A DNA stretch of 64,000 bases, taken from the NCBI GenBank assembly GCA_963971425.1, contig OZ020524.1, positions 10,233,845 through 10,297,844 of the forward strand. The letters run 5' to 3'. The stretch is from Bryoerythrophyllum caledonicum (Eukaryota > Streptophyta > Bryopsida > Pottiales > Pottiaceae). A program made the position numbers and the translations under genes. A model generated the notes under the pieces. That model was not told where the DNA came from and made no database searches. It worked only from the letters and a program-made list of their open reading frames with translations. Positions 1-64,000 of this stretch are shown piece after piece. How positions within the stretch are numbered: position 1 is the first letter of the stretch; each line of letters starts with the position of its first letter.

Positions 1-1
1 C

Positions 2-622
<621 letters not shown>

Positions 623-927
623 GTGTCACTCTAATTATGGAAGGTAATATGGTCTCAGTTTTGTTGTGTGCGGAGTGTAGAGAGGTGGGCGGCATCTTGT
701 TAAGTCCCGGTTCCCAGTGTTGTGACTGTATAACAATTGTAGAACTGTAGCCGCTTTTTCACGGGTGGTCGCGAGAAAATAATACTTTGTGCAGGTACTG
801 ACTCACTCGCTATTGTCTGATTTGTCTAAAACTAAGCTGATATTTGCATCCTAGTTTGGCTCGACTCACATGTAGAGACAGATCTCGTTCTTCTTAATAC
901 CGGGCTTGTATCTCTGCTGTTGATGAG
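623..927 (+). other. OTC 3' flank
   Basis: No ORF of note. A-rich motifs resembling a plant near-upstream polyadenylation element (AAAATAATA near 776) lie about 150 bp after the stop, so the transcript probably ends before the Copia insertion. The exact polyadenylation site is inferred. Confidence 0.4.
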
Positions 928-932
928 TTTGC

Positions 933-1313
933 TGTTGAACGTTCAGGGGTACGTGGAAGGGGAACGTCGAACATAGATTGTGGAAAATCGCCCCACATCC
1001 TCCGGCCTAGAGAAGCATCAACCGATAGTCACTTGATGAGGTTGTTATTTCTGTTACAGTTGTTAGGATCCCTTGCTTCTTGCTGTAGAGCTGTGGGATG
1101 ATAAAGCTCATGACCAAGGGTTTGGTCTTGAGGCTGTTTTTTCACGTATACTGTAGCAAGTCCGTCCATGCAGAACATGCACGTCAACTGCTAAGTGCAT
1201 CTTTGTATTACTTGAGTCAGTAATGAATACAGACCGAATGTTGTGGGGCAATTTGGTGTAGAGTTTCACTCTCCATACACACGTTGCATGGTGTATAGTT
1301 TCTATTTTCATCA
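933..1313 (+). repeat. Copia 5' LTR (381 bp)
   Basis: Starts TG and ends CA; identical to 5797-6177. It carries the element's promoter by position. A cryptic antisense ORF inside it is not supported. Confidence 0.95.
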
Positions 1314-1327
1314 GGTTATGGGCCCAC
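1314..1327 (+). promoter_or_regulatory. Primer-binding site matching the initiator tRNA-Met anticodon arm
   Basis: GGTTATGGGCCCAC directly follows the LTR. It is the exact complement of 14 nt of the plant initiator tRNA-Met anticodon stem-loop, not of its 3' end. This is the layout of half-tRNA priming known from Drosophila copia. The usual plant Copia site (TGGTATCAGAGC, tRNA 3' end) is absent. Confidence 0.75.
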
Positions 1328-1452
1328 GGCGTAATTCAACGCCAAACTAAGCCATAGCAACGTCACATAGTTAAGTAACGTCGGATTGACCTACATACGA
1401 AAAGTTTTTCTGCACAAGTTGTAGTTGAAGCACTTCATTTCTTGCAAGGGTC

Positions 1453-4400
1453 ATGGACCCTGAGGACCAAATGGCTGGCCTTGGAGCCAGCCACATGCAC
1501 ACACCAATCCTAGAGGAGATATTCAATGAACAGGGAGTTGAATCGCAATCACAAGTCCCTGTCTCAGTTCGTCCAAAACATGAAACCGTGAGCCTTACAA
1601 CTCACGTAGAGAAGCTCACAGGGGATAATTACGGAGTCTGGAAGTTTCAGATGAGCATTATGTTTCGGGCGAGACGATTGATGAGCATAGTTGATGGATC
1701 TTTGCCGAGAGTAGCTTACCATGACGAGTCTGAGTGGATGGACAAGGATGTAGTGTGTCAATCCATTATCATATCAGCCGTTGACTCTAAACTCATGCGA
1801 AGATTGATGACGTGCAAAACTGCAAATCAAATGTGGAGAAGGTTGAGCACTATTCACGAGCTCAATGCCACAGAGAATGTCCAGCTATTACAACAGCAGT
1901 TCTTTGAATTGAAGATGAAGCCAAACAGTGATGTGGTTGATCACATCAGTGCGGTGGAGCAGTTGGCAAATCAACTCACGGATCTGGGTGAGCCAATTAG
2001 TGAGCAAGCCATTATGTGTAAAGTGATATGCTCACTACCACAGAGTTTCAGATATTTATCTGCAGCCTGGGACAGCGTTCCAAGAGAACAGCAGTCCATC
2101 GAATCTCTGACCTTAAGGCTCCTTAAGGAAGAGGCTCGCAACCGCCTTCGGCAGGAGGTGGATGAAGATGGAGATAAAGCTTTCTTCAGTCGTGGGCAAG
2201 CAGCTGGGGCCGGCCAGAAAACCTTGACACCAGAAGACAAAAAGAAGCGTGCAGCCAGAGTCGCCGAACTCAAGAAAAAGACGCATTGTAAGAAGTGCGG
2301 AAAAAAAGGCCATTGGGAACGAGATCCTGAGTGCTCCGAAAGCAAGAAAGAAGGTAGTTCCAGCAAGAGCGAAAAGTTGACTGGGGCCAAGGCTGAGAAC
2401 CGAAGTGAGGCGAACGCAGTTATCAGTAGTATCAACAGTGACACAGAAGACGGTGACAGCATAGCGTTCTTGGTGCATGGAGGTGGCAGCGAAACAGACA
2501 CTTCATGGTACATGGATGGTGGAGCCACTGAACACATGACCGATAAGCTGGAATGGTTCCAGTCGTTCCGTGAGGTTGCTACAGGAAGATGGCCGGTTAT
2601 GATCGCTGATAACAGGCGGCTTTGGGTGCGCGGTACTGGAACCATACATGTTACATGTTCGGTAGAAGGCAAATGGCAGAAGCGACGGCTGGAGCGCGTT
2701 CTTTTTGTTCCAGAGCTCCGAAAAAACTTATTCTCAGTCGGCCAAGCAGCAGACCGGGGTTTTGTCACCACTTATACAAGACGAGCATGTTTTCTTGCAA
2801 CGCACAACGGAAACGTGGTATTGGTAGGAGAACGCTCAACGAAGCTATACAAGCTGCTGATGCAGGTCATCCTTCCTACGAGCCATGCCAACTTCGTCAT
2901 GGGCGAAGAAAACTGCCAGAACCAGGTACTGGAACCTCGGCCTTTGAGTCGTTTGTCATTGTGGCATCAAAGATTTGGGCATGTAAATCATGCTCAGATC
3001 ATCAACATGCATTCACAAGGAATGGTTGAAGGGTTAAATCTCACCAGCCATGCTATACCTCAAAACCCTTGTGAAGGGTGTGCTATTGGCAAAAATATGC
3101 GGAAACCTTTCCCACAGGTTAGCAAAACTGCACGTGCAGATAGGCCAGGCATCTTTCTGCATACCGATGTATGTGGTCCTCTAGAACAGTCATCGTTAGG
3201 AGGAGCACGGTACATCCTTCTGTTCAAGGATGACTGCTCAGGATATCGCTTTGTATTTTGTATTAAGAACAAGTCTGACGTGCTGGAGCACTTCAAGGCT
3301 CTCTGTCCTGTGATATCTATGCAAACAGGACACCAAGTACAAAAGATCCGGAGTGACAGGGGGGGTGAGTACCTCAGTCAAGAGTTTTGTAATTTTCTGC
3401 TTACGCATAACATAGCGCATGACCTCACAAGCCCTCATTCTCCCGAGCAAAATGGCGTGGCCGAGAGGGAAAACCGCACCCTCGTGGAGTGCATGCGGAC
3501 AATGCTACATGCAAAGGGTCTCAGTTTACGGTGGTGGGGTGAAGCGGTGCACACCGCTGCTTATGTTTTGAACCGCTCGAGCTCTCGTACAAGGGCGAAA
3601 ACTCCTTACGAGCTGTGGACAGGCAAAGTGCCAGCCGTTGGTCATTTGCGCGTTTTCGGCAGCATTGCCTATGTGCATATCCCGAAGATCCAACGGAAAA
3701 AGCTGGACCCGAAAAGCGAGAAGTGCCTTTTCCTTGGATACTGCACTGGTACGAAGGCCTACCGCCTTTGGAATCCAAAGCGCCGAAAAATACTTGTAAG
3801 CAGGGACGTTATTTTTGATGAAGTCACCCCGCCAGCTGCTGCTACTACCAGCGGAGCAGTCTCAGGGTTGTTCACAATCCATGTTGCCAACAGCCAAGCC
3901 TCGACCACTACTTCATCCGCAGCACCTTCAGCACAGCAAGATCCGCCACTGCCTGTTCCTCATGATTTCGATATTAGCGAACCTGATACCAACGACCACT
4001 CGGAGGCCGAGGATGATCACGTCGAAGCCCCTGTCAAGCCTGCACCCGCACGTCAGCTTTCACCACGTCCTACTCGCATGCGTGGACCTCCAGCAAGGCT
4101 CGCGGATTATTATGTGCCACGTTCTTTTGCAGGCGTCGCCAGCTCCACTCACGCCATCCCCGACGACCCCGACAGCTATTCGGCGGCAATGCGCAGTCCC
4201 GAAGCCCACCATTGGCGCGCTGCTATGCAAATCGAGTACGACTCTCTTATGAAGGCAAACACCTGGAGCTTTGTGCATCTCCCTCCAGGTCGGAAGGCTA
4301 TTAAGTGTAAGTGGATATTTAGAATCAAGACAAATGCCGACGGCGAAATCTCCAAATACAAGGCGAGGTTGGTAGCCCAAGGGTGTACACAAACCAAAGG

Positions 4401-5730
4401 CATCGACTACGATCAGACATTTAGCCCTGTCGTCAAATATGATGCAGTTCGCACCGTTTTGGGTATCGCAGCGCAACAGGCCATGCATCTCACTCAATTC
4501 GACATCCAGACCGCTTTTTTGAACGGCTTAATCGACACAGTGCTGTACATGACACAACCACCTGGCTTCGAAGTATCAGGTCCTGATAACACTATTTTCG
4601 TTTGCCTCGTGCTTCGCAGTCTCTACGGTTTCAAGCAGTCAGGACGCATCTGGAATAAGACGTTTAACGACTTTCTTTTGGAATTCGACCTTGTGCCTAC
4701 TTCTGCCGACCCGTGTGTATACGTCTCCCGCCAGCAGCCACCTCTGATCCTGTGCCTCTTTGTGGACGATGGATTAGCTGCATGTGCAAACCAACAACGA
4801 TTGGAGGAACTGTTGGCGTATATGGAGAGTCGTTTTGCCATTACCAAATCTTTTGCTGATTTATATGTGGGATTGCACATCCACCAGACTGCTGATCGGC
4901 GCCAAATCTTTGTCAACCAGTCTGTTTATATCCAGCGCATTCTTTCTCGTTTTGGTTTTGACGACTGTTCCAGTGTAGCAACTCCAGTAGATCCAAATAT
5001 TCAACTTGATGACACTGTTGATGCTCCTGACGCCATCGCTTTTGGTTACTCCGCTGCAGTTGGTTGTTTATTATTCGCCCAGACTCTTACAAGGCCGGAC
5101 ATTAGTTTTGCAGTTAGTCGGGTGGCACAGTTTTCTGCCAATCCACAGCGCCCTCATTTTCAGGCTGTCAGCAGGATATTCAGATATCTTGCCAGTACAG
5201 TCCATCTGTCTCTTTGCTATGATGGTCACTCTGGCACAAATCTCCTTGAAGCCTTCGCAGATGCAGACTATGCCGGTGACATCACAGATCGAAAAAGTCG
5301 CTCCGGAAACCTGCTTCTTCTCAATCGTGCACCCGTGGCATGGAGTAGCCGAAAGCAAGCATGTGTCTCTACTTCTACCACTGAAGCCGAGTATGTTGCC
5401 GCTAGCTCCATCACAAAAGATATTATCTGGTTCCGCCGGCTCCTCAGCGATTTGGGGTTTTCTCAAGATTCTCCAACAGCATTATTTTCTGATAATCAAA
5501 GTGCCATTCGTTTGGTTCACAACCCCGAGTTCCATCGGCGCACCAAACATATCGACATCGTCTACCACTTCATCCGGGAGCACCAGCAACAAGGCGATAT
5601 CAACGTTCTTTTCATACCTACTGCTAACCAGCTCGCTGATCTTTTTACCAAAGCTCTGCCTCTCGATCGTTTCACATCCCTCCGGCATAGCCTAAATCTT
5701 CTGCCATGTCCTTCCCAGGACACGCCGTAA
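1453..5730 (+). CDS. Copia gag-pol polyprotein, 1425 aa, intact
   Basis: Domains in order: a UBN2-type gag (L-T-G-D-N-Y-G-V-W near residue 55); one zinc knuckle near 280 with unusual spacing CX2CX4HX6C; an aspartic protease with D-G-G-A near 355; the integrase HHCC region (H-Q-R-F-G-H to C-E-G-C) near 505-545; an integrase core with D-V-C-G-P, S-D-R-G-G-E-Y and S-P-E-Q-N-G-V-A-E-R-E-N; a reverse transcriptase from K-C-K-W-I-F-R near 950 with F-V-D-D-G near 1103 in place of the common YVDD; and RNase H with A-D-A-D-Y-A-G-D near 1267 and T-E-A-E-Y. Integrase before reverse transcriptase is the Copia order. There are no stops or frameshifts, unlike every other TE ORF in the window. The ATG was chosen because it is the first in frame after the primer site. 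Confidence 0.96.
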   Translation: MDPEDQMAGLGASHMHTPILEEIFNEQGVESQSQVPVSVRPKHETVSLTTHVEKLTGDNYGVWKFQMSIMFRARRLMSIVDGSLPRVAYHDESEWMDKDVVCQSIIISAVDSKLMRRLMTCKTANQMWRRLSTIHELNATENVQLLQQQFFELKMKPNSDVVDHISAVEQLANQLTDLGEPISEQAIMCKVICSLPQSFRYLSAAWDSVPREQQSIESLTLRLLKEEARNRLRQEVDEDGDKAFFSRGQAAGAGQKTLTPEDKKKRAARVAELKKKTHCKKCGKKGHWERDPECSESKKEGSSSKSEKLTGAKAENRSEANAVISSINSDTEDGDSIAFLVHGGGSETDTSWYMDGGATEHMTDKLEWFQSFREVATGRWPVMIADNRRLWVRGTGTIHVTCSVEGKWQKRRLERVLFVPELRKNLFSVGQAADRGFVTTYTRRACFLATHNGNVVLVGERSTKLYKLLMQVILPTSHANFVMGEENCQNQVLEPRPLSRLSLWHQRFGHVNHAQIINMHSQGMVEGLNLTSHAIPQNPCEGCAIGKNMRKPFPQVSKTARADRPGIFLHTDVCGPLEQSSLGGARYILLFKDDCSGYRFVFCIKNKSDVLEHFKALCPVISMQTGHQVQKIRSDRGGEYLSQEFCNFLLTHNIAHDLTSPHSPEQNGVAERENRTLVECMRTMLHAKGLSLRWWGEAVHTAAYVLNRSSSRTRAKTPYELWTGKVPAVGHLRVFGSIAYVHIPKIQRKKLDPKSEKCLFLGYCTGTKAYRLWNPKRRKILVSRDVIFDEVTPPAAATTSGAVSGLFTIHVANSQASTTTSSAAPSAQQDPPLPVPHDFDISEPDTNDHSEAEDDHVEAPVKPAPARQLSPRPTRMRGPPARLADYYVPRSFAGVASSTHAIPDDPDSYSAAMRSPEAHHWRAAMQIEYDSLMKANTWSFVHLPPGRKAIKCKWIFRIKTNADGEISKYKARLVAQGCTQTKGIDYDQTFSPVVKYDAVRTVLGIAAQQAMHLTQFDIQTAFLNGLIDTVLYMTQPPGFEVSGPDNTIFVCLVLRSLYGFKQSGRIWNKTFNDFLLEFDLVPTSADPCVYVSRQQPPLILCLFVDDGLAACANQQRLEELLAYMESRFAITKSFADLYVGLHIHQTADRRQIFVNQSVYIQRILSRFGFDDCSSVATPVDPNIQLDDTVDAPDAIAFGYSAAVGCLLFAQTLTRPDISFAVSRVAQFSANPQRPHFQAVSRIFRYLASTVHLSLCYDGHSGTNLLEAFADADYAGDITDRKSRSGNLLLLNRAPVAWSSRKQACVSTSTTEAEYVAASSITKDIIWFRRLLSDLGFSQDSPTALFSDNQSAIRLVHNPEFHRRTKHIDIVYHFIREHQQQGDINVLFIPTANQLADLFTKALPLDRFTSLRHSLNLLPCPSQDTP

Positions 5731-5788
5731 GTACGTTCTTCCACTTCCCTGTCTGTTCAGCCCGCCATCTCTCCGCGATACGGGTCTG

Positions 5789-5796
5789 AGGGAGGG
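5789..5796 (+). promoter_or_regulatory. Copia polypurine tract
   Basis: AGGGAGGG touches the start of the 3' LTR, where plus-strand DNA synthesis is primed in LTR elements. Confidence 0.8.
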
Positions 5797-6177
5797 TGTT
5801 GAACGTTCAGGGGTACGTGGAAGGGGAACGTCGAACATAGATTGTGGAAAATCGCCCCACATCCTCCGGCCTAGAGAAGCATCAACCGATAGTCACTTGA
5901 TGAGGTTGTTATTTCTGTTACAGTTGTTAGGATCCCTTGCTTCTTGCTGTAGAGCTGTGGGATGATAAAGCTCATGACCAAGGGTTTGGTCTTGAGGCTG
6001 TTTTTTCACGTATACTGTAGCAAGTCCGTCCATGCAGAACATGCACGTCAACTGCTAAGTGCATCTTTGTATTACTTGAGTCAGTAATGAATACAGACCG
6101 AATGTTGTGGGGCAATTTGGTGTAGAGTTTCACTCTCCATACACACGTTGCATGGTGTATAGTTTCTATTTTCATCA
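5797..6177 (+). repeat. Copia 3' LTR (381 bp)
   Basis: Identical to 933-1313, and followed by the second TTTGC target duplication at 6178-6182. Confidence 0.95.
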
Positions 6178-6182
6178 TTTGC

Positions 6183-6502
6183 TGTTGATGCTGAAACATG
6201 TCTTCCACATACAACTCTGCACTATTGCACTATCTTTCATATACAACTCCAATACTAGCAAGAAAGCTTTCTCAACCTTTAGGATCAACATAGTTTCAGT
6301 AAAGCATTCATTGTTCTCAACCTGATTTAATAGGTGAATTGATACTCCACTTGCTTCAGAAACACGAAAATCATAATCGAGAATCAAAAACCTTCTGGAT
6401 CGACCATCGGGTCGGAGAACAGGTAGGGTATGCATGATTCAGGCGTCTGTTGGTTTAGTGCAACTAAATATGCCATCAGGACCTAAATAGCGCATGTTGC
6501 CC
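6183..6502. other. Non-coding DNA between Copia and the first MITE
   Basis: It continues the sequence that lay before 928. No gene or repeat recognised. Confidence 0.5.
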
Positions 6503-6505
6503 TTA

Positions 6506-6803
6506 GAGTATCCCCACCGTGCAGCCAAAGATTCTGGCCGCGGGTGGGATGCAGGGCTGCAGCCCACCAAGCGCCCCGCCGAACTTTCCATGTTGAGTAG
6601 TCATTTATTGCAGCGTACAGCTCGAGCAATTCCGACTACTGCCGACGTCGACCAAAATATTTGGGGTCCCCACAAACTCCATGGTAGGTTGGAGTGAAAT
6701 CGTCTGATTTTGACAGGACGTGAAAAATGGAAGGCGCGGTGGGGAGCTGTTGGCGTTGACGTCCCCATTGGCGTCCCCGTTGGCACGGCGGGTGCGGCTG
6801 CTC
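6506..6803. mobile_element. Harbinger/Tourist-like MITE A (298 bp)
   Basis: The left end GAGTATCCCCACCGTGC and the complement of the right end GAGCAGCCGCACCCGCCG are related terminal inverted repeats. TTA flanks both sides (6503-6505 and 6804-6806), as in the 3-bp target duplications of PIF/Harbinger elements. The right third resembles the right third of the MITE at 11814-12183. No coding capacity. Confidence 0.65.
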
Positions 6804-6806
6804 TTA

Positions 6807-7609
6807 AATCCTCCTTCCAAAATTGAACTTAAGAACAATCTAGTCTACTACCAAAGTGTCACGTTTCTTCCCACACAACAAGTTCTTCAGCTGCGACTTC
6901 GGGAGAGTACTATAAATGTCAGCATAATGACAAGAGGAAGGAGGCTCATGGAGACATCGAACAAGCAAGCTACGGCTGAGAATAGACGCTCCAAATCGGA
7001 GGACGCACCAGACAAGAGATTTGAGATCGGACGACGCTGCAGACATTCGTGTGGGGGAGAAAAGAGCCGGGTGCAGAGAGCAGGCGGCGTGGATGGGAGG
7101 CCGGCGCACAATCTCCAAGTTGGATCTGGGGCTAAATGCGGGACGTGGGGGGTGCAAATGCGGAGTGCCACCAGCCGCAGGCGCGATCAGGGGGACAGTT
7201 AGGAATGTTTTCTCCGCGGGTTTGTGGGGGCGGGGCCCAGGCGGTGCCGGACAAGCCAAAGGCGCGGGCCGCGAAACGGGGGCCGTCCAGCGCGGCCCCA
7301 TTGGCTGCATCCCCGGCCGGCGTACATGATGAATCATGATAGCGCGGGTGGTTAATGAAGTGCCCGCGGGTGTTCCCTCGGCTGCGATCCCTGTGAACAT
7401 GGCTCATTACTGCAGGCCTCAGGAAGTGCACACGGGAATTGCGCACGAAGGTCAAGCCCTGGAGTTCCCGGGTTTCTTTTCCTTTTTCGGCACCACTTGC
7501 GCTTCCTGAGCCAATAAAACTTGCTCCCCCCAGGTTAGTCCACTAATCCTTGTTCCCTCCAGACGACGAAGAACTCTTGTTTCCAAAGGAGACCGGTGTG
7601 AATATAAGG
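6807..7609. other. GC-rich non-coding DNA
   Basis: Several overlapping ORFs exist on both strands between about 6840 and 7450, but they look like products of high GC. They are basic and Pro/Gly-rich, without a domain, and none is favoured. No gene supported. Confidence 0.4.
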
Positions 7610-7612
7610 TAA

Positions 7613-8026
7613 GAGCATCCGCACTGGCTCTTGCCGAGCCGGGCTTTGATTAGCAGAGTTGGCAGGGCCCGCAGTTGAAGCGGAGTGGCTCCGACCTGTG
7701 GACCCGCAACGAGCCGCAGTAAAATCCACGCGCCATCCACTATCTGCGACGTTGTGGGAAAAGTACTCTAAAAATACAGTGTCCAGCTCTTCTCTCCTTG
7801 CCAACACTGGAGCATGGAGGTCAGAAACGAATCTAAACCCTAAACGTGCCTCAAAATCCGATCCAAGGACCGTTTCCAGACTCTATGCGTTGAAGAGCGT
7901 TCTCTAGTTTTTAAGGAGCCCGGAACCCCCTGAACCCGGTCCTGCACGCCAGTGCGGGACGGTGGAGGCTCTGGCCCCATCAGATTGGCTCCGGTCCCGG
8001 CTTGGCGAGAGCCAGTGCGGATGCTG
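7613..8026. mobile_element. Harbinger-like MITE B (414 bp)
   Basis: The left end GAGCATCCGCACTGGCTCT and the complement of the right end CAGCATCCGCACTGGCTCT differ at one base. TAA lies directly outside both ends (7610-7612 and 8027-8029). Same terminal motif type as the MITEs at 6506 and 11814. No coding capacity. Confidence 0.75.
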
Positions 8027-8029
8027 TAA

Positions 8030-10480
8030 GCCCCTCTAAAACCAACAAGTTAAGGAATGTGCATATATGGAGAGAGGAGATAATTATACTATTAATTTCA
8101 GTGATACTCAACAGAATTACAATTCCAATCCAAGTGATTTCATATTTTTTCGATGAAAACTGAATTAGCTATGAATTTTCAAACTGTGCAGCCATGTTTA
8201 GTAGGTGGCCAGTAGTAGTTACCCCCCATAACCAACGACCGAAAGTAAGGGTCTTGACTAATAGCTATCGTAGTCTAGTGGTTCGCAATTCTCAAAGTTA
8301 ACCGAAATTATCCTTAAGCGAGCCCACCTAACCAGATCGTTTCCAGGGATTTTTATCGTGCATCAAACTCATTAATCCTAACAACACTTCACACTTAATA
8401 CCTCAGCACATCCCGGAGGATGGCTCCTCTGGTATCTTAGTAACCAGTATTAAGTAACCACAAGTATTTCAGTTAAACTCTGTTGAATGGTAGAGTAGTT
8501 TTCCGGTAAGTTTTTACAATGCCCGGAAAGTCACTTCCCTCTGTTCTCGCAGTCCAGAGGCCGCAATATCCACAATCTAACCCTACACCTTGAAAGAGTT
8601 AAAAAGGTTGCAGCTAGTTTAGCGGTCTTTACAATCTACCAGAAACTTGTTCCGGTAAACCGGTCACGCAAGCTCGGGTTTCAACTACAACCACACCCAA
8701 TGAATCAAATAAAGATGATACAAGAATCACAACAATTGAATGCTAAGTAAATCACATAAGCAAAACAACCATCCACGGGGATCGTCGGAACTCATCCACT
8801 GTAAGGGTAGAAACCCCGGAATACTCCAAACTCAGGCTTAGCCAGGATCTCTCCCGGTGTACCAAGAGGGGGGATACCATCACTCTTCCCAACCAATCCA
8901 AACACTTCCCACGTAAGAGAGACTATCATAAATAGCCGTGGGCTTCCCGGATCCCATCCAAGAAAGCAACTCTTCCCGGTCCCATTGGGGAAGGATTTGA
9001 AGTAGATCCCAGATCTTATTCCACCTATCTAACTTGGATATCCTACACCTTCCGGAAGCCTCTACTCACACTCAATCACATACCACATAACAAGCCACAA
9101 CCTTGCACATCCTAGCAAAGACTTACTAGGAAGACTCAACCCTCTCCACCTCTACTCATACAAGCTTAACAAAAGACTCTACACACAAGCAATGAAGGCA
9201 AGACACGAGCAAAGGAACAAAGAGAAGAGTACTTTACAGAAGAGCCCAAGGCTCCTCAAATACACAAAGGCTACTAGCTACTCTCTAAAACTAGATCACC
9301 AAAAGGTCGAAATGACATTTAGAGAGTGCACTGAAGTCAATAGCTGCCCTCCAAAAGTAGATCCACAAAATGACAAAATGACATCTAGATCCTAAAATTA
9401 AGGGTAGCCTAGTCACCGGCGGATTCCCGGTAGACTGGTAAACGGGAAGACTCCCGGTCCAGAACCGGAAAAACATTCCCTAACAAAAGTAAGTAACCAA
9501 AGAAACCACTCAAGTGGTAGCGACCGGGTGTACAATGGGGCCCCATCGACATCACTACTCTCACCCTAGTGTTTAAATCTAGCAACTTTTAACAACATCT
9601 TATCAACCGATGGAATAATCAACAAGAACACATATCATATAACAAAGGTTTAATCGGAAGACCCATCCGGAAGAGTGGAATTATTTCCCGATAGATCCAT
9701 GAAAGGATTGACCGGAAGATTGAGTTTAAAAACTCAACCACCTTCCTCAAAGTATTCTCCTTTCGCAATCATTTCCCACTTGTTCGGCTCAATCTTGGAA
9801 AATGTCCGTATTACTGGTGGAGTCATGTTGTCCGGGATGGACTTACTGTGGGATGTGCCTTGTATCTACACCAATCACTTATCACAAATTCCGGTCCGGC
9901 CCGGAAAACATAAGTATATCGGACAACCGGTCTACTTTCTTCGGAAAACTCTATTAGACTAACGTGGATAGTCAAGAAACCAAGACCTAGGACATACAAG
10001 GTCTAGATAGAGTCTACCGGTAGACTTTTCTCTAGACCAGAGAGGATGTAACCGGAGGTCACCCTGATAGGAAAAAAAATGATTTAACAAACAAGGAAGT
10101 TTGCACAAACAAGAGAAACCCAATATGGGGCAAGAATCATATTTTTCGCCAACTTATTGCCACCTCCTTGTTGCATCCGCAACCTCCTTCAAATCTCAAT
10201 CTCGTCTCTTGAATCTGCTCGCCGCGGCCACGAACATCCTTGCACCACCTCCATGCCTAAAAATCTCCACCAACGTTGTCAAAAAACCTCCTCCACGACC
10301 AAACCCTAGGTGCCATCAACTTCTCCAAAACCTTGGCTTGCACACACCTCCTCCACCACCTTCAAGACACTTGAAATCTCCTTGAAAAGCTTCCCAAAGG
10401 CCTCCCCAATGACCTTGAAATCTCCTTCTTCAACTTCTTCTTCCACTACTTCTTCAAAATCCCAACTTCAAAACCCAAAT
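8030..10480. other. CCGG-rich non-coding stretch, probably an old LTR-element remnant
   Basis: No convincing ORF. The stretch is dense in CCGG, TTCCGGT and CCCGGA motifs, the style of the Gypsy LTR region at 50548-51780. I infer a decayed LTR or UTR of a related element but could not find its ends. A C-rich, Pro-coding-like stretch around 10140-10470 is low complexity. Confidence 0.3.
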
Positions 10481-10660
10481 AGAGAGAGAGGGAGAAACTA
10501 TGAGAGAGAGAGAACTAGAGAGGGAGATAGAGGGAAAAATTTGAGGGGGGGCAACGATTTTAGAGAGGGGGGAGAGAGGAGAGTTGCTGGAGGAAAAGGA
10601 AGAAGTTCTAGAGGGGGGGGCAAATTCGGGAGAAGGGAGGTCAGTGGAGAGAGATGGGGA
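10481..10660. repeat. GA-rich simple sequence
   Basis: Runs of GAGAGAG, GGGGGG and GGAGAGAG on the + strand, just after a C/T-rich stretch. ORFs through it are low complexity. Confidence 0.7.
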
Positions 10661-11310
10661 ATTTGTGGTTGTTGCCCGGATAATATCCGGGCAACCGGGT
10701 ATCATCACATACCTGAGTTGATACCCGGATATGTTTTATTAATAATAATAAAAAATATATTTATTTTTAAATTCTTTTTCTTTTTCTTTTCTTCATATAA
10801 AATTAAGTGCCCAAAAATGGGAACTTAAACCTCTACAACAACAACCATAAAAACCTAAACAACTACTACTAACATTATTAAGTATACTATCTAGTTGATG
10901 GAGACTTTGACTATTTAGTTTAGTCTTTATGTGGTGATTTGGACTTTTGTTCCGGAGATCCTTCCCAGTCATTCTTTCTAAGTCTTTCCGGGTACAACTT
11001 TGGTAGTTTTAAGGCCCAATTTTATCACCACTTCAACACTAATTAATTAGTTAAGGATTCACCATCTTTTATTTAATTATTATACAACCTACTTCTACGT
11101 AATACTAACTACTTTTCTGGTTATCTAAGACTAAAATTCACAAATTAACTAATTTTTTTGGTAGGGGCAACCAAGTGGGAGTTTCAGACTCCCACATCAG
11201 CAAACCTCCATTTGGAGCTGAGTTGGTGGTAATGGGATGGAAGAGGGTTGGATATATCCCAATTTTATAGGCATTGGCTATGGATTTTTGTTGGTTATGG
11301 GGAGGCTTAC
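10661..11310. other. AT-rich non-coding DNA
   Basis: Includes a short hairpin (GCCCGGAT and ATCCGGGC near 10674-10692) and further CCCGGAT motifs. No gene seen. Confidence 0.4.
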
Positions 11311-11620
11311 CTTAGTGTTTGTTCATTCTCTTCACTAAGTATATGGCCACGAGACATAGGCAGTGTAATAGAACTATTTCCCCCTTTTGAGGGTAAACAC
11401 TTTTTTACACTAAGTGCTTTCCTACACTAATTGCCTTAGAGACAACCGACATGTCATCTCCCCCAAGAGCTTTGTGGGGTCCCCATACATCGAGGCCTTG
11501 GGACCCTCCACCATAATTGGGTGGATTATGGTGGTAGGCATCACGCTGACAATAAGACTTGAACTCACAACCACCTCACTGGTGTGCCATGATCCAAACC
11601 ACTACACCAAGGTTGTGGTG
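11311..11620 (-). mobile_element. tRNA-derived SINE
   Basis: On the - strand a tRNA-like head has an A-box-like TAGTGGTTTGG (complement of 11594-11604) and a B-box-like GAGTTCAAGTC (complement of 11557-11567), 26 nt apart. An unrelated body of about 240 bp follows. Part of that body (11314-11405) recurs, diverged, at 12751-12840, which supports a repeated family. The 3' end was set at the limit of this shared part. No protein is expected. Confidence 0.5.
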
Positions 11621-11813
11621 CCTTTTGTTCCCTCCATGTTTTGGTGCAAAAAAAATCCTATCGGGCGGAATGATATTCACATTGACGATATTCATTTACT
11701 TTTGTCAACATATTGAGATTCCTTTTCATATTCAAAATATGCATGGGAGTGTGCTTCAAGGTCCCCGATTGAGCTCTTTTGCGTAACGCTTCGTTAGACC
11801 CTAGCAAATCTTA

Positions 11814-12183
11814 GAGCACCTGGTGCGGGGCATGGCAAGAGATGCGGCACAAGGGTGGATGCAGGGTCAGCGAGCCTCACAAACTCACACACCGCACCGT
11901 AACCATCCCACTCTTCTAAAAATGACCACACCAGACAAACTTGGAGTCACCAAATTTTTCCGTGGACCAATGTTCCCGTAACACATTGGAACGATGCTCG
12001 CGCACCGTTGACCAACTTGATTTGAGAATTTTTGAGTGTGCTCCAACCCACGCCAAACCGCCGTGAAATTGCTTGAAATTGGCGTCATTTTATGTTTGGC
12101 CTGACGAGATTTGTTTGCGGTGGAGAGCTCCCAAGGATGTGTTGTTGTTGGTGTGCCTATTGGCATGCCGGGTGCGGGTGCTC
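11814..12183. mobile_element. Harbinger-like MITE C (370 bp)
   Basis: Begins GAGCACCTGGTGCGGGGCATG; the complement of its right end begins GAGCACCCGCACCCGGCATG. TTA duplications lie at 11811-11813 and 12184-12186. Its right part resembles that of the MITE at 6506-6803. No coding capacity. Confidence 0.7.
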
Positions 12184-12186
12184 TTA

Positions 12187-13508
12187 GCAGGACACTTCTA
12201 TCTTGGCTACTATGGTCCTTGCCCTCTGATGATGGCATCATACATCAAAGTTGGACTGTAAAACCTAAATTTATAAAAGACAATTTTCACGTAAGAACTT
12301 CAAGGATTGAATTACTAATGTTTGGTGACATTACAAAATAATGTCTCACAACCAAAAAATGAACCATGGACAAAGCTCAACCTTTAAGTTTTCAAGAGTC
12401 CACTAAGTACACTAGAATAGAGTTGAATAGTACCTTTGTAAAAAAGTTGAATAGTACTATTGCAGAGTTGAATAGTGTAATTTTTTTAGGCAAGTAGCAA
12501 TGAAGGAAATTTCTTAGCAATCCTCATTGTCTATACTTTAAAACACTTATAAATTAAGGGTTTTACTTCTTTTTTTCAGATAAAACTCTTATGATAGAAG
12601 AGTGCATAATAATTCCATTTATTTTTTGGATATTAGATCCAACAATTTTTTTCCATGTTTAAAAAATAAGATTTATTTTTTAAATGGACAAATGGCTAAA
12701 AGGGAAGAAATTTAACGATGGTCTCCAAAGGAATCCGGCGTGAATAGAGTGTTTGTTCTTTCACCGCTAAGTCTACGTCCACATGCCATAGATTAGTAGT
12801 ATGGAACTACTTTCGCCACTGGAGGATAAACACTATTATATAACTAGTAAGAAATAACTGAGAGTACATATTACCAACACATAAGAAAATGACTAGTACT
12901 TTCTAAATCCTTAGTCTATTGGACTTTAATATGATCCAAATGTTCTAAGTTAAAGTCTAATACATTACAAATATAAAAGAAAGACTATTATTCTAAAAGT
13001 ATAAGAAAAATAGAGAGTTTGTAGCATTATAAGAATTAGGTTTGAACGTGGGGAGAGCTTTATTTTGTGTGCTTTTCTTTGAGGTTGAAAATCTAATGAA
13101 CCATGACCATTGACCGTTTGGCATTTAATGGTTTATTATCCACTTGTGTTTGATGAATAGAGTTTATTATAATAAGAAGCAATATTATACTAAACTTCGC
13201 TTTGTATGCCGAAAAATACAAGTTTGAGTGAGCCTTGTGGTGTGCGCATGTTGCAACCATGATCCTATACTAACTCAGTGAAAGGAAGTCTAAGGACTGG
13301 AGGAGGTTAAATCTTGAAAGTAGGAACCACTCAAATCAGCCATATTAGAATTAGTAGGTTTCATTTTTGGATTTGTGGCAATGAAAACTACAATACCAAA
13401 ATGGAAATGGATATTCTGGAACATGACAAGCAATTGGAAGCCACCAGTATAAAAAGAGATAAAAAGAGATCCACACACCCCTAAAGCCATTCACAAATCC
13501 TTTTGATA
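12187..13508. other. AT-rich non-coding DNA with a partial SINE copy
   Basis: Positions 12751-12840 match the 3' body of the SINE at 11311-11620 with many differences. The rest is AT-rich with no ORF worth annotating. Confidence 0.4.
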
Positions 13509-14026
13509 TCTTACAGAGTATCGCTGATCAACGATGATTCGGGTTCGAGGGGGTGTGATGAGACGAGGCCGAGGGCGGTTGCGGTCCTGCAGCTGTGAAC
13601 GTCGTCTCTACGGAATCAGAGATTAACTAGATAGGGTCATAGCGGGTGCACATCTCGACGTTTGAAGTGGTCCTCTAGCGCCATTTAATGGTCTGGATCT
13701 CCTTATGAAGAGAGGGTGCAAGTTAGGGCAGTTTAGGGCTATGTACATCCGGTCGCAAAGGTCGAGTCATCTGAAGATCAAGTCGGTGACGATCTGCAAC
13801 ACATTGGAGCGTTAACTGGGGTAGTGTCACGTAACGACAATGGAAGTTAGAGTATTAACAAGTAAGGCAGCGGAACTCAACGTCCGTGTACCAAAACACA
13901 AAACAAATAGGCGGAGGTATCTGCAGGATCCCATAGTCTGCGAGGTGGTATTAGGGTTAGTATTAGGGTTAGGGTTAGGAAGTAGCGCAAAGGAAGTGCG
14001 TGGCTGTTTAAGAAGCTACTAGCGCC

Positions 14027-14431
14027 ATGGCCAAACACATGCCTCAGCAACCTCCGCCACCACCACGCTCCTTCAATTCAATTGCGACTTCAAGCGCAGA
14101 TGCAGCACTCGGCGAGCCTAGGATAACAACTGCTTACAGTTTTGCCGAGGCACTCAAGGCGCATACTGCTCACGCTCCATTCAAATCATCAGCTTCGGAA
14201 AAAAAGAGGAAAGCAGAAGTGCTACTCAAGCATGAACTCCCGGAACCGGAGGTCGTAGCATCGATGGCACACCTGGGAAGTCACGCCGAACTCAACCCAT
14301 CCAAGGCAACCCCCGGTGAGATCCTCCCAGACTCCCTATTTTGTAGTGGTTCAGGGTTCCTGTTGTGCAGACAAGCTGCCCTTTCCACACTTGATGAAGA
14401 GAAGGTTTAGAAGGAAATGGAACATTTTCAA
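14027..14431 (+). pseudogene. LINE ORF1, N-terminal part
   Basis: ATG at 14027 is followed by a Pro-rich start and a reading frame to TAG at 14408. The frame then continues K-E-M-E-H-F-Q to the insertion point of the 12.6-kb transposon. With that element and one 9-bp duplication removed, the frame runs straight on at 27006. The TAG stands where a sense codon is needed and fits CAG to TAG. Known of the family: ORF1 of plant L1-like elements is an RNA-binding gag-like protein. The upstream 500 bp (13526-14026) is 5' UTR and includes a few TTAGGG-like hexamers near 13950-13980. Confidence 0.75.
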
Positions 14432-14440
14432 CGGGGGAAA

Positions 14441-14503
14441 GCTATTTTGCGAGCGCAGAAATGCGAGCGGAGAGCGGCGAGCCTTGGTTTGCGAGCGTAG
14501 AGC
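14441..14503 (+). repeat. Left terminal inverted repeat of the 12.6-kb transposon
   Basis: Begins GCTATTTTGCGAGCG and contains four spaced copies of GCGAGC. It pairs with 26928-26990. The repeated hexamer is a plausible transposase-binding motif (inference). Confidence 0.9.
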
Positions 14504-15391
14504 CTAAAAAAGTCGAGATTTAATACAAAAAGTAAAAGTATGGTGGAACTTTGAGTATAAAGTTAAAAAAATAAAAACCAAGGATTAGGATAGGGTCCTA
14601 TAGCCGTGGTCATTGGATCACATCTGGAGATTCAAATGTTGTCATGATGTACTACTTTGCTTCTTGAATTGAAATTAGAAGCGGGCTTGAGGTTGACATG
14701 GATAGTACTACCCTATGACCGTGGCCACATTTTGAGTAGAAGAAATCAATCGATTGAACCATAGTAGAGGAGCAAAGTTCAATTTCAAAATGAAATTTGC
14801 TTATATTTGGACAAGTTAGTGGATTTTTAAAGAGTTGGACTATAAAAACCAATTTTTTTGAAAAGGTTTGACAAAATAAGACAAAGTGCGCTTCTAAACA
14901 AAGGATGCAGAAGAAGAGAAATGTAGAGAATTCCTTACAATTGAGAATGTGGTATTAAAATGAATTTCAAAAGAGGGGAAAAAAGGCACCAGAATGAAGG
15001 GTTTTATTGCCAGTATTACTATAATACGAAGTTCGGGAGGATATGGGATTGGATCCGGTAGAATGCCTACATTGATGTATATATGTTTGTATGTATGTAT
15101 GAATGTATGTATTGAGATCTTAAAGAACGTAGGATGTACAAAATTTATTTTACAAAAAAGAGAAGAATTCTATTTAATGGATTATTGTCTTCGGCTTGAG
15201 CTCTTCAATTGAATGAAGTTGGATATTGTCATTCACCTTCTCAATCGAAGTGATGAATACAAAATAGTAAAAGCACAACAATGCAAGGCAATATTGGAAA
15301 AAAGTAAAAACTCAAAGAAAACATTGTTTATGGCCATGGATTGAATAGAAAATATAACTCAAAAAGAGGGAGCAATGAGGCTTGAGAAGAT
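14504..15391. other. Left subterminal non-coding part of the transposon
   Basis: AT-rich, with a TGTA microsatellite near 15078-15112. No gene seen. Confidence 0.5.
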
Positions 15392-16099
15392 CTAGAAATC
15401 GGAACTGTCGGAACTAGGTGACAAGATGTGTAAGTCTACTTTTGCCTCATCGTCAATATACCTACAAACATGTCTGTTAAAACGTAGAGGACGCGAAGAA
15501 GTCGGAGACGATGTCGATGCTTGTAAATTAGCGACTTCTGCATCCCATGGAGCCGTGACGAAGTCTTTGACGGGTGACACGGTAGCAGCCACTAGTCTGC
15601 AGTAGCATAATGCGGATCAGTAGATACGAATGAAAATTAGAACGGTCTAACAAAACGAGAAGGGAAATAAATGAGAACGTACTTACTCAAGCGGTTTCTT
15701 CGTGTGACTTGACGGATGGGAACATCAATATCAGGTGCAGTCCGAGCCGTTGAAGTAGAAGCCTGGATGGAAATGATCTCTTCGGTAGTCTTGAACAGTT
15801 TGAGCATTGCTTCAAAGACAAGGAAGTCATCCTCAAGGATAGCAATATGACGGCCAATGGTTGTGCAAGCCCGAATGGAATTTCCTAGTCACAAAAAAAA
15901 CATTCATCATGGGTAATCAAAGCAAAATTAGAAATAGACAATGAAAAACACAGTCCACCAGTACGTACCAACTGTGGCGGTAGTGTCGAGGACTACAGCT
16001 CCTCCCTTTGTCAGTGCCGTAATGAGCATTTGGAGGAAGACCGGGTCTTTTTCACAAGCCCTGTGAGCCGCAAAAATGGCTCACGATGATGAATGGACC

Positions 16100-17020
16100 A
16101 TGCATCATGTGCGTTAAGGTTAACAAATAGTAGAAATGGGTTATCCCATTGGATTAGCTCATGATTTTTGATCAAAATGGCCAAATAGCCATTTCATACA
16201 CTAATTCTTAAAATGGGAGCCACATTATGGCAACCAAGATTTTTATGGAGTTAACCAAAAAAATAAATAGAAAGAAAAAAATAAAGGAAAGGTTAAGAAA
16301 ATAAAAACAATAGAAAAAAAAATTAGAAATAGAAGGAGAGGAGAAGAATTTACCTCCTACCAAGTTGGGGACCGCAAAGTGGCCACGGTGAGGAAACCAC
16401 GGAAAAAAATGGGACAAGAGGAAGAATGATGGTGAGGAGAAAGAAAAAAGAATGAGGCTTTAAAAGCCATTAAAAAAAATAGTCAAAAGGGGTCCAAAAG
16501 ACTTGGGCAAAACCCTCACCAATCACTAAGTAAATTAGGCATAATCTCGAGCAAGGGGAATTCAAATTAGGTGGAGTAGGTAGATTTAGCATCCTTGAAT
16601 TAGCTAGATAGCTCACTTATTGGTGATCATGCGCACACCATGTGGCATAAGGTTAAATTATGAGATTTAAGTATTCCTTGGTTAGTGGGACACCCACTTT
16701 TGTTAGTGCAAGGGTGGCGCATAATTAATTAGTTATAGGTTAAAGGTTTTTTATGAAGAAGGTCATTTATGGAGGAAGGAAAAGGCGGCAGAGAACGACC
16801 TTGGGAATGCAAGGGGAGCAAAGGGCTTGGGGGGTTACCCCTTGGGAGACGCTCATTCGAAGTAGGGACTGTGGAAATATAGAGAGTGGACTGAAGGACG
16901 AGGAACTAAGGGGAAGAGAGCCGGAAGCCCCGGCTAGGAGAGATTGTGTTGTGAGAACGAGTAGAGCAGTGGAGGAAGACCGGAAGCCCTGGCGAGTGGT
17001 AGAAGAGCTGAATTAGGTCA
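16100..17020. other. Long intron or inserted DNA within the ParB-methyltransferase-like gene
   Basis: A/T-rich with A-runs at 16250-16460. No ORF or exon of the surrounding gene recognised. An undetected insertion is possible. Confidence 0.3.
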
Positions 17021-17024
17021 GACT

Positions 17025-17359
17025 AGGGCGAGGAAGAACACGAAGATCACGACTAAGAGCAAGACGAGCATCACGAACAGAGCAGGAGCACACGAAGAGG
17101 CGATCGCGAGCAGAAGGCGATCATAAGAAGACGATCACACCAGACCATGGCGAGGAAGAACACGATCACAAAGCACCAGACCAGGGCGAGGAAGAACACA
17201 AAGATCACGACTGAGAGCAAGACGAGCATCACGAATAGAGTAGGAGCACATGAAGAGGCGATCGCGAGCAGAAGGCAATCACAAGAAGACGATCACACCA
17301 GACCAGGGCAAGGAAGAACACGATCACGAAGCACCAGACCAGGGCAAGGAAGAACACCA
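17025..17359. repeat. 158-bp tandem repeat, two copies plus a partial third
   Basis: Units start at 17025, 17183 and 17341, each with AGGGCGAGGAAGAACAC or a close variant. They contain GCGATCGCGAGCAGAAGG. Copies differ at scattered bases. An ORF running through it is a by-product. Confidence 0.85.
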
Positions 17360-18140
17360 TCAAGGGCAGAGGGTGAATTGAACAAGATCAGGGAGCCCCT
17401 CCTCTCTCTCAGACTTGTTCATCATTCCCTTGTGCATGTGATAGGAAGGAACCCTAGTTTTGCTATGTACAACCATCGCGCGGAAGCGCTGCCCAAATTA
17501 CAATAGAATTAGGGTTTTCATCAACCTAAAAAAACCGGTTTTAATATATACAAGAAGTTAAACGCAACTGGAGGTATATGTATGGTAGGATGTTTGAGTA
17601 GGATTTCTTGTGTGAATGTGCCTGACATGCACGTGATGTATGGTGCATGGTTTTAAATAAACGTATGAGTTGAGTGTTGCATTGCTGGTCGCTTGGCTGT
17701 GAGTCGGAGGTTAAGTTGGAGGGATAATTGAATGTTGCCATTGCGTTAAGCACAAAAAAATAAGAAGGATACAAAAAAAAACATAAAAAACGAAGTTGTA
17801 ACCAAGAAGATAATGGGGACATGAATTCTGGTATCAAAGAAGAAGGTATGTCTGCTGTCAGCTGCTGTCAGGGTCGTACTTTGGTCTAAACTCAGCCTTT
17901 GAGGGTCTAATCAAGTTCATAAGCCAGGCTGAACCCATCTAAGCCAAAAAAAATTGAAATTGGAGCCCTAGGGCAAAACTTATGTGTGTTTGAAGTTCGG
18001 GACCAACTTAAGGCTGAATTCAGTCATCACAACGCCATTTGTCCACTAAAATCTCAAGTAACCACAACCTAAACCGCTATGACCCGTGCGTGGCATGTAT
18101 GGTTAGTTCCAATGGTGATTGCACACGGGGTTGTATCCCG
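17360..18140. other. Non-coding DNA, probably intronic
   Basis: Lies between exon 7 and exon 8 of the ParB-methyltransferase-like gene. No exon recognised. Confidence 0.3.
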
Positions 18141-21100
18141 GTTTTAGAGTCTTGTGTTCAAGATAAGCCACCCGCCTTGAAGCATTGTAAACCGCCCTAA
18201 AGCATTGAAGCAAACGTTAACTCCTGGGTTTCCAAAAGCAGTAAGAGGAAGGTCATTAATTCCCCACCACTTTCGATACAACTTGAAGTTACAGGCCGCC
18301 GCATATGAGAAGACGTCTGTTCGAATGTCAGGAACGTCTGGGGAAAAAACCAGCATGCCACCCTGTTTCTGGAGAAAATTCTCTACAAATTCGAACATGT
18401 AGTCCACATCTTTGACTGAGTACTCATTCCAGGGTAGAATGTAAGTTGCGTCCAAAGAGATTCCAGGAATAGGGAGGCCATCCTTCAAATCTGCCATAAT
18501 AAAATTGAATCCAGAATGTTTGTAGTGTAGGGAGAGTGCGGCACTTCCAGACTCTTTTTTCAACTGCAAACGATGCAAAAGATCAAAGAATGAGAAAAAA
18601 AAGGTGAGCATTAATCTTTGAAATGGAAAGAATGTATAATTAAAGGTTGAATGGATGGCGCCAATGCCGTGGAAGTAGTGTTCTACTGAGCAGAGACATG
18701 AATAAGTACCAGGGCGTAGTGGAGAGGCCGCCCAAATAAACGCCAAAAAAATAATTAACTTTAGAGAAATGACAACCGAAACTGAAGAGGGTGTCATTGA
18801 TAAATTATGCGGAGGGCGGCAAATGAAACAGATGATGAAAATCAATTCTGAAATTGATTGGAAGGACTCTACCTCAAGCCCGAAGTTGTTAAGCTTCATG
18901 AGGCACTCGTGAACTTCAGGTAGTTTCTCCATAATCTCACGTATGCTTGTGTGTTCCACCAAGATGGAAGAAGGATGAGTTATAGCACTGACAGCAGCTG
19001 ATGTACCTGTAGCCACCTTCTTCTTCAATTTCTGAGTAACTTAGGCCAAGGGACTGCACTCGCCTTGCAACTGTGACGACGGAGAGTGTAGGGTCCCGAT
19101 AGCAACATACGGCAATGGAAAGTCATCAACTCTGTCACTGACTTCCACGTTCACATCTATGTCCACGACAGGGAACGTCAATTCGTGAGCTGCCTGCTTC
19201 GCCGTCATCTTTGCAATCGTAGCTTCGGCAAGGCGCTTCATACTTGCTTTAGCTTCAACCGCGACAACCTTCAATTTCAGGGCAGTTTCAGCCTCCGATG
19301 CGGCTTTTGCCTCAAAATCAGCTTTCTCCTTCTTAGCCTTCTCTTCAGCAGCAACCTTCCTCTTCAATCCTTGAGGTTGCTTCACTGGCGCTGCCGTTTC
19401 AAGGGGTGGAACCTCAACTTTATTGCCTGCTAAATCTGGCTAGATGCGGTTCCTGAGTGCAACATCAAACGATGGTGGCTTTGTTAATGGGCAATCCAAG
19501 TACCACCCGGAGTTCTGCCAATGCTGATGAGTCCACTTCTTTGAGATGACATCTGTAATCATGCAACTTTCAGAATCTCGATCCAAATAGCTCTCAAAGA
19601 AAGCAGGCGTCTTCATTGTCGCCTTTCTTGGATAAAGAATGTAGAAGAAGTATCCGTAGATGACACGAGTCATGGCCTGTGAGAGTCCATCCTGCAACTC
19701 TGCATAGCGATTCTTGTGCACTCCCTTGGAACTCAACTCATCAAGAAACGCCAAGTCCCAAAGCTGAATTCGCATTCTCTCCACCCATACCTCAATCGTT
19801 GGAATGGCGCTTTCTCCAACTGGATGATAGTTAATCGAATCGCCGAGCTCAAATTATGTTGAATCAAACAAGGCCTTCACTTCAGATGAAGCTGCATATA
19901 CATAACAATGGATATTATAAAAAGAAATTCTAAATTTGATAATTCGAGGAATTAGAAACAGACCTGTGCCCACCAAGCCGCCTTTGTTAGCCAGCCAGGA
20001 AAGTTATGGTCCAGAAACTTGGCCTTCGGGAATTTCACAGCAGCTCGTAGGGAAGCTGGCTTGTTTCAACAATCCAACCATTTCACCTTGGTGCCGGCGC
20101 CCATCGCCGAGGTTGAAAAGTACCAAAGCTTTTCTTGAGTCATCTCTGGGTCATCCTCACGACTCTCATAATGAAGCCGCACTTGTTCTAGGAACTGAGG
20201 GGTGTGCTTGGGATCTGCAATCAGCAACTGCTTCTTCAGTTTGTTGCACATTTCTTTCTTCGCCTTCTTCACTGCCTTACCAATTGCCTTGTGCAGCTTA
20301 CCCGTTGTCCACTCTGATGACTTCTCTGGATACTTCTCTTGGAAAATTCGAGTTGCATGTGCCACCATATCACCAAGCTGTTGCTGTTAAACCATCAAAA
20401 ATATAGATTGACTGCCAGTGACTAGCAGAGGGAAAAAGTCAATGGTCGAGAGGCACCAATTCTGATGTACAACCTCTTTGAGGCAGCTGATAGCGGCTGC
20501 CCCAATGGAGTGCCTCATGGGTTGCAAATATCATACGAGGCAGACATAATGGTTACAAATACTCTGGAAAGGCAGAACAAGAAGAGACAGAGGTAATATT
20601 TTGTACCTGGTATAAAATCCCGACTAGTGAATCAATAGTCAATGTATACCAAGTATTTGGATTTATCTTGTGCTTCTTTTCCGCGTCTGCAATTTCCTCC
20701 TTGGAGACAAGGTCCTCGAAGTATTTGAGAGGCTGACCAGCAATTCCCTGGAGGCGATAGAGTTTATGCACGAGATTCGTTTTAACATGACCGGTTTGGT
20801 TTCGCTTGAACACTCCACAAGAACTTGATTAGCAAATTGATATTTAACTAAGACATGAAAGAGAAACAAAGTAAAATAATTACCAATTCACTTGGTGAAG
20901 TGCCGACAGAGGAAATCCAATTTGACCCTCAACATTTAACACGATTGACTCGACAGAATAGTGCCACCCTGGATCGTCATCATGATCATGATTAATTATA
21001 GGCATCGAAGCAGCAAGTCGATGATTGCCATCCCAAACGAAAAACATCTTCCCTGAAAACTGCTTCCATGCATTCTCACTCTACAGCTCCTGCTCGAATG

Positions 21101-21520
21101 CATCATTAGCGTTCTTCCATGCTTGACTCCACTTAGCTATGTCGCTAGCAGTCACATCCATCTCCTTTCGAAGATCCTCAGCGGACATCTCCTCTTGCTC
21201 CTCTGAATCTGCATCGTCCTGAGTAGCTTCACCATCCTGTGTCTCCAAAGTATCTTAACAAAAGAACACAAAACAATTCTGACGAAAGCTCCATACCAAT
21301 AATAACAACAATTATGCTTTAGAAAAAACACAATGACAAACGTGATTCAAGTATTTCAGGCTGCGGTAACTCCATCAGATCCTCAGATTGCATCAACCTA
21401 CTTGGCACCTCAGAAGGCTCATCCTCTGAAAAACAAGGGCTGTTAAAAAGAGGATAAATTAACCAAAACAAAACTTTACAACAACTATGCACATACAACA
21501 AAGATAGAATCGACAAAGTT

Positions 21521-22075
21521 GTGCTCAGGCTCGCTGTGGCCGTTGCCACACCCGCAAACGCCACCCCCGGCGAGGAGGCAGCCGCTGTCCGCGGCCTTCT
21601 TCGCCATGGCCATGCCCATGGCCATGGCCGTCGTCTAGACAGACGACGGTCATGGCCATGGCCACGGCGAAGAGGCTGCGCCCCTCCTCGCCATGGCCGT
21701 TGTGTGCTGCGGCGAGGAGGCGGAGCACCCTCCTCGCCGTGGCCGTCGTCGCTGCACACTACGGTCACCGCCACGGCCATGGCCATGGCGGTGGCCGTCG
21801 TCTGTAGCGACGACGGCCACGGCAAGGAGGCTACCGACAGCGGCCCCCTCCTCGCCGTGGCCGTTGTCCGCTGCAGCGTCAACGTCCACGGCGAGGAGGG
21901 GGAGTAGACTCCTCGCTATGGCCGTCGTCTCCAGCGATGACGACCATGGCCATGGCGAGGAGGGTTTCGGCCCTTCTCGCCATGGCCGTCGTCTTGACAG
22001 ACATTGGCCATGGCAAGGAGCCCACCGACAGCGACTGCCTCCTTGCCGTGGCCATCGTTTGTCAAGACGTCGTCT
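21521..22075. repeat. GC-rich minisatellite in intron 1 of the ParB-methyltransferase-like gene
   Basis: Degenerate repeats built on CTCCTCGCCATGGCCGTCGTC and GCCATGGCCATGG, in both orientations, fill most of intron 1 (22141-21426). The surroundings are AT-rich, so the contrast is sharp. All long ORFs here are low-complexity artefacts. Confidence 0.8.
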
Positions 22076-22782
22076 GCGACGAAGCAATCAATTGAAAACA
22101 CTACTTCATTACGTAATCCCAAATTCAAATTCGTGTCTTACCAACTGCGGTGCGGGTTGCGATCTCCATCTCAATGTCCACTACCTGCAGAACTTCACTT
22201 CCGCTCCTCGCCATGGCTGCAACTGCATGTGTTGCACGACAACAAGTTAGTTACTGACCTTCACACTAAGTTTGATGACCTACATCGTCTTCAACAACGG
22301 CGTTGCATTAAGCAAAGGAAAAAAAGACACCTCACTCATTTGCGCCTTGCTATCTTCACACAAACCCAAGTATAATCCAAAGGAGAAGTGGAGGACATAC
22401 TGTAGTATACACCAAGTAGCAATGAGTTCTTTCATTAGAACTTGGCGAGTTTATTATTTCATTCAATATGCATGGAATTCTCATTCTGAAAAGTTAAAAT
22501 GTTTAACGAGACTAAATTTTTATGGGCTGCTGATTGATCGTTTCTATGCACAAACACCCAGCATTAAGGTGGGACATCTAAAACATTAATCTGTTTCTGC
22601 GAACCCATCCGACATTCTAAAATTGTTTTGTTCAGTACCAGACATTGGTTCCGGGTGTATCACCTGATTGTCGAGAGGACTACTGTGATGGATATTGGCC
22701 ATTGATACGATCTGGTGTCGCATGAGTACTTTCAAATGCGCTTTCTCTCAAACTCAGCTTCTCCGGTTCTCCAAAAGTCTTT

Positions 22783-23001
22783 CTAGTCTCTACAGGACTG
22801 AGCACCTCTTCTTTCTAGACTATCCTCCATTGTTAGACAATTGATATCCGCTTCTTCGAATTCTAGTGCTTTTACAGTATCCCCAGAGTCTTCCACTCTA
22901 AAATAAGATCTCAACTTTCTCATCAGCCTCGACCTCTTCAACTGCTTTGGATTGGTAAGATACACAGCCTTTCTCTTTCGCCTTCTTGGCATATTACACA
23001 A
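22783..23001 (-). other. Possible small exon with a very basic, NLS-like start
   Basis: A 72-codon - strand ORF with M-P-R-R-R-K-R-K-A near its start and more Lys/Arg after it. It lies upstream of the ParB-methyltransferase-like gene and on the same strand. It could be a separate small gene or an upstream exon; no splice link was established. Confidence 0.25.
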
Positions 23002-23608
23002 GCATTCTGACTCTACTCGCTCTCAACATTACAAGCTTCTTTAGGCAGAATCCTTATGTAATAAGTTTTTGACGTTTGATTTCCATCTAGAAGGTGCACA
23101 AAAGCAAAGAAGATCTTTTTGTCATAATTGTCAACCTTTTTTGAAGATTTGGGCCTGATAAAAATAACTTCACTGCTGACAGCAATAACCGCACAAGTTC
23201 ATGCAATTTTTAAATCTGACTCTTTGAATCTATTGGGATATCGATATCGAATTTTTGGAAGTCGCCACTTTAGATTAACATACGTTGAGCACCACCTTCT
23301 TTTGTCATTCAAACTCTGTTGTACTGAATGAAGATATAATAGTTTAAACAATCTACAACGCAGTGCATTCATGTATTTTTAATTATCTATGGTCCTTGTC
23401 TTGCGCCTAATTAATTACTTGCAGGCCAATTAAGATCTAGCCCCCAACCGCCTATTTATCAAAGATTTCCTGGAATTGATTATTTTGTTGAGCACCTTGT
23501 TGAATCAACTTGATAAACTCACACTTCTCAAATGGAGTCCCCTTTAATCTTTAGAGTAACCTTCACTTTATCGTTTTCTTCATCATAGATTCTTCTCATG
23601 CGTAGGAA
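23002..23608. other. Intergenic region between the two transposon genes
   Basis: AT-rich. I searched it for the missing N-terminal part of the transposase (first catalytic aspartates) and saw none. Confidence 0.4.
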
Positions 23609-26185
23609 ATGGCTTCTGATCTTGTTGACATTTCTGAATGCGTTCTAATTAGATCAGATGATCATTCAATTCTGATTTCATTTCCTCTAGGTGCAGATGG
23701 ATTCTCCACTATCGCTAGCAGTCGTCTTGCATCGCGGTTTTATATTTTAGAGAGTTCTCTGCATGTAGACAAGGAAGTTCTAGACGCGGGGTCAAAGACA
23801 GTGCGTATTCTGTACGGTAGTGGAGACTCCACACTGCCAATGGAGAACCGCGAGAGGACTTGCCTATTTCACTGGACACAATCACTAGAGAAGCACACTA
23901 AAGCGGACATCAAGGCCGACCTTCAAGACCAACATCGCCGTCTCTGCAAGGATTACAAAAATTCTATATCTTTTGAAGAGGCCCAGGGTCGATACCTGGC
24001 AATCCGAGCATGGTGGTTGTCATCTGGTGCGGCAACGGAGGAAGCGCTTTCAAGATTCGATTTATGGCTTGCTTTTTGGCATTTCAGATACCGACAATGG
24101 GGCGGATTCATGCAACTTGTAAGTTCTTTTGCACTGTTTTTCCTGTGCATATTTTCATTCTAGTAAATTTAATGGCTTCCAAGTTTTACATTGTTTTCTC
24201 TTATGTTTAGTTATTTTACCTTCTGCTATCGTAGGAAAATTCATAGTTCTTATTCACTTTCAACATATTTTAGTTTTTTGCCCTACTACGTTAGTTCGGC
24301 ACTGTGTTGCTTAGCCAATTGAACTTTTTCAATCTTTGTTGCTCCTGTGCCTACATTTGCATTTCAATTTTTATTTTTATTTAAAAAAAAAAATTATTCA
24401 TGTTTTCTTGGCAATATATGTTTTCTGGGTTTCTTCCTCGCCTAATTATGAGCAGTCGATATCGGCTACCTATTCAATGTAATTTCTTTTCCGTCCATCT
24501 TTCTATGAAATACAAGCCGCCGACATCGGCTGCTTGTAAGAGCTCCGCATGATGTAGCAATTAATTTTTTTGTGAATGAATGATTCTACAGGAGACCAAT
24601 CAAGAGGTGTTGCCGATATGGGCTCCGATCTACCACGATTTTTCCTACTCTACTGTTGTCTTTATGCATCTTTCACTAGAACTTACTGGATAGAACCAAA
24701 GAAAATTCGCAAAGTCCTTTCTGATCTATCTTCCTCATTGCAGGATCTTTCTAATGCCGAGCTTGCAGAAATGCCGTCCTGCAATTTGGCCGAGACAGTT
24801 CACAACAAATGGCTGCAACAATCCAACAAAAAAAGGAACAATCTCTATGTAGCCGCTGTTGATGACATGGTCCGCGCATTCATGCAGGTTGTTGCGTACT
24901 ATCACTTTCTCCAAGGTGAGAAGCCCGGAACTGGTCCTGACAAAGACGAACTTCGACTCCGTATTGCCCATCGTATCGCTCAACGCACTAGCAATGCAAA
25001 AGCTCTTCAAGCAACTCTCGCTAGAATGCCTGGTGCAGACAAAATATGCACCCGGGATCCCCACCTGGAAGGTGAAGAAGAATTCCTTTCTTTGAAACAA
25101 AAAGCAGACCTTCCTCCTGGCTCAGAATTTGATTCTCATCGCCCTGATAAGATTAGTGTCTCCCGTCCACGACTTAGGAGACGACGAGATGACCTAAAGA
25201 TCGTTGATCTCACAATTGACGACTTTGATTCGCCACCTAAGCCAATTCCTCCTCCAGCCGCGGTTGATTCCTTTGAAAGTCCTACTATTTTGCCTCTTGT
25301 TCATCACGTGAAATCTATTCAAGAGACTGCTTGCGACGAGGGGCTGTGGCACATCGCAAGGCTCCTAAAGACCTCAGCAAAAGCTTTCTTTGCCATGCAT
25401 GGACGAAAGAAATGTGTTGCTAAGATTGTGCAAGGGGGACGACCTACGGCTGCTCCTACTTATACTGGCCTCATAGACAATTACAAGAAGACTAGAATGG
25501 ATAAGATGAGTTCTTCTTCTGTAGAGATGATATCCATCGTTGTGTCCATAGTTCTAAACGACCGTGGGTCGTTTCAAAACCCCCTATCCCAGATATTTGG
25601 TCAGTGAAGATAGGCACAAATCTTAGCAAATCGGAGATACTCGCTCTTAAGGGCAGCGACTTTAGACTTGTTGAGCGTGTACAGATGTCTCCTTGCCAGT
25701 TCTTTGGTGAGGGCGTTTCCGTGAACCTGTCGGACTACCCTCCACCCCCCAATCGTTCAGACCATCCCACTACAAGATTCGGGAAGGCCGTCCGTAGGAA
25801 TCCTACAGCGCCTACTACTAAGCATCACAACAGTTGTGCCTCGGCGCTATCACTAGCCGCAAAGATCTCTGACATTCTTATGGTACCGCCTCATGCTCTA
25901 GGCTGCATTGTTACTTTACAATCCAGTAGCATTTCGAAGGTTTCACGATATATGTTGACGATTGGCCAGTTCCCGTCTTGTGATTGTCCATCTTTTACTG
26001 AGATGTCAAAGAAATCACTAGGCAAACGCAGTGCGTGGACCTACTGCAAGCACCTTTACTATATCTTTACCATAGTATGTGGATTAGACGAAAACGTCGA
26101 TGTCTTCATGCACTCTCCTAGTTTCAGTTGGAATGAGATCAAGCGAGTCCCCCAGATTCTCCTCCTAATACACTACGATGTTTGA
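23609..26185 (+). pseudogene. Mutator-like transposase-like gene, C-terminal part with SWIM finger
   Basis: Exon 1 (23609-24118) is followed by GT-AG intron 24119-24591; exon 2 starts at 24592 and runs to about 26185. Exon 1 contains E-R-T-C-L-F-H-W, the CX2H seen between the second Asp and the Glu of Mutator/hAT DDE transposases, then a Trp-rich helix region. Exon 2 holds N-L-A-E-T-V-H-N-K-W-L-Q-Q-S, then a SWIM zinc finger (C-D-C, 19 residues, C-K-H) near 25980-26050. SWIM fingers are typical of Mutator transposases. The reading frame shifts at about 24650 and again near 25520, so the copy is broken. The first two catalytic Asp residues were not found; either the gene is truncated or the exon was missed. 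It is transcribed away from the ParB-methyltransferase-like gene. Confidence 0.65.
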
Positions 26186-26927
26186 GTATATTTCAGAACT
26201 CTTCGTTTTGTTTTATTCTACTAGTATAAATATTGCAGTGAGACTAAAAGGGCCACCAAAACTTTTTTTTCTTGTGTAGTTTCTTCTATTTCGCAAAAGA
26301 ATGGTGGAATGGATGTGCGGTGTACATGGGTATCATAGTAGTGTGTTGTTATTTGGATTCGCAACTCCGCTCTATATCCATTCACTTTCGCTGTCACTCT
26401 CAAACACTCTAACCTTACATGATTTCCATCACACTTCTCGTGAATCGCACCTATACTTTACCCTAATCGTTTTGCATCTCCACACCATCACCGTCTAGCT
26501 CTCTCTGACCCTAATCCTTAAAACCATACGGAGCCTTTATTCGGGCTATGTCCTCGTTGCTCCATAATACTCCTCCCCCCCTAAACCATTTTCCTTTATC
26601 CACCTCAATTGTGTTCCCGCTACCAATTTCCTTTCCGCTCTCTCTCTCTACCGATTAAACCTGAATTCTCCTTCATCTTCTCAGCCCCAGAAATCCTATC
26701 TTTTCATCATTGCACAACCGTATCTCCACGGTTATAGGCCTTCTTCCTCAAGATTTGCAATTTCTCTTTCTCGTGCACACGTATTGTCCAAAATGATTTT
26801 GGCAAGCCCGATGTTTTAGCCACCAAATCCATGGTAATAGGACCCTGTATATACTACATTAAGTGATTTTTTTCCTTCTTAAACATTATAAACCTTAAAT
26901 TTTTCCTAGACTCTTCCTACTTTTTGT
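26186..26927. other. Right subterminal non-coding part of the transposon
   Basis: C/T-rich on the + strand around 26370-26720. No gene seen. Confidence 0.5.
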
Positions 26928-26990
26928 GCTATACGCTCGCAAACCAAGGCTCGCCGCTCTCTGCTCGCGACTCTACGCTCACAAAATAGC
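26928..26990 (-). repeat. Right terminal inverted repeat of the 12.6-kb transposon
   Basis: Its complement begins GCTATTTTGTGAGCG and matches 14441-14503 at 56 of 63 positions. Confidence 0.9.
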
Positions 26991-27005
26991 CTCATCCATT
27001 TCCAA

Positions 27006-28640
27006 TGTAACACAATGATCGCATATTTCGTTGGAGGAAAGTCAAGGTGGGATATCGTTCCAGCATGGCTAGCGGCACTTTCAAGAGACGCCCAGGCGGA
27101 AAACTCATTTGGGCGCAACGTAGGCAATGGATTCTTCCAAATCATCACAAAAGATGTATGCGCTACTCAACAACTGCTCATGCTCACCCCACACATCTCA
27201 AGGTGGGGTACGTGCATGCTCCAACCATGGGTAGCGGGATTTGATCCTAGTACTCCTATCCAAGCACAGATGCCCGTATGGATCACACTCAAGGCCGTGC
27301 CAGATGAGATGCGTAGCAATATACATGACATAGCCAGGTGCATAGGGAGAGTTGTGGATAAGCATCGAGGCAACCGGTACTTAGCTGATCAAAAGTTTTG
27401 CGTCAATGTCGACACGTCAAAGCCGTTTGTCATTAACATCAATGTCACGAATCCCCTCTCAGGCGAAATGGTGTCATTGGCAAATGATTATAATAATCTC
27501 CCAATGCGGTGTAGACATTGCTTGTCTACTTACATTTGGTGAAGGACTGTCGCGCGCCGCAGAATCAAAAGACAAGACAACAACAGAGACAACAAGGGTC
27601 AAGAGCGCCTCACTCCACTGCGGAGCGCATCTCAGGCAGAGCGCTGCATGCGAGACAGCCCATGAGTGCCAAATAGAGAGCTCCAGCTGAACAGAGTGCT
27701 CCAATGAATGACGTGGGTCCAGCATAGGGAGCGGAGGCGCAAGTAGTCATCGAGAGCCCTGATTTTCAGCCTACACAAGAACAAGTGCCGCCTCCTCTAC
27801 CTCCGAGAACAGTACTAGTACACCCTGCCCGTACAGCGCCGAGGTAAGCAGCTGAAGCCGAGACTGTGACAACAAGACTATAGGACCGAAGCCAAGACCG
27901 TGCCACATCGACCTCCAAAGACTGGAAAAGTGTTCAAGTTAGGGAGCTAAGGAGGAGTCTTAAAGTACACATGCACGTTGCAGGTGTGAGTAAGGAGAAG
28001 CATAGGAAAGCGAGGGAGCCTCAATCTAAGACGAGAGAAAGACAGGCAGCCACTATCGCTAATGGATCGATACTCCAGTCACGCAACTTGCAAGCTGGAG
28101 ACCCGGCGGAAGCATCCCAGTCGGAGGACCAGGACACTGGTTCGTCGGCTGACTTAGGGGTGCTAGAATTCGCCCCAAGCCGTGCGAGCGCGGAAGTAGC
28201 CGCGTATACAATTGCCGGCTTTTCATCGTCGGAAGGGGCTAACGGCTGCTCGCTGGCACATCAGAGGAAGCACTCGGCAGTGACAGCCTCCCAGGAGAAG
28301 ACCAACACCCCAACCATAGAGGTGAGGCAACCGACAACCTGACTTGTAGGAGAGAATTCTCGACTAACAGGGAGAGATTTGGACGACCTCACCCTGGAAT
28401 TGGTAGACGCACAAGGAGCACAAGAGTTCTCGGGTGGCCACAAGAAGAAGAGTACGTAGTGCGCCGGCCCCTGCTTTTATTGAATCGGTCTACAGAGAGT
28501 GGATTAGAGATCAAGGTTGGAACGACGAGCTGGAGGCAAGCCCAATAGGCAAGTCCCGCTCATCCACCCGACCAAACAGATAACAACATCTTGACCTATA
28601 CCACGTTCACCCGAACAAATTTGTAAGGTTCAAATCGCTG
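27006..28640 (+). pseudogene. LINE ORF1, main part
   Basis: Continues the frame broken at 14431. It has M-I-A-Y-F-V-G-G, G-N-G-F-F-Q-I and W-G-T-C-M-L-Q-P-W-V-A-G-F-D-P, the layout of the DUF4283 domain in gag-like ORF1 of plant LINEs. A zinc knuckle follows (C-R-H-C, with the second half displaced by a frameshift near 27530). The C-terminal region to about 28440 is broken into pieces with many charged residues. Inactive. Confidence 0.7.
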
Positions 28641-28691
28641 ATTAACAGAACACCAGGTGTTCTCTCCGCTCGCTCCCCCTCCCCATCGCTT

Positions 28692-30725
28692 ATGAAAGTG
28701 TCAATCGTAACGCACAATGTACGAGGCATGAATGAGTATAATAAAAGGGCTGCTATTAAGGACTACTACTCCCGACTTCTGGGAAAAGTAGATATCATCT
28801 GCTTATAAGAAACTAAGCTTAGAGGCAACTAGTTTTAAGCTTTAGCTAGTTTGTTCTGGCCGAGAGCATGTTTTATTGGACAGGAAGCACATGTCACATA
28901 CAATAACAATGGTAGAGAAGATGGGGCTGGGAGCGGTGGGACGGGGATGTGGATAATACTGAAGCTCGCGCACCTGGTTGGCAACCAAGGTTACTCGCTC
29001 GATGGCAGCGCGTAGTGGGTAACACTTTCGGGACTTCGAAGGGGAGACATGGCTGTGCTTAACATTTACTGTCCACATGTTTCAGCTGAGAGGTGTGTGC
29101 TTTGGAGCGAGTTGCTCCAAACACTTCCTCGCGGATGTCGATGGATTCTCTCTGGAGACTGGAACTTCGTAGAAACCAAAGAAGACAAATCAAATCTCTG
29201 CGAATCTTACCGCTCAATGGAAGAAAAAAAACTGTTCAACAAGCTGAAGAACACTCTCGAGGTAGAAGATGCGTTTCCAGGGGGAGCAGAATCAGGTTCT
29301 CATAGGACAGCAGAAGGCGCGACGGGCGTCGCGTGCTAGTAAGACTCACACGTTTCTGGGAGCATGTCGACTCGCCTCGAGTAACACCTACCACATCCTT
29401 GGTGACACAACGTTGTCCGATCATCTCCCGGTATGGAGGGAGGTGCAGCTGGAACCTTCACAACAACGATCCTCATCATACGTACTGAATGCCAAGTACC
29501 CGAACCATCCAAAAGCACAATATGGCATTCGTCAGACTTGGATGCGTCATCCGCACCTATCTTTTTTTGGGAAACTTAGAAGAATGGTTCGCTTCTACAA
29601 AAGATTTTGTATTGCTAAGGCGCAGGAGAGCAAACAGGAGGATTCAATGGCGAGGAAGTAGTTGGAAACCGCTCATAGACAGCTCCAGGCCGACCCTGAC
29701 AATCAGACAGCTCAAGTCCAGCTAGATACTACCTCTGCCCGGATTCAAGTGCTTGAAAAAACGAAGGCCGAAGGAGCAAGGCTAAGAAGCAAGCTTAAGT
29801 GGCTAGACGTAGGCGACAAATGCACTCGTGAATTCTTCGCCGCCCATAAGAACAGATCATTGGCATCACAGATCACAGAGTTGTTGGATAGCGGAGGGCG
29901 GCTGGAAACATCACGCTTGGGCCTTGAGACGACTTGTCAAAGGTACTACTAACATCTTTATCCAGCGCGTCCACCATCGTCCTCTACAGAAGGAGCGGAG
30001 CACTAGACCCTTGCATATCTCAATGACAGGCTTGATGAGAGTATAAAAGTCTCCTTATGCGTGCAAGTCACATCAGAAGAGCTTAAGACAGCCTTGGGCG
30101 ATATGCGGTCTGGCAAGTCTCTAGGCCCAGATGGAGTGGGAGTTGAGTTCTACACCGCTTATTGGGAGCTTGTTGGAGCTGACTTCACCGATATGATCCG
30201 GACCAATGTTAGAGCTGGCAAACTGTCTCCAGAGATGACGGACAACATGCTCGCTCTGCTACACAAGGGTAGGGAGCTTCGATCCTTGTCCAATTAGAGA
30301 CCGATCTCCCTTCTGAATACGTCGTACAAGATTTATGTGAAACTGCTACAATGACGTCTCCAGCCGATCCTGATGGACATCATCAGCCCTGAACGGTCAG
30401 CCTTTCTCCCACTGCGGTACATCCTTGACAACCTACTGCTCACACAAAAAACCATATCATGGGCTAAACAATCAAAGCAACCTCTTCTCTTCCTTAAGTT
30501 GGACTTTATCAAAGCCTATGATATGGTTGACTAGGAGTGCTTATACAAGGTCATGGGCGCCTTTGGATTTCCAGGCGCGTTTATATCAATGGTTAGAATC
30601 CTCTTCCAAGATGCCACATCCGCAGTCAAGGTGAATGGCAAACCTGGCCCAGTGTTCAAAATTGAAAGAGGAGTAAGACAAGGTTGCCCTCTCGCACCCT
30701 ACCTGTTCATTGTCGTCGCTGAGGC
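28692..30725 (+). pseudogene. LINE ORF2, endonuclease and N-terminal reverse transcriptase
   Basis: Begins M-K-V-S-I-V-T-H-N-V-R-G-M-N, the start of an apurinic/apyrimidinic endonuclease. L-S-G-D-W-N-F-V-E and S-D-H-L-P follow near 29150 and 29420. The reverse transcriptase starts near 30061 with S-G-K-S-L-G-P-D-G, then R-P-I-S-L-L-N, D-F-I-K-A-Y-D and G-V-R-Q-G-C-P-L-A-P-Y-L-F. In-frame stops at about 28807, 30295, 30352 and 30532 each fit one C-to-T or G-to-A change in a Gln, Arg or Trp codon. It is interrupted at 30725 by the hAT-type element and continues at 45232 in frame. Confidence 0.85.
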
Positions 30726-30744
30726 CAGGGTTGTCTACATAGAC

Positions 30745-30835
30745 GGACAGGGGCCCAAAGACAGCGGACAGACGGACAGTCGGACAGACAGACAGTCGGA
30801 CGGACGGATAGGACGGACAACACTTTTCGGCGGAC
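30745..30835 (+). repeat. Left subterminal GGACGGAC/GGACAG repeats
   Basis: Short direct repeats of ACGGACAG and ACGGACGG. Similar repeats lie at 45149-45212 in the same orientation on the + strand. Confidence 0.8.
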
Positions 30836-30950
30836 AGTTGCGTGTAAAAAAAATTACAAACCCTAAATCAAATTTTCAACTTGTCCCCTAGTAAAACACG
30901 CGTGCACGACACGTCAGACGACTTTCCACGTCACACCAAGGGGCGGGCGC

Positions 30951-31230
30951 GTGCCTTCGGACCGCGCGCGCAGAATTTGGGGTCGGGCGCGTACCAATTT
31001 GGACCGGGCGCATTCATGTAGGGCCGGGCGCGTACCACTCAGGGCCGGGCGCGTGCATATCAGGGTCGGGCGCATACGCGTCAGGGCCGGGCGCGTACCA
31101 CTTAGGGCCGGGCGCGTACCCCTCAAGGCTGGGCGTGTGCATATCAGGGCCGGGCGCGTACCCCTTTGGGTCGGGCGCGTACCGTCAAGGTTGGGCGCGT
31201 ACCGTTAGGGGCCGGGCGCGCAGCGTTACG
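30951..31230 (+). repeat. 21-bp tandem array, left outer
   Basis: Units such as GGGCCGGGCGCGTACCACTC, one base short of the 21-bp period, repeat about a dozen times with substitutions. Because 21 is divisible by three, long artefactual ORFs run through it. Confidence 0.85.
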
Positions 31231-31555
31231 GGCGTGGCACGTATCGTTGTGGGTCGCGAGCGCACCTGCCTATCGGGCGTGCGCTGTTAGGGGCCGCACG
31301 CGCGCTTATGGGGAGCGTTTGCGCCTCATAAGGGCTGAGGTAGAAAGAATTTGAAAGAATACAATTGTACAAGGGTGATCCAACCTTAAAATTATTTATT
31401 TCAATGTGGTGCCTTCATGAATGGGCACTCTCAACTCCAAGTACATATTTTAAGCCACGGTACTATTGTACCATGCAATCACCACACCACTAAATGTAGT
31501 TTTAACTTGTAGTACCCTCGTGTCCGCATATGGTTCTTATATAGTGCTGGAGCCG

Positions 31556-31880
31556 GAGCATCTGGGGCCGGGCGTGCACAAGGGGGACCGCGCGCGTACT
31601 CTATGTGGCCGGGCGCGCACGCTGTGAGGTCGGGCGCACACAATGTGCGGCCGTGCGCGTACTCTATGTGGCCGGGCGCGCACGCTGTGAGGCCGTGCGC
31701 GTACTCTATGTGGCCGGGCGCGCACGTTGTGGGCCAAAAGCGCACCGGCCTGCGCGCGTATGCGAGAGGGCTGCGCGTGTACGCGAGACGGCTGCGAGCG
31801 ATTGCGATGGGGCTGCACGCATACCAGATGGGGCTGCGCGCGTACGCGACGGGGCTGGTTCCGGCGCGTTCGAGTAGGGT
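31556..31880 (+). repeat. 21-bp-type tandem array, left inner
   Basis: Units of the form GGCCGGGCGCGCACGCTGTG, same orientation as the left outer array. No true ORF. Confidence 0.8.
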
Positions 31881-32688
31881 CGGGCATACACATTTCTGGA
31901 TCAAGCACCTACCTAGTGGAGAGAACTTGACATACTCTAATTTCCAAAATTCCATTTCTGACATGTAGAAATGCCAATGTCAACTTCAATCAAGTTTACA
32001 TGACGGGTCATCTACATAAAATTACTAATTTGCAATTTCCATGAATTCTATAAAAGTAAAAATTGCATAAAGTGGGTAGATTGGGTTTGTATATAGCAAT
32101 TTTTTTCTGTGTTACAATATATTACTACAATTTTGGCACTATTAAAATTTAGTGAATTTATTTGGTTGGCTCAAATGATTTGACTTCTATCTTCCAGAAA
32201 TCTATGAGCATGTACTGAAAATTTGATTTACATACAAAGAAATCATAAACAATCCAATATTTTTGAAATGTTCAAGGAAAGTAGTCAAACACTATAATGT
32301 TTTAAAAACATCTTCTAAAAACGTTATTAACACAATACTTATACCTACTTAATGATTTTTTGGGGAGAGTTAGTACCTTCAATTAGCATGGGAAATGATT
32401 TGTATGGCAAACTTATACTCATATTAAGATATAATATGGATAATTTGTATGGTAGAATGCCATCTCTTATCATTTTGGAAGGCCGTCGCAATTGGTTATA
32501 TATAATTCAACCAAGAATAATAATGTTGCATTAATATTGGGGATTTTGTTACATCCCAAATCATTTATTATGTTGGTAAGTAACATGATTTTTATTGTTT
32601 AGTCTTATGATTTACATGTTTGAGACAAAAGTTTAAGTTTTATTTCTTCAACACATGACATAAATTCCACTACAAAAAAATTCTCGAT
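31881..32688. other. AT-rich interior of the hAT-type element
   Basis: No ORF or exon recognised. Confidence 0.4.
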
Positions 32689-32693
32689 GATAC

Positions 32694-33794
32694 TGTGAAG
32701 CATAAAATCGAGATAGTTAAAAATAACTATTACTCAGCGAGTTCGTCCCTAGGGAACTGAAAGTTATGTTCTGCCGTAATATTAGTGTCACTATTATATG
32801 TAATTGTGGTCCGTAATCCTTACGAAGCCTTAATTTAACACCATAATCCGTTAATAATCCTCTAATTCGAGTGCCATTAAATCTTCCATTGCATCCTCCA
32901 CATCCAAGTGCAAGTACTCTGCTCTTCCTGTAGCTTCCGTTTCCTCGTACTCACCGATGTTCCATTCCATTGCTTCTTCTATTGTCATCGGTTCAGCGGG
33001 AATTCCGTTCTTCTCCTCTTCCGTTCCGTACCTCATTAACCAGGTATAATCTTCTTCTCGTAATCTCGCTCCTATCTCCGTTCTTTGATTTGCCCGGATC
33101 CGTATGTAAATCTCGTGGTCGATCCTCTCCTTCTCCACGCGGTTTACAACCGTCACTCTTTCCTTATCGCTGTTCAACCATCCATACTTCAAATTCAACC
33201 AACACCTGAATGCCTTGAATTTCTCCTCGTCCGTTAGTTCCAATCCTGACATTAATTCATCTTCATAATCTGATTATGAATTATGTTCAATTCAGCACAC
33301 TTTTATTCTGATCATTATTTGATCGCTCTATTATCTACCACCTAAATTAACCCGCAATTGCGGTCCTCAGATTTATTTTCGTATCAGTTTCTTATGATTC
33401 TCGTTCTCTCGATTCACTCATCTCTCACTCTCGGTGTCATTGATTTACTTTCAATTGACTTCATTCACAATGTAATCTTTCTTAAATCTTCAATGTGCAC
33501 AACTTCAATTACATTAAATTCCGGAAACAATACAGCAAAGAAAAAAATAAAGAGATAGCACAACGCGTATCTCGGCACTACAACTGATCAACACAATTGG
33601 GCCTTGTCCCAGTTTCAAAAACTCCAACTTAAACCTCCGCAACTCCCAACTGTCTATCCTTTCACCGCAACCGACACCCCTTCCGATCTCAAGTCCGTTA
33701 GAAACCCTGAACTTAAGCTCCTAAACCTGTAACTAACTAACTTTAACTACAAAAAAGGGTTAACTCAAAAAGAAAGACTATTCTACGTTCTACA
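32694..33794 (-). repeat. Gypsy 3' LTR (1101 bp)
   Basis: Matches 42047-43147 except for two transitions near 33608 and 33657. It contains the LTR-encoded ORF. Confidence 0.95.
32851..33252 (-). CDS. LTR-encoded acidic ORF, 133 aa (3' copy)
   Basis: An uninterrupted ORF in the sense direction of the element, wholly inside the LTR, identical to 42204-42605. It starts M-S-G-L-E-L-T-D-E-E-K-F-K and is rich in Glu, with M-R-Y-G-T-E-E-E-K-N-G and a Leu/Glu-rich end. No family recognised and no signal peptide or membrane segment. Whether it is translated is unknown. It stays open for 133 codons in a TE whose other ORFs carry several stops. Confidence 0.45.
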   Translation of the reverse strand: MSGLELTDEEKFKAFRCWLNLKYGWLNSDKERVTVVNRVEKERIDHEIYIRIRANQRTEIGARLREEDYTWLMRYGTEEEKNGIPAEPMTIEEAMEWNIGEYEETEATGRAEYLHLDVEDAMEDLMALELEDY

Positions 33795-33805
33795 TAGCCC
33801 CACTC

Positions 33806-35482
33806 CTATTGTGCAGCGTCCTCGCAAACATGGTAGATCTCTGGACGACTATCGGTACGCGGGACTTCGGTGACGTCCTCCTCTTCGTCGGTCTGTTCCG
33901 TTGCGTTCGGCTCCGTCTCTAGAGGGGATACGGTCGCTTCCTTCTACTCACGGCTAAGTGGTTCATCGTCCTCCGTTTCTGAATCTGAACCCTCTGCCTC
34001 CAGGTCCATGATCTTCTGAGACAACTCATCGTTGAAGTTGCCCAGCTGACGGACCTGATCCTCCAACTCCAAAATGCGTCTATCCTTCCGCTGCATTCCG
34101 TTTGCCTCCGCAGTCTCCGTCTCACCGGTCGCAGCCACCACCTGTACAGTACTAGGGTTCCGTAACTGAATTTCCAGTGACGTTACCTTGTCCGTTAGCG
34201 CTTGGTTCTCCACCCGTAAGCTGTGCCGTAGCTTCGCCTGTTCGTCCATAATAGACGCCTTATCCTTCCGTAGCACATTGACCTCCGTCCGTTCCTTCTC
34301 CAGCGCCTCCCGCAAGACCGTCTGCTCCGTATCCCCGATGCTCTTGAGGCTCGATACAGTCTTGATCTTCTCTTGCAGAACCGCAATCTGCTTCTTGAGT
34401 GCGTCGCACTGCCCCTCCAACTGCACCTTCTCCTGCAAAGCTGCGTTGCGACTCCGTGTCGCAAGACTCGCCATAGCCCGGGCATCGGCTAGTGCCTTCT
34501 CCATGGCGCCCACATCCGCCATACCCATCACGGTTTCCCTGAACAGATCTAGCTGCACCATCAGCTTCTGCTTCACGTCGTACTCCTCCATGCTCGTCTG
34601 CCCTTCCGTACGAGTCCGCTCGTCCGTCTCTATGCCCGATGCTAGCTGCTTCCCCTTCTCTTTATACGTTCTCACGGGAGTTGGCACATCATCTTCCTCC
34701 TCCGTTTCGTCAAGCGATATTACCTGTTGCACTCTCGGTTTCGGAGTTCACCCTGGAGTCGACAGCTCCCTGCTGGGTCGCTTCAGTTCGTTGAGCAACG
34801 TCCTACGGATGATGTTGCTCACGTAATTGGAGCACAACAGCGCTCCCATCCTCCCCGATCGCCGCTTCATTCCGAGCTCGTTGTGAATACGGTTGTTCAC
34901 GTACGCCGCCTAGTTCATCTGCATACCTCGGAGCGTTGCCACAACTGCATACAAAATCTTCCGTGGCACGTACGTCGAATGTCGAAGAATGGCCAACCGC
35001 TTCGCCGCGAAGCGCATCCACTACACCAGCTCCGGTGTCAATGCGTCGGCCGCTCTCCATCCTTGCTTGGGATCCATTGCGTCCTGTCCCGACTTGAATT
35101 GCTCTTCCGGGATGAAATCGTCCGACACCACCGTGCCGTTGTTCACCGCCACCTCGCTGATTGGCAAGTAACAATGCTCGTGCAATGTCGCTTGATCCAC
35201 CACGATCTCCACGCCCTTCACCGTACTCGTCCCATCCACCACGTCGTAGTTCTGCACATACTCCTTCACCAGCGCCTCGTCTATGTCTGGTAAGGATTGT
35301 GAGAACTTCACGAACCCATATATGTCGGCCTGCTTCAACTCTCGCTGAATCTCTACAGACCAGCAAGCCTCCAGCCGAATTGGCTCCATATTAGTCACTA
35401 CTACGAACGACATGGGCGGAATCTCCTCCTTCCGCTTCACATTGCGGCTCTCTCTCACAGGTGTTCTTTTCTGCTTTGCCAT
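33806..35482 (-). pseudogene. Gypsy extra 3' ORF (ORFx): plant-transposon-protein-like domain plus coiled coil
   Basis: One reading frame of about 559 codons from ATG at 35482 to TAG at 33808-33806, 11 bp before the LTR. It is interrupted by TAG at 35021, TAG at 34910, TGA at 34748 and TAG at 33944, each fitting CAG to TAG or CGA to TGA. The N-terminus is basic. The middle part has helical Y-V-P-R-K-I-L-Y-A-V-V-A-T-L-R-G and resembles the putative plant transposon protein domain of plant Gypsy elements. The C-terminal part (34732-33950) is a long coiled coil, then acidic. The related element at 50548-54268 has the same layout. Position matches the env-like ORF of Athila, but no membrane segment is seen. 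Function unknown. Confidence 0.65.
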
Positions 35483-35792
35483 GACCACTACTTGCTCACC
35501 GCTCTTTCACTCCTAAACCCTTGCGCACACACTTTCTCTCAACACACACACACTCACGCAAACTCACAACATGTCTGGACAGCCCCACTCCTAAATATTT
35601 GCCCGTAATGAACTTCAGAGTGACGCCACCTTTTCCCTCCTATAACACTCATTGTGTACCCGTTATGATGTTCATGCGTTATGATGTCCACTCGCACGTT
35701 TTTAATGATGCTACGCCGTCATTTACTCACTCAATTCTCCTATGACTTGACTTCTTAAGTACTGTAGGCTACCTACATACCCTCCCCTCCAA

Positions 35793-38700
35793 TCAGCCAA
35801 GAACCCGTCCCGGGTTCGGTTGATAATATAATTTTAATCGATTTCCATTAATGCGTGTCGCCAGTTGCGTACCCTCATAATCCTCTAACTGAATTGAACC
35901 GTTCTGAAAAACTTCCGTAATTTTGTACGGTCCATGCCATCGTAATTGAAATTTACCTGGAAAATCTAAATATCGGCTATCATAAAGTAAAACATAATCA
36001 TTTACAGAAAAAGCTTTCTTTTTCAACTTGCTATCGTAGTAACTTTTCCGTCGTTTTTGAATGGCTTCCATAACGAAAAATGCGTTAGCTCGAGTTTCAT
36101 CTAATTTTTCCAACTCCATTAACCGCTGTTGAAGAGACTCCGTATCACCGAGTCGATCCCGTATGGCTATCCGTAAACTGGGTATTTCGAGTTCAATAGG
36201 GATAATAGCTTCGGTTCCGTAGACCAGCTGAAATGGAGTCGATTGAGTAGTAACTTTATATGCCGTTCTATAAGCCCATAATGCTGCAAATAATTTAATA
36301 TCCCAATCCGTACCGGTTCCCATAATAGTTTTGGTCAAGATTTTACACAAAATGCCGTTTGTCTTTTCCGTTTGGCCATTAGCCCTTGGGTGATATGGTG
36401 TTGTCTTGCGGTGCTTAATCTCATATTTATCCGTTAACGCTTGAATAGTACTATTAATAAAGTGAGTGCCTCGATCACTGACCAGTTCTTTAGGGCATCC
36501 AAATCGGGTGATAATGTTTTCATAGAGAAACTTGGCCACTGTGCTAGCGTTATCGTGCCGTACTGCAGATGCCTCTGCCCATTTTGTAACATACTCCGTC
36601 GCTACGAGTATGTAACGTTTTTGTCCGTTACGGGAGGCAGGTGCGATTGGACCAACAAAGTCGATTCCCCATTTCTCAAATGGTGCTTGTGCTAAAATGG
36701 GAACCAATGGCATAGCTGAGGAACTTGTAGGACGACCGACCCGTTGACATGGATCACAATGTCGTGTATATCTGTGAGCGTCCTTAAAGAGAGTGGGCCA
36801 CCAATATCCTGAAATCAAGACTTTCCGTGCTGTAGAATCACCAGCAAAGTGACCACCACAACTGTCCTTATGGCATCCGTCTAAAAGCATCTGTACTTCA
36901 CTTTGAAAAATACAACGCCGTAATACCCCATCTTTACCCTTTTTATATAACACGTCCTCCAACATAGTATATGGTATACTCTTTTCAATCAGATTCTTCT
37001 TCATTTTCTCCGTAAAAGTAATAGGAAACTTTTGTGTTGTCAAATATTGAATAAGAACTGCATAATCTGGTGAGACTATATCAACCGCGAATAAATGAGC
37101 ATCCGGTAAAGCATCTGGGATGGCTTCCGTACCCAGTTCCGTAGTTAGTCGCGATAAATGGTCGGCATTAGCATGTTTCTTACCCGCCCTAACCTCAATG
37201 GTAAAAGTGAACTCTTGCAATAGCAACACCCAACGGGCGATTCGGCCACTCAGTTGCGGTTTATTCACCATATACTTAAGCGCATCGTGATCAACATGAA
37301 AAACAAAAGCGTATCCTAATAAGTAGTGACGGAACTTCTGAACGGAATATATCATGCCCAGTGCTTCCCGTTCCGTTACTGTATAATTTCGTTCAGCCGA
37401 ATTCAGTTGACGACTACTATAGTAAATTGGGTGATCGTACCCTTTGTCATCCTTCTGGCTTAAAACGGATCCAATTGCCACATCAGATGCATCCACATAA
37501 ACATGAAACAACTTATTCCAATCAGGGGGAATCAGGATAGGCGACGTTAACAATTTTTGTTTCAATGTTTCAAAAAGCTTCCGTACACTCTTGTGTCCAT
37601 ACTGGCCCCGTATCCTCCGTCGGCTTCTTTAGTAAATTCGTTAAAGGTTGACATATACGAGCGAAGAATTCAATATACCTTCTGTAGTAACTGACATGTC
37701 CAACGAAACCTCTGACTCCTGTCACTGTCACTGGTCTTGGTAAATCTGCAATTCGTCTTACTTTATCGGGGTCCGTTGCAATGCCTTTTGCCGATACAAT
37801 ATGTCCTAATAACTTGCCATATGGCACGCCAAAAGTACATTTTTCCGAATTTAAAGATATTCCGAACTCTGCACATTGGAATAAACACTTATCCAACCAT
37901 CCCAAATGATCAGCCTTACTGCTAAACACGCAAAAGTCATCCAAAAATATCTCCATAGAGATACGTAGGTATTTTTGGAAAGCTTGAGTCATAATCCGTT
38001 GAAAAGTGGCTGGTGCATTACACAACCCGAATGGCATCACATTATAAGCAAACGTTCCCCAGTCTGTTGTAAACGTAGTTTTTAACCGATCCTCCTTAGC
38101 GATTTGCACTTGATTGTAACCTGAAAAGCCATCAAGGAAAGAATAACATTCATGCCCTGCTACCGCATCCAGTATACTATCCGTGAATGGTAATGGAAAG
38201 TAATCCTTCAAGGTGACTGCGTTCAGTTGACGATAGTCTTGACAAATGCGTAATTTTCCGTTTTTCTTAGGTACCATAACCATTGAAGAAACCCATTCAC
38301 TATACGGTACTGGGTAGATAAAACCCACCCGTAAAAGCTTATCCAATTCTTCCTTTACCATTAATGAATATTTCGGATTTAATCGATGTTGTCTTTGTCG
38401 TATCGGTTTCGTGTTTTCCTTAAGATATATCCTATGTTCACCAAGCTCTGGCGGAACTCCCTTCAAGTCTTCATAAGTCCAGGCGAAAGAAGATTTGTGT
38501 GCCCTAAAGAAGTCCGTCCATTTTACTAATGTTCGTCCGTTTATTCCTTCATACAGCTTAATGGGCTGGTATTTTCCGTGACTTCCAATATCCACAGACT
38601 GACAAGCCGGGTTTCCTGTATAAGCTTCTTCTAACGGTAAATCCGCACCAGCGTCCGTTATAAAGTCTGATGGGTTAGTATCCTCCAATTCAGGTTCCAA

Positions 38701-39669
38701 ACTACTAACCATCGTGACATCGTAAGTATTCATCCATTTTGCTATAGCATGATCCGAATTATCGATATCAAATTGACCTATAATATATTCTCCCGGTTGT
38801 CCACATTGATAAACCAAATTAAATCCTTGTTGTCTTTCGGAACGTTCCCCAAATATTGATTCCAGTTCCTCCAGATCTTCAGATGAACACCCGCTGATAT
38901 CTATTTCAGAGGTGACCTCCGTCAGTGGTACCTGTGATTCCCCATGATACTTCACTCGGTAAATCTGTAATACTATCTTCTCACGTCCTCTTCCAAGGGT
39001 TAAAGTACCCTTTCCCCAATCATTCTTAGCTTTTGCATTGTATAACCAAGGGCGTCCTAATAAGATAGGATAAGATGAAGCCGAACGGGGTAATTTAAAT
39101 ACCACATAGTCGATATTAAACTTGTGTCCCGCAATAGTAGTCAAAATATTTCGGACCACGCCGACGGGTTTTACTCTACTATGATCCGCCATCCTCAGTG
39201 GTAAGGCTGTAGGTGATATGGAGGTTAGGCCTAAAGTTTCTGCAGTTGCACCCGTCATCAGATTCACACTCGACCCGCCATCCACTTGAACTCCCGTTAC
39301 CAATACTCCGTCAATGGAGACATCGATCATCGGGGCTCCTGGGTCAGGATTTAAAGCCACTTCATGGATATCCTTATTCCGTATTAGCGATGCATTGAGT
39401 GCAGTTCTACAGTCCGGTGCAATTGCCAACAATTGCCTCATTGAAATACTTGGTCGAATTTCATCCAGATCCTTCATAATATCATACTGTTGTAGATTTG
39501 CGGATATGCCCAACTGTTTCCTTTTTCTCTTTACTTTATCCGTTCCTCTTTTGGGGATCCATTCCTTTAATAAGGGTAGTGATGCTGGCAATACGGAGCT
39601 TTCCTTCTGTACTTTCGTGTCCAGGTGAGAGTCCGTAACCACTTGTGTAGGTTCTGGAAGTACTGGCAC
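35793..39669 (-). pseudogene. Gypsy pol: protease, reverse transcriptase, RNase H, integrase
   Basis: First piece 39669-37570 (699 aa): aspartic protease with V-D-G-G-S-S near residue 130, reverse transcriptase with F-L-D-G-F-S-G-Y-N-Q near 515 and M-E-I-F-L-D-D-F near 577. Second piece 37565-35793 (590 aa): RNase H with Y-V-D-A-S-D, then an integrase with the H-H-C-C finger ending C-D-P-C-Q, D-F-V-G-P, S-D-R-G-T-H-F and the catalytic Glu in G-Q-T-E-K-T-N-G. The two pieces are split by one extra T in a T run at about 37573-37577. Gag and the first piece share one frame, separated only by a TAG at 39688. No chromodomain follows the integrase. Confidence 0.92.
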
Positions 39670-39687
39670 ATCGGTGTTGATGGTCCT

Positions 39688-41961
39688 CTAATTCGACTTT
39701 GGTGAGCTTGCGCCAGGTATATCACCCAATAATATAGGCTCCGTTCCTGGAGGTAATACTTTTGGTAATATTTTTGTGACACGTCTAGCCTTCCGTAGAG
39801 TCGACCCCTGTTCTATTTCCTTATTTTTGTCCGTACCATCGGGAAAAATTATCTTCTCCTTGTTACTTCTAGTCTGTACTGTGGCCACCAATTCCACTCT
39901 ATTAACGGGTAATCCTTCCATGGGACCCTTCGATGCCTCCGAAGGATTCGTTGCTTGCATATGTTGGTCCTTATTGTTAAAGTTGAAGGGAGCATTACAT
40001 TCCGCCGTAGTGTGTCCATTTTGTTTGCAGTTACCACATAACGGAACATAATCAACTGTGGCTCTTTCATTTGTGCACTCGCTGGCATAATGTCCCATCT
40101 GTCGACATCGAAAACACCTAACTGGTCGTTTAATATTTCCCCCCGGTATATCAGACATAGGTACAGGTATGAAACGGCTTGGTGCGTTCCATGTTGCCTT
40201 TGTGAAGGACCCCTGTTGTCCTGTATTTACTCGATTATCCATATTTTGATTCTTCATCCAGTGTTGTGCATTGGCTTCATAACTGTGTCCTTGATTATAT
40301 CTATATTGATTATTCTGTTGATTGGGCTGCTTACTCCCATTATATCCGTTTTGTGCTTGTACTTGATTCACGTCCCATGGTGTTATTGGTATCACTTGCT
40401 GACCTATATACATCTGCGATCTGGTCAAATGCCAACAATTTTCCGTAGGGTGGGGCTTCCCACATATTTGACATTGACCCTTCAGGTTCACTGGCGAAGG
40501 GCATTCCGTATTCATGTGGCCCTGGCCTTTACAGTTGGTGCACCACACATTGGGTCTGAAGTTCGTTTGTTTCGGACGCTTTTCTTTATCCTTAGCCATA
40601 TTGACTGCCAATTCTTCCATTTTCTTCGTTATATTCAACAACAATTGTTCATTAGCACCCTCTTGTCCTGTTATCACAACGCCCGGCTTGGATCCTTCCA
40701 ACCTCGGGGGTAAATCTTGATACGGCGGATAAACTACGGATGGGGGTATACTTTGTATTGGTGCTGCATTTATTATCCCTGCTGGATATGTCCTTGCGGA
40801 ATTGGATACCGTCATTGGTTTCGTGTGAGTTCCCAGTCCCTCCATCCAACTTGGTCCCTTAACTCCCTCTGCAGGTATCATTGTCAATCCTATAGACAAA
40901 ACGGGGTCGAAATGACACTCTTCCCACAACTTTGCTCTTAGCAGTGAGGCTGCTACCGTAACGGGCCGTTCTTCCTTTACAAACATCCTTAGTTCAGGTG
41001 GGTACAATCCGTTAACCAAGATTGATAACACAAACGATTCTGGCAAGTCATTATTTGGCCATCGGCGTATTATATCTGCCACCCTCCCATAATATGACTC
41101 CACGACTTCTCCTGGGATCATTCGACTATTGATCAGTCGTTCCCTTAACCTGTCTTCATAGCCCACTGGTCTGAAATGCGCCAGAAATGCGGCCCTCAAC
41201 GTATTCCAGTTCGCAAAGTGTCCCACCGCCTATCGATTATACCAATCAAATGCCACTTCCTTCAACGTGGCTGGAAACCATCTTAACCACACATCTTCCG
41301 TTCTGCCATTGTTTGCGACACACGCTATTAGAAATTGAGATAGGTGCTGGTCTGGATCCGCTCCTGGCCAGCCACTAAAAGTCGGTAACGGAGCAACGTT
41401 CGTAGTGCGATCTGTTGCCGCTCCCATTTGTATTACGATTGGTACCGCTGGAAATTCAGGCGGTGGTGGATTTAATGGGTCAGCCATATCTTCTTCTTGT
41501 TTTTCCTTTTCCTCTTCTTCAAACAATCGTTTTACTATTTGTTCCTCCTCTTGATCTTCGTGATGTTTAGCTCCTGATAGCGCTTGCAGTTTTGCTGCTG
41601 CCGAGTCGAATAAAGTACGTAATGCTCCAAATGTGCCCAAGGGGGTTCCCAAACCTTCCGAGATTCCCTCTTCTTGCGCTTGAGTTCGTAGGCCAACTTT
41701 TGGATAGCTCCGTCCGTACAACGTTCTCGGGGCTACGGACAATCCCGTCCACAATCGAAATACAGATTCTCTTTCCTCTACTGGGCAAGATAGCGCTCGT
41801 CGAAAATCTCTTAACCACGGTTTAACCCAACTCCTTCTTCGTTGGCTTTTCCGTACTCGATCCTCCCGCTCTCTAATTAGATTTCTTGTTCGCCATCGCC
41901 TTTCCCTTGTTGAAATCCAACGATCAACATTCCCTTCAGCATCCACATCTGCGTTGTTCAT
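39688..41961 (-). pseudogene. Gypsy gag with four zinc knuckles
   Basis: The N-terminal piece 41961-41230 carries P-L-P-T-F-S-G-W-P-G-A and a retrotransposon-gag core. A TAG at 41230-41232, where Gln is expected, breaks it from 41226-39688. The second piece finishes the gag core, then has four knuckles: C-T-N-C-K-G-Q-G-H, C-Q-I-C-G-K-P-H (one residue short), C-F-R-C-R-Q-M-G-H and C-G-N-C-K-Q-N-G-H. Most Gypsy gag proteins have one or two. The frame continues into pol after one TAG. Confidence 0.88.
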
Positions 41962-42017
41962 AATCTTCTCCTAACATTTCCAACATATTACACATAATTT
42001 TCTTAATATTTACAATT

Positions 42018-42044
42018 TTATCAGTTCCCCGGCAGCGGCGCCAA
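42018..42044 (-). promoter_or_regulatory. Gypsy primer-binding site
   Basis: Next to the 5' LTR, the - strand reads TGGCGCCGCTGCCGGGGA. It closely matches the tRNA-Asp-type primer site reported for Athila-like plant elements; the tRNA assignment is inferred. Confidence 0.6.
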
Positions 42045-42046
42045 AA

Positions 42047-43147
42047 TGTGAAGCATAAAATCGAGATAGTTAAAAATAACTATTACTCAGCGAGTTCGTC
42101 CCTAGGGAACTGAAAGTTATGTTCTGCCGTAATATTAGTGTCACTATTATATGTAATTGTGGTCCGTAATCCTTACGAAGCCTTAATTTAACACCATAAT
42201 CCGTTAATAATCCTCTAATTCGAGTGCCATTAAATCTTCCATTGCATCCTCCACATCCAAGTGCAAGTACTCTGCTCTTCCTGTAGCTTCCGTTTCCTCG
42301 TACTCACCGATGTTCCATTCCATTGCTTCTTCTATTGTCATCGGTTCAGCGGGAATTCCGTTCTTCTCCTCTTCCGTTCCGTACCTCATTAACCAGGTAT
42401 AATCTTCTTCTCGTAATCTCGCTCCTATCTCCGTTCTTTGATTTGCCCGGATCCGTATGTAAATCTCGTGGTCGATCCTCTCCTTCTCCACGCGGTTTAC
42501 AACCGTCACTCTTTCCTTATCGCTGTTCAACCATCCATACTTCAAATTCAACCAACACCTGAATGCCTTGAATTTCTCCTCGTCCGTTAGTTCCAATCCT
42601 GACATTAATTCATCTTCATAATCTGATTATGAATTATGTTCAATTCAGCACACTTTTATTCTGATCATTATTTGATCGCTCTATTATCTACCACCTAAAT
42701 TAACCCGCAATTGCGGTCCTCAGATTTATTTTCGTATCAGTTTCTTATGATTCTCGTTCTCTCGATTCACTCATCTCTCACTCTCGGTGTCATTGATTTA
42801 CTTTCAATTGACTTCATTCACAATGTAATCTTTCTTAAATCTTCAATGTGCACAACTTCAATTACATTAAATTCCGGAAACAATACAGCAAAGAAAAAAA
42901 TAAAGAGATAGCACAACGCGTATCTCGGCACTACAACTGATCAACACAATTGGGCCTCGTCCCAGTTTCAAAAACTCCAACTTAAACCTCCGCAACTCCC
43001 AACTGTCTACCCTTTCACCGCAACCGACACCCCTTCCGATCTCAAGTCCGTTAGAAACCCTGAACTTAAGCTCCTAAACCTGTAACTAACTAACTTTAAC
43101 TACAAAAAAGGGTTAACTCAAAAAGAAAGACTATTCTACGTTCTACA
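42047..43147 (-). repeat. Gypsy 5' LTR (1101 bp)
   Basis: Pairs with 32694-33794. It holds the second copy of the 133-aa ORF at 42204-42605. Confidence 0.95.
42204..42605 (-). CDS. LTR-encoded acidic ORF, 133 aa (5' copy)
   Basis: Identical in protein sequence to the copy at 32851-33252. It begins about 540 bp into the 5' LTR, so it could be read only from a transcript starting in the upstream half of the LTR. Confidence 0.45.
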   Translation of the reverse strand: MSGLELTDEEKFKAFRCWLNLKYGWLNSDKERVTVVNRVEKERIDHEIYIRIRANQRTEIGARLREEDYTWLMRYGTEEEKNGIPAEPMTIEEAMEWNIGEYEETEATGRAEYLHLDVEDAMEDLMALELEDY

Positions 43148-43547
43148 GATACTATAGACTATCGTAGTCGGTTTTCAAATATTAGACAAAAGTGAATTTA
43201 ATTTATTGACTGGAGTGCATGAAGTTGTACAATCATGGAAGATCATATTACAGTCATCAAATATTTAATTTAAACGTATACAAGACTGTACAGAACATTC
43301 ACTTTATTACATTGTACAAATTCAAAAACATGCTAAACCATACAAACTTGATTAACGTCAAAGATAAACAACATTGTTTTGAACTAAAGCCATTTACAAA
43401 TGAAGTGCAATTTACAAAATTCACAAGGTCTATGATTTCAAAATGTTACAAAATTGCCCATTTATCATTCATGGCACTACTTCCATTGCTATCAAATTCT
43501 ACGACTTTAAAGTAAACACCAACTTTTCGTATTCCTAGATTTGATCG

Positions 43548-43960
43548 TCCTTTTCTTGGAGTAGTGCACGTAATTTTTGAAGTTCTTATTTGTTGCGGCT
43601 GGCTTCTTCTACTAGATTCTTGTTTTCTTGTAACCTCTGCTCATATTTAGCAAGAAGTTGAAGATGAGCCTTTCGGCCTGGAATTGGAACATCATTAGAA
43701 GCCTCTAGGTTTTCATTGATGTTCTTGTATGCAACCGCGTTACCGCGTCCATCTCAATCGGATCTTCTTCCTTGCCGGAATCTTCTCCAATTGTCGGTGT
43801 TTCTTGGAGGGCACAATCTAGCCAGTGGCATTTAATAAAGCCTTCAATCTCCTTGCAAAAAGTTGAGTCGCACCTAGTGTCCGAGTCCTCATTGGAAGTG
43901 TCAGACCACACGACTTCCTTGTTTGGAACTTCAACCTCGTTTGGTGCGCATGCCCTCCAA
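43548..43960 (-). pseudogene. Coiled-coil protein remnant inside the hAT-type element
   Basis: On the - strand an acidic stretch (about 43960-43740, with E-V-V-W-S-D-T-S-N-E-D) is followed in another frame by a heptad-like Glu/Lys/Leu stretch (43730-43548, with L-A-K-Y-E-Q-R-L-Q-E-N). One in-frame TAA fits a CAA codon. It may be the tail of a gene once carried by the hAT-type element. No family recognised; an intron or frameshift must separate the two parts. Confidence 0.3.
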
Positions 43961-43964
43961 AGGC

Positions 43965-44215
43965 TGCGCGCGTACCAATTATGACCGGGTGCGTACGAAC
44001 ATCGTGGTCGGGCGCGTGCGAATGGGGCCGGGCCCGAGCGCTTTGAAGCCAAGCGCATGCACTTTGGGGCCAGCCGTGTGGGCTTTGAGGCCGGGGGCAC
44101 GCGACCGGGGGCTGTGCTTGAGCGAATGGGGGCCGGGCGCGTGCAAACAGTGGTCGGGCGCGTGCGCTTTGAGGCCGGGCGCGCGCGAATAGAGGCCGGA
44201 CGCGTGCGCTTTGAG
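43965..44215 (+). repeat. 21-bp-type tandem array, right inner
   Basis: GGGCCGGGCGCGTGCGAATG-like units, same orientation as the two left arrays. ORFs here are artefacts. Confidence 0.8.
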
Positions 44216-44378
44216 TTTGAAGTTCCGGACGCTTGCTTCCGCTACGAGATATAGCAATTTTGACTTAGCGTATTGATAGTGAAGGAAAATTGTTGATCAT
44301 CTTGCAATATGTACTAGCATTGTGATGTAGACATTTTCCTCCCCGCAAACTCGGTCAACGCCACCATGGCAGGTGTGG

Positions 44379-44560
44379 AGGTGTACCTCGAACACACCTC
44401 AACTTACTTTTATTTTTTACTTTTGGTTGAAATTCAAAGAGAAAAGTAAAAGCGTGTTGAGGTGTGCTTGAGGTGTACCTCAAGCACACCTCAGCACACT
44501 TTTATTTTTTACTTTTGGTTGAAATTCAATGAGAAAGTTAAAAGCGTGTTGAGGTGATAA
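44379..44560. repeat. Tandem inverted repeats
   Basis: Two units of about 108 bp, each with CACACCTCA and TGAGGTGTG arms around ACTTTTATTTTTTACTTTTG. A near-palindrome GAGGTGTGCTTGAGGTGTAC continues into its complement at about 44458-44491. It could fold into hairpins. Confidence 0.75.
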
Positions 44561-44624
44561 ATAAAAGATTAACATTTTTCATACACATTTTGACATGAAC
44601 CCCATGCATGTTAAGAGCGCACGC

Positions 44625-45065
44625 GACCCCTGAATTCAATACTCGTACGCGCGCGATTCCAAAGGCCACGCGCTTGGCCTTGCGCCCTCCACGAACGCGC
44701 CCAGCCTCCCCCACGAACGCGCGCAGCCCCACCACGAACTCGCGCGACCTTGGCCGGACGCGCCCGCCTTTCCAAGTATGCGCCCGACCCTTCACCGCGC
44801 GCGCCCGGGCCCTCGTGATACGCGCGCGGTCCTCCCTGCACGTGCCTGGCCCCTCACGGTACGCGCCCGGTCCTCCCCTATACGCGCCCAGCTTAACACG
44901 GTACGCGCCCGTTCCTCCCCTATATGCGCCTGGCCCCTTCAGTGCGCGCCCAGCCCTAAATCGTTCGCGCCCGGCCCCTTCAGTATGTGCCCGGCCCATC
45001 TCCGTACGCGCCCGCCCCCTTCACGCGCCCGCCCCTCTATCTGCACGCGCGCGGCCCTATTGACG
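44625..45065 (-). repeat. 21-bp-type tandem array, right outer (inverted)
   Basis: CGCGCCCGGTCCTCCCCTAT-like units. It is the complement of the left outer array, so the two outer arrays are inverted relative to each other, as expected for subterminal transposase-binding repeats. Confidence 0.8.
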
Positions 45066-45231
45066 ACGTGTCAGCCACGTAGTCGCCTTCGTGGCAGTGG
45101 GTAAATTGATTTACCTCGACTCATGGTCAAACCAGGGTTGATCCTTATCGGACGGACAATAGCCTCTACCGGACGGACAACCGGACGGACGGACTCTACC
45201 AGACGGACGGCCAAACAACCCTGGCTGAGGC

Positions 45232-47760
45232 ATTGAACACGATGGTTAAAGTTGAGGCACACAAGGGTCGAGTTGAGGGCATCAAGCTCCCGTGTGAAGG
45301 ACGGCAACAGATTCTGGCTCGGTACGCCGATGATACTTCGTTTACCTTGCTTAGGTGAGAAGGTCCAGCAAGAAACTTGATTCATACTCTCAACAGCTTT
45401 TGCTTGGCAACCGGCTTGGTGATAAATTGGAACAAGTCATGCGGGTACTGGCAAGATTGGGGGAATGCGGGCAGACCGTCATGGACTGACCAGCTCGGCA
45501 TTACCTAGGCCAAAGCTGACAAAGTTGGGAAGCTTTTGGGCTCCCCGTTTGGAATGTCGCTTTCCACAAGTTCAGTGGACAACTTTCTCTACGAGCGCAT
45601 CTCTAAAAAACTTGTCTATTGGAGTTCCATGAAACTCAAGCCTATAGGAAGAAGTGTGATCGTGAATAGTATCCTCTTGTCAGCGTCGTTATTTTTTCTC
45701 CCAATTTGGGGAGGCACAAAAAGAGGCATCACGAGAGTCAAGGGACTTATCATGAACTTTTTGGCCTCAGGATCAAGAAGGCACTCGCGTACTCGAGTTA
45801 GCTCAATTCACTGTTGCCAGACCAAAGCTCGTGGAAGTCTTAACCTAATCAACATCAAAAATGCAGCGACGGCGCTCATGACGAAGTGGGTCATGAAGGC
45901 CTTGGAACCAGGGGAGTCCAACTTACATGCCCTTCTGAGAGAACGACTGGCCTCATCTCAACCTTTTGCCAACAGCAGATGGGACGCCTGCTTAGAGTAA
46001 TTCACGTTACGAAAACATCAGGCCAAGAGAGGCTCTAATGTGTGGAACAGAGTGACGTCCATTTGGAAGACGATTCTGCCTACCTTAAAGTACATTCCAC
46101 CATCAACGATGGACGAATTCGTGTGTTGCAGTCTCTGGTTTTGTCCTACTGTCCAGACTATCGGACCCGGGTTTGCTTGATCGCGGGCACTGGAACTGCA
46201 CATGCAAGGCATTTGTCAATATCGGGACATCTAGCATGGCACCCATTTTCATAATTTCGACGAGATGCAAGTTGTTCACGCCTTAGCAGATTTAGAGAGG
46301 GGAGCTTGGCTGGCGCTTATTCAACATCTGTGGATCACATGGAGTCTGTTGCTTCGTAGAGCCAACGTGCACACAAATCCAGGGGAGTGGATTGGAGTTG
46401 TTGCGGCAGCGGAAGCACTGCTGCCAACCTTTGTTCTCCAAGTCGGAGAACGCCTCCAACCCAACGTGGAGTGGCAACGTTTGGAGATCCCCGCCAGTCA
46501 TGAGATTCATGTCGTCAGGTCGGCCATCCAATCTCTCCAAATAATCGACTGGATGGAACGTCATAAGTTCGCGACAAGGCCTTCCAGGTGGAGTTCCCAG
46601 GCTGAGGATTGGATTTCTATACACTTCAGCTTGATCCGGCATATCCGGGTTGTGAAGATCACCAGAGGGGCCAGGAAGATTTCCACGCTTCTCTTCTACG
46701 GTAGATGCGACATACTGGTATGGGATCGTAAACGCTTTAAGTGGGATGGAGAGATCCCGGTCATGGACTTCTCGCCCAGAAATGGTCGTATGCTTCTTTA
46801 GAGAAGTCATCGTGTGCCCTCTGTTATCGAAAATAAGTGGAGTAGGATCCTTCCGGCAACTTTTAAACTTAAGAGACTCTATATTTGGGATGCTGAGAGA
46901 GTACAGAAAGAGGCTGGACTCATCTAGACCATCTGGCACAAGGTCGCTGCTGTTAATGTTTGGAGAGGACGGACACACTCGTCCGTTGATCAAAACTGCC
47001 CGATGTACAAAGGCGAGACTCCGGAGACCATCCTTCATAGGTTCTAGGACTGCAATTCCGCGCAAGCGATTTGGATTTGGGGGGCCAACTTACTGTCTTG
47101 TATGGGCCAATCTGGACACGTAGAAGTACACGGGTAGATTCGGAGTGATGAAGAGTGTGCAGTGGCGCAATCGGAAGGGTGTCCCCTAACGGAGCATCTT
47201 CTCACAGCGAGCTAATATTCAGATTGTTCGTCCTCCCTCGTTGCGTGATCGGGAGGAGACCAGTAGCGCGGGCAGCCTCGAGTACTCTCTGGACGCGAGC
47301 AGGGAGCTGGACAATTCCAGAGAGGTTTCGCAACCCCACCCTTTCACTCCTACGTAGAAGCAAGGGATCTTTAGCCATCGGATCTTGAGACGTTTTACTC
47401 CTATTAGCAGGATTTGGCTCTTGCTGAGAGGGATTATTCTGTGACAGCTTTGGTGTGAAAGAAACGACATTGCGTTTAACGATACCAAGTGGACCAGACA
47501 GAAGCTGAGAACTAAAGTCTGGCTTGGGCTTGTTGACTACGGGCGCGTTGTTTGGTCTAAGGTGCAGGCTAGGAGTATCTTGGCTCCGGAGAAGAACTTG
47601 AAGCTCTCTAAGCGGTTCAAAAATCTCTGGTGCAGTAACGAGGTCATGGCTTCGTGGATTGACGAGAAACCGCGGTGGAATCTCTCTCCTTGCTCCCTTA
47701 GGTCTTACACCATGTCTAACCCCCCACTAACACTTAATGTTGGTTCGGGTGCTTAACAGG
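45232..47760 (+). pseudogene. LINE ORF2, C-terminal reverse transcriptase and zf-RVT
   Basis: Resumes after the GCTGAGGC duplication in the frame of the segment ending at 30725. The catalytic Y-A-D-D is near 45330. L-G-S-P-F-G-M-S-L and the thumb-like region reach about 46000. A cysteine/histidine block (C-P-M-Y-K-G-E-T then H-R-F, stop, D-C) near 46998-47060 is the zf-RVT domain of plant LINEs; the stop fits Trp TGG to TAG. Several further stops and frameshifts follow. The 3' UTR ends in nine A at 47853. Confidence 0.8.
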
Positions 47761-47870
47761 CCTCACCGGCCCTGGTGGTGTCTGCCCGGATCCTTGTTTT
47801 TTTTCCCTCGTCCTTTTGCAGTAAAGGTTCTCTTTACTTGTGTCAAAAAAAAATCTTTCAGAGTATTGCT

Positions 47871-48016
47871 TCGTCATAACCCTAACCACTGACACCTCTA
47901 CTAAATTCACAATGCCAACAAGGGGCTTGAGGAAGATGTCCATTGGCTTGGTTGACAATAATGACGCAACAACTTGCACAACCAAAACTTTGACCACAAG
48001 AGCTCAATATGGAATC
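47871..48016. other. Pre-insertion flank of the LINE
   Basis: Would be continuous with 13508 before the LINE arrived. No feature seen. Confidence 0.4.
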
Positions 48017-48292
48017 TGTCGTGCACAAACACATTGTGCAAAGATAACATTGTGTTTGCAAGTGAGAGCGCACAATTAGAGACAAACTTGGAGCAATGGT
48101 GACTAAACCATCATTGTTGCCTCTATAAATAACAAAAATAATAGTTTACAAAAGAAACTATCAACTACTCAGCAACCTAGGCTAGGAAAAAAGAAATAAA
48201 TACCAAGACCACAACATTTAGTAATTAATCTACAAGGACCCCTTTACTCGCCCCCTTTTCCCATACTAAAGCCCCTTTCACATCGGCAAACC
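48017..48292 (+). repeat. LTR-like promoter module, copy 1
   Basis: Starts TGTCGTGCACAAACACATTG and contains CTCTATAAAT at about 48120. It matches, diverged, 58163-58439 and the shorter 57558-57790. It is probably the upstream part of the 5' LTR of the + strand Gypsy piece that follows. Confidence 0.6.
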
Positions 48293-48892
48293 TATTAGGG
48301 ACATAGCCTCTAGAACCTTCTAGAAGTTTCCATCTACAACCTTTGGAAGCTTTTCTCGAAGTTTTTCGAAGTTTCCGTTAGCAAACTTTAGAAGCTTCTT
48401 TGGAAGTTTCTATTGGTAGTAATTCTAGGAGTATATACAGGAATCAAGACTGAAGAGTTCTCCAGTCTCGACAACGCACTTCTTGGTGTTCTAGCTCACC
48501 TTTCTTGGTGTTCTTCGTGTACTCATCTTGTTAAATCCTAGTTCTTGTTAGTTCTTGTCTTGAACTCTCTTCTAGCCTCACATCACTTATTGGCTATTTT
48601 TGTGTCCATGACGGTTTGTCTAGAGTGCACTTATCTCAAATATCAAATCTAGTTCCTCCTTGTTAGAGTGTGGGTTATCCCTCTTCTTGAAGGTATACTA
48701 GCAATTTAGAGGTTGCGGATTACCCTCCTCTAAATTGATATTTTCTTCTGTTACAATATTGGAATCTTCTTCTTCTTGGAGAGAGTGGATTACCCCTCTG
48801 CTTGAGGTTTCAAGGTATCTTTGAGGTTGCGGAGTACCCTCCTCTAAACCAATATTGCCTTCTTACAGAGTTACTCCTTTCTTTCTCTTAGA
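48293..48892 (+). other. LTR or leader region of the + strand Gypsy remnant
   Basis: Non-coding. The segment around 48665-48860 contains two diverged copies of a unit with GGTTGCGGATTACCCTCCTC (or GGAGTACC). No LTR end or primer site could be fixed. Confidence 0.4.
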
Positions 48893-49891
48893 ATGGTCGA
48901 AGGTCAAGACATTAGCATGGCTGAAAGTTCGGAATCCAACTAGGAGGCTATTATGAATGCTCTTGCTATGTTATGACATAGAACCGCTGAGATTGAAGGA
49001 GTCATTGTAAAACTTCACAATGGTGGAGCATCCAAAATAGCACAATCTAGGATTCACCAAACCCAAGCTTCCGCATGAGAAGAAGCAGCATTACCTTTGG
49101 TATGACAAGAACCACCGGTTTTACTAGTAAAGGAGCCTTGCGTTAGCCATCCAAAGAAGTTCGATGGAATGCGCTCCAAGTTTTGTGGTTTTGTTAATAA
49201 AATCCGATGGATAACAACTTTACAACCCAAACGCTATTTGAAGGAGGAGTCATGTGTTGGACTGGTTGGAACTTTGTTTACGGGACAAGCTCTATCATGG
49301 TTTGATCATTTGTTCGAGAAATGATCGTAAATTCTGAACAACTTCGAAACCTTTTTAGAGGCGTTTGCGGAAGCGTTTGGTGAACATGATAAGGCTCGAT
49401 GGGCTACAACAAAGATTTGGTCGCTACGTCAAAGAGCACGCTCTGCATCAATTTGTGCATCAAATTTGACTCAATTAGCATGCAACATCAACTGGGACGA
49501 AAAAGCATTGATAAATCAATTTTATTGGGGTTTAAGGGATGACATGAAAGATTTATTATTACCTCTTTCTGATCCGAGATTGCTCAACGCAGCCATTGGC
49601 CAAGCTGTTAAGTGCAATAATTGTCTGTTTCAACAACGCCAAGATCAACGCTCAAGACAACATTCAACTCGCGACAATCCAACTTTGTTGACAATCAGCC
49701 TAGCTTCACATTTAGAGGCGGAAGACATGCAAATTGACCCGGTATGGGTGAAACTCCTTACTTCGGAAGAAAAGAAGCCACATATGGAAGAAGGACTATG
49801 TTTGTATTGTAGTGAAGGAGGCCACATAGCTGGAAACTATCCCAAGGAACACAATCAACGCGCTATTAAGACCAGAGGCGCAATAATGTAG
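48893..49891 (+). pseudogene. Gypsy gag remnant (+ strand)
   Basis: From ATG 48893 the frame carries K-K-F-D-G-M-R-S-K-F and W-F-D-H-L-F-E-K, a retrotransposon gag core, to A-L-I-N-Q-F-Y-W-G-L near 49520. The zinc knuckle reads C-L-Y-C-S-E-G-G-H then N-Y-P, so its last Cys is lost (TGC/TGT to TAT fits one transition). There are several in-frame stops before 49466. Inactive. Confidence 0.75.
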
Positions 49892-49923
49892 GAAAACAAA
49901 GATGCCCAACCATAATAGGGACC

Positions 49924-50547
49924 ATGCGGCTAGACAATTCAATATTGCAACAACAACTAAATTCTTCTTTTTTTGCTCTGCCTGCTCGTTGTTTTACTAT
50001 TCTTTTGTCTTTTGGCCCTCAAAAATTGAAAACCTTAGCGATATTAGATTCAGGAGCATCTGCTTGTTTCTTAGATGAAGAGTATGCTAAATGTTACAAG
50101 ATTCCTCTAGTACAAAAACCTAAACCCGTTCATGTAGAAATAATAGATGGACGACCTTTATTGTCTGGTAGTGTCACCCATGAATCAGAACCTATAGAGG
50201 TTACACTTAAGGACCATAGAAGTTTTATTATTTTCAATATTATTAGAACCCCGTCATACCCTGTCATTCTTGGTATTTCCTGGTTAGAAATGCATATCCC
50301 ATCCATAGATTGGAGCTTACAAAGGATCACATTTTCCATAAGACATTCAAAAAACAAACCTGTTAGAAGATTTCAAATCAAGAAATCCTTATTTATTGAA
50401 GCAAGAGCGTTTGTAAGATCATCCAAGGAAGGCACACCATTTGTTATTTACGCAACTCTAACTAGTAGAGAGAAGACTTTAACAGCTAGTATATCGCAAC
50501 AATATAAGAATTTTCAAGTTGTATTTGAAAAAGAGAATGCCGACATG
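49924..50547 (+). pseudogene. Gypsy aspartic protease remnant, cut off before reverse transcriptase
   Basis: Same element as the upstream gag. I-L-D-S-G-A-S-A-C-F is the active-site loop, and Y-P-V-I-L-G-I-S-W-L is the flap-side hallmark of Gypsy proteases. The linker Y-K-N-F-Q-V-V-F-E-K that normally precedes the reverse transcriptase is present, then coding is cut at about 50547 where a - strand Gypsy remnant begins. No downstream half was found. Confidence 0.8.
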
Positions 50548-51780
50548 TGTTGCAGTGTGTAGAGTCAGTATTCCTCCGGAATGCACTTAATCGTCACTAA
50601 ATGCTTCCAAAGTAAACCACTCCGGTTTCCTTCCCACAAAGACCTATTGTTCTTCTCAGAATATCCCACATAACTAAACTACCAATCAATCCTTCATGGG
50701 CTAGCTATTTTATTCACTCATTTACTACGGATCCAGATCCTTCCGGAGTCCAAAACTTATACAATGGTTTCCGGAACTAGTTTCCCGAACAACCGGTAGG
50801 TAGTTTGATTATTCTGTGTTCCCCTCAATGAGTTTTCTCGAAGGTTTAAACGAGTGACCGGAAGGCCACTGATCCTATTTTGTATAAGTGGCCGGATTCT
50901 CCACTGCCTTGTGACTTTAAGTGGCTAGACATCCACTGCCCCAGAACTTATAGTGGTTGGGCACCTACTCTCCCTACTCTGCTAACCGGTGATTGATTGT
51001 TGCTGCTAGACTTAGACTCTCACATCATCCGGATGGCCTTCCAAATGCGGTCACACATAGACAGGTCCGGATTACAACGACATTCCGGTAAATACGGTTG
51101 TGATTCTCCGGAGCAGGTGTTACCATTTACCAAGAGTACTCCGTCTAGACCTACGCATCAGGCTTATTCCTATCTTGGGGATAAACTCCGGCCTCGACCG
51201 AAATCCAGGTTAGCATGGATTCTTCCGTGTCCTAGACATTACCATGAACACCTCTATAGTTCATCTCTTCCCCTCCTGGCTTCTTCCGAATCCTGGAAAC
51301 TTCCAGAAACACCTCTGCAATAGCCCTCCAACTCTTCCGGGCGATCTCCTAATACAGGTCTCAACCGGTTTCTCTCTAGCAAACAGGATATCACTCTACT
51401 CCAAAAGAATTCTTACACAACAACACCTACCAGAATGGATCCGTTACTCACAAAGGCAACACTCCACACCAACGAGACTAGGAAGCAAATCTAGTAGAAA
51501 GGTCTGGGGTATATTCAACGTAAGAAAACAAGATGATGAGTTTTGCCAAAACACCCCTGCTAAGTACTAATTAAGTCCCCTAATCTTAGTCTGCCTCCTA
51601 TCTGTTAGAAATTCGGAAAATCTTATCTAAAAGATCCGCGAAATTCAGAAAATTTTGAGATTAGATTTCAGATCCTATAATCCCGGAAAAGTTTCCGATC
51701 TCCGAATTTCCTACCTTAAGCTACAAAAACTGGCAGTTGGTTCCATCCTCAGCCGGGTGCAACTTGAGCCCCATTGTTAA
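50548..51780 (-). repeat. Probable 3' LTR of the truncated Gypsy
   Basis: No ORF; many TTCCGG and CCGGT motifs. Near 51751-51775 GCCGGGTGCAACTTGAGCCC resembles GCCGGGTGCAGGTAGAGCCC at about 58553-58572 near the methyltransferase element. The inner boundary is not fixed. Confidence 0.45.
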
Positions 51781-53118
51781 TCATTGTCGGTCTGAAATTA
51801 CAGCCAAAAAAATGCTACATCTAAATCTAATTCTAAAACGGGGCACCCGGCACCCAATTTCTCCCACTTTTGCACGCGGGAGATATCTCCAAACTTCCAA
51901 AGAAACCCGTTGCTTACCCTTTCCCTTCTTTGATGTTGATGGAGAAGAGTCGACCTTCCAAGTCGACGGTTCGGCAGCTGGAAAAATCCTTACCACCAGA
52001 GTTCTAGAGTCCGGAGGCGGAGGTTGCCGTTCCAATGCAGCCTTCGGAACTGGAGGCGACTGTCATTCCGACTTAGCAGTCAGTTTGACCTCTCTAACCA
52101 GGTCCGTGTAACTTCTGGAAGGACTCCCTGGTCCGTGTGCCAGCCTCCTCTTCCGGCTCGCTTCCTTGGACGGCTCGGCCTCTTCTGAGCTTAACGATCC
52201 GGATGAAATATTGGTGTCCGGACTCTCCGGTTCCGAATCCTTGTCTCGTGCCCTCTTCTGCGCCCTCCGGTCTTCCTCCGGAGTGTTTGTTGTTGCTGAG
52301 TCCGGCACTGGTTCAACTTCCCCTCCGGACTCTTCTTCCGTCTCCTCACCTCCGTACTTGTGAAAGCTTAAGACTTCTTCATACACCCTCTGTTTCGTCT
52401 GGGTGAGTTGCTGATGGTGGCAGTAGAACTGCGCCACATAGGAGGCCAGAGGAGTCGCGGATTTCTTCACCTACTAGAGATTCGCCACCAGCCGGTTGAT
52501 CATCTCGCTAATGAGAGTCCCTCAATCCACCAGGATCTTTCCCCGGAGTGCTCCGAGGAAAGTGCACACCCACTTCGACACCAGCCGCTTCGATTTTTCC
52601 GGATGGAAGATAGGGTTGAGAAACCCTAGGAGGAGCCGGGCGTCTAGATGCTTCAAGTCCTGGATGTTGTACCCCTCATTTGGGTCACCCTTTCCTTCAA
52701 ACTCTTCCGCCAGGAACTTGTCCCCCCGTTCCACTACCTTGGTACGGCCGGCCCGGAAATCATACGCTTGCGACCATTCCGGAACTCTCCATAGTTCCGG
52801 ATGGGCCCGTAGCATCCATTCATACTTGGAGTCCGGCGTTCCTATCAACTCCCGGACGAAAACCTCTTCGCGGATGCCCCATGCAACGTCTAGGAACCCG
52901 TCGTAGCCCATTGCCTTTAAGCTCCCCTTCGGTAAGCTGTATTTGTCTGGGTCTGCAGGGATTTCCGGCAGAACTTTCATCAAGGACAAAAGCGCAACGG
53001 CCGGCGCTTCGTCTCGATTTCCTCTTCCATCCCTCTTCGTCTTCTTCTTCTTGGCTACATCGCCCCTCTTCATCGGTTCTGCCAAATTCCTCACCTTCTC
53101 TCGATGTTGTCCCTGCAC
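51781..53118 (-). pseudogene. Extra 3' ORF (ORFx) of the truncated Gypsy
   Basis: One frame of about 446 codons. Stops TGA near 52520, two adjacent TAG near 52471-52476, and TGA at 52063 all fit CGA to TGA or CAG to TAG. The start is uncertain: 53118 is a GTG, and an ATG lies near 53067 before a run of Lys. The middle region (F-L-G-A-L-R-G-K-I-L-V-D, then L-A-S-Y-V-A-Q-F-Y) aligns loosely with V-A-T-L-R-G-M-Q-M-N and C-S-N-Y-V-S-N-I-I of the ORFx at 33806-35482. The C-terminal part is acidic and Ser/Pro-rich. Function unknown. Confidence 0.55.
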
Positions 53119-53572
53119 GCACCGTCCTCACAAAAGCTCTTCCTAACGGATACACGTCCGTTCTAACTATCAATGCGGCAAACCCTAACGGCCATCAGTT
53201 AGGAGAAGGAAAGAGAGAGAGAGAGCGAGAGCGAAATGTGCAAAGAAAGAAAGAAAGAGGTTTCCCTCGCGTCGTGGCCTTTTGTAGTTGGCAATTAGAC
53301 CAGCCTTCGGAAAAAGTACGGCTGATGGTGATAGCTCCGGATGACAGACTTCCCTGGGGTTACGATAACTATTCCGGCCATCAGTTTAGCAGCTTTAGGA
53401 CTAATTAGGGATTTCAACCGATTTCAGCCGTCTTTATTCTTACAAACTGACTATAGGTTCTATTCTAGTCCAGACTGCCGTACATACTTAATTAATTTTT
53501 TTGTTTTTTCCGGATTTTTAGGTTAACTTTCGGAACCTTATGGAAACGGATTCCCACATTACCCCTTTTTCA

Positions 53573-54268
53573 CCCATGAGCGTCCTCGCGAACGCTTCCA
53601 ATATGGCCTTCCGGATTGTAAAGCTTGACTCTAGAATCGTTAGTTCTAGTATCCAGCAGTCTCCCTACTAAATCTTCTAATTGAAGAGATCCGTTTGAGT
53701 AAATTTGAACAACTCTAAAGGGTCCCATCCAGCGGGTATGTAATTTACCTAGAAAGTCCTTATGACAGCTGTCAAAGAGGAGTACAAAATTGCCCTCCTC
53801 AATTCCGGTGTCCGTTGGCAATTTCCGGTCATACGCCTCCTTCCGGCGTTCTTGGACTTCTTTGGTCCTCTCTAGGGCATCCATCCGGCTTTCCTCGAGA
53901 TTGTCGATGTCCTCCAGCCGTTGATGTACGTCCGGTATCCGGTCTCCATGCCGGAAGGATAAGATCCGGAAGGTCTCCACTTCCGTTTCTACGGCTTGTA
54001 GCACCTCTTGTCCATAAACCAAAAAGAAGGGACTCTAACCGGTGGTACTTTTATACGCCGTATTGTATGCATAGACGGCTGAGTTGAGCTTCTTGTCCCA
54101 GTCCATCTTGTGAGAGGCGACCACCTTGGTCAAAATCTTGTAGATGATGCCATTCGCGCATTTTGTCAACCCGTTTGCTTTCGGATTGTATGGAGTCGTT
54201 TTTCGGTGTCGGATGTCATACCGTCCGGTTAGGTCAGCTACAACCTCATTCAGAAAATGGGTTCCCAG
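53573..54268 (-). pseudogene. Gypsy integrase C-terminal half
   Basis: L-G-T-H-F-L-N-E-V-V, then R-K-T-T-P-Y-N-P-K-A-N-G, then S-P-F-F-L-V-Y-G-Q-E-V and the C-terminal D-R-K region ending before 53570. One TAG at about 54036 precedes S-P-F-F and fits CAG. The catalytic Glu position reads as a different residue (A-N-G-L-T-K). No chromodomain. Confidence 0.75.
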
Positions 54269-54530
54269 AGAGGTTGAGGCGCGGCAACTTGTATTTCCTC
54301 AAGAATGGACTGAACGTAAAAATCTAATTTTGGTAATCTTGCATTACTTTTATTTCTTGCAATTTTAAATGGTTATTCCCTAGTCAACGACGTCAAAATT
54401 TTAATTTAGAGCAATTTTCAACTTTTGTATTTTTTATTTTGAATATTTGCAATTAACTTTTGATGCAGCTTAACGGAGGTGTCTTTGGCCAAAACATGAG
54501 GGATGCCTCTTCCAACATATTTGATATTAA
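54258..54530 (+). other. Possible pair of small exons of unknown gene
   Basis: An open stretch up to about 54328 (E-A-R-Q-L-V-F-P-Q-E-W-T-E-R) ends at a GTAATC donor. After a T-rich tract and TTTGATGCAG, 54470-54529 reads N-G-G-V-F-G-Q-N-M-R-D-A-S-S-N-I-F-D-I and ends at GTATGT. Phases agree. It may be a fragment of a host or TE gene cut by the Gypsy remnant. Family not recognised. Confidence 0.25.
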
Positions 54531-55520
54531 GTATGTTTTTTTATTTCATTTGTCCTACCCACCTCTTCAAATGTAGACATAGAACTTTTGCTTTATTAAA
54601 TTCTACTAGTTTTCCTTCAAAGAGTACAATTCTTGTCTTCAGAAAATATTTTCAAAAGTGGATTTTATTCTTCATGCACTATGTTGCACTAAACCATCTC
54701 ATAGGCATTTGTGTCATTTAAAGCGTTAAATTTAAAGCCATAAATAGAGATTCCAAAATTAATGGTGAAGTCTTCTTTTAATCCATAAAATGAACTCAAA
54801 TATTTAGATTAAAATGGTCGAAGGAAAAAACTGGTATTTTTTATAGTTGGTTTCAATGGTCTTCACTTGTCTAAAATCTCTACCAATGTACTTTACCAAT
54901 ACTTGAGATTTTGAGAATCCTTCAATTTATTTCACCACATATCATTTCTAATTTCCCAGTCTATAATAGTAGGTCGGAAGAAAAAAATTAGTTTCATTTC
55001 CAAATTAAAAATTTTAACATGTACAGACTGAAAATTAAAATTGGAAAGAAAATAATTGAACCTACAAGCTACACGCTACTTCTAGAAGTAAAAAAAAATC
55101 GGAATAAGGAGAAAAATACCAAAAAAAAATTTACGTGTAGATAATATAATTTCTTTTGCACCTTGTCCAATTGGATGATAAAACATCTTTTTTTGGCCAA
55201 CATCACTATAGATAGAATAATTATTTTAAAGGTCTGCTAAAACAATAATGCAATAAACTATAGCGATGCAATTCATGAATTGGTATATAATAACCAAAAT
55301 TCATTCATGTGAGTAACAACGTATAACTTTATAAGCAATATTTGCTCCACAATTGAAATGTTAAATACCTGTGCAACACATTCAAGATAGTCAGAGAAAA
55401 AAGAACTTAACAACCTTGCGTTTTTCAAAATTTAGATTTAGGGACTTACAAATTCAATATTCAACGAGTGAAAGCACAACTTCAAACTTCTCCTTGGAAT
55501 TGCAATAAGTTAAAAGTTCC
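54531..55520. other. AT-rich non-coding DNA
   Basis: No gene, repeat or exon recognised. Confidence 0.5.
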
Positions 55521-55526
55521 AAAAAA

Positions 55527-56105
55527 TGACCACCGGGTAGACTATGGCCACAAAGGTCGTCCACACCGAGGGTTGCAACTTAGGCGCCTCACCTCATGGA
55601 GCGGCCGGCTGATCACCGAGCCGGCTGCATATCAGGCTATAAGCCCTCGACTACAAAGGGTTGCCTAAGAATGACCTGGGTAGGGCGACCTATCCCAAGG
55701 AGCAACCCGCGGGCAACCGGGCCGGTCGTCTGCCGGTCGCCCATGTTGAGGGGTCGCCCAAAGGTAACATTGGAAGGTCGATCCCTCCCAAGGCGCGACT
55801 GGGCCGGTTGCCTGCCAGTTAAAGAGGTCGCCCAATAGTGACCTATGAAGGGTGATTTCTTCCAATGAGCAACGAGCGCGCGACCGGGTCCATCGCCCAA
55901 GAGTGACCTTAGGAGGGCGATTGGGCGCCAACCGCGGGGATGGGCGGGTGACCGGGTGACCCTGTCTCGCGACCGAGCGTCCGTGTTGGGCGAGCAGAAG
56001 ACCTATTGGGCGACCAGGCGACCTTGCAATCGGACGACCCTGCTTTACGACCAGGCGACTCTGTTGGGCAACCGAACTACTGGACAACCGTGTCGGACGA
56101 CCGAG
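55527..56105. repeat. GGGCGACC-rich degenerate tandem array
   Basis: Units of about 70-75 bp around 55658-55930 share GGTCGCCCAA, GTGACCT, AGGGCGA, AGCAAC and GCGACCGGG. They then collapse into shorter GACCAGGCGACC repeats. Sharp GC-rich island in AT-rich DNA. ORFs on both strands are artefacts. It resembles in style the subterminal arrays of the hAT-type element, though its sequence differs. Confidence 0.75.
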
Positions 56106-56700
56106 CGAGTTTCAAAATTCTAATTTAGAACGCTTAGGGTCTTAATAATATACTTAAAAAATAAATTAGGAATTACCTAGCACCTAGGATTAATTCAATT
56201 GATGTCTTATGTATACATGAGGATAAATATAGAGGTCAAATTTTAAGAAGCTGGATTTAAGTTGTGGAATCGAAGCTCAATGCATAGGCTGTGAAGTGTC
56301 GAAAGTAAACCAAGCCCACACCAACTAGGGTGGACTTGGTATGCTAGTTTCTCTATGCTTCTAACACCTAATTCTTGATCACACTGTTATAAACAAAAAC
56401 ATGGCACAATGGATCACGCTTAGAAACACACTAGGGAAAACCATAGGAATCCTACACATATATGGTCCCCCCTTATTTTATCAATGAATTATTTTGTGGA
56501 AAACTCTCAATTTGAATATTACTTCAATCTTGTCAATGGATAGCTTGTGGTAACTTGAATTTTGTTGAGTCTGCACGAGACAAGTTATCGGCCATGGGGA
56601 GAACTATGTCGGAAACAAAACCCTTGGCATTGATTTGCTTAAAGCCCATTTCATTCTTAAGGATTTCTTCCGCTACGACCAACTAATAACTTACACCTAC
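56106..56700. other. Non-coding or unrecognised DNA before a LINE fragment
   Basis: No clear ORF. It may include more of the decayed LINE that follows. Confidence 0.3.
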
Positions 56701-57557
56701 GATAACATGTATATGAGACAAACAAAATATTAGCTAGACTTGATGGATTTTACTCTTTCTCATACTCTAATAGTATTTCAGATAGCCACATTAAAAAATA
56801 CAAAATCCTAGGTGACTGTGGTCATTCAGACCACCTTCCAATCTTGGTAACCATGGAATTAAAACACTATAGACCACGAAGGGCTAACTTCAAGATGAAC
56901 CTAGCTCATCTAGACAAGGAAGACATAATAAAGGAATTTATCAACAGATAAAGAGCATGCCCACTCCGCTTAGGCTTCTTTGGCAAAATTTTAAGAGTGC
57001 TAAAATGGTATAAGGGTATGTGCAAAGCGAAAGCTAATTACGAAAAAAAGTTACACCTTAGGTTCCAATTGGAGAAAGACCAAGGCATCCTCCAATTCAA
57101 CTCTAGAGATGAAGGTGTTCAAGTTAGATTTATCCTAGCTAAAAATGAGTTGTAACTCCTTGGAGATTGGAAAGTTGAGGCAAAACATTTGAAGCCGGAT
57201 GTGGAAGAAGAAGGTTGGTGAAAAGGTCCCAAAGGTTTTTTCCAAGCATCCAAACAGTGGACAATCCAAACCACCATCTTCAAACCGGAGGACTCAAGGG
57301 GCATCTCACGTTGAGGTCAATTTAAACTTGAGGATATCTGAACTTGATTTTTATTCTAACTTATATTCTAAATGTGAAGCTTCTAGGTTAATTAAAGACA
57401 TGCAACAATCTACATTACGGGGACTGAGCTCTAAGTTAGACGAAGCTATGAGTGGTTTTCCACAAGGCTCCAATGATTCTAGATGAATTGAACAAAAATT
57501 CTTAAAGAAATAGCCTCTAGTAAGGCCTCAGACTATAATGGCATTGTGGCTAAATTT
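56700..57557 (+). pseudogene. Degenerate LINE fragment, endonuclease end and linker
   Basis: H-S-D-H-L-P-I-L-V near 56830 matches the end of a LINE endonuclease (compare S-D-H-L-P at about 29420). The following Lys/Glu-rich linker (H-L-R-F-Q-L-E-K-D-Q near 57050) corresponds to the region before the reverse transcriptase. Many stops. It ends at 57557 where an LTR module starts. Confidence 0.55.
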
Positions 57558-57790
57558 TGTCGTGCACAACCGCATCGTGCCAAGATAACATCGTGCTAAT
57601 CAGGTGAGAACGCACAGTCAGAGACAACTCGAGAGTAACGGTGACATAACCACCACCGTTACCTCTATAAAACAATAATACAATGCACACTTACACACTT
57701 TCAGCAATCCAGACTTGGGGAAAAAGAAATAAATGACCCATGACCTCGTACACCAAGAAGTAGTAAGCGGTCTCCAAGTACCCCTTTACT
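57558..57790 (+). repeat. LTR-like promoter module, copy 2 (truncated)
   Basis: 233 bp identical to 58163-58395 except one base. It begins TGTCGTGCACAACC and contains CTCTATAAAACAATAATACA. It breaks off at the start of CGCCCCC present in the other copies. Confidence 0.8.
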
Positions 57791-58162
57791 AATAGACAAG
57801 TAGAAAATACTCATAAACTACACATAGTCAAGCCAATGCCATTCTTAAAGAATGAACGCATAATAACAATGGAGTTAAAGGAGTGCACGCACGCACGCAC
57901 TCTCTCACTCCATCACGTGGGAGACTCAACTTGAGAAAGATGAGTCTCCCCACACTACACGTGGAGGTCATTTGGACTCCACGTCCCAAATGAGGTGTCA
58001 AAAGACACCACCAAGGCCCTAAAAGTCAAAGCACACTAATACTAACTCTAATTAACAACTAAAGCTAGCATCCAGGGTTTCCTTGGGCCATTTAACCTCC
58101 TAGTTGGTTTACAACGCGTAAACCAACCTCCACAAACCCTCCAACGCGTCGAACCTGACAGC
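57791..58162. other. Spacer between two LTR-module copies
   Basis: Non-coding, with a CGCACGCACGCAC microsatellite near 57885 and several short inverted repeats (GTGGGAGACTC and GAGTCTCCC). It might be part of a longer LTR with a duplicated module. Confidence 0.35.
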
Positions 58163-58592
58163 TGTCGTGCACAACCGCATCGTGCCAAGATAACATCGTG
58201 CTAATCAGGTGAGAACGCACAGTCAGAGACAACTCGAGAGTAACGGTGACATAACCACCATCGTTACCTCTATAAAACAATAATACAATGCACACTTACA
58301 CACTTTCAGCAATCCAGACTTGGGGAAAAAGAAATAAATGACCCATGACCTCGTACACCAAGAAGTAGTAAGCGGTCTCCAAGTACCCCTTTACTCGCCC
58401 CCTTCGCCCGTGCTGAAGCCCCTTTCACACCGGCGAACCACACAGTTTATATGTAAACTGAATGATAACCGCGAATGAAAACCTCTCAAAACCATAGAAT
58501 CACTGTAATCCACATGAAAAGGCGCTAAAAGACTTAACAAACAAAGGGTAGGCCGGGTGCAGGTAGAGCCCCATCGTTAATCGCCTCTAACA
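58163..58592. repeat. LTR module copy 3 and probable 3' LTR of the methyltransferase retroelement
   Basis: TG at 58163 and CA at 58592 bound a 430-bp segment directly after the ORF end of the - strand element. Its left two-thirds match copies 1 and 2; its right end matches a motif at 51751. The TATA-like CTCTATAAAA lies on the + strand, opposite to the element, so the LTR assignment is tentative. The 5' LTR is beyond the window. Confidence 0.4.
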
Positions 58593-58626
58593 TATTTTTA
58601 ATGCTAGACCTTGTCCACTCAGACCC

Positions 58627-61224
58627 TCAACGTGCTAAACACTCAGGACAAGACCATTGATCCACTGGTACTTCCAACAGAGGTGGAGTTAAGCATTCTA
58701 AATGCCACCCCGTAGAACATAAGTCACAAATAACCATAGTGGCTGCCCTTTTGGCACTACCACACAACCGACAACGTAATCCAGCAGAGATGTGAGAGAG
58801 ACCAGGGTGTATTGTCCCATCAATGTGTGGCAAGTGACAAGGTGCACAATTACGTGTGTGATCCTTCCACTTCTTGCCATCACGACCCTCCAACACTAAC
58901 ACTCCTGAGTCCTTCATCTCACGAACTCTCAAGATTACCCTTCCTGCTGTCACATCCAAGGTGGTGGGCGCTGCTTGCTGTAAATACACATAGTCTCCAG
59001 GTGAGAAATGCCGCACCTGCGGTCGATAACCACCTCCCCGAATTGTAGCATAGTGCAACGTATCTCGATGTTGAGCAATGGAGAGGTTCTCCAATGCCAT
59101 AGGCATCACCCTTTTGAACAACTCTGCACGTTGCTCACACACTTGAGCCCACGTGTCTGGATTGTCCATGTTAGCCAACACGGTGTCAGCATCTGCTTGA
59201 ATGGCCTTCGGTAAAACCGGGTGCCTTCCAAACAATAGATAGTAAGGTGAAAAAGACGCCAAGGATGCCTGTTTGCTGAACCGATAGCCCATTGCTATCC
59301 ATGGTAGCTGTAAATCCCAATCCTGGTGATGTCCTTTCTTCAAGCTGTACTTCCGGAGCCCCCTCTTGACGGTTTGCACCATGCGCTCCGCCAATCCATC
59401 TGCTTCGGGGTGATCCCTCGAAGTAGTGCGATGATCTATCATCGCTTGCTCACACAACGTCTGAAACTCACCCAAGAACTCTCTTCCTTGGTCTGTGAGT
59501 ACCTCTGCTGGAGCTCCAAAGCGACTCAAAACACGGTCAAGAAATGAATATGCAGCTCCCTCACTAAATTTATCAGGTAATGCCACTAACTCTATCCATT
59601 TCGAGAAATGTTCGATGATTACCAACACATACTTGTTGTGTCGAGGTGTCACTGGCAATGGACCTGCAAAATCCAAGCTCCATCTATATCCTAAGCCCAT
59701 AATTGACAAAGGTTGTAACTGAGGCATTGGAGCGTTAAAAGACGCTCGTACCCGGTCACACACCATGCACCGAGCCACTAGAGCTTGCACTTGGGATTGC
59801 ATTCCACGCCACCAGTAGTGAATCTGAAGTAGACTATAAGTCCTCCGCACTCCAAAGTGTCCAAGGTCCTCATGTGTGTCTTTAATCAGCTTCACTCTTT
59901 CTATTGGAGTTGGTACTACCTTCTTAGTACCATCTGGCCACACTCTCACAAGATGAGTCCTCTCCCACACAAACCTCTTAGCTCGTTGTAGAACCCTATC
60001 TCTCTCCTTATGAGACCATGAAGCCACCGTTTCTCCATCTTGCAAGAACTGCATCACATTCGTGTCTTCATGAATATCTCTGGCGCCCCCAGATTCCTCA
60101 CCTCCATCCTCATCTACTGTGGCCACAGTAGCTTCCCCGGTGGTGTCTCCATTCAATGCCAATATTCCCAGAAAACCCGAACAATGCCAACCTGGCAACG
60201 GATTGGTTTCACCTTCACTCCAGTTCTCCCCTCCATAGTGAAGATCTGTTGCCTTGGTGGTCGCAAAAATATTTGCGTTATCCCACATGTTCCATGGATG
60301 AGGTGCAAGGGCCCTCTCGCCCCCAACCACCTTGCTTGTCACCCTGACAGAGGCAAGTGGTTCTCCTGCCGCCCGCAACTCATAATAACCCATGTAACTA
60401 GTCAAACTAGAAGCTAACCGCTTCTGTTCTGCAACCACTAATGAAACAATCCAAGTCAAGCAATTTAAATCCATGGCCTGACCAAGTAAAAATCGTCTCT
60501 GTGGTTCTGAAATCCCGGGCACATCGGTGGTGCCAGTGGGAAATCCCATGGCTCTCTCTCGCTCATTTGCATTTGGCTCCACCATCTCCTGGGACACTGA
60601 ATCCCATACAAGTCCAGGTCCATTATCCTTAAAAGCATAAGACCTTGCAAAACTAACCAACGTGGGCAAGGCCCTACGTGGTTCCCCTTTGCGGTTAACC
60701 AACGCTAATGGGGCTTGGTCATCGTGATACACGCGCCGTGGTGTCCTGTGAGGATCTAAAATGTCACTCACATATACATCTGGGCGTTTAATACGACCCA
60801 CCGCGGACTGTAGCAACTCTGCTGGGGCCAGGTTTGTCCACCACAAGCGTGGTCTATGTGCCCTGGACCCCGCTGCAGCCGCATCAATTAATACTGGCAA
60901 TCCCAGAGTCTGATGTATCCTATGCATACTCTCGAGTGTCCTGGACCTCGAACTGCTCACCACGGGCACGTTCTCCACAATATAACCAGGCGGTTGCCTC
61001 TGAGAAGTCTGAAGCACTCGAATCACTCGAATCATGTCAAAGAACCTGGAAGAACGTGAATCCTTTAACCCATTCTGATTGCCTGCCATAGACATGCCTT
61101 GGCAAGGCCATCCTGCAATTACAAGGTCCACATGACCCACTCGATGAATGTCATCGTCTGACAACAAGGAAATATCACCCACAAGTGTAGAGAAGGAGGT
61201 TTTGATGGCACTAGTGGCCAACAA
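58627..61224 (-). pseudogene. C5-cytosine methyltransferase (C-terminal motifs) fused to integrase and PHD finger, 865 codons
   Basis: Joined in frame to 62445-61234 through one TAA at 61234 that fits CAA. Methyltransferase: motif IV W-P-C-Q-G with catalytic Cys near residue 41, motif VI E-N-V near 84-86, motif VIII H-R-P-R near 123-126, motif X near 245-265 (L-G-Q-A-M-D-L-N-C). Integrase: an H-H-C-C finger ending C-M-V-C-D, D-F-A-G-P, T-D-Q-G-R-E-F, and the catalytic Glu in H-P-E-A-D-G-L-A-E-R. After a short SH3-like tail, residues about 815-862 form a C4HC3 PHD finger (C-R-L-C, C-D-L-C, H-L-E-C, C-P-E-C). PHD fingers bind histone H3 tails; a role in choosing integration sites is my inference. 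No reverse transcriptase motif is present. Confidence 0.92.
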
Positions 61225-61233
61225 TGCTGGGAA

Positions 61234-62445
61234 TTAGGTCCTCAGCCTCCGTGTGTGACGTTTGGCCACATGCCTTGCTGTTTCATCCACATCCACGTAA
61301 ATGTAGCGCTTAACCTTGATCCCAGCTTGTAATACAGCTGCAAAGCCTGTGCCAATTCCTCCGAAGAGCTCTAATAATACGATACCATCCATTGGTGCCT
61401 TCCAATGGATAGTAGCAATGTCTAACGGAGGTCCCATGTCTTGGTCAACTCCAGTCTCATGTTGCATCTGTGGTAGCATAGATTGTTGCCATGCCTCTTC
61501 CACTGCTAACTCCGCGGCCTCCCTCAATTGGGTGGTGTTACTCCACGCCGCCTCAATCCCAGGTTTGTATCCTTCTTCCTCTCCACCACTTGTGTTGCCC
61601 ATAGAGACATCCACCTTCGTTGAAATGTGGTCACCCATAGACGGATCCTCAACACCTGTCTGAAACCATGAAGGTTTCATGTTCATACATCCAGAGAAGG
61701 CAAACAGGTCAGCGAAGTTACCAGTAAGAACTCGAACAAATCGAGCTGGCAGCTGAGCCTTCCGCCCATCTCCTGCTTGCCATCTTGGTCTATAGCTTGC
61801 TGACTCCTCCCAGAAATCCAAGGTGAATCCCATAGGGTATAGCACCGCCGAGCCCACCAAGACATCATACGACTTGGCCTCCGTAACGATTGCCTTCACC
61901 TTCATAGAACTGGCATCTGCCACATTACTTTGGTTGAGTTGTAACACCAACTCAGCCCTTGTGATCCCTGTGGCTTGCTCAGTACCCCCCATGGATGTGC
62001 TAATGGTCCAGGGACACTTCTCCAAAGTGTCCCCAGTTAATTCCAACCCTTCCATAGCTGACGCTCCCAACATCAAAGGTTGAGCTCCCGAATCCAGAAG
62101 CACACGTCGAGGTACAAATATCTTCCCCTTAGGCCCAACGAGTTGGAAAATACCTTGGGAATTATCAACCACTACCACACCAGGGGTAATCGATGATCTC
62201 TCAATCGCAGGTCTAGCGGCCATTGTCTTCACACGCATGGCTGCTAAAAGCAGTCCCTCCACGTTGTCACTCTGGCTCTTCTCTGCCTGGATTATCTCTG
62301 TCTTCAACACATTAACGCCCGGGGAGTTGTCTAACTCACACATTGAGGCCACACTTTTGAAGACCTCTGCCACACTGAAGCCATCCTGTGATAACATCTT
62401 AGCAGAAAATAACGAGGCTTCCCACACGGAAGTAGTTGCCTCCAT
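61234..62445 (-). pseudogene. Aspartic protease and start of the C5-methyltransferase, 403 codons
   Basis: L-L-D-S-G-A-Q near residue 115-120 and Y-D-V-L-V-G-S-A are the active-site loop and second half of a Gypsy-type protease. After an acidic linker, V-L-L-E-L-F-G-G-I-G-T-G at about 356-367 is methyltransferase motif I (S-adenosylmethionine binding) and Y-V-D-V-D-E is motif II. A TAA at 61234 then breaks the enzyme just before motif IV. The TGA at 62479 upstream fits CGA, so gag, protease and enzyme were one polyprotein. Confidence 0.88.
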
Positions 62446-62478
62446 AAGTGCTCCAGAACCTCCTCTGAGTCCTCCAGC

Positions 62479-64000
62479 TCATGGTAAGGCTTGTGTGGAG
62501 GTTGCCACTGGTCGTGGTGGAGGTACCATAGATGACGTTGGTACCATCTCTTCTAACGTGAAGGATTGAGGCAACCTGGCTTGTCGATTATCCTTTCCAT
62601 GGTGAGGATCCAGAGTTGGACTAGCTCCACGTGGAACATCCTTAGAACTTGGAGTATGACTCCGTGTGAGGGCATAGGCCTCCTGTGTGCCATCCCTGAT
62701 GGCAAGTGCCATACCACTTAACATAAAGTCTCCAAATTCATCATCTACGGAGCTAAACCCGCCCCCAGCATGAAAACTGGGAGTAACCTGAGGCTTGCTA
62801 CCTACCACATTGGTATTGGCACTCATAGCTTCCATCTTGGCCTTCAATTCGGCAAATTTGGCCTTCCAACTCTTCTTCTCCCCTCCAGTGGTCTTGGACT
62901 CCTTGTCCTTGCCTCCTTTAGCTCCCTTACTCCCCGTGGGCTTCAACTCTGGATGGAGCTTCCAGCAGCTGGCCTCTGCATGCCCCTTGGCACCACAACC
63001 CGAACAAAAACCTCTAGTCTGAGGTGTGGAGGTCTTGCCTTCCTTGCAATCCTTCCTCTGATGTCCTGGCTTCCCACATTTGAAGCACAAGGCACCAGAC
63101 TCCGCAGTATACGAAGGAATGGCCACCTAGGCCACCTTAATCTTCTCTGGGACCTTCTCCTCACGTTTGAAAAAGCCCATGGCTGCCTTCTCTTCCAGTA
63201 AGTTTATCTCAATCCGCTCCGAGGTCTCAAAAACAAACCGTAGTGTCGTGGGTACACCCAATCGCAACGCCTCATTGCGAACCAAGGTCTTCAACTCCTT
63301 ATCCAGGATATTGTACCAATGTTGCACTGCCTGTTGTTCTGTAACTCCGTGAGTGGCTGAAATTAGTCTCCTTAATCTCGCATGAGCCTCTCTCAGAGAC
63401 TCGTCACCTCCACGTGCGAAGGAACGAAGGGCCTTCATCTTATCCGCCCTCTGTCCTTGGTAATCTCTATGGAGTTGCACGAAGAATCCCACGGTGGGAT
63501 TGAATGGAGGTGGATGATTTACCAGTACCTCCGGCTGCTCCACATCCTCCGTTGAGCTCGTGCCTTCTTCCATCTTCCGCTTGGACAAGAGTGGGGGGGG
63601 TCACCCTCGGTGCTCCACCGAACACATCCATGTAATTCGGTGCGTAGAAGTCCCTCCAGGCCATGATTTCGGTGAAATGAGCCGCCTCGAACTCTCCGTA
63701 GTCTGCCAGTGGTGCTCCCTCCAGACACCCAAACAAGGCTCTCCACACCATATACGGATTGAAGTTGGGGTTACGTGACTTCTGGAGTTCACACCACATT
63801 GTGAACTCCCTCTTGAAGTCATCGACTTCGATGGTGCCCGTGGCACCTGAAAATCTTCGTACCCCTCTTTCCCCACCCCCATATGGTGAAGCCATTTCCT
63901 CCCAATCAAAATATGATTGATAAGGCTTTATGGGTAAAACTGGAACCTGAACACCCACTTGCGGGCTTTCTAAAAATTCCTCCTCTTCCACCAGTGGCAA
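62479..64000 (-). pseudogene. Gag of the methyltransferase retroelement (5' end outside window)
   Basis: 64000 to about 63597 encodes the gag core (W-C-E-L-Q-K, W-R-A-L-F-G-C-L-E-G). One extra C in a run of eight (63593-63600) shifts the frame; the rest continues at 63588-63127 (H-W-Y-N-I-L-D-K-E-L) and 63126-62479. A TAG at 63127 between the last two pieces fits CAG. Two zinc knuckles follow, C-F-K-C-G-K-P-G-H and C-S-G-C-G-A-K-G-H. The C run may be a sequencing artefact. The start codon lies beyond the window. Confidence 0.82.

Follow-up and report, generated by a model that had tools for sequence, protein, structure and literature searches.

A decayed Mutator-like transposon and its ParB-fold and methyltransferase-like second gene

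The closest described systems among DNA transposons are the two-gene elements of the Mutator superfamily (MULEs), namely MuDR with mudrB and VANDAL21/Hiun with vanB and vanC, which, in the excerpts of PMC6446971 and PMC5735166 used here, are characterized by terminal inverted repeats (TIRs), target-site duplications of 8–11 bp, a DDE transposase often possessing a SWIM finger, and a second gene. The element described below has the same set of features, but its second gene codes for a predicted ParB-fold and methyltransferase-like protein; VANC and mudrB are likened to it by role only. In the main text of a survey of 1,631 MULEs neither the word "ParB" nor the word "methyltransferase" occurs.

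Both folds are united in one chain, as here, in those proteins of phages and prophages in which a ParB-CTPase is fused to an N6_N4 methyltransferase (PF01555), such fusions being frequent in phages according to excerpts of PMC12704722, whereas the gene of the element has ten exons, resides in a eukaryotic DNA transposon and contains a long middle part, and its motif IV is degenerate. Among the eukaryotic ParB folds of the same ParB-CTPase survey, sulfiredoxin is the most frequent (PMC12704722). Methyltransferase domains have also been described in eukaryotic retrotransposons, including KnitGypsy-Dnmt3, SymbioDIRS-Dnmt3 and the adenine methylase of DIRS elements (excerpts of PMC5890265), but those are C5 or Dam-type enzymes, while in the present case a permuted N6/N4-type domain is combined with ParB in a DNA transposon.

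The element, its ends and its transposase gene

The window, i.e. the whole 64,000-nt stretch of DNA analysed, harbors a decayed copy of a Mutator-like DNA transposon at positions 14434–26997 (Table 1). An element at this location had been proposed in an earlier note on this DNA with slightly different limits (14432–26996) and with 63-bp terminal repeats; the repeats are indeed present, but their paired arms measure 70 nt and are 87% complementary. TIRs of 70 nt were found in six elements (the window copy and five other complete copies), and in two of the seven extended copies a second TIR was not found within 15 kb. The target-site duplication, initially read as 9 bp long (CATTTTCAA/CATTTCCAA, 8/9 identical), is likewise real, but it comprises 10 bp in the register of the five other complete copies, whose duplications show no mismatch over 10 bp or more. 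In the window it is imperfect, with ATTTTCAACG on the left and ATTTCCAATG on the right matching at 8 of the 10 positions. TIRs bordered by a duplication of 8–11 bp place the element in the Mutator superfamily.

If the flanks are joined across the element, one frame reads through, but it contains a stop immediately to the left of the join. On the right side there is a weak likeness to DUF4283 (E 1.9e-4), which does not reach the cut-off. Due to this frame and this weak likeness it is likely, but not proved, that the element was inserted into a LINE-like ORF.

The transposase gene of the window copy has lost 1,803 nt containing the DDE core, and its frame is broken in the second exon. The SWIM-type transposase-like gene reported earlier was recovered with a zinc finger of the CxCx(n)CxH form by which MULEs are recognized, and the CxC...CxH pattern is also present in homologues P0001 and P0016. 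The family encodes a DDE transposase with a predicted RNase H-like core: the model of P0064 (pLDDT 70.6, pTM 0.44) contains a core of three strands, a helix and a strand, and its best match is the transposase ISCth4, of the IS256 type and kin to Mutator, which differs in being a single short protein. The superposition yields an rmsd of 9.5 over 164 residues, and therefore the agreement with ISCth4 is limited to the core. D417 and D483 are nearly invariant in the transposase homologues, as are C..HW and, in the second exon, N-L-A-E; the choice of the catalytic acids is our own reading and should be considered putative. Eight transposase homologues gave no Pfam MULE or transposase match at E ≤ 10, divergence being a possible cause.

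Table 1 Features of the element in the window
Feature	Position	Strand	Remarks
Left target-site duplication	14424..14433	.	register from five other copies
Left TIR	14434..14510	+	paired arm 14441–14510
Small conserved open frame, 3' end (exon 10 or 3' UTR)	15391..15591	-	acceptor uncertain
Exon 9	15687..15884	-	rest of motif I, GRHIAILEDD
Exon 8, surviving 3' part	15969..16060	-	EKDPVF..., VVLDTTATV, motif I
Replacement segment	16062..18202	.	158-nt tandem repeat
Exon 7, methyltransferase-like domain	18222..18563	-	motif IV position, DLKD at 18480–18491
Exon 6	18873..19891	-	helical-looking and basic (KRK) region; three in-frame stops, 1-nt deletion
Exon 5	19964..20383	-	one in-frame stop
Exon 4	20607..20823	-
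Exon 3, predicted ParB-fold domain	20884..21253	-	DGNHR at 21018–21032; one stop
Exon 2	21342..21425	-
G+C-rich repeat array, intron 1	21540..22080	.	contains GGCCATGGC
Exon 1 with start codon	22142..22214	-	splicing by hand and other copies
Transposase exon 1	23609..24118	+	deletion (DDE core) at about 23800/23801
Transposase second exon region	24592..26185	+	start read by hand, uncertain; NLAETVHN motif; frame break near 25508
SWIM finger	25979..26053	+	CDC...CKH
Right TIR	26921..26997	-	paired arm 26921–26990
Right target-site duplication	26998..27007	.	register from five other copies

The second gene and its copies in the genome

The second gene is located on the minus strand, divergent from the transposase gene. 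Its spliced structure, first suggested from the window alone, agrees with splicing by hand and with less damaged copies, and an open 10-exon frame coding for 1,075–1,146 aa is present in two copies. The coiled coil mentioned earlier is a reading by eye. Intron 1 could be located in seven copies, and the G+C-rich array lies in it in every one of them. The small frame at the 3' end reads MAATVSP...SSDSSDF in relatives and lacks an AG acceptor in the C1 and C4 copies, while exon 10 entered via the nearest AG meets an immediate stop, giving a protein that ends with RRNRLN.

The window copy of this gene is a pseudogene because it contains five in-frame stops (a sixth one listed lies in misaligned exon 8), a 1-nt deletion, a 240-nt deletion in exon 3 near 21180, as judged from the C1 copy, and the replacement segment of about 2.1 kb, which stands in for about 280 nt of the C1 copy comprising a portion of intron 7 and the 5' part of exon 8. 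The suggestion that all the stops represent C-to-T changes was rejected, as only two of the five do.

The genome contains at least 150 copies of the ParB exon, and in 106 of these the matched part is free of stops; the divergent two-gene layout is kept in two further subfamilies checked. For these reasons the second gene is the standard partner of the transposase in a large MULE family with two genes, and not the cargo of a single element, as had been supposed. It is present, entire or in part, in all 20 TIR copies examined out of 40 other TIR matches listed, so the check for such ends without the gene, proposed in the earlier note, turned up none. The dN/dS value between distant copies is 0.18, pointing to purifying selection on the gene, and a ParB-side relative with 30% identity adjoins another transposase group. 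Capture of a host or bacterial gene, hitch-hiking as in Pack-MULEs, would be in line with the frequent gene capture in MULEs noted in excerpts of PMC6446971, but the constant presence of the gene, the selection between copies and the neighborhood of this distant relative all argue against it, making it very improbable. The elements look recently amplified.

A search with the ParB exon returned 40 homologous proteins. When the decayed protein was used in full length as the query, none of the 7,992 candidates scored reached E ≤ 1, probably due to the length filter, as the proteins in the database seem to correspond to single exons. There was no match in the viral contigs searched.

The ParB-fold and methyltransferase-like domains

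The ParB exon of P0090, a homologue sharing 72% identity with the C1 copy, has a confident predicted fold (pLDDT 89), and its leading structural matches are ParB, Noc, PadC, SerK and sulfiredoxin. The best 30 Foldseek rows are all ParB-fold chains, with weak E-values, and VIA ranks 1–19 are also ParB-fold, except for a nameless archaeal protein at rank 14, with an SMC hinge first appearing at rank 20. By way of this homologue, and as the earlier reading had anticipated of a fold search, the exon-3 domain is predicted to have the ParB/Srx fold. The ParB signature DGNHR could be placed in exon 3, and D-G-N-H-R is among the columns conserved at ≥90% in the alignment of the 40 proteins, where a P-motif (Box II) with the conserved arginine, characteristic of ParB-CTPases, can be recognized. 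Neither single sequences nor the ParB profile gave a usable match in searches of Pfam, NCBIfam and PDB sequences. Rows for beta-lactamase and cytochrome b562 are probably due to chance. DndB and other DGQHR-type proteins are related to ParB, and the DGxHR box of DndB is of the type seen here, although the Pfam link to DndB is weak and limited to one of the 40 ParB-exon homologues (E 0.0059).

In its C-terminal domain the protein is related to permuted N6/N4 DNA methyltransferases (PHROG match, E 1.3e-7); the profile–profile value is 95%, compared to at most 0.9% for shuffled profiles, the scores of which reach no more than one third of the real one. The profile alignment has motif IV before motif I, just as had been noticed in the window, and shows a relationship to PF01555 over the domain in the permuted order. 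The motif IV position is occupied by D-[LI]-[KP]-D, apart from a single DLKN and the NVKD or YVKD of decayed copies, and the catalytic (D/N/S)PP(Y/F/W) of PF01555 is not present there, therefore the domain is not classed as an active PF01555 enzyme; readings of motif IV as DATY or IPxW were dropped in favor of the position given by the profile alignment. The methyltransferase assignment holds as a significant family-level match, but catalysis is doubtful because the catalytic motif is degenerate, so that the term methyltransferase-like is appropriate whereas methylase would go too far. The domain from the copy on C1 had no match in a Pfam scan, and the single NCBIfam match, to a DNA methyltransferase, fell on motif I (E 0.15).

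An active methyltransferase might place N6-adenine or N4-cytosine marks on the element DNA and so protect it from silencing or nucleases, in the way known from phages. The half of the domain with the SAM site is conserved and matches phage DNA methylases, and DIRS retrotransposons with adenine methyltransferases are known (excerpts of PMC5890265), but with motif IV devoid of an aromatic residue and mostly devoid of proline we regard such activity as unlikely. Both likenesses could also be chance patterns in a transposon protein of an unrelated fold, for which the lack of Pfam matches for single sequences and the weak Foldseek E-values might speak; given the unbroken run of ParB-fold chains in Foldseek, the nearly unbroken one in VIA and the low scores of the shuffled methyltransferase profiles, there is very little to be expected from this explanation.

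Proposed role of the second gene

The best explanation, which we consider fairly probable as a whole, is that the elements form a large family with two genes within the Mutator superfamily in a green-lineage genome, with the window copy as a broken member, and that their ParB and degenerate methyltransferase-like protein has a role in anti-silencing or transposition. By analogy, the second gene is plausibly a counterpart of VANC or mudrB, i.e. a DNA-binding anti-silencing or transposition factor. The protein would enter the nucleus and bind the DNA of its own element, perhaps at the array of repeats within intron 1 of its own gene. The ParB domain would load it onto DNA in a nucleotide-dependent way, and the methyltransferase-like domain would act as a reader that binds DNA/SAM, or as a weak modifier. 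Once bound, the protein would counter host silencing, which is the likelier role, or aid transposition, in a manner akin to that of VANC in VANDAL elements or mudrB in MuDR. A perfect 22-nt palindrome considered as a binding site was rejected, being absent from the genome.

The explanation spans both roles and includes the rather unlikely case that the protein is solely a transposition accessory, mudrB-like or end-binding, which pairs or protects the ends and has no part in silencing. In excerpts of PMC6446971 mudrB is apparently needed for integration, and the divergent layout of the two genes persists in distant groups, but the repeat array is found in intron 1 and not at the element ends, and end binding is only putative.

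Within the favored reading of an anti-silencing or transposition factor, it can tentatively be suggested that a phage-type ParB-methyltransferase was taken over by a eukaryotic DNA-transposon superfamily and long kept as a partner of the transposase, where it may function as a nucleotide-switched clamp and SAM-binding reader recognizing its own repeat array and shielding or marking the element against silencing. Here a nuclear mobile element carries the predicted ParB fold in a conserved gene, scored in at least 150 copies, where the fold is fused to a methyltransferase-like domain. This offers a second candidate for transposon-encoded anti-silencing besides VANC and a possible route of phage-type genes into eukaryotic mobile elements, and raises the question of whether CTP-type clamps may act in plant-lineage nuclei.

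The window element and its neighbours

The window holds a decayed Mutator-like element (MULE). The terminal inverted repeats (TIRs) and target duplication announced in the earlier note are both present, with arms of 70 nt in place of 63 bp and, in place of a 9-bp repeat, the duplication ATTTTCAACG/ATTTCCAATG, which is identical at 8 of 10 positions in the register taken from other copies. The spliced gene and the transposase-like neighbour described there were likewise recovered. The former, hereafter the second gene, codes for a ParB-fold and methyltransferase-like protein and is interrupted by five in-frame stops. It has lost 240 nt from the ParB exon (exon 3) and 1 nt from exon 6, and about 280 nt from intron 7 and exon 8 are replaced by a segment of roughly 2.1 kb. 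The transposase gene is missing 1,803 nt, the catalytic core among them, and its frame is broken in the second exon. The flanking ORFs have a common frame once joined without one duplication copy, with one stop left of the junction, and the right ORF is weakly DUF4283-like; the insertion site is probably a LINE-like ORF1.

Coordinates of the window element and of other features in the window
Feature	Position	Strand	Remarks
Mutator-like element, window copy	14434-26997		
Inverted arms	14441-14510 / 26921-26990		70 nt, 87%
Multi-exon second gene		minus	spliced by hand
Transposase-like gene		plus	
Flanking ORFs	14012-14410 and 26910-27542	plus	
Copia-type element (as read)	1429-5730	plus	uninterrupted 1,433-aa polyprotein
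Gypsy-like element (as read)	32851-42626	minus	gag and pol ORFs
Identical 140-aa ORF	32851-33273 and 42204-42626	minus	
Retroelement with methylase domain	58630-62478	minus	
Low-complexity Pro/Gly/Ala/Arg-rich repeats	30895-31979 and 43705-45104	both	open on both strands

The duplicated 140-aa ORF suggests near-identical LTRs of the Gypsy-like element. In the retroelement, the methylase domain is of the C5 cytosine DNA type (PF00145, E 1e-13) and is accompanied by an integrase (H2C2, rve), a PHD finger at the C terminus and a weak aspartyl protease match (E 0.0016, below the cut-off); a scan of three ORFs yielded no reverse transcriptase domain. The element is comparable to KnitGypsy-Dnmt3 (PMC5890265). 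Elsewhere in the genome the chlorophyll a/b-binding family has 58 matches, which points to a host of the green lineage; on contigs C7, C4 and C1 its genes are tightly clustered, lie on both strands and have equal scores.

Copies of the element and conservation of the second gene

The 437-Mb assembly (894 contigs) was searched with the 80-nt left end, giving at least 41 matches including the window (best 40 of 306 candidates scored), and the 10 kb inward were taken from 20 of the other 40 listed. Whether the gene accompanies the TIRs, the check proposed earlier, was answered positively, as part of the second gene is present in 20 of 20 copies: exon 8 in all, exon 7 in 18 and the ParB exon in eight. 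That it was not found in the other 12 is ascribed to truncation, insertion, decay or the 10-kb reach, and six of these (L023-L028) represent a stop-ridden subfamily with only exons 6-8, and once exon 9, recognisable. Copies deleted at the 3′ side of the gene could escape the search because the query end adjoins that 3′ end. Both TIRs were seen in five of seven extended copies, in each with a duplication perfect over at least 10 bp.

The ParB exon has at least 150 matches in the genome with identity from 100% to 63% (best 150 of 1,763 candidates), 106 of which contain no stop within the match (counted from the table); nine have one identical score, suggesting recent amplification. The transposase core has at least 86 matches (best 86 of 3,046 candidates), seven with an identical score. 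Among the matches listed, at least 11 pairs of the two lie no more than 20 kb apart, compared with 0-4 (mean 1.2) in 20 shifted controls; eight are divergent at 3.4-7.1 kb, and at 15-18 kb one is divergent and two are otherwise arranged. Most listed transposase matches are therefore without a partner among the ParB matches listed. In one such group, read by sequence, the adjoining 3 kb contain a divergent ParB-side relative. Over 488 aa it is 30% identical to the undamaged reference copy on C1, and its identity to P0129 is 47%; its methyltransferase end falls outside the stretch. Conversely, the ParB group with the nine identical scores has a transposase next to it on the opposite strand (68% in the part that was covered, and 72%). 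Among five copies of further ParB subfamilies, exon 7 is present in all and exons 8-9 are recognised in three (L038, L039 and L042); in the remaining two the stretch ends or diverges earlier. In the homologue P0125 the reading frame of the ParB exon runs on into an apparent part of the methyltransferase-like exon, a possible independent hint that the two domains are linked.

The copies on C1 and C14 have ten exons and 1,146 codons with no stop, and AG/GT borders at exons 2-9. Exon 10 has no AG acceptor, and with the nearest AG chosen the protein stops after exon 9 (about 1,075 residues); its frame is conserved despite the missing acceptor (dN/dS 0.35, 65 codons). Three more copies are complete: two have a single stop each, one of them with two altered splice borders as well, and the third has two stops. 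Between the C1 copy and the distant C4 copy (L022 and L035), dN/dS, computed without codons with stops or gaps, is 0.18 over 1,050 codons (dS 0.70), a value pushed up because the C4 copy is decayed. By exon it is 0.08 for ParB and for exon 4, 0.12 for exon 5, 0.23 for exon 6, 0.21 for exon 7, 0.26 for exons 8-9 and 0.87 for exons 1-2 (39 codons, poor alignment). With the window copy in the comparison the ratio is 0.40, the kind of value that a pseudogene under relaxed constraint should give.

The methyltransferase-like domain

PHROG methyltransferase families match the decayed window protein (E 0.0017-0.12) and the C1 copy (E 0.012-0.12) weakly, and three other subfamilies significantly (L038, 1.3e-7 and 1.8e-6; L039, 7.2e-7 and 2.3e-5; L042, 3.5e-4), the matches spanning the motif I half of the domain. 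A phage collection search returned 398 records at E<=10; in all 21 annotated rows among the best 25, the matched region is annotated as a methylase or methyltransferase. The lowest E among the matches listed is 1e-3; one match extends over 91% of the domain with 22% identity (E 0.03), and two of the matched proteins belong to PF01555 (E 1e-24 and 3.7e-24). Profile-profile comparison (profiles of four and two members) gave a probability of 95.1 and a score of 58.5 over 185 columns, compared with maxima of 0.85% and 19.0 in 60 column shuffles and with 0.1% and 12.4 for the reversed profile, which bears out the domain as first proposed.

In terms of the canonical methyltransferase motifs, motif I is retained (VLDAFASVGN and variants) and motif IV reads D-[LI]-[KP]-D, aligned with phage D-L-P-F. 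Its aromatic position is gone in all copies read, and little or no classical catalysis would therefore be expected from the sequence. That the second protein truly methylates appears quite improbable.

Possible role of the second protein

No title or abstract reporting a MULE that carries a ParB or ParB-methyltransferase gene was found among the best-ranked matches in the open-licence literature, and neither 'ParB' nor 'methyltransferase' occurs in the main text of a MULE survey (PMC6446971). By role, the second gene may be compared with the second genes of known MULEs. In VANDAL elements, VANC proteins are reported to bind motifs repeated in tandem in the non-coding DNA, including the introns of VANC (PMC5735166). 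The array of GGCCATGGC found here resembles these intronic motifs in being almost confined to intron 1 (352-716 nt long), with 5/5, 13/13, 13/13, 7/9, 12/12, 6/6 and 12/12 occurrences inside it in the seven of eight copies in which intron 1 could be placed, the eighth (C4) being unmappable. The analogy suggests the array as a candidate binding site of the second protein.

The second protein most likely acts on DNA of its own element. An SKRKA basic stretch, shared by the C1 copy and all but one of the five further subfamily copies, could carry it into the nucleus, where the ParB fold would load it onto DNA in a nucleotide-dependent way and the methyltransferase-like domain may read DNA or SAM. 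The gain for the element would be counter-silencing or an aid to transposition: an anti-silencing factor is a tentative proposal, a transposition accessory taken singly is rather unlikely, and that the gene serves the element in one or the other of these ways seems reasonably probable.
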